This document shows, in pieces, positions 1 through 37,314 of a stretch of 37,314 nucleotides of DNA. A model generated the notes under the pieces. That model was not told the DNA's origin. It worked only from the letters and a program-made list of their open reading frames with translations, and ran no database searches. This DNA comes from a virus. The stretch's first letter is position 1. The number at the start of each line of letters is the position of its first letter. Location of the stretch: IMG/VR virus record IMGVR_UViG_3300031566_000172, positions 1 through 37,314 of that record; one strand, 5' to 3'. The position numbers and the translations under genes were made by a program.

Positions 1-2
1 CC

Positions 3-3000
3 GATCAGGTGGACATGAACACCGGACCCAAGGGCGGGGGCATCACACCGGCCATCCATGCTTGGGCGAGCAAGAAGTACGGCAAGGGCAACGGTGTCAG
101 CATCACCAATGCTGCGATTGCCAAGCAGCGCGGCTCGATGAGCATCGACGCCCCGAAGGGCAAGCACGTCGAGGTCAGTGTGCGCGGCAAGTACGTGATC
201 GTGAAGACGGAGGGCAAGAAGGCTGCGTTCTTCGAGCTGAACGAAGCCACCGACGACGACACCGACGACCTCCCGGCCAAGGCTGAGGCGGGCCTCAAGG
301 CTAAGGCGAAAGAGATGGGCGCGATCAAGGTCTCGGGCAAGGGTCCGAGCGTGAACGCGACGTTCGACGACAAGGCCAAGGCATCGAAGTTCTTTGCGCA
401 CGCCAAGACGGTCGGCAAGGCCGCGATGCGCCGCTCCGGCGACACCGAGTTCACGGTGCACATCGACGAGGACGTGGACGAGGCTGCGGGCGGGTTCATG
501 GACATCGACCCCGGTTCCGACGCGGTGCGTACGCTCGTGGACGCGGGCATCAAGGCGCTGGAGAAAGATCCTCGTTGGAAGGCTCTCGACAATCATGGCA
601 AGCGCCAAATTGTCATTAGCATGAAGACCGGGTACATGAAGGCGATCAACCGCAAGCAGGATCAGATCATCACGCTCGATCTGTCGAAGGAGGGCGGGCC
701 GAAGTTCCGCACTACGATTCCTCGCGGGGCCAAGCAGGGCGATCACAAGTACAACCCGTTCAGGAACGAGTCGGTGGACGAGGCCAAGGGCACCGTGCGC
801 GTCACCGTCAAGAAGAAGGACGGTGAGTGGGCGGCCGTCTACTTCCTCGACGGCAAGCAGCAGGAAGGGCCGACCTACTACGCGGGCGGCGACGACCGTG
901 AGGCGAAGCAGGACGCCGAGAGCACGGCCAAGGCGATGCGCAAGCAGGCCAAGGCCAAGGGCTTCACCGTTCAAGAGGACGAAGAGCTGCCCGAGGGCTG
1001 CGTTGCACTCGGCGACGGCCGCTACTTCGCCGCCGGTGCGATCTGCGAGACCCTTGACGACGCGCGCGGGCTTCTGTTGCTCGGCACCGACGAGGACGAA
1101 GAACCGAAGCCTTGGCACCCGGACCTGGAGTTCGATGAGGACACCGACGAGTCCATCGACGAGATGGGTCAGATCTTCCGCATCGGTAGCGGCGGCCTGA
1201 CCCCGATCGACACCTCGATGGCCCTCTCACCGAAGTCGTCCTACTACCTCGGTGCATCGAGCAGCCCGACGCACATCGTCGTGACGGCCGTGGACGACAA
1301 CTTCATCACCTACTCGCAGTACCCGTACACGACCACGCACAAGATCGAGACGCAGGTGGGCACGGACTTGATCGCTCAAGGCACCCGCCGCCACATGAAG
1401 ACCTACGCGGCGCATCTGGACGCCAAGCAGAAGGCGTCGTGGGAGGCGAACCTCAAGGGCAAGCCCGGCGCGCTGAACGGCAAGCAGCCCGTGAAGGGCT
1501 TTCAGTACGTGCTCGTCACCTGTGTCGAGAACGGCAAGACGCGCAACCTCTACGGCGAGACGAAGAGCTGGGGCGTCCTGACCGGCTATTGGGAAGACGG
1601 TAAGCCGGGCATGAAAGGCGACGCGGCAGGGAAGCCCACGACCACCATCAAGGTTCCGCGCAACCGCGTGCCGAGCATGAAGTCCGAGGGCGGCTTCGAC
1701 ATCGTGTCGGTCGGCAAGAAGGTCGTGGAGTCGGACGACGACTACTGCGACTGGATCGACGAGAACGAGATCGACGAGTTCACGAGCGCCGCCATTCCCG
1801 CGATCGGCACCATGCACCCGTGGGTCAGCCCGTACGGGAGCGAGATGCAACGGCTCGTAGAGCCCGAGGATCTCGCGGACGCTGACGCTGACGAAGCGCC
1901 GGACGGCTGCGTGCTCGATGAGCACGGCAACGTCGAGATCCTGACCGAAGCGGTCCATCCGACCGTCGAAGGTTTCCTCATGCACCTCGTCGGAGGGCTC
2001 ACGCAGAAAGACGTGCGTGACGTGCGCCGTGCTGCCAAGAAGGGCGGGTACACGAACCCGTACCAGCTCGCGCACTGGCTCGGTGCCAAGCAGGCGGTCG
2101 AGAAGTCGATGGGCAAAGCCAAGATGAAGAGCAGCGACCCCGTTGACTTGAAGCGTCTCAAGGCTCTGTTGGCCGACAAGTTCATCGTCGATTACATGAC
2201 GCCGGTGAAGAACACCATCAAGGCGATCGACGTGTTCCTCGCGACCGGCAAGGCCCCGATGTATCCGGGCGTTCGTGCGCAGCGGGTCAAGAAGCTCCCG
2301 GAAGCGCAGGCGATCGCCGCGATGCCGGAGGTGCTCGAAGCGATGGAGTGGGTCGAAGACCACTGCGAGATGTTCATGGACATCGAGGAGGCGGGCATGG
2401 CTTCCGACTACCTCGGTACGGCCGCCGGTCGCCGGAAGGTGTCGAAGGCTGCTCGTGCTGGCTTCAACACGGATCAAGCATTTCCGCGCGGATCGAAGGC
2501 CAAGAAGCTGCTCGACACCGCCGACACGGCGCTCATCAACGTCTTGCAGGACGGCATCGCGAAGCTCCGTGTCGCGATCCGCAAAGCGCAGGCGGGCGAC
2601 CAGAACCTTCAACTCCACGCGATCCCCGGAGCCAGCTCGAAGGATCTGCTCAAGCCGGTCGTCAAGGCGTTGCAGGGCTACGAGAAGACCGTGGGCTACC
2701 TCGTCAAGCAGGCGCAGACGGCGGAGAGCATCGACGAGGACACGCTCGAAGAAGGCGCGAGTCTCCACGATGCGCTCGCCGCCATGTTCGTGAGCAACCG
2801 AGGACGCGCCTACACGGCGAGCAACATCGCGAAGCTCCAAACTGTGAGCCTCGCGGAAGCCATGAAGGTGCTGACGACGCTCGTGCGGGAAGGCACCCTC
2901 CAGTTCAAGCGCAGCGAAGGCTATTCGCTTCGTGGGAACTCAGGGTCACTTCGTATCGCGGGTGCGCGCAAAGGGGCGCGGGCTGCGCGTGTCAGCGATC

Positions 3001-4973
3001 AACGCACCTACTACGAAGACGTGGACGAGGACGAGCTGGGCGAGCGGGGTTGGACCCCGCCGCCGGGAGGCATGGATCTAACTCGCAAGGCGTCCAAGCC
3101 TGACCCGACGCCCCCGCAGGCGTACGCGGTGATGCGCGGCAAGGAGGTGCTCTACCTGACTAACCGCCGCGCTTCGGCGTTCAAGTGGATGTCCGCGCTC
3201 GGGGATTCGGACCTGCAAGTCGTGAAGAACCCGCAAGGCTGGAAGCGCCTGTGGCCTCAGTTGGGAGACTTGCTCCCGGAAGCGGTGGATGAGGGCTCGA
3301 TGCCCGACTCTCTGTTCACGAGCCCCGCAGGCCCCAAGGGTCCGAAGATCAGTCGCAAGCTCACCGCTTCCGACTTCTCCAAGGGTGACGCGGGCGGTAA
3401 AGGTCCCGTGAACCATGAGCAGCTTCGAGGCCCGGCCCCCGATGCCAAGCGTACCGCCATGACGTTCGCGGAGGATGACGATGCCGACGAGACCACGACC
3501 TCCGGGACCGTCGGCGGGTTCTCTCGGGAGGCGATCGGCGGCTACCCGGAGAACAAGGGTCGCGAGGGCGGCATCCGTGACGACAGCAAGAAGAAGAAGA
3601 AGGGTCCGCGCAGCACCTTCGCAGGCGGCTCGTTGGGTCGTGTGCTCGAACAGATGCGCGAGTCGCTTCCCGAAGCCACCGACGAGGAGCTGCTCGACAT
3701 GCTCGACCTCGACGAGCGCACCTACAAGACCGTCGCGGTCTACCCGAAGACGCAGAGCGGCCCGTGGGTCGTCGCTGATCCGTTCGGCCAGGAGTGGGAG
3801 TACGGCACCAAGGACGAAGCCATGCAGGCCGCGCACGGTCTCGCTGCCATCGAGTATTGGGACGTGAACCTCATGTCAGGCAAGGTCGCGTCCGAGTCCG
3901 AAGAGGACGACGCGGAGTCGCTCGACGAAGGGCTGCGTCCCGGTCACATGTTCGTGCTCGTGGACACGTCCGTCCCGGGCGGTCGCATGATCGGCGACGT
4001 GATTACCGGCGTGAAGGCCGCCGACGCCAAGGCGGCCAAGCTGCGCAAGACGAACCCCAAGGTTCAGGTGATCGACGCGCTGTGGTACGGACCGTCGCGC
4101 GAGAAGCTCATCGCCTCTGGCACGGTCGCCGAGTCACCCGACGAGAGCGTCGCGAACAACAAGCGTCCCGTGACGCTCGGTCCTCTTGAGAAAGAGGTGA
4201 TGCGCGTCGCTCGTGCGTTCGGTACGCAGAAGTTCAGCGCCGCAGAAGTGCAGGCCGCGAGCAAGTCGCTCGGCCGACTCAGCACCGCAGAGACGGCGGG
4301 CGCGATCGACATGCTGATCCGCAAGGGGATGCTGGCCGGTGCGAACGACTACTTCTCCATCCTTGGCGAAGGCAAGGCCGAGATCTATGGCGCACGCGAC
4401 AAGAAGGAGAAGGCCGACGCCAAGAAGGAGAAGTCGAAGGCCGCCGCGCGCAAGATGTGGGACGAGCACAACAAGGCTGCGACCGCGAAGCGCAACGAAG
4501 ACGACGAGTCCGAGGACGAGCTGGAAGAGGCGGTCGTGAAGACCGGCAACCCCGAGGTGCCGGAGATTGGCTTCGAGCGCGGCGCGTACTGGTACAAGTC
4601 GAAGAGCGGTATGAAGAACGGCCCGGCCGTGCCTCCCGGCAAGCGCAAGGACCGCAGCTTCGCCCGCGAGAAGTTCCGCTACATGCTCGGCAACGAAGCG
4701 GGCGGCGGCATGGGCCAAGGCGCTGCCTCGAAGCTCATCGACAAGCTCGACGCGATGGTCCCGGAGAGCGCCGACGCGCCGGAGCCGGAGGTCGTCGAGA
4801 CCACACGCGAGCCCCTCCAGTTCCCGGAGGCTCAGCTCGAACGCTACGTCTTGGCCGCACAGGCGGCCGGAATCCACGAGGACGACCCCTGTTTCGTCCA
4901 CGAGGACGGCATCTTCACTGTCGAAGTGCCGTCGGACTTGGCTCCGCGTCTGCGCGAGCTGGTCGGGGTGTAG
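3..4973 (+). CDS. Giant modular protein, probable internal-head polyprotein (5' end outside window)
   Basis: The frame is open from the first bases, so the gene probably begins upstream; the first possible start inside is GTG at 9, with no ribosome binding site in view. About 1,654 residues follow. I recognise no family over the whole length. The protein consists of short, dissimilar globular segments separated by Asp/Glu-rich linkers. Linker cores ESVDEA, ESIDEM, ESIDED, EAVDEG and ESLDEG recur, and LPE/A, LTE/A, LEE/A and LEE/G also occur. These fit the (L/I)-X-E cleavage consensus of T4-type prohead proteases, and such a protease is encoded at 18631-20244. Two segments (about residues 919-975 and 1388-1459, counted from the GTG) have a winged-helix-like pattern, which is a guess from sequence. 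A Lys-rich run lies near residue 1197. The inferred role is a precursor of internal or ejected virion proteins; a non-cleaved scaffold or core protein is the alternative. Confidence 0.75.
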   Translation, partial: DQVDMNTGPKGGGITPAIHAWASKKYGKGNGVSITNAAIAKQRGSMSIDAPKGKHVEVSVRGKYVIVKTEGKKAAFFELNEATDDDTDDLPAKAEAGLKAKAKEMGAIKVSGKGPSVNATFDDKAKASKFFAHAKTVGKAAMRRSGDTEFTVHIDEDVDEAAGGFMDIDPGSDAVRTLVDAGIKALEKDPRWKALDNHGKRQIVISMKTGYMKAINRKQDQIITLDLSKEGGPKFRTTIPRGAKQGDHKYNPFRNESVDEAKGTVRVTVKKKDGEWAAVYFLDGKQQEGPTYYAGGDDREAKQDAESTAKAMRKQAKAKGFTVQEDEELPEGCVALGDGRYFAAGAICETLDDARGLLLLGTDEDEEPKPWHPDLEFDEDTDESIDEMGQIFRIGSGGLTPIDTSMALSPKSSYYLGASSSPTHIVVTAVDDNFITYSQYPYTTTHKIETQVGTDLIAQGTRRHMKTYAAHLDAKQKASWEANLKGKPGALNGKQPVKGFQYVLVTCVENGKTRNLYGETKSWGVLTGYWEDGKPGMKGDAAGKPTTTIKVPRNRVPSMKSEGGFDIVSVGKKVVESDDDYCDWIDENEIDEFTSAAIPAIGTMHPWVSPYGSEMQRLVEPEDLADADADEAPDGCVLDEHGNVEILTEAVHPTVEGFLMHLVGGLTQKDVRDVRRAAKKGGYTNPYQLAHWLGAKQAVEKSMGKAKMKSSDPVDLKRLKALLADKFIVDYMTPVKNTIKAIDVFLATGKAPMYPGVRAQRVKKLPEAQAIAAMPEVLEAMEWVEDHCEMFMDIEEAGMASDYLGTAAGRRKVSKAARAGFNTDQAFPRGSKAKKLLDTADTALINVLQDGIAKLRVAIRKAQAGDQNLQLHAIPGASSKDLLKPVVKALQGYEKTVGYLVKQAQTAESIDEDTLEEGASLHDALAAMFVSNRGRAYTASNIAKLQTVSLAEAMKVLTTLVREGTLQFKRSEGYSLRGNSGSLRIAGARKGARAARVSDQRTYYEDVDEDELGERGWTPPPGGMDLTRKASKPDPTPPQAYAVMRGKEVLYLTNRRASAFKWMSALGDSDLQVVKNPQGWKRLWPQLGDLLPEAVDEGSMPDSLFTSPAGPKGPKISRKLTASDFSKGDAGGKGPVNHEQLRGPAPDAKRTAMTFAEDDDADETTTSGTVGGFSREAIGGYPENKGREGGIRDDSKKKKKGPRSTFAGGSLGRVLEQMRESLPEATDEELLDMLDLDERTYKTVAVYPKTQSGPWVVADPFGQEWEYGTKDEAMQAAHGLAAIEYWDVNLMSGKVASESEEDDAESLDEGLRPGHMFVLVDTSVPGGRMIGDVITGVKAADAKAAKLRKTNPKVQVIDALWYGPSREKLIASGTVAESPDESVANNKRPVTLGPLEKEVMRVARAFGTQKFSAAEVQAASKSLGRLSTAETAGAIDMLIRKGMLAGANDYFSILGEGKAEIYGARDKKEKADAKKEKSKAAARKMWDEHNKAATAKRNEDDESEDELEEAVVKTGNPEVPEIGFERGAYWYKSKSGMKNGPAVPPGKRKDRSFAREKFRYMLGNEAGGGMGQGAASKLIDKLDAMVPESADAPEPEVVETTREPLQFPEAQLERYVLAAQAAGIHEDDPCFVHEDGIFTVEVPSDLAPRLRELVGV

Positions 4974-5000
4974 ACACGCACCCGTTCGTCCCTCTACCAT
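4969..5000 (+). promoter_or_regulatory. Putative phage promoter, TGTAGAC-N19-TACCAT
   Basis: TGTAGAC at 4969-4975 overlaps the stop codon of the giant gene, and TACCAT follows at 4995-5000 after 19 bases. It is one of seven sites of the same form in this window. It lies about 50 bases before the next start codon, leaving room for a leader with a ribosome binding site (AGGAG at 5041-5045). Confidence 0.5.
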
Positions 5001-5052
5001 CACGACCCTGGAAGGCCCTTTGAGGCCACACAACCTCCCGAGGAGCTAAGCC

Positions 5053-6492
5053 ATGCCTATCGAACTGAAACCGAAGACTGCCGTTGCCGATGAAGGCGCG
5101 GCTCACGAGGCCAAAGGTCTCATGCTGTTCAACGAGGACGGTGAGCTGACCCTCGCGGGTGAGACCATCGCTGACTTCCTGGAGAGCGCCGACTTCTCGG
5201 CCGTCACGGAGTCGCCGGACGCCCTTCCCTTCCTGTCCAACCCCGCAGCCTCCGCTGACGATCCGTACGCGATCGACGAAGAGGGTGGCGAGGACGACGA
5301 GAACGACGACGGCGCGGGCGATGAGGTGCTCGACGGTGGAGAGGGCGATGCCGCTCCCGCCGAAGCACCCGCCGAAGCACCCGCCGAAGCACCCGCCGAA
5401 GCACCCGAAGGCGACGACGCTCCGGCCGACGACGCCGACGCGCCCGTTGCCGAAGTCGTGCTGCCCGGCGCAGTCGCGGTGCGTCTCGTGGACGAAGACG
5501 ATCTCGTCGAGATGTTCGGCTACTACCTCAACCAGCTCTCGGCCACCGAGGACCCGACGCTGCAAGAGCAAGCCACGCTCGCGGTGTTCGCGGACTTCCG
5601 CGACGAGGACGGAGGCATCTCCGAGGACCAGCGTGAGATCGTCGCGGGCCTCTTGACCGACGTGCTTTCCGAAGGCTTCGTGTACGACGCCGCCGAGGAG
5701 ATCAACGAGAAGTTCCTGACGAAAGGCGCGCGCAAGAAGATGGCGCGCATCCGCAAGAAGCCGAAGAGCGGCAAGCGGCGCATGGAACTCAAGAAGCGCA
5801 AGCGTGAAGAGAACCGTGGTGCGAAGAAGGCCAAGATCGGGCGTCAGAAAAAGGCGTTCAAGCGTCGTCGTGCCGGTCGCATCAAGATGTTGGCCCGTGA
5901 GTCGCAGGAAGGCGCGCTCGTCTTCGGTCTCGGTGACGGCATCAACGGCGCGAACTTCAAGATCGGCGTCAACGAAGACCCGAACCTGGAGTTCACCGTC
6001 GATCAGCTCATCGAGTTCGATCAGATGGGCGGCAACGTCTTCGAGTGCCCGAACGAGGAGTGCAAGTCCTCGCATCCCTTCGCCGCCTTCGTGGACGAGG
6101 CCAAGAAGAAGAAGAAGGCCAAGAAGAAGGACGCCGACGGCGACTACGACGACAGCGAAGAGGGCGAGGGCGCGTGCGAGGGCATGTGCCCCGACTGCGG
6201 TGAGGTGGTCGAAGCCACCGCAATCGACGAGAAGGGCAAGGTCCCGCCCGCGTTCCTCAAGAACATGAAGAAGAAGAAGGGCGACGGGGAAGACGACGAC
6301 TCCGACGCCAAGAAGGAGAAGGGCAAGAAGAAGGACGAGTCCCACAGGACCGGCTCTTCTCATGTCCCCGGTGCCTTCGCGGTCGCGGCCGGTCGCCCCA
6401 ACCTCTCCGAAGGTCACAGCCTCGCGGCGGCGACGCTCGGGGCGATGGGACGCGCGAAGCCGAAGCCGGTCTTGACCGAAGACGAGGACTAA
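5053..6492 (+). CDS. Acidic/basic zinc-ribbon protein, possible head core protein
   Basis: This 479-residue protein starts at an ATG preceded by AGGAG. Its order is: an acidic N-terminal third with four copies of an Ala-Glu-Ala-Pro unit (near residues 103-118), a short acidic helical domain, a strongly basic stretch (about residues 230-280, rich in Lys and Arg), a folded segment, and a split zinc-ribbon motif (CPNEEC near residue 334 and CEGMCPDC near residue 378) interrupted by Lys-rich and Asp-rich runs. The C-terminus is again acidic. VDE/A and IDE/K matches to the prohead-protease consensus occur near the zinc ribbon. I recognise no named family. Charge-segregated, low-complexity composition and position beside the giant protein suggest an internal head or DNA-associated virion protein, but this is inference. 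Confidence 0.8.
   Translation: MPIELKPKTAVADEGAAHEAKGLMLFNEDGELTLAGETIADFLESADFSAVTESPDALPFLSNPAASADDPYAIDEEGGEDDENDDGAGDEVLDGGEGDAAPAEAPAEAPAEAPAEAPEGDDAPADDADAPVAEVVLPGAVAVRLVDEDDLVEMFGYYLNQLSATEDPTLQEQATLAVFADFRDEDGGISEDQREIVAGLLTDVLSEGFVYDAAEEINEKFLTKGARKKMARIRKKPKSGKRRMELKKRKREENRGAKKAKIGRQKKAFKRRRAGRIKMLARESQEGALVFGLGDGINGANFKIGVNEDPNLEFTVDQLIEFDQMGGNVFECPNEECKSSHPFAAFVDEAKKKKKAKKKDADGDYDDSEEGEGACEGMCPDCGEVVEATAIDEKGKVPPAFLKNMKKKKGDGEDDDSDAKKEKGKKKDESHRTGSSHVPGAFAVAAGRPNLSEGHSLAAATLGAMGRAKPKPVLTEDED
5359..5406 (+). repeat. Four tandem copies of a 12-base unit
   Basis: The unit GCCGAAGCACCC is repeated four times without change, in frame, and encodes an Ala-Glu-Ala-Pro linker within the zinc-ribbon protein. 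Perfect copies suggest recent expansion by slippage; copy number may vary between related phages. Confidence 0.9.
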
Positions 6493-6542
6493 GCGACAAC
6501 GTGCAGGGCTGAACCTCTTGGGGGGCAGCCAACGCCATGCTC

Positions 6543-6572
6543 GGAGCCCTCGCCTTCGCCAGCGAGGGCTCC
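6543..6572 (+). terminator. Perfect hairpin, probable terminator
   Basis: GGAGCCCTCGC (6543-6553) pairs perfectly with GCGAGGGCTCC (6562-6572) around an 8-base loop. Only a short TCTCAT tail follows, so it is a weak intrinsic terminator at best and could be an RNA-processing or stabilising stem. It sits between the stop of the zinc-ribbon protein gene and the next ATG. Confidence 0.6.
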
Positions 6573-6592
6573 TCTCATATACTGGAGCTACC

Positions 6593-7021
6593 ATGAGTGA
6601 GCCCCGACACATCCTGCCTCCGGTGAGCACGTCCACGATCGACCTTCGGTCGCAGGCCACGGGGTTCTTTGCGCAGCGGCGCAAAGCCGTGGTGCAGGAG
6701 GGGCGGGCGATCCCGCGAGAGGTCGCGGAGGTCTACGGCGATCTCCCGGCCGTCGAAGCCGCCCGCACGGCCGCTAAGGCTCCCACGGAGGCCCCTGAGC
6801 CTTCCCAGCTCCCCGAGGCGACTGAGACGCGCTACACGCTCGCGCAGCTCGTTCAGAAGCTCCAGGAGCGCACCTCACGCAAGCGGACGGTCGTGGAGTC
6901 GGGTGACCCGGACGGACCGGACGAGGGCTGGGACCCCGGCGACATCAAGCCCACGCAAGGCGGAGGGGGCGCGGCGCTCGCCGCAGGCGCGATGGCTCAC
7001 CGGCGGAGGCAGTCTCGATGA
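6593..7021 (+). CDS. Hypothetical protein, 142 aa
   Basis: The ATG at 6593 follows GGAG at 6583-6586, and its stop overlaps the next start (ATGA at 7018-7021). The N-terminal part contains an Arg/Gln-rich segment (FFAQRRKAVVQEGR) followed by an Ala/Pro/Glu-rich stretch; the middle has one predicted helix (TLAQLVQKLQERTSRKR); the C-terminus is Gly-rich and ends in RRRQSR. I do not recognise a family. Translational coupling to the next gene and the location in the block of linker-rich proteins suggest a small virion or assembly protein, without direct evidence. Confidence 0.7.
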   Translation: MSEPRHILPPVSTSTIDLRSQATGFFAQRRKAVVQEGRAIPREVAEVYGDLPAVEAARTAAKAPTEAPEPSQLPEATETRYTLAQLVQKLQERTSRKRTVVESGDPDGPDEGWDPGDIKPTQGGGGAALAAGAMAHRRRQSR

Positions 7022-7962
7022 CCCGACTCGTTGAGTACCTGTTCAGTGACCTCGGCGTCCCGACGCCTGACGCGGGCGACAATAGCCACATGGGCTATGG
7101 CGACCCCGGTGAGGATGGGATGGCGACCCGCAACGAAGGCCCGGTGGAGTACGGCTACGGCAACCCGCTCGCCTATCTGGACGGACAGCCGATCTCGTTT
7201 CACTCACGGCACGACATCGCGAACCGCGAACACGATCGCACCACGTACGACGAGCAGGAGGCGATCCGCTATCGGGGCGTGCTCAGCTCCCCGTGGGAGT
7301 CCGTCGATGAGGCGACCGATTCGTACGCGGCGTTCGCCCGCGCGCACCAGCAGGCGGGCACCAAGTCCAATCCCAACTTCCCCAAGTACATCTCGCACGG
7401 CATCTTCAACGATGCGGCGACTGCACGTAAGGCGGGGCCGATCGTGCGCAAGGTGGGTGGTGTCATCGGTGTGGACTCGATTGGTGCGTGGGGCCGCACG
7501 TCGCACTACCAAGCCATTCAGCGTTGGGCCAAGCTCGGCATTCGCGTGGATGGCCTGACGAACACGTTGCCGGGCACTCCGGTCGCTAACGAGTCCGATC
7601 CTGGACACAGTGTCCAGGATCCGCTCGACGAGGCGCTCAAGAAGGGCAAGAACGAGCCGAGCGCCGGTGACACTCGCGCGATCAAGAGCCTCACGGACGG
7701 CAAGTACCCCGCGAAGTCGGAAGACGGCAAGGGCTTCTGTTTCCAATGGGCGGACGGACGCGGCATCGTCGCGTTCAAGTGGCGGAACGATGCGCTGCGC
7801 TGGGCCAAGGCCGAGCCGCGCGACATCGTGAAGTTCTGGTACGGCGAACCTGTCCACTCGAACGGCAAGTTCCGCATCCGTGTCACCGACAGATACCGCA
7901 AAGAGGAGGCCGTGGGCGCACAGACGTTCAGCGAGCTACTCCTTGAGCGGCTTACTCTGTGA
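7018..7962 (+). CDS. Hypothetical three-part protein with prohead-protease-like linkers
   Basis: The 314-residue product starts in an ATGA overlap with the previous gene. It holds two matches to the linker core of the giant protein: ESVDE/A ending at residue 98 and PLDE/A ending at residue 205. These divide it into a Gly/Tyr-rich N-terminal part, a middle part of about 107 residues (NPNFPKYISHGIFNDAATAR, then a Gly/Val-rich strand region) and a C-terminal alpha/beta domain with several Trp residues (FQWADGRGIVAFKW). The family is unknown to me. If the sites are cut by the phage protease, three small mature proteins would result. The GHSVQ segment just before the second site is encoded by a perfect DNA palindrome (7597-7621). 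Confidence 0.75.
   Translation: MTRLVEYLFSDLGVPTPDAGDNSHMGYGDPGEDGMATRNEGPVEYGYGNPLAYLDGQPISFHSRHDIANREHDRTTYDEQEAIRYRGVLSSPWESVDEATDSYAAFARAHQQAGTKSNPNFPKYISHGIFNDAATARKAGPIVRKVGGVIGVDSIGAWGRTSHYQAIQRWAKLGIRVDGLTNTLPGTPVANESDPGHSVQDPLDEALKKGKNEPSAGDTRAIKSLTDGKYPAKSEDGKGFCFQWADGRGIVAFKWRNDALRWAKAEPRDIVKFWYGEPVHSNGKFRIRVTDRYRKEEAVGAQTFSELLLERLTL
7597..7621. repeat. 25-base perfect palindrome carrying the CTGGACACnGTGTCCAG core
   Basis: Two 12-base arms, GATCCTGGACAC and its exact complement, flank a single central A at 7609. The 17-base core occurs again at 14959-14975 and, with one mismatch, at 32144-32160. It lies inside a coding region, so it is either a protein-binding site tolerated by the gene or a folded RNA element. 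Confidence 0.8.
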
Positions 7963-7982
7963 AACATCTTTGGAGACTTCTC

Positions 7983-8324
7983 ATGGCGCTTATTCGATTC
8001 ACGATCCAGCTCGTCGGTGGCGATCCCGTCACCCTGCCAGTAACCATCACGACCCCTCTGCCCGTTACGCTGACGCAAGCGGGCGGGCCGCAGACCGTCG
8101 GCTTCTCGGTGGAGAACACGCTGGCGCGTCCGGTGACGCTCGAAAGTCTCGTGGCTGCCGTGATCGTTGGCGATCCGGCCATGCTGGACATCTCATTGCT
8201 CGACACCGTGTTGGCGCTCGCCGCCGGTGAGACGAAGGCGTCGAGCCTGACCGTTACGCCCAACCAAGCGATCGCCGAAGGCACCCCGTTCGAGATCGAA
8301 GTGACGGGCGCGGAGGCGGCGTAA
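7983..8324 (+). CDS. Small beta-rich protein, 113 aa
   Basis: ATG at 7983 is preceded by GGAG at 7972-7975, a better start than the in-frame GTG at 7959, which overlaps the upstream stop. The product is almost entirely Val/Thr/Leu-rich strands (FTIQLVGGDPVTLPVTITT) with an ending like an immunoglobulin-type sandwich (GTPFEIEVTGAEAA). No cysteines or obvious catalytic residues are present. It resembles, in style only, the small beta proteins at 16838 and 17439. A virion decoration role is a plausible guess. The stop overlaps the next start (TAATG). Confidence 0.75.
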   Translation: MALIRFTIQLVGGDPVTLPVTITTPLPVTLTQAGGPQTVGFSVENTLARPVTLESLVAAVIVGDPAMLDISLLDTVLALAAGETKASSLTVTPNQAIAEGTPFEIEVTGAEAA

Positions 8325-8935
8325 TGGCGGAGCAAGAGAAGCAAGACGCTGCGAAGAGCGAGGCGTACCTCATGGGGGTGTTTCTGCCCCTCATGGCGAA
8401 CCTTGCGGCACCCATCCGCGCTTTCTACCTCGGCATCGGTCACGCGACCGTGGCCGGGTGGGCGCTGCTCAGCCTCGTCACCGGCGGCATCGGCTACCTG
8501 TGGGTCGATCTGGTGCGTGAACTCAACATGCCGATCACCGAGGCGCGAGTCGCCGACATGGAGGCGTCGCTTCGCGAGCGCGAGCTGCGCATCGTTGAGA
8601 AGGAGACGGCGATCGGACAAGACGCCGGGCTCCTCGTCTGGACGCTCGGCGAGTTGAATTGGGACACTGATCTCATGCAGGCCGAGATAGAGTTCGTCCC
8701 GCTACCCACGACCACCAAGCTCATCATGGGCTGGCGTCGGCGCGGCGGCGGGGGCGGGGGGCTGGAGGTGCAGCCGGTCACGCTCGACCCCGGTGGAGGG
8801 GCGGTGACGGTCGCTTTCCCGTTCCCGGGTGAGTGGGGCTCTCAGGAGCAGATGATCCTGAGCTTCACGCAAGAGACCTCGACGGGCCGCCGGATCCGGT
8901 GGGTCGCGTCAGGGCGCGTGGAGACGACGCCATGA
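8324..8935 (+). CDS. Membrane-anchored hypothetical protein
   Basis: A 203-residue product starting in a TAATG overlap. Residues about 44-65 (AGWALLSLVTGGIGYLWVDL) form one convincing transmembrane segment. A charged helix follows (EARVADMEASLRERELRIVEKE, about residues 73-94), probably a coiled coil, then a beta-rich C-terminal domain broken by a run of six glycines after RRR. The arrangement (short N-terminus, one membrane span, coiled coil, outer domain) would suit an envelope-acting protein, but there is no family match I can name and no catalytic motif. Lysis or superinfection exclusion are possible roles without direct support. Confidence 0.7.
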   Translation: MAEQEKQDAAKSEAYLMGVFLPLMANLAAPIRAFYLGIGHATVAGWALLSLVTGGIGYLWVDLVRELNMPITEARVADMEASLRERELRIVEKETAIGQDAGLLVWTLGELNWDTDLMQAEIEFVPLPTTTKLIMGWRRRGGGGGGLEVQPVTLDPGGGAVTVAFPFPGEWGSQEQMILSFTQETSTGRRIRWVASGRVETTP

Positions 8936-9144
8936 AGCTCCGCCTCCCTTCCGCCCCCGCTTGGTGGCGGCTCCGGGTGCTGAAAAGCTGCCCTGGGTGC
9001 GCTGGGGCGGCGGTCCACTATCACTGCCGGGTCTGCTACGGCTGGGCCGCGCAGGCTGCCAACAAGGGCAAGACGCCGCCCGCGACGCTCTTGCAGAACT
9101 GGCGCGAGCGGCACATTGCCGCGAAAAAGTCACTCTCGGTGTAG
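8932..9144 (+). CDS. Small zinc-ribbon protein, 70 aa
   Basis: Starts in an ATGA overlap with the previous gene. The motif CPGC-x8-CRVC (about residues 19-34) is a compact zinc ribbon; the rest is a basic helix ending KKSLSV. The family is not recognised. Such mini zinc-binding proteins in phages often act on host or phage macromolecular complexes, but no target can be inferred here. Its stop codon lies within a TGTAGAC sequence. Confidence 0.65.
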   Translation: MKLRLPSAPAWWRLRVLKSCPGCAGAAVHYHCRVCYGWAAQAANKGKTPPATLLQNWRERHIAAKKSLSV

Positions 9145-9147
9145 ACA

Positions 9148-9345
9148 GTGCGGTGCTTTATATGCAAAAAGGTAGTGCTGCCGGGCGACGCCCGGACCCC
9201 GCACAAGGCACCGATCCAAGGTCGGCTTCGGCCAACGTCTTCACACACGACCTGTTTCAATGACGCCAAGCGCAGGGGTTACACGAGACCTCGTATGACA
9301 ACTCCTGCACATGGCGAAAAAGTCCAAGGCCAAGCGCCGACGTAA
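9148..9345 (+). CDS. Small CxxC...HxxC protein, 65 aa
   Basis: The GTG at 9148 opens a frame with an N-terminal CFICKK motif and a downstream HTTCFNDAKRRG motif, the spacing of a zinc-binding knuckle of about 35 residues. It begins three bases after the previous stop and overlaps the next gene by 35 bases in another frame. The ribosome binding site is poor. The motif pattern is what makes it credible; the C-terminal part after about residue 48 looks like read-through in the overlap. The family is unknown. Confidence 0.5.
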   Translation: MRCFICKKVVLPGDARTPHKAPIQGRLRPTSSHTTCFNDAKRRGYTRPRMTTPAHGEKVQGQAPT

Positions 9346-10555
9346 CTCACCGGCGAAGAAGTACGCGCAGGTCGTGATCGAGAGGCTCGTCCTCGACGAC
9401 ATCATCGACGCCGCCTACAACGCGCGTCTGATCTCGCAAGAGGCGTTGTCGGGGCTCACGCAGAGCCTCCTGGACTTCGGGCTCCTCGCCCACCTCGTCG
9501 TCAACAAGACGGCGGACGGCTACGTGATGGTGAGCGGTCACCAGCGCCGCAAGCTCCTGCGCGACGGCGGCACCACGGAAGCCGACTGCATCGTGGTCGA
9601 GTTCGACCCCGAGCAAGAGCGCCACGCCAACTACACGCTCAACAACCGCGAGATCCAGGGCGAGTTCGTCCCCGAGTTGCTCAAGGACGTGCTGGCTCGC
9701 ATCAAGGAAGGCGCGGGCGACGGACACAAGAAGCTCTTTGAGCGGCTGCGCTTCGACACCCTGTACCGCACGGTGATCCGGCAGCTCGCTAAGCAGGCGG
9801 ACCCGAAGAAGAACGGCAAGGTCTCACGCGGCAAGACGCGCGACGACGACATCCCGAACCTCGCCAGATCCAAGGCGGTCTCGAAGGACGGGATGGTGTA
9901 CCGGCTCGGCGACCACTTGCTCTACTGCGGGAAGGTCACGGCACCTGGAAGCCTGTCGGTGTTCGAGTGCGAAGCCGCTGACCTCGCGTTCAGTCGCTTC
10001 TCGCAAGACGACCCGTTCACGGACGAGTTCCTCCAGGTCACGATCGGGCACATTCTCAAGAACACCGAGGGCGCGGTCTACCTGTCAACGCACCTAGACT
10101 CACTTGCGAGCGTGCACGCGGCGTTCGACAGCATGGGCGGTCACTGGAGCAACACGCTCATGTGTGCACCGCCGGACGCCAAGGGTCGCAAGGACGACAT
10201 CTACCGCGACGTGGTGGTGCCGGTCGTGTACGGATGGCGCGAGGGTGCACACCACGCCTTCTTCGGTGGCCGTCGCAACGCGAACGTGATGGCGCTCGAT
10301 GACTCGCCCCCGAAGACCGACGTTGCGGTCGAGGTGGTGCTCGCCGCCATGCAGAACAGCAGCCGCCCCGGCGACACGGTGCTCGATGCGTTCATGGCGC
10401 ACGGCGCGACGCTGATCGCGGCCGAGAAGGCAGGGCGCAAGCTCATCGGATACGTGGGCTCACCTCGCGAGATGGACCGCATCCGAAACCGTTGGACCCG
10501 CTTCGTGCACGGACCGAGTGCCGATTGGCGGAAGAAGACGGGGGAAGTTGCTTGA
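9311..10555 (+). CDS. ParB-like domain fused to a catalytically dead DNA methyltransferase domain
   Basis: This 414-residue protein is colinear with the intact ParB-methyltransferase at 13080-14327. The N-terminus is basic; a ParB/sulfiredoxin-like domain keeps the GHQR motif (residues 76-79). The C-terminal half follows a beta-class amino-methyltransferase, but the motif IV position, DPPY in the paralogue, reads SRFS (228-231), and the cofactor-loop motif DPFAGSGTT reads DAFMAHGAT (359-367). The last 35 residues are clearly homologous (RNRWTRFVHGPSADW against RHRWAEQVHGTEADW). The frame is intact over its full length, so it is probably a maintained pseudoenzyme rather than a decayed gene. 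Possible jobs are DNA binding without modification or partnering the active paralogue; both are inference. Confidence 0.8.
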   Translation: MAKKSKAKRRRNSPAKKYAQVVIERLVLDDIIDAAYNARLISQEALSGLTQSLLDFGLLAHLVVNKTADGYVMVSGHQRRKLLRDGGTTEADCIVVEFDPEQERHANYTLNNREIQGEFVPELLKDVLARIKEGAGDGHKKLFERLRFDTLYRTVIRQLAKQADPKKNGKVSRGKTRDDDIPNLARSKAVSKDGMVYRLGDHLLYCGKVTAPGSLSVFECEAADLAFSRFSQDDPFTDEFLQVTIGHILKNTEGAVYLSTHLDSLASVHAAFDSMGGHWSNTLMCAPPDAKGRKDDIYRDVVVPVVYGWREGAHHAFFGGRRNANVMALDDSPPKTDVAVEVVLAAMQNSSRPGDTVLDAFMAHGATLIAAEKAGRKLIGYVGSPREMDRIRNRWTRFVHGPSADWRKKTGEVA

Positions 10556-10983
10556 ACGCTGTCCGCGCCCTACGTCATCTCTTGGCCGAGACTTCGTTGA
10601 CCGATGCGGAGCTTGCGCCGATGGCGGGGGTCGTGGATCAGCTCGAAGAAGCACTCATGGCAACGGAAGCCGTGCTGTCGCGGATGCAGTCGATCGAACG
10701 CTCCGTCGATGCGATGTACTTCAAGCGAGGGGATCCGTGTCCTTTCTGCCACCACTCGTCCGTCCACGCGCAGACGTGCTACATGCGAGCAACAACCGGG
10801 TGGGACTTGCTCTCGGAGCACGAAGCGACGTTGCGGGAGAACGACGAGTTGCGTCAGGCGTTAGCGGTGCATCTGCCGAACAGCGCGCGAGAGGTGTTGC
10901 AGGGGAAGGGGTACTGTGGCCTCAAGCAGCGCGCGCGGAATGGGTCATCGAAACCGGCAGGAGCCACCCCAAGGCATAGTTGA
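10552..10983 (+). CDS. Hypothetical protein with a CPFC...HxxxC motif, 143 aa
   Basis: The likely start is TTG at 10552, overlapping the previous stop (TTGA) and preceded by GGGGGAAG at 10540-10547. The N-terminal half is helical (a Leu/Glu-rich segment ending SRMQSIERSVDAMYFKRG). A metal-binding-like motif follows (CPFCHHSSVHAQTC, about residues 63-76), then another helix (EHEATLRENDELRQAL) and a basic tail. I do not recognise the family. The head-to-tail overlap with the pseudo-methyltransferase gene suggests that the two are translated together. Confidence 0.6.
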   Translation: MNAVRALRHLLAETSLTDAELAPMAGVVDQLEEALMATEAVLSRMQSIERSVDAMYFKRGDPCPFCHHSSVHAQTCYMRATTGWDLLSEHEATLRENDELRQALAVHLPNSAREVLQGKGYCGLKQRARNGSSKPAGATPRHS

Positions 10984-11121
10984 GACCTTCCCTAGAGCGC
11001 CGTGTGGATAATGGGCGCGGACCGTGGCCCCCGTGGTGTTGCTGCGTCTGCGTCTTATACTTGGGCGTGATGGGTTGGGGGGCGTGGAAGCTCCTCACCT
11101 ATCTCTTCCAATGAGCTAGGC

Positions 11122-11487
11122 GTGGAATCCCCGGAGTATCCCTCCCTCGACTGGCAGCTCCTCTTCGAGCTGAAAGCTGCGCTGCTCCAGGGGCGGCCGT
11201 TGCCGCTCACTACGTTGCGGATCATGCGCGAGCGCGGTTGGATCGCACTCCCCCCGTACGAGCAGTGGGTGCCGGTGCGCGCGGTGCTGTCCGGTGACGC
11301 GAGCCAAGAGACGATCGAGCGGTATAGCTACGTGCTCGCCACGCCGGTCCTATTGCCGGTAGGGCAACGTGAGCTGGCCCTCTTCTCCCGCGTTTATGAC
11401 GACGATGCCATCAACGACCTCTACGCAGAGGAGCTACTCGGCGAAGAAGTGGACGAGCCGGACGGCGAAGACGATGATGAGCACTGA
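11122..11487 (+). CDS. Hypothetical acidic-tailed protein, 121 aa
   Basis: The frame begins at GTG 11122 and ends in a strongly acidic tail (EEVDEPDGEDDDEH). The body has an N-terminal helix (WQLLFELKAALLQGR), a short Leu/Thr region and a beta-like segment (ATPVLLPVGQRELALFSRVY). No family is recognised. The 138-base gap upstream contains a TATACT at 11056-11061 with no recognisable partner element. It stands alone between a gap and a hairpin, so it may be a single-gene unit. Confidence 0.6.
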   Translation: MESPEYPSLDWQLLFELKAALLQGRPLPLTTLRIMRERGWIALPPYEQWVPVRAVLSGDASQETIERYSYVLATPVLLPVGQRELALFSRVYDDDAINDLYAEELLGEEVDEPDGEDDDEH

Positions 11488-11493
11488 ATAGAG

Positions 11494-11517
11494 ACCGTGG
11501 CGGCGTACCGCCTCGGT
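11494..11517 (+). terminator. GC-rich hairpin after the 11122 gene
   Basis: ACCG-T-GGCGG pairs with CCGCC-T-CGGT around a CGTA loop, with one T:T mismatch, seven bases after a stop codon. There is no T-run, so termination is uncertain. Confidence 0.4.
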
Positions 11518-11581
11518 AGGGACCCGGCCCGGTCGCGCGCAGCGTGCTCGGGCTAACCTCGTAATTCGGGAGCACTTTCGC

Positions 11582-12991
11582 ATGGATTCTCAACACCCCG
11601 ACCCGGTGACGGAGGCGTACACCGTCAAGTGGGCGAACAACTGCGTCAACGCGGCGGGCCTCGGGCAACAGTGGCTCGATGAGCTGTTCGGGCTTCTCAC
11701 CACGCCGCTACGCAAGTACGCGATCGACTCAGGCTTCGCCGAGATGCCGACCACGATGATGATCGTGAAGGCTGAGCTGGGCGACGCCGTGACCGAGATG
11801 CTCAGCGGGCACGCCGACTACGATCGGCTGACCAAGGAGTACGCCCAAGCCGCGACCGCGATGCGTGCGACCACGGGGGCCGTGCAAGCGTTCTGGGTCG
11901 CGCTCGGGTCACCAACGCCGCAACGCCTCCAGAGGTGGCCGGGCGGCGTGAAGTTCTGGGAGATCATGCGGGGCACGGCGCAGCTTCAAGGCTGGGTGGA
12001 CGAGCTGGGCGTGCTGATCGAAGCGGTGTGGGGCGGCGAACCGATCGACCCGCCCGTTGATCCCGGCGAGCCGTCGGGCGTGATCTGGAACACGCAGATC
12101 CCCGAGGGTCTTCCGGCCGGTGCGCAGGAAGCGACTCACCGCATGAATTGGGGTGAGGGCACTTGGTATCCCGGCAAGACCGAGCCCGAGCTTCTGCCCA
12201 CGAGCGATCCGAAGCTCACCGGCGTCTGGTACGGCTTCCAGGGACAAACGAGCTGGGGTGAGTCCGGCACGCTCTGGTACGCGAACGCCTACAACATCTA
12301 TGGCGTGCTCGATGGACTGGAGATCTGGGGCATCGGTGACTTCGCCAAGGGACGCGAAGGCCACGGCCTTTACTTCCGGTGCGTGCCGAACCTCGACACC
12401 ACGATCCGCAACTACAAGTGCTACAAGAACGGCGGCCAAGCCATTCAGCGCGAGTGGCGGATGCACGAGACCGACATCCCGCAGAGCGAGTGGGGCGAAG
12501 GTGGCGGCACCTTCCTCGTCGAAGACTGCGACTTCCAGGAGACCGGCCTCATCGACGAGGGCACGGGCGGAAGCGCGGTGCGCGCGTCGTGGGCGCTGTC
12601 GCTCTACAACACGATGCAGCACACGATCGTTCGTCGTGTGCAGCACATCAACTACTACTCGCCCGCGCCGCACGAGGGCTCGCTCTTCGTCGGCTTCGGG
12701 CAGAACGCTTGGCGCACGCCGTCGTTGCTCGTCGAGGACAGCCTCTTCTACACGCTGTCTCCTGACCGAGCCGACATCTTCCTGCAAGGCGTGGACGCCG
12801 GTACGGTCCGTACCACGGCTTTGCCGGGCCTCAACCCGCGCATCGACGTGGTGAACAACTGCGGGGCGATCACGATTCAGGAGATGCCGCAGGACGTGAT
12901 GGTGAACACCAAGCCGGGCTCCAACCCGCACGGTGCGCCCATCGCGCAGCAACTCCTGCCTGCCGGGCAGAGCATGACTCTGACCTTCTAG
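11582..12991 (+). CDS. Beta-helix-like protein with helical N-terminus
   Basis: A 469-residue product with GGGAG at 11569-11573 before the ATG. The first 150 residues are helical and Met/Ala-rich. After a Pro/Gly linker (PIDPPVDPGEPSG) comes a long region of short strands and turns with repeated Asn, Tyr and Gly (NAYNIYGVLDGLEIWGIGDF, TTIRNYKCYKNGG, FLVEDCDFQETG, LLVEDSLFYTL), the pattern of right-handed parallel beta-helices seen in tailspike and pectate-lyase-like folds. Such proteins bind or degrade surface polysaccharide. It lies about 17 kb from the sheath gene, so it may be a separately transcribed receptor-binding or depolymerase protein. No catalytic residues can be assigned by eye. 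Confidence 0.65.
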   Translation: MDSQHPDPVTEAYTVKWANNCVNAAGLGQQWLDELFGLLTTPLRKYAIDSGFAEMPTTMMIVKAELGDAVTEMLSGHADYDRLTKEYAQAATAMRATTGAVQAFWVALGSPTPQRLQRWPGGVKFWEIMRGTAQLQGWVDELGVLIEAVWGGEPIDPPVDPGEPSGVIWNTQIPEGLPAGAQEATHRMNWGEGTWYPGKTEPELLPTSDPKLTGVWYGFQGQTSWGESGTLWYANAYNIYGVLDGLEIWGIGDFAKGREGHGLYFRCVPNLDTTIRNYKCYKNGGQAIQREWRMHETDIPQSEWGEGGGTFLVEDCDFQETGLIDEGTGGSAVRASWALSLYNTMQHTIVRRVQHINYYSPAPHEGSLFVGFGQNAWRTPSLLVEDSLFYTLSPDRADIFLQGVDAGTVRTTALPGLNPRIDVVNNCGAITIQEMPQDVMVNTKPGSNPHGAPIAQQLLPAGQSMTLTF

Positions 12992-12992
12992 G

Positions 12993-13023
12993 TGTAGACC
13001 CCGACTCGTCGGGGCCGCAGAAT
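12993..13023 (+). promoter_or_regulatory. Putative phage promoter, TGTAGAC-N18-CAGAAT
   Basis: TGTAGAC lies at 12993-12999 just after a stop codon, and CAGAAT at 13018-13023 stands at the standard 18-base distance; the first base departs from the TAnnnT form. A small hairpin (CCCCGA, CTCG loop, TCGGGG, 12999-13014) occupies the spacer, and a second stem (GGAAGGG/CCCTTCC, 13043-13061) lies in the presumed leader before the methyltransferase gene. Confidence 0.4.
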
Positions 13024-13079
13024 GGGGGCCGCTCTTCGTCAGGGAAGGGCGGTCCCCTTCCTACATCGAGGAAATCAGC

Positions 13080-14327
13080 ATGGCGGCGCAAGCGCAGATC
13101 AAGTCCGAGTTGGAGGTCGTGAAGTACGACCTTCGTGAGCTAGAGTTCGCGCCCTACAACCCGCGCACCATGACGCCGGAGGCGCGCACGGGGCTGCACG
13201 AGTCGCTGGAATCGCTCGGGCTCTTGGAGCTGCCGATCGTCAATGTCAGCCACGACCCTCCCAGAATCGTTGGCGGCCACCAGCGCGTGCGCGACTTGCT
13301 CGACGCGGGCTACACGCACTCCGATTGCGTGGTGACTCGCATGGACGACGTGGCGGAGATGGCGGCCAACTTGTCGCTCAACAACCCGGCCACGCAGGGC
13401 AGCTTCGACCCCGTGAGGTCGCTGCCGAACTTGGAGCGCGTCGCGCAACGTCTGCCGACTCCCAACTACACGCGCTTCGAGGAGATGGGCACGAAGCTGC
13501 GCGAGGCTGCACGGCGCGTGAACGCGACCACGAACCCGAAGGCAGCGGATGGCGCGACGAAGAAGCAGACGACGCCCGACTCCGAGCCCGGGATGATTTA
13601 CCAGCTCGGTGAACACCGGCTCTACTGCGGCGACTTCCGCGACGGCATTCCGGCGTTGCTCAAGCGCAAGAAGGCGGCGGTCACGATCACCGACCCGCCG
13701 TACAACCTCGCGTACACGAGCGGCAAGTGGTTCCGCAACGACAAGCTGCGGGAAGAGATCGAGGGCGACGAGCAGACGCCCGAAGCGTGGGCGGAGTTCG
13801 CACGCGAGTTCTGCGGCGCGATCCTCAAGGTCACCAATGGCGCGATCTACATGTTCACGTCTGCGAAGGAGTTGCCGTCCGTGCAGCAAGCCTTCGAGGA
13901 CGAGGGCGGCGCGGTGCATCGCTGGCTCGTGTGCTGGAAGAACGCGCACACGCTGTCGCCGAGTGACTATCACCCGCAGTACGAGCTGGTCCTGTGGGGC
14001 GCGCACGCCAGCGCGGACCTCAGCTACTACGGTGGGACGAAGACGAACGTGCTCCCGACGAAGCGTCCGTCGAAGTCGGTACATCACCCGGCGCAGAAGC
14101 CCGTGGCGTTGATTCGCGAGCTGGTCGAGGACGCGACCGACGTGGGCGATCTGATCCTCGATCCCTTTGCAGGGTCAGGGACTACGATGCTCGTGGCCGA
14201 GGAATTGGAGCGCGTCTGCTACTCGTGCGAGATCGACCCCGAGCACTGCGATACAATCCGCCACCGTTGGGCCGAGCAGGTCCACGGCACGGAAGCCGAT
14301 TGGAAGACCCTGACCCTCGGAGACTGA
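13080..14327 (+). CDS. ParB-like domain fused to a beta-class DNA amino-methyltransferase
   Basis: The 415-residue product starts at ATG 13080 after GAGGAAA. Residues about 12-110 form a ParB/sulfiredoxin-like domain with the GHQR motif (66-69). The C-terminal half is an S-adenosylmethionine-dependent methyltransferase: motif IV TDPPYNL (DPPY at 205-208) precedes motif I DPFAGSGTT (361-369), the order of beta-class N4-cytosine or N6-adenine enzymes, with the recognition region between. The HPAQKPVALIRELV segment before motif I is typical. It probably modifies phage DNA, protecting it from host restriction or marking it for packaging. No cognate nuclease is adjacent. A degenerate paralogue lies at 9311-10555. 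Confidence 0.92.
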   Translation: MAAQAQIKSELEVVKYDLRELEFAPYNPRTMTPEARTGLHESLESLGLLELPIVNVSHDPPRIVGGHQRVRDLLDAGYTHSDCVVTRMDDVAEMAANLSLNNPATQGSFDPVRSLPNLERVAQRLPTPNYTRFEEMGTKLREAARRVNATTNPKAADGATKKQTTPDSEPGMIYQLGEHRLYCGDFRDGIPALLKRKKAAVTITDPPYNLAYTSGKWFRNDKLREEIEGDEQTPEAWAEFAREFCGAILKVTNGAIYMFTSAKELPSVQQAFEDEGGAVHRWLVCWKNAHTLSPSDYHPQYELVLWGAHASADLSYYGGTKTNVLPTKRPSKSVHHPAQKPVALIRELVEDATDVGDLILDPFAGSGTTMLVAEELERVCYSCEIDPEHCDTIRHRWAEQVHGTEADWKTLTLGD

Positions 14328-14328
14328 T

Positions 14329-14481
14329 ATGAGCCGCCTCTTCTGGTATCCCGTACTGTTCGCGACCGCTGCCGCTTGCGCGGAGCCCGTGCTCACCCAG
14401 GGCCTCGCGGGGCTTCCTGAGACGACGGGTCGCTTCGGAGCAGCGTTCGCCATGATCCTCGCGGACCCGACTAGCGCATGA
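14329..14481 (+). CDS. Tiny lipoprotein-like peptide, 50 aa
   Basis: ATG at 14329 has GGAG at 14319-14322, six bases away, and the stop overlaps the next start (ATGA). The N-terminus (MSRLFWYPVLFATAAACAEP) reads as a short signal sequence ending in a lipobox-like AAAC, so the mature peptide would begin at Cys17 and be about 34 residues. A weakly hydrophobic segment (RFGAAFAMILA) lies near the C-terminus. It may be an envelope lipoprotein such as an outer spanin-type or exclusion factor; the sequence does not decide. The good ribosome binding site and tight packing argue that it is real. Confidence 0.5.
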   Translation: MSRLFWYPVLFATAAACAEPVLTQGLAGLPETTGRFGAAFAMILADPTSA

Positions 14482-15008
14482 TCCTCATCGCGGGACTGCC
14501 CTCCAGTGGGAACCATCTTGTTTTCACTCACGTCCGCAGGGGCGTGGAGGCGAGGGATGGGCATCTCAGCGTTGAGGGCGTGGACCGCGAGACCGTGCAG
14601 ATCTGGCACGGCGACAACGCCAGCCCGAATCTCAAGCGGCCGGAGGGCGATCGCGTCGTGTTCGTGATCCCGGTTCGCAACGAAGCTGTCCGTGCGCTGT
14701 CGATCGCGAAGCGCATGGAGCGTCAGCACCGCAGGACGTTCCCGATCGACAATGACGCGATGCGTCGCAACGTGACCCGTCTCATCGTCGATAACGACGC
14801 CCCGTGGTACGCGGTCAGCTACGAGGGCCTCGTGGCCGACCCGAACCGTTCGGCCCGCAACCTCTTCGACTGGTTGGGGCTCCCGTGGGTGCGCTGGCCC
14901 GAGGTCGGCTCAACGCACCAAGGCCCTGTTTTCGATGCCAACGAGGCACATTCTTCCTCTGGACACTGTGTCCAGCCGACCCCCTACATCGAGGGACAAG
15001 CGACATGA
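14478..15008 (+). CDS. Sulfotransferase-like protein
   Basis: A 176-residue product overlapping both neighbours by four bases. The N-terminus LIAGLPSSGNHLVF fits the 5'-phosphosulfate-binding loop of PAPS-dependent sulfotransferases. A strand and helix (VVFVIPVRNEAVRALSIAKR) follow, matching the region that carries the 3'-phosphate-binding Arg and Ser. The C-terminal YEGLVADPNRSARNLFDWLG resembles the conserved family ending in which the sugar- or peptide-modifying members have YEDLV...L..FLG. The domain is shorter than the usual 250-300 residues, so it may be a minimal or divergent form. Substrate unknown; phage DNA, glycans or host surface are options. Confidence 0.6.
   Translation: MILIAGLPSSGNHLVFTHVRRGVEARDGHLSVEGVDRETVQIWHGDNASPNLKRPEGDRVVFVIPVRNEAVRALSIAKRMERQHRRTFPIDNDAMRRNVTRLIVDNDAPWYAVSYEGLVADPNRSARNLFDWLGLPWVRWPEVGSTHQGPVFDANEAHSSSGHCVQPTPYIEGQAT
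14959..14975. repeat. Perfect copy of the 17-base palindrome
   Basis: CTGGACACTGTGTCCAG: two perfect 8-base arms around a central T, inside the 3' part of the sulfotransferase-like gene, about 30 bases before the MazG-like start. It is read in the same codon phase as the copy at 7597-7621 (GHCVQ here, GHSVQ there). Confidence 0.8.
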
Positions 15009-15625
15009 TCGAGTGGAACGACTACGCGGACGCAGCGGTCAGCACCGCCATCTACCCCGGCCGAGGCATGAAGCTCGGGCTCCTGTACGCGACGCAAGGG
15101 CTGCGCGGTGAAGCGGGCGAGGTGTGTGAGCACGGCAAGAAGCTCTTGCGCGACGACGGCGGGCAGCTCACGGCTGAGCGACGCGGACAGTTTCAGAAGG
15201 AACTCGGCGACGTGTGCTGGTACGCGGCAGCGGTCGGGTTCGAGTCGCGGTTCGAGTTGGGGAGCGCGACGATCCGCGATCAAAAGGACTGGCCCGAGCA
15301 ACTCAACTACGTGGGGCGCGGCACTGCGATCGGTATCAACTACGCGACCGCACGGATGCACAGCGCCACCGCGAAGGCGGGGGACTTTGCGTTGCGCGTC
15401 ATGCCGTACGTGCTCGAAGACGGACAGAACTGGACGGAGGCGATCGACCAAGGCCGCAAGATCCGTGCGTCGATCCGCACGTCGATCGCACACGTCATGT
15501 TCTGGGCCAGTGAGGTCTGCGTCGCCACCGACCTCTCGCTCGCGATGGTGATGCGCGCGAATCTGGAGAAGCTCGCGGACCGTCGCGATCGTGGTGTTCT
15601 TCAAGGTGGCGGAAGCGAACGCTAG
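15005..15625 (+). CDS. MazG-like nucleotide pyrophosphohydrolase
   Basis: Starts at ATG 15005 in an ATGA overlap, with GAGGG upstream; 206 residues. The MazG pattern is visible: a first metal-binding helix GLRGEAGEVCEHGKKLL (about residues 31-47), the second acidic helix KELGDVCWYAAAV (about 65-77) and the family-typical ending NLEKLADRRDRGVLQGGG. A segment of about 75 residues lies between the second helix and the helix that normally precedes the ending, so the fold is longer than a single-domain MazG and may hold a second, metal-free half. Phage MazG proteins hydrolyse NTPs or (p)ppGpp-type nucleotides and alter the host stringent state or nucleotide pool. Confidence 0.8.
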   Translation: MIEWNDYADAAVSTAIYPGRGMKLGLLYATQGLRGEAGEVCEHGKKLLRDDGGQLTAERRGQFQKELGDVCWYAAAVGFESRFELGSATIRDQKDWPEQLNYVGRGTAIGINYATARMHSATAKAGDFALRVMPYVLEDGQNWTEAIDQGRKIRASIRTSIAHVMFWASEVCVATDLSLAMVMRANLEKLADRRDRGVLQGGGSER

Positions 15626-15635
15626 GCTGTCAACC

Positions 15636-16736
15636 ATGCCGACCGTCCCGCGCTCAGTACGCGAGCAAGCGTCACGCGCGCTCAAGCTCCACAAGAGAAC
15701 GCCCGTCTTCGGCGTGGGCGGGTCCGCTGTAGCGGAACGACTCTCGACCGAAGACGCCGTGGAGTTCGAGACCGTCGGTCGGATGCGTCGCTTCTTCACC
15801 GTGAACGAGAAGCAGTACGCCGACGCTCTCCAGCTCCAGCACGGCGCACACAACAGCCCGCTCATGCGTTCGTGGGCGCTGCATGGTGGCGACGCCGGGA
15901 AGGTGTGGGCGGAAGCCGCGTACCAGTCGGGCGTCAAGGCAGGCGAGGTCGATGAGGACCAGTGGGTCGCGCTCTTGCGTATGGAGCCCGCGCAACTGTA
16001 CGAGCGACTCAACTTCGGCGCGTGGAAGTGGGAGTACGGGATGACCCCGAAGTCCGCTGCACGCTTCGTCGAGGAGTACACGCGCGCACACCGCACCGAC
16101 TTCCGCTACGACCGTGCGTTCGGCGATGGCGGCGAGTCGGTCAAGACGGCGCTCATCCGTCGCATCGAAGGCGACAACCCGTTCAAGACGCTGGCTCGTG
16201 CCGTCACGCACCCCACCCTTGTTGAGAGTGCGGGGCGAGATCTGCGTGAGCACCGTGCGTCGCTCGGACACACGACGCTCAACTGGCCGGAGTTCGTCAC
16301 GTACTTCGTGCTCGCGGTTGAGGAGTCGCAGACGGCGTGCGCGCTGACGGGGGAAGGCGAGTTCCCGTGGCGAGGACGTGCCGTGAAGCCGGTGTTGGAG
16401 TATCTGGATCCGGTGGCGAGCTACGTGACGTTCTTCCACCCGCAGGGCGCGTGCTACCACAAAGACGCTCCGCAGGGCCTTCTGTCGGGGATCGACCGCC
16501 TCATGTGGCAGACTCACGAGGGCACGCTCACGGACGCGGCCTTCGTGCGCGAGACGCTGCGTACGGCCCGCGTGTGGACGGCACGCCACCAGCACGCGCG
16601 GGGCCTCGGACACACGCTTCTTGAAGCGTGGGCGCGAAGAGAGTGGGATTGGTTCCTGGAGGCGCTGCCCCTAGACTCTCCTTTGCGCACCCCGCTCGAA
16701 GTCTTTGTTGCAGAAGAGCGGCGGAACGCCCCTTGA
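15636..16736 (+). CDS. Hypothetical protein, 366 aa
   Basis: ATG 15636 is chosen because it follows the MazG-like stop by ten bases; an in-frame GTG at 15591 is the alternative. The protein is mostly helical with many Trp, His and Arg residues. A Gly-containing motif lies near the N-terminus (VFGVGGSAVAERL), then NSPLMRSWALHGGDAGKVW, a repeat-free middle, and a His-rich C-terminal helix (RVWTARHQHARGLGHTLLEAW). I recognise no family. It forms the end of a run of four tightly packed genes (14329-16736) with the sulfotransferase-like and MazG-like genes, so a nucleotide or macromolecule modification role is possible. Confidence 0.7.
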   Translation: MPTVPRSVREQASRALKLHKRTPVFGVGGSAVAERLSTEDAVEFETVGRMRRFFTVNEKQYADALQLQHGAHNSPLMRSWALHGGDAGKVWAEAAYQSGVKAGEVDEDQWVALLRMEPAQLYERLNFGAWKWEYGMTPKSAARFVEEYTRAHRTDFRYDRAFGDGGESVKTALIRRIEGDNPFKTLARAVTHPTLVESAGRDLREHRASLGHTTLNWPEFVTYFVLAVEESQTACALTGEGEFPWRGRAVKPVLEYLDPVASYVTFFHPQGACYHKDAPQGLLSGIDRLMWQTHEGTLTDAAFVRETLRTARVWTARHQHARGLGHTLLEAWARREWDWFLEALPLDSPLRTPLEVFVAEERRNAP

Positions 16737-16743
16737 CACGGGA

Positions 16744-16774
16744 TGTAGACGACGCCTCAGCTACCCCCTAGACT
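16744..16774 (+). promoter_or_regulatory. Putative phage promoter, TGTAGAC-N18-TAGACT
   Basis: TGTAGAC at 16744-16750 and TAGACT at 16769-16774, with exactly 18 bases between, just after the stop of the upstream gene and about 64 bases before the next ATG. This is among the best matches of the seven-site set. Confidence 0.6.
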
Positions 16775-16837
16775 TACTCACGCACCAGGGGCACCAGCCC
16801 TCGAACTCGAACCGGAATCTCCTCAAGGAGCCAAACC

Positions 16838-17314
16838 ATGCCCGCGACCCAAACCGCACTGCGCGCCGTCTACGAAATCGGCGCACCCAACGCCGAAGGA
16901 ATCGTCCTCGGCTTCCGCGTACGCAACCAGCAAGGCGGCAAGCTGGAACTGCTCGTCGAGAACCCGATCTCCTCGCGCCCCGCGACGCCGGGGTTCGAGA
17001 ACACGGGCCTTCAACAGCCGTTCACCTACTCGATTCAGGTCGCGCCCGCCCTGGCGACCGGGCTGCCGGACACGTTCGTCGATACGACCGCTGCCGACAA
17101 CCTCGAAGCCGTCGTGGACGTGGTGGCGACCCCCGGCTGCAACAACAGCCACACCGTCCTCATGCGCCCCGGCGTGGATGTCTTCGTGCTCATGGTCGCT
17201 TCCGGCGGCGCGCGCGGGCAGCTCCAAGTCGTCGGCGATCAGATCTGGGACCTGTGGCGCACCGTGAACCCCGCCGGTTCGGGCGGCGGCACCCCGGACC
17301 TCACGCCGGTCTGA
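16838..17314 (+). CDS. Small beta-rich virion-like protein, 158 aa
   Basis: AAGGAG precedes the ATG at 16838. The product lacks lysine-rich or coiled regions and consists of strands (GIVLGFRVRNQQGGKLELLV, TVLMRPGVDVFVLMVASGG) and loops rich in Pro, Thr and Gly, consistent with a compact beta-sandwich. It is followed by a double hairpin and then by another small beta protein; both lie directly before the head-maturation genes. Abundant capsid decoration or fibre-like proteins are often encoded in such single-gene units with their own promoter and terminator, so a decoration role is a reasonable inference. Confidence 0.75.
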   Translation: MPATQTALRAVYEIGAPNAEGIVLGFRVRNQQGGKLELLVENPISSRPATPGFENTGLQQPFTYSIQVAPALATGLPDTFVDTTAADNLEAVVDVVATPGCNNSHTVLMRPGVDVFVLMVASGGARGQLQVVGDQIWDLWRTVNPAGSGGGTPDLTPV

Positions 17315-17321
17315 TCCGAGT

Positions 17322-17376
17322 GGCCGCCTAGCGGCCTAACGCTGGTGCTCATCCCCCGGGCCTTCGGGCTCGGGGG
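17322..17376 (+). terminator. Two consecutive hairpins, probable terminator region
   Basis: GGCCGC/GCGGCC around CTA (17322-17336) is followed by a 10-base stem CCCCCGGGCC with TTCG loop and GGCTCGGGGG (17353-17376), containing one G:T pair. The UUCG tetraloop is very stable. No T-run follows, so this may attenuate rather than end transcription between the two beta-protein genes. Confidence 0.55.
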
Positions 17377-17438
17377 AATCCCCTCGGGAGCGCCACGGAT
17401 TCAGAGGGGACCGCAACCGAACACCACGGAGTAAGACG

Positions 17439-17963
17439 ATGCCCGCAGCAAGCCAGCTCTACGAAGTCCTCCCGCGTCACCAGCAGTTCCACATCGGACG
17501 CGATCTGTTGCGCACGCAGGCGAACAATCCGTTGGTCGGCGTCATCAAGCGCGAGGGCGTTCTCGAAAGTCCCGACGGCAACCCTGCGCTCCCGGCCGAC
17601 AACGCGCCGCAGCGCATCGTTCTCTTCTGCTGCGTTCGCAACTTCGGCACCGCGCCGTTCACGTTGGAGGCTGACCAGTCGGCCAACAACAACTCGGACG
17701 GCTTCGACCCCGACAACGCCGGTGCGGGACCGCTGACCCCCGACCCCTACGCCGACATCCCGATCCGCATCGACGGAGCGGACGTTGCGACAGGCGACGT
17801 GATCGTGCAGCCCGGTGGCGCGGTCGTGTTCCTGATCGAGTGGGACGAGACGCAAGACGACTACATCAAGTTCCAAGTGCCGGAAGGGGCTGCGTTCGGT
17901 GAGATGGCGATCGCCCACTACAACGGCACGCTCGTCACGCGCGGTCGCGAAGGCGTCATCTAG
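17439..17963 (+). CDS. Small beta-rich virion-like protein, 174 aa
   Basis: CGGAG lies upstream of the ATG at 17439. The sequence shows alternating strands and acidic loops (RIVLFCCVRNFGTAPFTLEA, then an Asn/Asp/Pro-rich loop, then IPIRIDGADVATGDVIVQPG). The part from about residue 50 onward resembles an immunoglobulin-like sandwich. No family is recognised. It shares general style and neighbourhood with the 16838 gene and precedes head-maturation genes. The stop is followed within a few bases by a strong AGGAGG that belongs to the next gene. Confidence 0.75.
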   Translation: MPAASQLYEVLPRHQQFHIGRDLLRTQANNPLVGVIKREGVLESPDGNPALPADNAPQRIVLFCCVRNFGTAPFTLEADQSANNNSDGFDPDNAGAGPLTPDPYADIPIRIDGADVATGDVIVQPGGAVVFLIEWDETQDDYIKFQVPEGAAFGEMAIAHYNGTLVTRGREGVI

Positions 17964-17973
17964 GAGGCCGACG

Positions 17974-18309
17974 GTGGCACAAGGGATGACCACGGGCGTC
18001 AAGAACGCCCTCTCCCGAGGGAGCGTGCACTCGATGTGCAAGGAGTGCGGCTTCCCGTTGCCGCGTTACCCAGGTCGCTACCCGAAGGACTGTCCGAGCT
18101 GCGGGGGCGAGCGTCAGGTCGAGAAGGCCGACGAAGAGACCTCGCGGATCGGGATGTCGGCGTATGAGCTGGTCATCGAAGACGGCTACGTGCCGTCGGT
18201 CGGCGATACCTTCACGGTCGGAGAACAGACCGGCACGATCGTCGAGGTGGACGAAGACGCTGCGTACGTTGAGTGGTCGGATGGCGAAGTGCAGGTGTTC
18301 TCGCTGTGA
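17974..18309 (+). CDS. Zinc-ribbon plus small beta-barrel protein, 111 aa
   Basis: GTG 17974 is the start because AGGAGG (17962-17967) stands six bases upstream; the in-frame ATG at 17986 has no such signal. A zinc ribbon (CKEC-x13-CPSC, about residues 18-37) is followed by a short acidic linker and an SH3- or KOW-like beta segment (VGDTFTVGEQTGTIVEVDED, about 79-98). The stop overlaps the next start. The function is unknown; the combination suggests a nucleic-acid or protein-complex binder acting in head assembly, given the neighbours. Confidence 0.7.
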   Translation: MAQGMTTGVKNALSRGSVHSMCKECGFPLPRYPGRYPKDCPSCGGERQVEKADEETSRIGMSAYELVIEDGYVPSVGDTFTVGEQTGTIVEVDEDAAYVEWSDGEVQVFSL

Positions 18310-18713
18310 CGTTGCTCACTCCGCGACGAGGACAGGCCCCCGTGCCCGAGGTGCTGCCGGGCGACTTCTTCGTCCTGGAGTTTTCGCGGCTGACCGACAC
18401 CTTTCTCTTGCATGTAGACGACGAGGATCGAAGCACCTACGATCTGGGCGATGAAATTGCCGCGCTACAGATGCTCTTCCGCACCCGGACGAACGCAGTC
18501 AACGGAGGCCCCCTCCAGCCGGAGCTGATCGACCGCACGATCGACATCGCTCGGGAGCTGGGCATGGCTCAGTACATTCCGACTCTGGGCGAGCTGGTCG
18601 AAGACCGAGTGCTTTCGATCGTTCCCCGAGATGCCAACCGAGGGCTCAAGTTCGATGAAGACGAAGACCAAAAAAACTGGACCCACGGGCTCCGCCAACG
18701 AGTCGGTCGCTGA
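18306..18713 (+). CDS. Hypothetical protein before the prohead protease, 135 aa
   Basis: It starts at GTG 18306 in a GTGA overlap with the zinc-ribbon gene and overlaps the protease gene by about 60-80 bases in another frame. The N-terminal half is beta-rich (VLPGDFFVLEFSRLTDTFLL), the middle has an acidic helix (YDLGDEIAALQMLF) and the C-terminal part is acidic then basic. I do not recognise it. In T4-type genomes small prohead core proteins lie directly before the protease, so a core or capsid assembly role is a positional guess. A promoter-like pair sits inside the gene at 18413-18443. Confidence 0.6.
   Translation: MTLLTPRRGQAPVPEVLPGDFFVLEFSRLTDTFLLHVDDEDRSTYDLGDEIAALQMLFRTRTNAVNGGPLQPELIDRTIDIARELGMAQYIPTLGELVEDRVLSIVPRDANRGLKFDEDEDQKNWTHGLRQRVGR
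18413..18443 (+). promoter_or_regulatory. Putative internal promoter, TGTAGAC-N18-TACGAT
   Basis: TGTAGAC (18413-18419), 18 bases, TACGAT (18438-18443): same motif and spacing as the intergenic sites but inside a coding region, about 190-210 bases before the protease starts. It could raise expression of protease-scaffold and capsid genes. A chance match in coding sequence cannot be excluded. Confidence 0.4.
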
Positions 18714-20244
18714 CCTACCCCGCATTCTTTGCGAAGGCTGGTTGGACGAAGGCTGCGAAGGGTCATGCGTCTTCATCCCCGAGCGCGCGTATGTCATCCA
18801 AGACGACAAGGCGTGGTTCGCGTGGGGTAACGCACAGCTCGACGAGTCGATGGGAGACGTGCATCTCGTCGAGAGCTTCGACGATCTCGACCTCGAAGAG
18901 CGCGTTGTCAACGGCACGAGCGTCAAGATGCCGAAGGGCGGACGTTGGGTAGTCGAGGGTCCGGGCCAACGCTCGGACGTGAAGAACGCGAATCAGCGCA
19001 CTTACTCCCGCAAGATCTGGGAGAAGCTGGTCGGCGACAAGGACAGCTACGTGCAGCAGGCGATCACCGAGCGCGCGATGGTCGGTCACCTCGAACACCC
19101 GAAGGACGGACGCACCGACCTCAACAACGCAGCCATCCTCACCACCAAGGCCGAGCTTCGCGAAGACGGCGTGGTGTGGAACCAGTTTGAGCTGCTCGAC
19201 ACGCCGGGCGGCGCTGTCCTGCAAGAGCTGACTCGCAAGGGCGTCAAGTGGGGTGTCAGCTCGCGTGGCACCGGCACGGTCGGCGACGACGGCGCGGTGA
19301 GCGAGTCCGACTACACGCTCAAGACGTGGGACGCCGTGGCCTCTCCCAGCACGCCGGGCGCGCACCCGAAACTCGTGCTCTACGGACGCCAGCGCAACGA
19401 GAACACCGACGAGGACGCTCCTGTCCTGTCGGAAGAGGGCACCCAGACCCTCGAACACCTGATCGAACTGACCGAGACCGAAGCTGACGGCATCTCCGAG
19501 TCCGTCGTGCTCCGCCGAGACATCCTCTCCACCCTCGCGACCCTAGACGAAAGCGACCTCCAGGCCGCGATCCTCGGGGACCAGGGCTGGGCGAAGATCC
19601 ACGCCGCCATCGAGCGCGCGCGTGCACTGTCGAACGGCGATGGCATCGACGAGGCGATCGAGGAAGCCCTCGCAAGCGGCGAAGGTGAGGACGAGACGAG
19701 TGGGAACCTTCTGGGGACCATCGAAGACCTGCAAGAGCAGGTCAGTGATTCCGTGGCCGAGAACATCGAGCTACGGGAACAACTGGAAGCTGCCGAGTCC
19801 GAGCGCACTGCGCAGACGGAACGGCTGGCTGTGGTGGAAGGGGAGCTGACCCAACTTCGGGTCGAGTGTGACCTTGCACGCGAGCTTCTGGCAGAGACCC
19901 CCGGCCGAAACGTCGGGGATGTGGCCGCTGCGGCGGACGAAGCAATCAGCATGGAGCCCGAGCTGGAACGCTTCCGCGATCTCATGGAGAGCGTGGAGAC
20001 GGTCGAGCAGGTCCGCACCCTTGCTGAACGCCTCGCCCCGGTCGTGCACAAGCCCGCTCTCGTCGTTGAGACGGAGGAGCCGGTGGTGCCGCCCAAGCCA
20101 AAGCGACGCGCGCGGACCGCTCTACCCGTCGGAGTGTCTTTGAACGAGACCGTCGTGAGGCGATCAAGAGTTGTCCCGACGATCGCGGAGTCCTCCGGGG
20201 CTTCCCTCGTCGCGAAGATGCCCGGCTTCAAAAGAACCTCGTGA
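18631..20244 (+). CDS. Prohead protease (T4 gp21 / peptidase S80-like) fused to a scaffold region
   Basis: The first 250 or so residues carry the T4-type prohead protease signature: GHLEHP with the catalytic His at residue 153 (from ATG 18631) and GVSSRGTG with the nucleophile Ser at 210 or 211, separated much as in T4 gp21. The region after residue 270 is acidic and helical, with a long coiled coil (about 360-420), and resembles a scaffold core protein, normally a separate gene (T4 gp22). IDE/A and IEE/A sites (around residues 338-346) and LDE/G near residue 37 fit self-processing. The start may instead be ATG 18655, which has GAGGG upstream. The enzyme should mature the prohead by cutting capsid, scaffold and internal proteins. 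The major capsid gene follows. Confidence 0.92.
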   Translation: MPTEGSSSMKTKTKKTGPTGSANESVADLPRILCEGWLDEGCEGSCVFIPERAYVIQDDKAWFAWGNAQLDESMGDVHLVESFDDLDLEERVVNGTSVKMPKGGRWVVEGPGQRSDVKNANQRTYSRKIWEKLVGDKDSYVQQAITERAMVGHLEHPKDGRTDLNNAAILTTKAELREDGVVWNQFELLDTPGGAVLQELTRKGVKWGVSSRGTGTVGDDGAVSESDYTLKTWDAVASPSTPGAHPKLVLYGRQRNENTDEDAPVLSEEGTQTLEHLIELTETEADGISESVVLRRDILSTLATLDESDLQAAILGDQGWAKIHAAIERARALSNGDGIDEAIEEALASGEGEDETSGNLLGTIEDLQEQVSDSVAENIELREQLEAAESERTAQTERLAVVEGELTQLRVECDLARELLAETPGRNVGDVAAAADEAISMEPELERFRDLMESVETVEQVRTLAERLAPVVHKPALVVETEEPVVPPKPKRRARTALPVGVSLNETVVRRSRVVPTIAESSGASLVAKMPGFKRTS

Positions 20245-20289
20245 CTGACGCCCTCTGGCGCAGCACACCACACCAAGGAAAACACAGAC

Positions 20290-21789
20290 ATGATTCTCTC
20301 GAATCAAGGCATCTACGAAGGGATCCTCGAAGCAGGCGCACGCCTCGCTGAGACTCCCGAGGCCGAAGGCGGCTGGGCCGAATACTTCATGGCGACCGAC
20401 GAGGCCGACATGAGCATCGACGACCCGATTCTTCGGGCTCAGACGTGCATCCTCCTGGAGAACGCCAAGCGTGAGATGGCCCGTGGCCTCCCGCGCGCTG
20501 TCATCGAAGGTCGCGTGACCCTCGACGAGACCACGCGCTCCGCGCTGGTCGGCGGTTTCTCCGACTACCTGTTCCCGATCATTCGTGCGGGCTTCCCCAC
20601 GAACCCGATCAACGAACTCGTCTCCGTCCAGCCCACGACCCGCCGCACTGCGACGATCGTGTACTGGAACTGGATCGTCGGCACCAGCAAGGGCCAGTTC
20701 ACCCAGGGCCAAAAGCTCTTCGATGCCAACACCGGCAAGCAGACCCGTGACATCGACTTCTCGAACGAAGTCGTGAACGGCGAAGCGATCCCGGCGCTCG
20801 GCGGCGCGAACGCCACCAATAGTGGAACCCTCGCGTTCCACGACGGCGGCGGCGTCCGTCCGGGCACCGTGGCGCTGTCTTTGGAGGTCACCACCGGCCC
20901 GACCATCGTGACCTTCGTGGACAACGGCAACGGTGCCTTCATCGCGGGCGGCGGCTTGACCATCACGGCCAGCTCGATCGACTACCAGACCGGCGCGTGG
21001 TCCATCACCCTCAACCTGGAGACCTTCACCACCAGCACGGCCAACACGGCCACCTACCGCTGGGACTCGGAAGGCTCGACGATGATCCCGCAGGTGGACG
21101 TGCAGATCGTGACGAACACCGTTCAGACCGAACGGCGTGCGCTCAAGATCAACTACTCCAAGGAAGCGATGCAGGACGTGATGTCCGAATTCGGCGTCTC
21201 CCTGGAGCCCAACCTCGTCGCAGGTGCGGCCGAGCAGATGAACTACGAGATCGCTCGTCAGGTCATCGCCGAGGTCTTCCAGGTCGCGCCCGTGGCGTCT
21301 CAGTTCTCGCTGACGGTGCCCGCTGGCATCTCGCAGCAAGAGCACTTCCGCGACATCATCTTCAACATCAACTCCGCGTCGAACTCCATCTGGGCACGCA
21401 CCCAGAAGGGCTACGGCAACTGGTTGGTCGTTGACGAGGGCTTCGCGAACCTCGTCGAGTCCCTGCCCGCTTCGCTGTTCGTCCCGAGCCCGATGCCGCC
21501 GTCCGTCCACGGGCTGCACTTCATCGGCACGCTCCTGAACCGCTACCGCGTCTACAAGGACCTCCACCTCGACAAAGAGCCGGGCTCCGCGACCGTGGGC
21601 AACATGCTCATGGGCTTCAAGGGTGCCAACTTCTTCGAGGCCGGGTTCGTGTGGGCTCCGTACCAGCTCATGTACACGACCTCCCCGCTGGAGACGGCCG
21701 ACTTCCTGACCCAGCGCGGTCTGGCGAGCCGGTACGCGACCAAGATGGTCAACGCCGACATGTACTCGCGGATCGACCTGCTCGCGTAG
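20290..21789 (+). CDS. Major capsid protein (T4 gp23-like)
   Basis: A 499-residue protein after AAGGAA (20275-20280). The N-terminal 80 residues are a helical, acidic pro-segment with likely protease sites ILE/A (residue 14), VIE/G (73) and LDE/T (80). The conserved start of the mature shell protein follows (DYLFPIIRAGFPTNPINELV, then a VQPTT strand). An inserted beta domain occupies about residues 175-265, and the second half has the gp23-type features ERRALKINYSKEAMQDV, LVVDEGFANLVES and NMLMGFKG. It builds the hexamers of the capsid; mature mass would be lower after cleavage. The gene directly follows the protease-scaffold gene, as in T4-type genomes, and is closed by a strong terminator. 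Confidence 0.95.
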   Translation: MILSNQGIYEGILEAGARLAETPEAEGGWAEYFMATDEADMSIDDPILRAQTCILLENAKREMARGLPRAVIEGRVTLDETTRSALVGGFSDYLFPIIRAGFPTNPINELVSVQPTTRRTATIVYWNWIVGTSKGQFTQGQKLFDANTGKQTRDIDFSNEVVNGEAIPALGGANATNSGTLAFHDGGGVRPGTVALSLEVTTGPTIVTFVDNGNGAFIAGGGLTITASSIDYQTGAWSITLNLETFTTSTANTATYRWDSEGSTMIPQVDVQIVTNTVQTERRALKINYSKEAMQDVMSEFGVSLEPNLVAGAAEQMNYEIARQVIAEVFQVAPVASQFSLTVPAGISQQEHFRDIIFNINSASNSIWARTQKGYGNWLVVDEGFANLVESLPASLFVPSPMPPSVHGLHFIGTLLNRYRVYKDLHLDKEPGSATVGNMLMGFKGANFFEAGFVWAPYQLMYTTSPLETADFLTQRGLASRYATKMVNADMYSRIDLLA

Positions 21790-21838
21790 TCCACGCTCGG
21801 GCAGCGCGGTGAGTGGAATCTCCGCGACGCTCTCTCAG

Positions 21839-21876
21839 GAGCCCCGTCCTCTTCGCAGGGGGCGGGGCTCTTTCGT
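21839..21876 (+). terminator. Strong intrinsic terminator after the capsid gene
   Basis: GAGCCCCGTCC (21839-21849) pairs with GGGCGGGGCTC (21860-21870), with one G:T pair, around a 10-base loop, and TTTCGTT follows. It lies 50 bases after the major capsid stop, the expected end of a highly expressed unit. Confidence 0.8.
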
Positions 21877-21923
21877 TCTGCAAGACTTCAAGCTGCGCCG
21901 CGACAACGGTTTAGGGGGCGTCC

Positions 21924-22355
21924 TTGCAGAACTGGAGCTGTCCTCCCAATCTGCAAGGCATGACTGTCGTGCTCTACTTCGACGGCGTGATGCCGCACAC
22001 GAGGAACCGCTGGCCCGCGCTCCTGCGTTCGATGGATGGCGTGAAGGCGATCGGGATGCCGGACGACGGCCAAGGCAACTCGGATCTCCGCTTCGTGCTC
22101 GACGACTACCCGGACCACACGCCCGTCTATGTGGTCGCTGACACGGCGGCGCACGGTGCCCTCCAGCTCGACACGTTCCAGCACCCCGAGAAGGCGCTGT
22201 ACGTGTTCGGACCTGACCACGGGTTCATTGCTCCGCCGGAGGGTGCGGTGCGCGTCACGATCTTCATGTCGCGCTCAGACCGCTCCATCTTCTCGGACCA
22301 CGCGGGAGCGATGGTGCTCTATCACCGACGCACGCAGCGCGGCACCTGGACGTGA
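21924..22355 (+). CDS. SPOUT/TrmH-like RNA methyltransferase, divergent
   Basis: The frame starts at TTG 21924, with AGGGGG at 21913-21918, or at ATG 21960, which lacks a binding site. The C-terminal 60 residues show the SPOUT knot pattern: ALYVFGPDHGF as the first cofactor loop (family G-P/S-E-x-x-G), a strand VRVTIFM, then RSIFSDHAGAMVLYHRRTQ matching the RSLNLSNAVAIVLYE-type motif of TrmL/TrmH proteins. The N-terminal part, with HTRNRWPALLRSMDG, fits their P-N-x-x-A-x-x-R-x-A element. The predicted role is 2'-O-methylation of RNA, perhaps tRNA, using S-adenosylmethionine; several motif residues differ, so activity is uncertain. It lies downstream of the capsid terminator with no clear promoter of its own. 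Confidence 0.55.
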   Translation: MQNWSCPPNLQGMTVVLYFDGVMPHTRNRWPALLRSMDGVKAIGMPDDGQGNSDLRFVLDDYPDHTPVYVVADTAAHGALQLDTFQHPEKALYVFGPDHGFIAPPEGAVRVTIFMSRSDRSIFSDHAGAMVLYHRRTQRGTWT

Positions 22356-22409
22356 AGCGCAACGATTCGTCGGCCGCCGCTTCGCGCGGGCTTCTACGCT
22401 TCGCACCCA

Positions 22410-22532
22410 TCACGGCCCTCCCGGCGCGAGGTGGTTCATCACGAGGCCGAGGATGAGGCCGAGTACGGACGCGCCAACGATGATCGCGAGACCTCCGCAC
22501 AACTCCCCGAAGCGGGTGCGCAGTTCTTTCAT
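22410..22532 (-). CDS. Tiny single-span membrane protein, 40 aa
   Basis: Third gene of the minus-strand cassette, beginning one base after the stop of the gene before it. A charged N-terminus (MKELRTRFGELCGG) leads into one transmembrane segment (LAIIVGASVLGLILGLVMNH, about residues 15-34) and a short Pro/Gly tail. Size and layout are like small phage holin-type or exclusion peptides, though a 40-residue membrane peptide cannot be assigned a role from sequence alone. It converges with the SPOUT-like gene on the other strand. Confidence 0.6.
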   Translation of the reverse strand: MKELRTRFGELCGGLAIIVGASVLGLILGLVMNHLAPGGP

Positions 22533-22533
22533 G

Positions 22534-22716
22534 TCAGCCAACTTTCTCTGGGGTGACGCTCACGAACTCAATCACGCGATGGTTCGTCTCCATGTACTGT
22601 TTACCTGCCTCGACTGCGCTGTCTTCCGTCGCGGCAGCGAGGATGCAGGTCTGGTCGTGAGGGCCGTCCGCCGTGATGAAGACGCAGCGGACCTTCCATG
22701 CGTCGAGGTGCGTCAA
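22534..22716 (-). CDS. Small hypothetical protein, 60 aa
   Basis: Its start overlaps the stop of the 160-residue gene by four bases (ATGA on the minus strand). The product has clear alpha/beta character: strand VRCVFITADGP, DQTCILAAATEDSAVEAGKQ as a strand-helix unit, then RVIEFVSVTPEKV. This resembles a ferredoxin-like half-fold. The coding pattern on the minus strand is sensible, whereas + strand frames here give Arg/Ser-rich nonsense. The function is unknown. Confidence 0.65.
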   Translation of the reverse strand: MTHLDAWKVRCVFITADGPHDQTCILAAATEDSAVEAGKQYMETNHRVIEFVSVTPEKVG

Positions 22717-23195
22717 TTCTTCTCCTGCGTGATGAAGAGCGACAGCGCGGGCTCAGTCTCCGCGAGCTTCCAATCGCCGTTCGGGGGGAACGTGCCGACC
22801 GCACCGTCAGCGATCGGGAACGGGAATCGAATCAGGAGCGCCGACTCCTTCCAGGCTTGCGCCAAGCGTGCCTTCACCGCGCTGTTCATCGAGCCTTGGA
22901 TGTGAATCGTGAAGGTCTCTGGCCGGATTCGGATCACGGTGCCGTCGGATGCGGCCGTGACGAGGGACCAGCTCTTGAAGACCTCGCGCCGCGTGTCGCG
23001 GGCTCCGCGCTCCGCTGCCTCTTGCGCACGCACGGCTGCGAGCACTTGGCTGCCCAGCATACGCACGAGGGTCGGCCCTCCTCTGAGCCACTGCCACCAG
23101 AGCTGGAGGATGATGCGCCACTTGGGCTGACGGTCGAGCTTTGCGTTGAGATCTTGGGTCATCGGAGGGTGTGCTTGGGGAGTGCAGCGTGTCAT
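22713..23195 (-). CDS. Hypothetical protein leading the minus-strand cassette, 160 aa
   Basis: The minus-strand frame begins at ATG 23195 or ATG 23162; neither has a strong ribosome binding site. The N-terminal part has a Trp-rich amphipathic helix (KWRIILQLWWQWLRGG) followed by a charged helix, then a beta-rich domain (DGTVIRIRPETFTIHIQGSM, then a helix with KARLAQAWKES, then LLIRFPFPIADG). The first region may associate with membranes. I recognise no family. It is the first gene of a three-gene operon that runs against all its neighbours, as small cargo genes inserted in phage structural regions often do. Confidence 0.7.
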   Translation of the reverse strand: MTRCTPQAHPPMTQDLNAKLDRQPKWRIILQLWWQWLRGGPTLVRMLGSQVLAAVRAQEAAERGARDTRREVFKSWSLVTAASDGTVIRIRPETFTIHIQGSMNSAVKARLAQAWKESALLIRFPFPIADGAVGTFPPNGDWKLAETEPALSLFITQEKN

Positions 23196-23243
23196 GCTCT
23201 AGGTTCTTCTTTTTGAGCTTACCCCGTATCGGACGATCGGGCA

Positions 23244-23274
23244 TGTAGACCGAAGGGATTTTGCCTCTTACACT
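23244..23274 (+). promoter_or_regulatory. Putative phage promoter, TGTAGAC-N18-TACACT
   Basis: TGTAGAC at 23244-23250 and TACACT at 23269-23274, 18 bases apart, in the 128-base gap between the divergent minus-strand cassette and the neck genes. It would restart + strand transcription after the capsid terminator. Confidence 0.55.
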
Positions 23275-23323
23275 GCCCGTCCCGGCGCGACAACGCGCGC
23301 CATAGCCCTCACCAGGAGCCCCG

Positions 23324-24133
23324 ATGACCTCTCCGACAGCCAAACGGTTCGTCAACCTCGGAAAATCCAGGACGCAGATCCTCGATCCAAACGGCACGCG
23401 AATCATCGTCATGCCGTTCTCCGAGAGCCTCCACGCCAACACCCACAAGGCCGACGCGCTCTACGTGCTCGAAGGTGACTATTGGGGGAGGTACGTGTCC
23501 CAAGCGGGACCCTTGTTTCCCTTTCCCATCCCCGCAGCCTTCGGTCTCACCGCGTTTCCGGCGCTGCGTGCGCTGGGTATCGACGGCGAATTCGTGGAGC
23601 TGGAGGGCGTGCCGCTTCGCGTGCAGAGTGGCGGGCAAGCTGTTGCGGCACGCATGGGAACGTACCGTATTGCGGCGGACGTACTGACGCCCGACGGCCA
23701 CATCAAGCGCACGCTTCCCGACGGCTCGATCGAGCTGCTCGAAGACACGGCCGCGAACCGCACGAAGTTCGCGGACGCCGATCCGGTCAACACGAAGAAC
23801 CCGCAGATCAAGGACGGCATCCTCTCGTGGTTGGAGCGGATGCACGTCACCAGCGCCGCAGACTTCTCGGCGCTCTCCGATGAGGTGATGCTCAAGATCC
23901 CGGGCGTCACTCCGCATAGCCTTCCGCACATCCGCGCGAACGTGCACAAGATGCTGGAGGAGTCGGTGGCTCCCGAGACGGTCACGATCGACGAGGTGTT
24001 GCCGGACGACGACGAGGGCTACGATGGTGACCCGGCGTTCGACGACGACGCGGAAGAGCGCGATCCGATCCCGTCGGTGTCGCAGACGTTGAAGCAACGC
24101 GCGCGGGGCACTGGCTCCACTGCCAAGGACTAG
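23324..24133 (+). CDS. Probable neck or head-completion protein
   Basis: A 269-residue product preceded by AGGAG. The N-terminal half is beta-rich. Residues about 166-205 form a helix-hairpin-helix-like unit (WLERMHVTSAADFSALSDEV then KIPGVTPHSLPHIRANVHKM). The C-terminal 50 residues are acidic then basic, with an IDE/V site. I cannot assign a family. It opens the neck and tail gene run and begins right after a promoter-like site. The hairpin motif may contact DNA at the portal, but that is speculation. Confidence 0.65.
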   Translation: MTSPTAKRFVNLGKSRTQILDPNGTRIIVMPFSESLHANTHKADALYVLEGDYWGRYVSQAGPLFPFPIPAAFGLTAFPALRALGIDGEFVELEGVPLRVQSGGQAVAARMGTYRIAADVLTPDGHIKRTLPDGSIELLEDTAANRTKFADADPVNTKNPQIKDGILSWLERMHVTSAADFSALSDEVMLKIPGVTPHSLPHIRANVHKMLEESVAPETVTIDEVLPDDDEGYDGDPAFDDDAEERDPIPSVSQTLKQRARGTGSTAKD

Positions 24134-24136
24134 AAG

Positions 24137-24916
24137 ATGCCGAACACCGTCCTGACTGAGAAGAACATCAAGAAGCGGATCGAGACTCGTCTCGGTTCGT
24201 CTGGGGTGTTGATCGAACTTGAGGACGACGACATCAAGGAAGTGATCCTGGATGCGATCGAGCTGTACAACCAGATCCGTCCGGCCAAGCGTCGCGCGGG
24301 CATTCAAACCTCGACGCAACAGAGCCGCTACGTGATCGTGGACGTGAACGGGGCCACGAACTTCCCGGGCATTGCGGGCATCGTGGACGTGCAGTTCATC
24401 ACACGCCGCACGCAGCCCGCGCAGGTCGATCCCTTCGACCCGTTCGACACTGCGCTCGCGGGCGTGACGCTCGGCTCAGGCTCGGGCGAGACGTACGGCG
24501 AGATCGCACAGCGGCTCATGTACTCGGAGGACGCGGCGCGCATCGTGGACTCGGAGCCGGAGTGGGAGTCGATGTGGGAGGGGGCGGAGCTGATCCTCTA
24601 CCTCGCGATCCCGCGCTCGCACATTCAGGCAGGCATGGAGTACAGCGTCTACTACGCGGCCGACAACAACACCGACAACGGGATGCAGCTCATCCCGAAC
24701 GGCGACGTGGAGATCCTGATCCGCTACATGACGGCCGTGGCGAAGACGATCCTCGGCCGCGTCCGCGTGAAGCACGGCGGCACCGTGAACCCCGAGGGCG
24801 GTGTGGACGAGATCGACGGAGCGGCTCTCCTCCAGGAAGGCTCCGAAGAGGTCAACTCGATCCGTGAAGAGATGGAACGTCGTCGTGCGCCGCTTGCGCC
24901 CACGTCGCCCGAGTGA
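24137..24916 (+). CDS. Probable head-tail connector or neck protein
   Basis: A 259-residue product starting three bases after the previous stop. The N-terminus (MPNTVLTEKNIKKRIETRLG, then a helix LEDDDIKEVILDAIELYNQI) has the pattern of helical connector subunits that sit under the portal, in which an acidic helix follows a short basic one. The middle contains a long beta region (SRYVIVDVNGATNFPGIAG); the C-terminal third is helical and charged. Location before the sheath gene fits a gp13/gp14-like neck protein, but I have no distinguishing motif. Confidence 0.6.
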   Translation: MPNTVLTEKNIKKRIETRLGSSGVLIELEDDDIKEVILDAIELYNQIRPAKRRAGIQTSTQQSRYVIVDVNGATNFPGIAGIVDVQFITRRTQPAQVDPFDPFDTALAGVTLGSGSGETYGEIAQRLMYSEDAARIVDSEPEWESMWEGAELILYLAIPRSHIQAGMEYSVYYAADNNTDNGMQLIPNGDVEILIRYMTAVAKTILGRVRVKHGGTVNPEGGVDEIDGAALLQEGSEEVNSIREEMERRRAPLAPTSPE

Positions 24917-24922
24917 TGCACG

Positions 24923-25510
24923 ATGCCGAAGCGCAAACCCCGAGCACCGCAGATCCCCGACGCCCGCGCCCTTTTCAAGCGCGTTCAGCAGGTCGTTACC
25001 GAAACGCTGGTGGACGAGCTGGAGTTTTGGGCTGAGGAGATCCGCGAGGAGTTCATCGAGCGCATCGAGGCGCAAGCCTTCGCCTCTTTCCAGATCATTC
25101 TCTACCCGGACAACGGGACCAACCTCTCGCCCGAGTGGCTGGCTCGTAAAGCAGCGGCGGACGCGGACGAGCGCACCATGATCGCGACCGGCCACTACAC
25201 GGAGTCGATCCGCATCTTCAAGAAGTACGACCGCAAGGAGAAGAAGTGGGTGATCCGCGTGGGCTTCCACCCGAACATGCAGGCGCGTGACCTCAAGCGG
25301 CGCATCGTTCCGATCCTTCTCGACGACGTGGCGCTCGTGCAGGAGTTCGGGTCCGTCAAGGCGCGCGTCCCGGCGCGTCCGCATTGGGGACCTCACCGCT
25401 CGACCGTGAAGTCCGAAGCGCCTGCGAAGCGCAAGGAGCTGACCAGGGAGGTGTCGAAAGTCCTCAAGGGCGATCGACGACTCAAGAAGCTCGCTGTGGG
25501 GGTCCGCTAG
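24923..25510 (+). CDS. Probable neck/tail-completion protein (HK97 gp10-like in style)
   Basis: A 195-residue product. The first half is a long helix region (ALFKRVQQVVTETLVDELEF then EEFIERIEAQAFASF); a TGHYTESIRI segment at about residues 90-99 fits the L-x-x-G-x-L-x-x-S-I pattern of gp10-type tail completion proteins. The C-terminus is basic with KRKELTREVSKVLKGDRRLK. Such proteins join the head connector to the tail tube. Stop at 25510 and next ATG at 25511 abut exactly. Confidence 0.55.
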   Translation: MPKRKPRAPQIPDARALFKRVQQVVTETLVDELEFWAEEIREEFIERIEAQAFASFQIILYPDNGTNLSPEWLARKAAADADERTMIATGHYTESIRIFKKYDRKEKKWVIRVGFHPNMQARDLKRRIVPILLDDVALVQEFGSVKARVPARPHWGPHRSTVKSEAPAKRKELTREVSKVLKGDRRLKKLAVGVR

Positions 25511-26143
25511 ATGGCCGCCATCGGTGCCTCTCCGTACCTGCCTGCGAAGTACACGCAGAAGATCACGTTCCCCCAGGCGTTCGGTCGCGACCTACAGACG
25601 CAGATCGGTCTGATCGAGGAGCGGTGGAAGCGGTACTTCACGGAGATCGACTACTACCCGCGCCTACAGAACATCGGCATCGCTGACGCGACGCCGGATA
25701 CGCGCAACCCCGAGATCGCGGCACCTGCTTCACCCGTCAATCCGGCGGCCGGTGGCTTCGATCGCCTGTACGGTGAGAGTGTGGACCGGCAGATGGCGGA
25801 CGGCGCTCGGTGGGATCAGCCGCACCTCTCGGGCACGCTCGACGCGACGACCGAGGCGGAGGGCTATCAGGATCCCGTCAAGTTCCACGCACAGATCAAG
25901 CGGGAGCAGGACAAGAAGCGCGCGCTGGAGCTGTACGGCTTCGACGACGTGCGCGATATCGTGGTCATCATCCCCGCGAGCTTCTACGACGCCTGCGGGT
26001 TCCGTGCCAAGGAGGGCGACAAGTTCATCTGGGACGGGCAGGAGTACGACGTGCTCCAAAGCGCGGGCGCGGGCTGGTGGAAGAACTCGAACATCCGCCT
26101 CTACCGAGTGCTCAACTGCGAGCACAAGCGCCTCGGATCGTGA
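25511..26143 (+). CDS. Hypothetical neck-region virion protein, 210 aa
   Basis: Starts immediately after the previous stop and shares one base with the next start (TGATG). The N-terminal half has a helix (DLQTQIGLIEERWKRYFTEI) and a Pro/Ala-rich loop. The C-terminal half is a compact alpha/beta or beta domain (DDVRDIVVIIPASFYDACGF, then KFIWDGQEYDVLQSAGAGWW) like the small beta barrels of head-tail adaptor and tail-terminator proteins. The assignment rests on position and fold impression. Confidence 0.6.
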   Translation: MAAIGASPYLPAKYTQKITFPQAFGRDLQTQIGLIEERWKRYFTEIDYYPRLQNIGIADATPDTRNPEIAAPASPVNPAAGGFDRLYGESVDRQMADGARWDQPHLSGTLDATTEAEGYQDPVKFHAQIKREQDKKRALELYGFDDVRDIVVIIPASFYDACGFRAKEGDKFIWDGQEYDVLQSAGAGWWKNSNIRLYRVLNCEHKRLGS

Positions 26144-26580
26144 TGCAGACCGTCGCACGCATTTTTCATGGCAAGACTCTCAAGGTCCACTCGATCGACC
26201 GCGTGGAGGTCATGCTCGAATTGGACTTCGATTTCTTCGCCCGCAAGGTCTTCTCGCTGGTGTTGGAGTTCGACCCCGAGGATCTGGAAGAGGACGACTA
26301 CAGCCGCGCGCAACACTGTCTCGTCGTGCTGCTCGGCGGCAAGCGCGTGATGGTCGAGCCCGAGATCGCAGTACGTGAGCAGTGGGGTCGGCGCAGCGAT
26401 ATCCCGTCGCGGGTGTTCCTGACGGAGCGCGTGCACGGGACGCCTATCGGATATACGGAAGGGCTGCCGGGGCACAACGATCCCGTGCTGGATGTCGCTC
26501 CCTTCTACAACAGCCTGTTCCCCGCCTTCGATGTCCAAGCCGTGAAGTCAGTGTTGAACGGAAGAGGTCGCCGTGGCTGA
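26143..26580 (+). CDS. Hypothetical tail-region protein, 145 aa
   Basis: ATG 26143 overlaps the upstream stop by one base, and its own end overlaps the next gene by eight bases. The product begins with strands (RIFHGKTLKVHSIDRVEVML), continues with an acidic helix (EFDPEDLEEDDYSRAQHCLV) and has a beta-rich second half. No motif names it. The tight overlaps on both sides imply coordinated translation with the structural proteins around it. Confidence 0.6.
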   Translation: MQTVARIFHGKTLKVHSIDRVEVMLELDFDFFARKVFSLVLEFDPEDLEEDDYSRAQHCLVVLLGGKRVMVEPEIAVREQWGRRSDIPSRVFLTERVHGTPIGYTEGLPGHNDPVLDVAPFYNSLFPAFDVQAVKSVLNGRGRRG

Positions 26581-28240
26581 TCGCCCTGGACATTCATTCG
26601 AGGACACGATTCGGCAGCACGATGTCGCGTTCTTCTCGTTCTGGGATGCGCTGCACGTCGATTACGGCGCGCTCGGTCTCGGGATCGAGGACAACGTGGA
26701 CTCTCCGTTCGCGCCGATCGACCGCAACGACATCCCCATCATCAAGGTGTTCGCCACGCCTCAACGAGCTGTGGCGCGTATCGTGGATGAGCTGGTGATG
26801 AGCGGCTGGATCGCAGGGGCGGACGCTGGCGCACAAGCGGCGAACGCTGAGGTACTCCGCGAAAAGGCGGGGGAAGATTTTGGCGTGCTGCCCCTGCCCC
26901 TCATCACGATCATGCGGGAGGACCCGGTTCCCAACCCGCAGGACTCCGGCGTCCCCAAGTCGTTCCGAAAGCAGTGCTTCGACGAGGCGAACGGCGCGTA
27001 CCAGACGCAGCGATGGCCGGGCGCGTGGGAGGTGTCGTACAACGTGACGGCGTGGAGCGTGAAGCGCGCCACGATGGTCTACATCCGCGAGTGGGTGATG
27101 TCGCAGGTCGGGGGCGTGGGCGGCAACGAAGGCGAGCTGTTCCTTCCAGTTCGGCATGAGTCGCCGTGGGGCGTCATCAACCAAGCGATGAGCCTCGACT
27201 CGATTACCGATCAGAGCCAGCTTGAGGGCACTGAGGACGCGCGGATGATCCGCACGCTCTTCACGTTCACGCTCAAGATGTGGCACTTCAAGCGGCCGGT
27301 GCCGCCGTCCGGCGTGGACCCCGGACAGCCCGGCTATGCGGAAGGTCAGATCCAAGCCGTCGAGGGCTTCAACCTCGAAGAAGCGGTCTTCATGCCCGGC
27401 GCTGCGCTCGGCACTGAACTCGATCCCGCCGACTTCGCGACCGACCCGACGCTGATCTCGCGGAGTCCGCTCGGGCTCAACATGTTCTCGTTCTACTTGA
27501 GCGACAACAAGATCCCGACGCAGTGGCCCAAGGCAGGCAACGCGACGGTGCGCCGAGGCAGCAAGTCCCCGCTCGGCATCGCGCCACACCCGACGTTGCG
27601 CATCGAGATGCAGGATCCGTCGGACGAGGTGCTGATCTCGAACCGCACGATCACGCTCGACAGCGACAGCCTTGCCATTATCACGACGGCGTTCGACTAC
27701 AAGTCCACGGGCGCGGTCGAGATGCTGCTTGCTGAGAAGGCGGCGGGTGTGGGGCCAGCGTTCGCGAACTCGTACGCACAAGCGATGCCTGCGTCCGTCG
27801 GTTGGACGCACGGCCAGTTCTTCGCGCTCATCCGGCAGCCCGTCTACTCGATGAGCGTTCGAGGCACCGGCACCGCGCAGCTCGAACAAGCAGATGTCTC
27901 GCAGATCAACATGCGGCACGTCCGCTCACCTGTGACCAAGACGCTGCCCGACAGCACGACGCCGGGCGGGGGTCAGACGGTGTACCAGTGGGACACCCTC
28001 ACGGAAGCGCGTACGCACCTCGCGGTCGTCGAGTTCAACGGACCCGCTGGCTCGGGAACGATCGACGTGAACGGAGAGATCTACACCGTGGACCCGACCG
28101 AGCAGAGCACGGGCTTCGTGGGCATCTTCTCCACGCCCTTCGGGGGCGGCTCGATCACGGTCTCGGTCGCGGATGCTCTCTCGCCTGCGCTTGTGTACGT
28201 GCAGGAGTATCTGGGGTTCTGGGACGGGACGGCGATCTAG
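26573..28240 (+). CDS. Large virion protein, neck or tail, 555 aa
   Basis: The start is GTG 26573, in an eight-base overlap. The first 230 residues are alpha/beta (a helix near TPQRAVARIVDELVMSGWIA, then a beta region around WEVSYNVTAWSVKRATMVYI), resembling proteins seen near the neck of myoviruses. The middle is Pro-rich and includes a charged helix-free stretch. The C-terminal 130 residues are an immunoglobulin-like beta domain (TYQWDTL-type strands, SGTIDVNGEIYTVDPTEQST). The latter fits a surface-exposed decoration domain. I cannot name a T4 counterpart. Confidence 0.6.
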   Translation: MADRPGHSFEDTIRQHDVAFFSFWDALHVDYGALGLGIEDNVDSPFAPIDRNDIPIIKVFATPQRAVARIVDELVMSGWIAGADAGAQAANAEVLREKAGEDFGVLPLPLITIMREDPVPNPQDSGVPKSFRKQCFDEANGAYQTQRWPGAWEVSYNVTAWSVKRATMVYIREWVMSQVGGVGGNEGELFLPVRHESPWGVINQAMSLDSITDQSQLEGTEDARMIRTLFTFTLKMWHFKRPVPPSGVDPGQPGYAEGQIQAVEGFNLEEAVFMPGAALGTELDPADFATDPTLISRSPLGLNMFSFYLSDNKIPTQWPKAGNATVRRGSKSPLGIAPHPTLRIEMQDPSDEVLISNRTITLDSDSLAIITTAFDYKSTGAVEMLLAEKAAGVGPAFANSYAQAMPASVGWTHGQFFALIRQPVYSMSVRGTGTAQLEQADVSQINMRHVRSPVTKTLPDSTTPGGGQTVYQWDTLTEARTHLAVVEFNGPAGSGTIDVNGEIYTVDPTEQSTGFVGIFSTPFGGGSITVSVADALSPALVYVQEYLGFWDGTAI

Positions 28241-28518
28241 TGGACGCCAAGCGGTGCATCTGCGTAGGGCGGGACTTCACCACGCTCCTGTCCGCGTGGT
28301 ACGAGCGCACCCGTCCCAGGATCGCGGACGGTACGCAGGGGGTGCGGACGTGGAACTACCGGGACCTCCAGATGGCCGTTACGCTCATCCGCACGCTGTC
28401 GGAGCACAAGGGTCAGAAGGCCCCGTTCCTCGGTAAGTTTCAGCACCTCGATCACCACCTTGCGGAGTGCCCGTGTTCGCCTCGGTTCGAGGCTCCGAAA
28501 GCTGACCCGGGGGCTTGA
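28240..28518 (+). CDS. Small hypothetical protein, 92 aa
   Basis: GTG 28240 shares one base with the previous stop (TAGTG). The product has two cysteine and histidine groups (CICVG near the N-terminus; HLDHHLAECPCSP near the C-terminus) around a helix (YRDLQMAVTLIRTLSEHKGQ). The family is not recognised. The alternation of small genes with large virion genes here is usual; metal binding is possible. Confidence 0.5.
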   Translation: MDAKRCICVGRDFTTLLSAWYERTRPRIADGTQGVRTWNYRDLQMAVTLIRTLSEHKGQKAPFLGKFQHLDHHLAECPCSPRFEAPKADPGA

Positions 28519-28526
28519 CTCCCCCC

Positions 28527-28558
28527 TGTAGACACGCCCCACCCTAGCCACCTAGACT
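28527..28558 (+). promoter_or_regulatory. Putative phage promoter, TGTAGAC-N19-TAGACT
   Basis: TGTAGAC at 28527-28533 and TAGACT at 28553-28558, 19 bases apart, in the short gap after the 28240 gene. The ATG at 28566 begins only seven bases after the second element, so a transcript would start at or next to the initiation codon. Confidence 0.55.
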
Positions 28559-28565
28559 ACGAGCC

Positions 28566-28907
28566 ATGAACGACGGAGATCACGTCGAGCAAGGGGACGA
28601 GGTTCCCGAGCCCACCGAGCAGCACCCGAAAAGCACCAAGAAGGCTGCTCGTCGGGAAGAACGATCTGCACCCAGGACTGCCGCGCGGCCCGCCCCTTCA
28701 CCGAAGGTCGCTCCGCGTGTGCGCTTCCTGTCGCTTCGCAACCGAAGCGGGACCCTCCTCTTCCTGCCCGTCCTCAACGATGACGGAACCAAGAAGTCGC
28801 TCAGGATGGGCGCGAACGCCACGGTGCAAGTCCAAGAGGATTGCCTCACCGATCACGCGCGTCGCTTACTCAGCCAGGGCCAGATCTCGATCGACCCGCA
28901 TCGGTAA
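28566..28907 (+). CDS. Small protein before the sheath gene, 113 aa
   Basis: The first 50 residues are disordered in character (Glu/Asp then Lys/Arg/Ala/Pro). The C-terminal 60 form a small beta domain (RVRFLSLRNRSGTLLFLPVL, then a helix-strand unit with ARRLLSQGQISIDPHR). It lies 18 bases before the sheath gene. The function is unknown; it could be a small tail-assembly factor. The start has no leader if the upstream promoter-like site is used. Confidence 0.65.
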   Translation: MNDGDHVEQGDEVPEPTEQHPKSTKKAARREERSAPRTAARPAPSPKVAPRVRFLSLRNRSGTLLFLPVLNDDGTKKSLRMGANATVQVQEDCLTDHARRLLSQGQISIDPHR

Positions 28908-28925
28908 AGCACACGAGGACACGTC

Positions 28926-31544
28926 ATGGCACAGAGCCCCGGAATCATCACCAACGAAATCACCGTCATCCCGACCAGCCCGACGCTGGGGGTGACCCTC
29001 CCCGTGATTGTCGGCGGGGCCACGAAAGGCCCCGTAGGCACTCCGCTGCTCGTCACGAGTGAGACTGCTCTCATCCGTGCGTTCGGCCAACCCTTCGCCG
29101 ACGACTTCGGCTTGCTGAGTGCCATCGAGTACCTCAAGCAAGGTACGCAGATGTTCTACCTGCGAGTCGCCGACGGGACGGAGCTGGCAGCGACCGTCGA
29201 TGTCGTCGGCCCCGAAGGTGTGGCGGCCACTGGCTCGATCGCACTGTCGGGTCAGCCGAACGACGCGGACAACGTGGTGATCTCCGACGGGGTGAACCCG
29301 GCGCTCACGTTCGAGTTCGACTTGGCACAAGCGGCCATCGGTGACCTCACGTTCGGCGGGCTCCCGCTCGCGACCGAGACGATCACGCTCGACGACGGCG
29401 TGAACCCGGCCACGATCTTCGAGTTCGACACCGCTGCCGAAGCGACGGGCACGTTGACGATCATCGGCGGCCAGCCCACCGACGGCGACACGTTCCGCAT
29501 CTCGGACGGCACGAACATCGTGGACTTCGAGTTCGACGACAACGCTTCGGTGGTCGAGAACCAGACGCTTCGTCGGGTCATCATCGGCGCGACGGTGAAC
29601 GACACGCTGAACAACCTGCAAGCCGCCGTCAACAACGTGGCCTTCACGTTCAACATCACGGCCGCCAACCCGACGGGCGGCGACACGGTTCCGCTCACCA
29701 ACGACAACACTGGTGTCGCGGGCAACGTCGGCATCATCGAGCAGGTCAACGTCTCGACCTTCCTTGGCTCGACTGGCATGGCTGGCGGCGACGACCTCAC
29801 CGCTGGCGGCGGCAACGTCCCGGTCCGCATCGGTGCGGACGCGCAGGCAACCCGCGACTACATGCTCGCAGCGATCGCATCGGCTCCGTCGCTCGCCATC
29901 TCGGGCACGGCCAACGGCACCACGATCATCGACCTCGTGAACGACGCCGTGGGGATCGCGGGCAACGTGGCGATCACGAACGGCGCTACCAACGTGACCG
30001 AGACCGGCATAGCCGGTGGTACGGATGCGGGCGTCGGCGGTGGCAACGTCGCTGTTGCGGTCGGCAGCACGACCGCTATCACGGTCGAGAACCTGCGCCA
30101 AGCGATCAACAACCAAAGCCCCTTCGATGTGACGGCGCTTCCCGGCGCAGGCTCGATCGTCTCCTTGACCAACACGGTCGCGAACGCTGCGGCCGGTAAC
30201 GTCGCCATCACGGGCACCGATGTCGCGGTCGTGCAGACGCTCGCGGGCATGGGCTCGGGTGTCGCCGCCGGTGCGCTGGTCGGCATGACCATCGCGGCCA
30301 TCACGACCGGCACTTGGGGCAACGCGCTCTCCGTCGTGTTCCGTGCGACGCAGATCTCCGGGGCTGCTCCGGGTGCGTTCGACATGGACGTGATCGCGCC
30401 GGTCGGAACCAGCGGTGCCGTGCAGGTCGTCGAGACGTTCTTCAACCTCTCGACCGCGAGCGCCGACTCCAACTTCATCGAGACGCTGGTGAACACCGGG
30501 GTCGTGAACAAGTCGAACCCGAGCCGGTACGTCAACGTCACCGTCTCGATCGACCAAGACCCGGTGTCCGCGACCTACGTGCTCGGCACCACGCAGGCTG
30601 GCACCGACGGGATCAGCGGCCTTGACGACGCCGACTACATCGGCACCTCGACCGGCACGGCATCGACTGGCCTCCAGTCGCTCCGCAACGCCGAGTCCGT
30701 CCAATTCAACCTCCTGGCAGTCCCGGGCATCAACACCCGGGCCGTCATCCTGGAGGCCATCAACGTCTGCGAGACGCGACAAGACGCGCTCTTCGTCGTC
30801 GATCCGCCGCCGAACCTCACCGTGCAGGAGGCGGCCGACTGGCACAACGGCACTTCGGTTCTGCCGAACTCGCCGACCTCCCAGCTCGACAGCTCCTACG
30901 CGGTGCTCTACTGGAGCCACCCGACGACGGCGAGCCAGTACCTCCAGGCGAACGTCAAGTTGCCGCCCTCGTCCTTTGTGCTCGCGCAGTACGCGCTCGG
31001 GGACCGTCAGGTGGGCCACTCGTGGCGCGCGGTTGCGGGCGCACAGCGAGGCAAGATCGACGCCCTGTCGGTCGAGTTCTCGCCGGACCTCACCCAACGC
31101 AACCTGCTCCTCGGTGGCACGAACGCGGTCAACCCGATCGTGGCGTTCAGCGGAGACCAGGGGATTCAGCTCTACGGCAACGAGACGCTCCAACGCACGC
31201 CCGGCCCCACCGATTCGGTGCACATCCGGCGCGGCATGATCGAACTCAAGCGTGCGGCCGTCGAGGTCACGCGCGACATCCAGTTCGAGCCGAACGATCC
31301 GCAGACGTGGCGGAACATCGAACAGAAGATCCAGCCGCTCCTCGACTTCCTCGTTGGCGTCCGCGCCGTCGAGCCCGGTGCGAAGGTCGTGTCGAACTCC
31401 GACACGAACCCGCCCGAGCTGCAAGCGCAGAAGACGGTGAACGCGCAGATCTTCATCAAGCCCATCGGGGCGGCGGAAACGCTGGTCCTCGACTTCATCC
31501 TCGAAGCGATCGGCGCGGGTTCCCTGAACATCGTCAACGCCTGA
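28926..31544 (+). CDS. Contractile tail sheath protein with a long repeat insertion
   Basis: An 872-residue product. The N-terminus (MAQSPGIITNEITVIPTSPT, then VIVGGATKGPVGTPLLVTS and LLSAIEYLKQGTQMFYLRVA) and C-terminus (TRDIQFEPNDPQTWRNIEQK then PELQAQKTVNAQIFIKPIGA) are those of myovirus sheath proteins. Between about residues 100 and 445 there is an insertion: three roughly 36-residue repeats containing DG-x-N and FEFD, then three roughly 80-residue repeats containing AGNVxI and GG. Without it the protein is a normal length of about 525. The insertion should sit on the outside of the sheath, so it may decorate the tail surface. Sheath subunits contract to drive the tube through the envelope. 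Confidence 0.95.
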   Translation: MAQSPGIITNEITVIPTSPTLGVTLPVIVGGATKGPVGTPLLVTSETALIRAFGQPFADDFGLLSAIEYLKQGTQMFYLRVADGTELAATVDVVGPEGVAATGSIALSGQPNDADNVVISDGVNPALTFEFDLAQAAIGDLTFGGLPLATETITLDDGVNPATIFEFDTAAEATGTLTIIGGQPTDGDTFRISDGTNIVDFEFDDNASVVENQTLRRVIIGATVNDTLNNLQAAVNNVAFTFNITAANPTGGDTVPLTNDNTGVAGNVGIIEQVNVSTFLGSTGMAGGDDLTAGGGNVPVRIGADAQATRDYMLAAIASAPSLAISGTANGTTIIDLVNDAVGIAGNVAITNGATNVTETGIAGGTDAGVGGGNVAVAVGSTTAITVENLRQAINNQSPFDVTALPGAGSIVSLTNTVANAAAGNVAITGTDVAVVQTLAGMGSGVAAGALVGMTIAAITTGTWGNALSVVFRATQISGAAPGAFDMDVIAPVGTSGAVQVVETFFNLSTASADSNFIETLVNTGVVNKSNPSRYVNVTVSIDQDPVSATYVLGTTQAGTDGISGLDDADYIGTSTGTASTGLQSLRNAESVQFNLLAVPGINTRAVILEAINVCETRQDALFVVDPPPNLTVQEAADWHNGTSVLPNSPTSQLDSSYAVLYWSHPTTASQYLQANVKLPPSSFVLAQYALGDRQVGHSWRAVAGAQRGKIDALSVEFSPDLTQRNLLLGGTNAVNPIVAFSGDQGIQLYGNETLQRTPGPTDSVHIRRGMIELKRAAVEVTRDIQFEPNDPQTWRNIEQKIQPLLDFLVGVRAVEPGAKVVSNSDTNPPELQAQKTVNAQIFIKPIGAAETLVLDFILEAIGAGSLNIVNA

Positions 31545-31588
31545 TCTACCGCCCTTCACTTCACCGCCCCCGATAGGAGACGACGACC

Positions 31589-32122
31589 ATGCCCCTTGAC
31601 ACTCTGAATGCTAACCACATCGGTCAGGTTGGCGGTGGCTTCGAGCCGCAACGCCAGAACAACATCCTCTTCACCGTCACCGGGCTCGCGGGCAACGACA
31701 ACGATGTCGTCACCCTGTCGTTCACGTCCGGTCCGTTGCCGAAGTCGAACATCGGCATCGTCGAGGTCCGGTTCCTCAACCAGATCCGCAAGTTCGCCGG
31801 TACGCCGACGTTCGACGACATCCCGATGGTCTTCAACGACTACGTGGATCAGGAGACGGCCACCGTGCTCGCCAACTGGTTCTACCTGTCGCACAACCCG
31901 GTGAGCGGCAAGACCTCGCTCGCGTCCGAGTACAAGAAGAACGGGCGCATGACCATGTACGGTCCGAACGGCGAGTTCGATCGCGAGTGGGAGATCCAGG
32001 GCGCGTGGATCTCCAACTACGATCCGGGCGACGCCGACATGGAAGGCGAAGACCGCGTGCGCATCACCGCAACCCTCACGATCGACAAGGCCATCTTCAT
32101 CCCGTCCAACCTGACGGCGTAG
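31589..32122 (+). CDS. Tail tube protein
   Basis: AGGAGA precedes the ATG. The 177-residue product has the size and order expected of a gp19-like tube subunit and follows the sheath gene directly. Typical features are the mid-protein segment ETATVLANWFYLSHNPVSGK, the strand-rich core (MTMYGPNGEFDREWEIQGAW) and the C-terminal EDRVRITATLTIDKAIFI. Hexameric rings of this protein form the inner tube through which DNA is ejected. Confidence 0.92.
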   Translation: MPLDTLNANHIGQVGGGFEPQRQNNILFTVTGLAGNDNDVVTLSFTSGPLPKSNIGIVEVRFLNQIRKFAGTPTFDDIPMVFNDYVDQETATVLANWFYLSHNPVSGKTSLASEYKKNGRMTMYGPNGEFDREWEIQGAWISNYDPGDADMEGEDRVRITATLTIDKAIFIPSNLTA

Positions 32123-32137
32123 AAGGCCCGGACCGCC

Positions 32138-32166
32138 GCATCTCTGGACGCTGTGTCCAGAGATGC
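32138..32166. repeat. 12-base-arm inverted repeat with a variant palindrome core
   Basis: GCATCTCTGGAC and its exact complement flank GCTGT. Positions 32144-32160 form the third copy of the CTGGACACnGTGTCCAG element, with one mismatch (CTGGACGC on the left arm). It is intergenic, between the tube and chaperone genes, and would also fold as a stable RNA hairpin; no T-run follows, so an attenuator or a binding site is as likely as a terminator. Confidence 0.7.
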
Positions 32167-32203
32167 AACAACCTAATCCTCCTGACACCGCAGGAGCCTT
32201 GAT

Positions 32204-32971
32204 ATGACGAAGATAGAACTCGGCTGGAACACCTACACGCTCCCGTCGCGGGGGCGTCTCTACGGCGAGCGGCTCCCCGGGGGAGAGGTCAAGATCCGCC
32301 CGCTGAAAGCTCGCGAGCAAGCGAAGCTCATGCAGCAGGGCGGCGGCATCGTGGGCAAGGTGGACGCCATCATCTCCACCTGCCTCCAGCTCCCCGAGGG
32401 GATGGCGGCGAAGGAGCTTCTGCTCGTCGATCGCTTCGCTGTCTTGCTCGCGCTGCGTACCAAGACCTTCGGGCCTGAGTACACGTTCGACTACCGCTGT
32501 CAGGATTGCAGCGAGCAGCAGAAGGGGCACATCAACATCGTCGAGGACTTCAACGAGCGCACGCCGGACGGCGACCTCGAAGAGCCCTTCGTGATCGAGC
32601 TGCCCGACGAGGGCAAGAAGGTCTACATGCGCTTCCTGCGGGGAGAGGATGAGGACCAGATCGCGAAGAACGCGAAGCGGATCAAGATGCAGTCGAACGA
32701 CGGCGACGATCCGAGTTACCTGATCCGACTCGCGATGCAGATCGTCGAGGTCGAGGACGAGGAGCCGGAGAAGATCAAGTCGCTGGTCTTCCGGCAGCGG
32801 TTCATCGAGAACATCTCGGCGAACGACCTCTGCATCCTTGAGGATGCCATGAACGAACTTGAACCCGGCATCGACACCAGACTGTATTTGGAGTGCGGAA
32901 AATGTGCATACGTCAATGAGATGACGATGCCGTTTTCCGCAGGGTTTTTTCGTCCAAGACGGGGCCGTTGA
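32204..32971 (+). CDS. Tail/baseplate assembly chaperone, T4 gp26-like
   Basis: AGGAG lies upstream of the ATG. The 255-residue product opens with TLPSRGRLYGERLPGGEVKI then RPLKAREQAKLM, the hallmark of the T4 base plate protein (gp26) family, and has two CxxC pairs (CQDC near residue 102 and CGKC near residue 233) likely to bind zinc. A basic ending (FFRPRRGR) is reached only if translation stays in frame. Near its end lies GGGTTTTTTCGT, and a second coding frame continues without a start codon to 33203, so a longer frameshifted form is likely. Tail assembly chaperones with such paired products commonly follow the tube gene and act on the tape measure. Confidence 0.85.
   Translation: MTKIELGWNTYTLPSRGRLYGERLPGGEVKIRPLKAREQAKLMQQGGGIVGKVDAIISTCLQLPEGMAAKELLLVDRFAVLLALRTKTFGPEYTFDYRCQDCSEQQKGHINIVEDFNERTPDGDLEEPFVIELPDEGKKVYMRFLRGEDEDQIAKNAKRIKMQSNDGDDPSYLIRLAMQIVEVEDEEPEKIKSLVFRQRFIENISANDLCILEDAMNELEPGIDTRLYLECGKCAYVNEMTMPFSAGFFRPRRGR
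32942..32953 (+). promoter_or_regulatory. Putative programmed frameshift site GGG-TTT-TTT-CGT
   Basis: In the chaperone frame, GGG TTT TTT CGT is followed six codons later by TGA. A +1 slip of the second TTT codon onto TTC (32949-32951), or a -2 slip in the T run, brings the ribosome into the downstream frame. The same Phe tRNA can pair with TTT and TTC, which suits a +1 shift. This is a prediction from sequence. Confidence 0.6.
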
Positions 32972-33203
32972 CCTCGAAACGATTGAGAGCAACATCTTCT
33001 TCCTCGTCTACGGCAGTCGCGGTGGCTTCACCAAGGCCGACGTGGACGACATGGACCAGGACGAAGTGTTCCGCTTCGCGCAGCGTCTCGCTGAGCAGCG
33101 GCGGAAAGAGAACGAAGCTCGGGACGAATCCAACCGCCGCGCCTCGAAGCAGCAGAAGAAGGGCCAAGCTCCACTCTGGAAACGGCTCACAGGCAAGCGA
33201 TGA
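32949..33203 (+). CDS. Frameshift extension of the tail assembly chaperone
   Basis: The frame is open from just after the stop at 32922-32924 to TGA 33201-33203 and has no usable start before an internal GTG. It encodes about 83 residues of well-behaved protein: VQDGAVDLETIESNIFFLVY, then a helical acidic region (DVDDMDQDEVFRFAQRLAEQ) and a basic tail ending LWKRLTGKR. The ATG-free opening and its overlap with the chaperone gene point to expression as a fusion of about 332 residues. The alternative -1 frame (to 33237) is Ser/Arg/Thr nonsense. In tailed phages the long chaperone form helps the tape measure protein assemble. Confidence 0.65.
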   Translation, partial: FVQDGAVDLETIESNIFFLVYGSRGGFTKADVDDMDQDEVFRFAQRLAEQRRKENEARDESNRRASKQQKKGQAPLWKRLTGKR

Positions 33204-33209
33204 GCCCCG

Positions 33210-33240
33210 CGTAGACGAGCCCCTCGGCGGCCCCTAAACT
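33210..33240 (+). promoter_or_regulatory. Putative phage promoter, CGTAGAC-N18-TAAACT
   Basis: CGTAGAC at 33210-33216 (first base differs from the consensus) and TAAACT at 33235-33240, 18 bases apart, just after the chaperone extension stop. The GGAGG ribosome binding site at 33253-33257 and ATG at 33265 give a short leader. Confidence 0.5.
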
Positions 33241-33264
33241 CAACCCCCATGTGGAGGCAACGAC

Positions 33265-34521
33265 ATGGCCGCTGAATGGAACTCAGCCACCTTCCAGTTC
33301 GACCCTGTGGGCCAGTCCCACACGTTCTTGTTCATCATGGACAAGATCGAGAACTTCCTCACCATGTCGGGCTGGGAACGGCCGACGTGGGACGGGGGGA
33401 TGTTCGGACCCGGAACCGAGGGTGGCCCGGACGCCGCTGCGACGGACGTTCGACACTTCATCCGAGCTGACCGCGCGACGCAGGGTCGGTGGCGCTACAC
33501 CGGGGACCTCATCACGCAGCACGGCGGCATTGTGGTCTGGTATCACGCTGACCCGACCGCAGGCCCGTACGGACCCAACCTCGGGGGCTCGACGGACGCC
33601 GACGAGAGTGGCCCCCAGATCGTCATCCAGACCTTCTTGGAGAACACGACGTCCGACGGGGTGCAGATCTACACGCCGGACCACGACATTGAGACCGCCG
33701 GTATTCACCGCTTCGGTTCGATCCGCGTTCTGATCGACACCCTCGCGGTCAACAACTGGCTGCTCTACGGCGGCGAGGACGGGCTCTACCTGGAGGCGGG
33801 TCGTGATTCTTTGAACGCGAACCTCGGCCACGGCGCGATTATGACTCATGGGGAGATCCCGGAGTTCAACGCTACGCGCGACCTCGCGGACAAGTGGTCG
33901 GCGCAGGGGCTCGTGTGCGACATGCGGGGGAACTGCCGGTTCACCGAGGATCGCAACGACCGCATGGTCACCAACGACGGCACGGACAAGAACTTCACGG
34001 CGTCGCTGCAACCGTACGTTCCGCGAGGCACGTCGAGTATCGACTCGCTGTCCGGCAACGTCTTCGACGAGCGCCCCTACTACATCGGCTGTCGAGACAA
34101 CTTCTTGTCCTCCACCGGGACCGGCGCGGCCTCGCTGTCTGCGGAGGTTGCGGGGGCCTCCGGCAACGGAGTCTCGACCAAGTTTGCGGCGAGCTTCGGC
34201 CTCATCAACACGCCGAAGAACGATCGGATCAGGATCTCCCCGCTCTTTATGATCCAGGAGATCGCACACATCAACGCGGGCGTGTCGAGCGTGGCGTCGT
34301 CTAACAACGTCATCGCGGTCACGAACGCGCTGCCGATGATCGACGTGCGCACGTATCGGCAAGTCTTCCGCTTCGTGGGTGCTGACCACACGCTCATCCC
34401 CTTCTTGAGTGTGGTGGATTCCGTTAGCGGAGCGACGTACCGCATCGGGCGTTTCGACGACAACGGACGCTTCTCGCAGTTCGGGATCGAAGTGCCCACC
34501 TCGATCATCGTGCTGCCGTAG
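33265..34521 (+). CDS. Probable virion (tail/baseplate) protein, 418 aa
   Basis: GGAGG precedes the ATG. The product is beta-rich, with repeated aromatic and Gly-containing strands (HIADRATQGRWRYTGD-like, IVVWYHADPTAGPYG, HRFGSIRVLIDTLAVNNWLL), Asp/Asn-rich loops and a Ser/Ala-rich stretch near residues 285-310. No coiled coil or membrane segment is seen. It comes directly after the chaperone, where tape measure or baseplate genes are normal, but at 418 residues with no helices it is not a tape measure. The C-terminus (PTSIIVLP) ends one base before the next gene's ribosome binding site. I cannot name the family. Confidence 0.65.
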   Translation: MAAEWNSATFQFDPVGQSHTFLFIMDKIENFLTMSGWERPTWDGGMFGPGTEGGPDAAATDVRHFIRADRATQGRWRYTGDLITQHGGIVVWYHADPTAGPYGPNLGGSTDADESGPQIVIQTFLENTTSDGVQIYTPDHDIETAGIHRFGSIRVLIDTLAVNNWLLYGGEDGLYLEAGRDSLNANLGHGAIMTHGEIPEFNATRDLADKWSAQGLVCDMRGNCRFTEDRNDRMVTNDGTDKNFTASLQPYVPRGTSSIDSLSGNVFDERPYYIGCRDNFLSSTGTGAASLSAEVAGASGNGVSTKFAASFGLINTPKNDRIRISPLFMIQEIAHINAGVSSVASSNNVIAVTNALPMIDVRTYRQVFRFVGADHTLIPFLSVVDSVSGATYRIGRFDDNGRFSQFGIEVPTSIIVLP

Positions 34522-34531
34522 GAGAACTGAC

Positions 34532-36367
34532 ATGACCGAGTTCGGACAGAACCTCATCCCCGCGATCTACGAGGACAACACATTCCGCCTTTTCTCGAAG
34601 GCGGGGTTCGCGAGTCACATGGTTCGTGCGTTGGAAACGGTGGGGATGATTCCTCTACGGGGCCTTTGGCCGTACGACCCGATCGCGCAGCCTGAGTTCC
34701 CGATTCAGCAAGGACAGTTCTACCTGTTCCCGTTCGACTACCCGGACGACGGCGGGACGTTGACGTGGAACGTGAGCGGTACGCTCTACCGCCCGTGCTT
34801 CGTGGTCGCCATGTGGCACGGTGCTGAGGATGTCACGACTAACCCCACGCGCCTCGAAACGCATGTGGTGGTCGAGAACGCGATCCGTCTCGATGGTGCG
34901 CCTACGATCGACAACATTTACCCGATGAGCCGTACGCGCGGGCAAACGGGGCTCGCGGGCTTCGGGGCCAACACGGCCACGTACACCACCGTCTACCCGG
35001 ATCAAGACGGGCAGCAGATCCAGAAGGAGGACTGGCTCCCCTACGTGGGCAGCGGGGCCGTCAACCAAGCGACGCTGCCGGTCGGGCACATCTTTACTTA
35101 CCTCGGACCCGGTGGCCTCCAGATCTACGTGGGCTCTGGGCCGACCCGTACGGCGTTCGGCGACATCATGGCGATGGGCGCGCTGTTCTGCGGAGCGCGA
35201 CTTCCAGGGCGTGCAAAGCCCGTCACCGAGGACGGCAACCTCGGGCGCATGAACCCGGTCGCTCCGATGTATTGGGACCAGACCAGCGGGACCGCAAGCG
35301 GCAGCGTGTTCTGGACCACCTCGATCAGCGCGACCGCTGATCTGTATCGCCAGACCTTCCGTCCGAAGATTCACCGGATGCAAGCGGACCTCAAGTCCAC
35401 GGACGAGATTGTGGACGGCTGGCTCTACAACCTGGAGAACGTCGAGTACCCGATCTTCCCTCTCTACCAGCCGGACACGCGCCCGAGCCCGCGTGAGATC
35501 TCCGGTGGCGGCGGCGGTCATATTCTTAGCTTCGGCGTGCAGGTCCCGGACTCGCGTGAACTCGACGTGAACGACAAGTACGGTCCGATCGTGCCTGAAC
35601 TGAATGCGAGTGAGGTGCGTCCGCAATGGGAAGACGTGTTCACTGGCCTGGGCTGGCGCTTCTGCGACCAGAACGCTCCGCTTGGCGTGCACACGGATCC
35701 CAACACGTTGCTCGACTGGTGGCTCGTCCCCACTTACCAGTCGAACCAGCTCCTCGGGCTGTTGCACGAGAACGGCACGACCGTCGATACGCTCGCGATC
35801 GTGAACCTCACGGCTTTCGGATTCGACTATTACGACCTCACGGGCGCGAGCGGTTGGGGCAATGTGTTCCCGACCGCAGTGGTCATCATCGAGACGGGCA
35901 CGAACGCGAACACTTGGGACGACGCGAGTGTCGCGGACGAGCAGACGTTCTTGGTCCCGGATCTCAACTCGATCCAGAACTACGAGGTCCAGTGGGACAT
36001 CGCGGTCGATACCGGCGACGCGGACGATACGCTTTACCAGCTCACCTTCGACGCCAACAACCGTGACGATCCGCAGTCGGGCAGTAACAACTCTGAGGGC
36101 CTCAACGCCCTGACGCTCCAATACTTCTTCAACGGGGTCTGGATCGACAGAACGATCATCGAGTGCGCGGGAGACAACACCGCGTTCATCAACACGGCGG
36201 GTGAACTGAGCTACTCGACGCAGAACTACAACGCAGGGTTTATCCCGAAGGACACCGCGACCGGCACTCCGCAGCTCACGATTCGATGGGAGGTTCTTGG
36301 CGAGACGTTCCGTGGGTGCGACGGCGCAGTCGGGAACATCCGCATCAACAAGTTCCGTTACCTGTGA
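34532..36367 (+). CDS. Large probable virion protein, 611 aa
   Basis: The ATG at 34532 is chosen over an upstream in-frame start because GGAGAA (34521-34526) precedes it and the previous gene ends at 34521. The first 260 residues form a beta-rich alpha/beta domain with many Tyr, Trp and Pro (SGTLYRPCFVVAMWHGAEDV, TIDNIYPMSRTRGQTG). The middle includes a Gly-rich turn (REISGGGGGH). The C-terminal 200 residues resemble a beta-sandwich (NYEVQWDIAVDTGDADDTLY; TGTPQLTIRWEVLGETFRGC), a fold common in receptor-binding or baseplate-wedge proteins. The family is unknown to me. Confidence 0.65.
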   Translation: MTEFGQNLIPAIYEDNTFRLFSKAGFASHMVRALETVGMIPLRGLWPYDPIAQPEFPIQQGQFYLFPFDYPDDGGTLTWNVSGTLYRPCFVVAMWHGAEDVTTNPTRLETHVVVENAIRLDGAPTIDNIYPMSRTRGQTGLAGFGANTATYTTVYPDQDGQQIQKEDWLPYVGSGAVNQATLPVGHIFTYLGPGGLQIYVGSGPTRTAFGDIMAMGALFCGARLPGRAKPVTEDGNLGRMNPVAPMYWDQTSGTASGSVFWTTSISATADLYRQTFRPKIHRMQADLKSTDEIVDGWLYNLENVEYPIFPLYQPDTRPSPREISGGGGGHILSFGVQVPDSRELDVNDKYGPIVPELNASEVRPQWEDVFTGLGWRFCDQNAPLGVHTDPNTLLDWWLVPTYQSNQLLGLLHENGTTVDTLAIVNLTAFGFDYYDLTGASGWGNVFPTAVVIIETGTNANTWDDASVADEQTFLVPDLNSIQNYEVQWDIAVDTGDADDTLYQLTFDANNRDDPQSGSNNSEGLNALTLQYFFNGVWIDRTIIECAGDNTAFINTAGELSYSTQNYNAGFIPKDTATGTPQLTIRWEVLGETFRGCDGAVGNIRINKFRYL

Positions 36368-36376
36368 TCCCCCGAC

Positions 36377-37314
36377 ATGGTGGATGTCAATCTCTCTGGA
36401 CTGCCGCTAGGGCACGCGGGCGAGTTTCCTCTCGAAGCTGAGCAACAACTCACCCACACATTCACCTTTCAACGGGCGATCGGGGACGGTGTAGGCAGCG
36501 AACTTCTGACCGCCCTGGCGTCCGCCAACATGACGGGCTCGGTGATCTCCACCGTCGTCGGCATCGTCACCGGCACGCCCAACCTCGCCGTGCAGGGCGG
36601 ACTGATCCTCGAAGCGATCATCCCGGCGGGCTTCTTCGGCGCGTACCAGAACCCGGACCTCGCGCTCGGGCAGGCCAACTTCGATGGCAGCTTGGTCTAC
36701 AACGACCAGACCAACAACTTCGAGGAGTGGCATCCGTTCTCGATCTACGCCGGGACGCTGATAACCGGCACGCTCATCGTCAACGCGACGATCGGCGGCA
36801 CGGGTGCGCCGGGCGAGCTGTTCCCGGCTGCGGTGCTTGAAGGCGGGCTGTCGTTCGAGCAGTTCATCGGCGACGGCGACGTGCCGGGCAACGAATTGCT
36901 CAGCGCAGCCGCTACGGCGAACATGACGGGCTCGCCCGACCCGCTCAAGGACGGCGGCTCCCCTCCCTTCGTGCACTTCAACGGTACGGACGAGTACCTC
37001 ACGCACCCCGTCACGGCTGACGGTGAGCTTCGCGGCGGCGCGAACTTCTCGTGCGTGGTCGTCTTCGACCCCGAGGCGGTTGAGCAAGGACAGTCGGGCG
37101 TGCTGTGCGGTAAGCACGACCCGGGCTCGACCGAATGGGGATGGCGCGTCGCGTGGGACGACACCACTGGATTCATCTCAGTGACCGTCTCCAGTTCGGC
37201 CACGGGCGCAGACCGTGCGGATCGTTCGACGGACACGACCGACATCCGGGTCCGCACCGTCTTCGTGTTCACCTGGGACAGTACGGCCTTGGAGATGTAC
37301 GTCGCGGGCGCGTC
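36377..37314 (+). CDS. Tail-fibre-like protein with internal repeat and lectin-like domain (3' end outside window)
   Basis: The ATG at 36377 follows the previous stop by nine bases and the frame is open to the last base. About 312 residues are visible. A motif is repeated 129 residues apart: FQRAIGDG...ELLTALASANMTGS (about 31-55) and FEQFIGDG...ELLSAAATANMTGS (about 160-186). After the second copy come strands typical of a concanavalin A-like/LamG lectin domain (VHFNGTDEYLTHPVTADGEL, NFSCVVVFDPEA, WGWRVAWDDTTGFISVTVSS, RTVFVFTWDSTALEMYVAG). This suggests carbohydrate binding at a fibre or baseplate. The gene is probably much longer. Confidence 0.7.
   Translation, partial: MVDVNLSGLPLGHAGEFPLEAEQQLTHTFTFQRAIGDGVGSELLTALASANMTGSVISTVVGIVTGTPNLAVQGGLILEAIIPAGFFGAYQNPDLALGQANFDGSLVYNDQTNNFEEWHPFSIYAGTLITGTLIVNATIGGTGAPGELFPAAVLEGGLSFEQFIGDGDVPGNELLSAAATANMTGSPDPLKDGGSPPFVHFNGTDEYLTHPVTADGELRGGANFSCVVVFDPEAVEQGQSGVLCGKHDPGSTEWGWRVAWDDTTGFISVTVSSSATGADRADRSTDTTDIRVRTVFVFTWDSTALEMYVAGA

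Follow-up and report, generated by a model that had tools for sequence, protein, structure and literature searches.

Polyproteins are a hallmark of RNA viruses, and a gene at one end of a viral contig of 37,314 bases (the whole stretch of DNA analysed, hereafter the window) raises the question of whether a tailed phage could make use of one as well. The contig belongs to a T4-type contractile-tailed phage, and the product of its giant frame (3-4973) is a chain of at least a dozen modules, most of them 50-200 aa in length. An earlier note on this DNA read the chain as a polyprotein that is cut inside the head by the prohead protease. That reading is now supported by the conservation of the putative cut sites, by their placement at module borders and by their low density in tail proteins, while the N-terminus that the note had assigned to the protein was wrong. 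We regard it as highly probable that the gene encodes a prohead-protease-processed polyprotein of head-packaged effectors, the freed domains of which would enter the next host.

The giant gene, its relatives and its neighbours

The GTG at position 9, previously taken as the start codon, is not the beginning of the gene, as the contig ends within the open frame and the relatives extend further upstream, with about 800 (G016) and 580 (G001) codons ahead of the matching module. Because the giants of these relatives extend upstream, the window gene is considered the 3' part of a longer gene; residue numbers are nevertheless counted from GTG 9. Searches of Pfam, PHROGs, 50,697 phage records and, using peptide patterns, viral contigs returned no match for the window giant protein, and no domain family of Pfam or PHROGs was detected in it at threshold. 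Relatives were reached via a scan with the capsid protein, which identified 20 viral contigs. In two of these, G001 (156 kb) and G016 (72 kb), the same place upstream of the protease is occupied by a homologous giant, with 2,620 codons in the former and 2,508 in the latter, and a second giant (2,325 codons in G001 and 2,020 codons in G016) lies directly before the homologous one. Giants of the same style with other modules were found in G005 (2,082 codons), G013 and G008, and no recognisable giant of such a type is present on the examined sequence of G014, G017 and G018. The product of the second, small module-bearing gene of the window (7018-7962) matches G001_g1 at 43% over 126 aa and the G013 polyprotein at 30% over 77 aa. 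In the G005 polyprotein (L084:4588-10833, minus strand), one module is apparently duplicated around an ESVDE↓V linker, which suggests growth by tandem duplication.

In the head region, the gp21-type protease gene is followed by the gp23-type capsid gene and then by neck, sheath, tube and baseplate genes (Table 1). A role of the giant as tail tape measure was dropped because its gene precedes the head genes and stands apart from the sheath, tube and baseplate genes. The giant gene is adjoined by a gene at 5053-6492, the position of which is conserved in relatives; its very acidic product, with a Lys/Arg-rich block and four [VIL]DE sites, could represent a gp67/gp68-like protein of the prohead core. 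Two paralogous ParB-methyltransferase fusions (PHROG 498) are encoded at 9311-10555 and 13080-14327 in a single late-gene region, and a MazG-like pyrophosphatase (14804-15625, PHROG 229) is encoded between methyltransferase and head genes. Relatives have another type of giant near the protease, of about 2,400-2,900 codons and without hydrophobic-X-Glu (hxE) linkers, in which NUDIX and kinase-like motifs were recognised by eye (L041:7557-15344, minus strand). The window has only a short gene (15591-16736) that resembles the N-terminal part of this L041-type giant (PHROG 2859).

Table 1 Coordinates of the giant gene, its predicted cut sites and the related head genes in the window. Arrows mark the predicted cut; numbers in brackets are the residues of the P1 Glu.
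Feature	Position	Strand	Observation
Giant polyprotein gene, 5' end missing	3-4973	+	C-terminal 1,656 codons; one open frame
Predicted site LNE↓A (79)	237-248	+	P1 Glu in both relatives; begins 80%-identical module
Predicted sites IDE↓D (154), VDE↓A (158)	462-485	+	154 kept in both relatives; end of homology
Predicted site ESVDE↓A (258)	774-785	+	Full linker consensus; module not found in relatives
Predicted site LPE↓G (329)	987-998	+	Motif present in window protein
Predicted site ESIDE↓M (385)	1155-1166	+	LDE↓M in G016 despite preceding linker of other length
Predicted sites IDE↓N (585), IDE↓F (590)	1755-1781	+	590 is IDE↓F and VDE↓F in the two relatives
Predicted sites LDE↓H (638), LTE↓A (647)	1914-1952	+	647 is LDE↓S and IDE↓A in relatives
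Predicted sites ESIDE↓D (910), LEE↓G (915)	2730-2756	+	915 is LDE↓G and LAE↓A in relatives
Predicted site VDE↓D (1007)	3021-3032	+	VDE in G016
Predicted sites LPE↓A (1091), VDE↓G (1095)	3273-3296	+	VDE↓S in G016
Predicted site LDE↓R (1236)	3708-3719	+	LDE in G016; extra G016 module inserted here; low-pLDDT gap
Predicted site ESLDE↓G (1307)	3921-3932	+	IDE in both relatives; low-pLDDT gap
Predicted site LEE↓A (1507)	4521-4532	+	Relatives have LVE↓A and LDE↓A; low-pLDDT gap
Second, small module-bearing gene	7018-7962	+	ESVDE↓A and LDE↓A sites; modules common to relatives' giants
gp21-type prohead protease (S77), long C-terminal extension	18631-20244	+	Pfam S77 1.6e-13; PHROG head maturation protease 1.5e-33
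gp23-type major capsid protein	20290-21789	+	Pfam Gp23 8.5e-45; predicted maturation site LDE↓T after residue 80
Capsid maturation site LDE↓T, reference for protease motif	20521-20532	+	Aligned with gp23 maturation site

The prohead protease and its reference site in the capsid protein

T4 gp21-type proteases cut after (L/I)-X-E. The assignment of such a protease to the window was confirmed by alignment, in which H156, S211 and D234 correspond to the His, Ser and Asp of T4 gp21. At the capsid site that corresponds to the T4 gp23 cut, (L/I)(D/N)E↓[TAV] is present in all 20 capsid proteins aligned. For the targeting peptide of T4 IPIII, residues 8 and 10 (P3 and P1) govern processing, and Asp at residue 10 blocks it (PMC9026906). 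Covariation of P2 between linker and capsid was considered as well and none was seen: the distant G021, which has ESLGE↓G linkers, still reads LDE↓T in its capsid protein. The C-terminal extension of the window protease is rich in sites and coiled-coil-like. The next gene is that of the capsid protein, a separate gp22-like scaffold gene being absent from this position, and the protease gene looks like a protease-scaffold fusion.

Frequency of the linker motif in the giants and in control proteins

All 16 of the Glu positions that had been listed as possible cut sites are Glu in a [VIL]-x-E context. Compared with composition-preserving shuffles of the same window protein, the giant contains 38 [VIL]xE (21.3±4.0 in shuffles), 20 [VIL]xE[AGS] (5.7±2.2) and 12 [VIL]DE (1.6±1.2), and the ES-[VIL]-DE core described as recurring was found four times as ES[VILT]DE against about 0.02 in shuffles. 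Sites in the giants are spaced at a median of 73-104 residues, and among 107 distinct [VIL]DE sites P1' is mostly Ala (35), P5 Glu (55) and P4 Ser (31).

An equal density of sites in unprocessed tail proteins, which would have spoken against cutting, was not seen, as [VIL]DE is absent from the tail sheath, tube and baseplate hub; it is absent from the window methyltransferases too. In a relative, a multidomain protein of 2,595 aa that has no such linkers contains 3 of these motifs against 1.7 expected. Across the whole 156-kb contig of G001, 16 of the 19 E[ST][VILT][DE]E motifs are located in the two giants and one in the protease gene, with zero in the long tail genes. When the window and the contigs of seven relatives were scanned for an excess of hxE[AGSK], the genes marked were chiefly those of the protease and the polyproteins, together with others nearby in the head region. 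With the looser [VILM]xE[AGSK] pattern the window giant reached z=4.3, slightly below the scan cut-off, and G016_g1 and G001_g1, which have more Thr at P3 or other P1' residues, were left unmarked.

The proposal had come with the caveat that acidic linkers raise the chance of matches. Overall, Glu and Asp are present at 1149:1024, yet Glu follows E[ST][VILT][DE] 45 times and Asp only 3 times; in the giants, [VIL] is followed by DE or EE 133 times and by DD or ED 24 times. Generic acidity is thus no explanation, because Asp is about as abundant as Glu and yet is avoided at P1. A minority of the relatives' linkers carry Thr at P3 (ESTDEA, DETDEG); by the rule of T4 these would not be predicted to be cut well, which counts against the reading.

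Conservation of the sites, module borders and module shuffling

Alignment with the relatives demonstrated the pattern expected of cut sites, with hydrophobic P3 and Glu P1 conserved while the linkers drift. Among the window and two relatives, P1 Glu was kept at 33 of 42 aligned sites versus 29 of 59 further Glu that lie at most 10 residues away (p=0.002), and in 32 of the 33 cases where P1 was kept the P3 residue was hydrophobic or small (Thr and Ala counted). The P2 residue drifts, as illustrated by LTE↓A, LDE↓S and IDE↓A at residue 647. Both relatives retain the P1 Glu at 79, 154, 590, 647, 915, 1307 and 1507. The Glu listed at 1222 (LPE↓A) is present in the window but has been lost in both relatives, which have MPG and LPG.

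Module edges and sites tended to fall together: among 162 ends of ungapped homology blocks, 49 lie at most 5 residues from [VILT][DE]E, compared with 16.9±4.1 (maximum 33) in 2,000 rotations of the sites. Structure prediction was in weak agreement, in that, of 8 sites, 6 fell into low-confidence gaps (p=0.017) of an AlphaFold2 model of residues 1150-1654, which had a pLDDT of 54.0 and was used only for such gaps. A model of residues 361-1178 (pLDDT 36.6) was too poor and was set aside.

The relatives contain the same modules in shuffled order, one of them moved between the two giants. The module after site 1307 (window 1292-1381) has been relocated in G001, where it matches G001_g2 892-978 and stands ahead of modules that precede it in the window. 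Similarly, G016_g2 410-478 matches G001_g2 2150-2225, and the module at 1159-1312 of G016_g1 sits in the other giant of G001 (G001_g2 1790-1942). An extra zinc-ribbon module of G016 is inserted exactly at site 647. The module after site 915 is winged-helix-like, based on a weak MarR/ArsR-type match (E=0.07).

Modules that also occur as separate genes

Among the modules of the upstream giant is a P-loop kinase (Zeta toxin/AAA_33), which has homologues in marine T4-like phages, where each forms a stand-alone gene with about 220 codons. The N-termini of the stand-alone kinases read MKTFAELQE↓GVYDPNIFKAIF in Melnitz and MIPFILKE↓GLYDPGIFKAFF in HTVC008M, and the same position in the giants reads DDETDE↓GINDRYILKAVF and ELAVDE↓GVYDPFALKAVF. 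Because both are located at the same module position, the xDE↓G site of the giant linker is the equivalent of the stand-alone (L/I)xE↓G site. The kinase was then compared over 66 distinct contexts in 80 viral contigs, using search patterns that did not touch the cleavage site. P1 was Glu and P1' was Gly in all 66, and P3 was Leu in 50, Ile in 15 and Met in 1. Most of these contexts have the N-terminal peptide MKxFxxLxE↓G, which is the form of the T4 capsid-targeting sequence, and their N-termini suggest that the stand-alone kinases would reside in the head. Intermediates between single genes and chains include separate neighbouring genes in HTVC008M and fusions of 910 to 1,474 aa in the marine contigs L097, L117 and L144; G021 has a chain of 2,687 aa with ESLGE↓G linkers.

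The APPGF module has Glu at P1 and Leu, Val, Met or Ile at P3 in 42 of 42 contexts, with the columns further upstream near random. One of the two APPGF search patterns included [LV][DE]E and may therefore have biased P3 and P1; in 27 of the 42 contexts the P2 residue is one that this pattern excludes, and these fit equally well.

The T4-type targeting peptide MKxFxxhxE↓ was not found at the own N-termini of the G016 and G001 giants, which start with MTHTTFDRAIL, MKKQTTGSGM, MPATTFQRAV and MPKNIQGLTG. The giant was not filed as a T4-type internal protein because the giants of G016 and G001 have no N-terminal targeting peptide and the window has no N-terminus. This lack of a T4-type targeting peptide counts against the reading and is its main gap, as it concerns how the giants would enter the head.

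Proposed processing and alternative readings

In the process that we propose, the giant chains would be built into the prohead core, the gp21-type protease would cut them at the hxE↓ linkers while maturing the capsid, and the modules released in this way would be kept alongside the packaged DNA and pass with it into the next host, like T4 IPI-III and Alt. Features expected of an S77 substrate were found together, namely a protease with its triad, Glu at P1 and a hydrophobic P3 at module borders, and a motif like that of the capsid. Judged from sequence, incorporation into the prohead core and cutting by the prohead protease appear strongly supported. The same features suggest that the cuts would fall at the linkers. 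By analogy with T4, the pieces could then survive in the mature head and be ejected (PMC9958956, PMC9026906). Module types in the relatives include the kinase (G016/G001), NUDIX (G013), zinc ribbons, among them a sub-threshold Lar-type restriction alleviation match, and ParB-like domains by inspection. Kinase, NUDIX, zinc-ribbon, winged-helix-like and ParB-like domains would be suited to early host takeover or counter-defence.

The giant might instead be a core or scaffold protein like T4 gp22, gp67 and gp68, shredded into fragments that leave the head before packaging, with nothing delivered. T4 core proteins are cut multiple times at the same motif and then expelled (PMC9958956), there are basic stretches as well as acidic linkers in the giants, and many sites are present in the protease itself. 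Proteins of the gp22/67/68 type are, however, chains of low complexity, helical or charged, that are cut throughout and have no conserved globular modules, whereas the sites described here lie between conserved globular-type modules and not through them. In addition, recognisable enzymes (Zeta/AAA_33 kinase, NUDIX) are among the modules, which are swapped like cargo, and homologues exist as separate genes with cargo-type targeting peptides, so we consider a scaffold improbable. It seems more doubtful still that the giant is a polyvalent effector (Iyer et al. 2017) that is injected whole or cut by an embedded peptidase, its acidic repeats being mere flexible linkers. Large multidomain phage proteins that combine ParB, NUDIX, ART and kinase domains form a known class (PMC5512222), the giants share with it several unlike early-infection domains per chain, and relatives also have such a giant without sites. 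Yet domain searches found no embedded peptidase, which is frequent but not universal in that class, in any giant bearing the linker motif, and flexible linkers need neither Glu over Asp nor a hydrophobic residue two positions before; the absence of sites from the other giant of the same phage group likewise argues against mere flexible linkers. The least credible alternative, to which we attach hardly any weight, is that the motif is a packaging tag, that is a repeated targeting peptide and not a cut site. The targeting peptide of T4 does overlap with its cut site, and targeting is possible without cutting (PMC9026906), but T4 targeting needs residues before P3, which are near-random here while P3, P1 and P1' are kept.

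Relation to known systems

The polyprotein reading has one of its closest parallels in T4, where IPI, IPII, IPIII and Alt are processed by gp21. The protease family, the aligned triad and the hydrophobic-X-Glu↓ rule are the same, both systems involve a class of small, poorly conserved, head-targeted proteins, and stand-alone homologues of one module carry the T4-type N-terminal peptide. T4 devotes one gene to each protein, with its own targeting peptide, whereas the many modules described here share one or two giant chains and have the site in the linker. Polyvalent proteins (PMC5512222), which come nearest among published ideas, are likewise long chains of unlike domains (ParB-like, kinase, NUDIX) with a predicted early action, and Iyer et al. 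2017 already likened them to the polyproteins of RNA viruses (PMC5512222). Their release was ascribed to embedded metallopeptidases, while the likely cutter here is the head-maturation protease acting on a repeated linker motif. In the giant phages SPN3US and phiKZ, head cargo is processed by a protease related to gp21, which recognises a short motif with Glu at its end and cuts behind it (PMC5694885, PMC7411985); there propeptides are removed, eight SPN3US proteins were shown to be processed, and a chain of at least a dozen modules was not described.

The Agrobacterium jumbo phage Atu_ph07 encodes gp53, in which an ART-like domain, VTE↓G, a kinase and further domains are joined in one chain that is only 778 aa long and is not termed a polyprotein in the literature consulted. 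The gene cluster that contains gp53 (CDS 31-76) yielded 29 virion proteins by mass spectrometry, a figure for the cluster as a whole (PMC6102473). The same phage has a tandem row of Alt-like proteins (L090:659-7593; RGMK motif, by eye), nearly all of which start with MKWEQLTE or similar and are candidates for a family of head-targeted proteins; the last protein of the row has the kinase module after VTE↓G.

The protease, its motif (T4 internal proteins) and multidomain chains (polyvalent proteins) are thus already known. We could not find a prohead-protease polyprotein described for tailed phages in the literature searched, which included few subscription papers and no preprints.

Implications

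The wider proposal, on which we are evenly divided, is that T4-type phages from several environments maintain exchangeable collections of head-delivered effector domains in the form of polyproteins cleavable by the prohead protease. Targeted single genes and chains would interconvert through recombination at the cleavage linkers, and a single translation product would supply equal numbers of tens of effectors per head. If the polyprotein reading is true, a tailed phage would make much of its head cargo in this way and would have another means of packaging a large set of effectors together, in which processing falls to the capsid-maturation protease. Giant phage genes that are now anonymous could then be read as sets of predicted mature proteins, each with precisely defined ends, and many of these would be candidates for counter-defence or host takeover. 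Scanning for the linker motif would offer a route to further head-delivered effectors.
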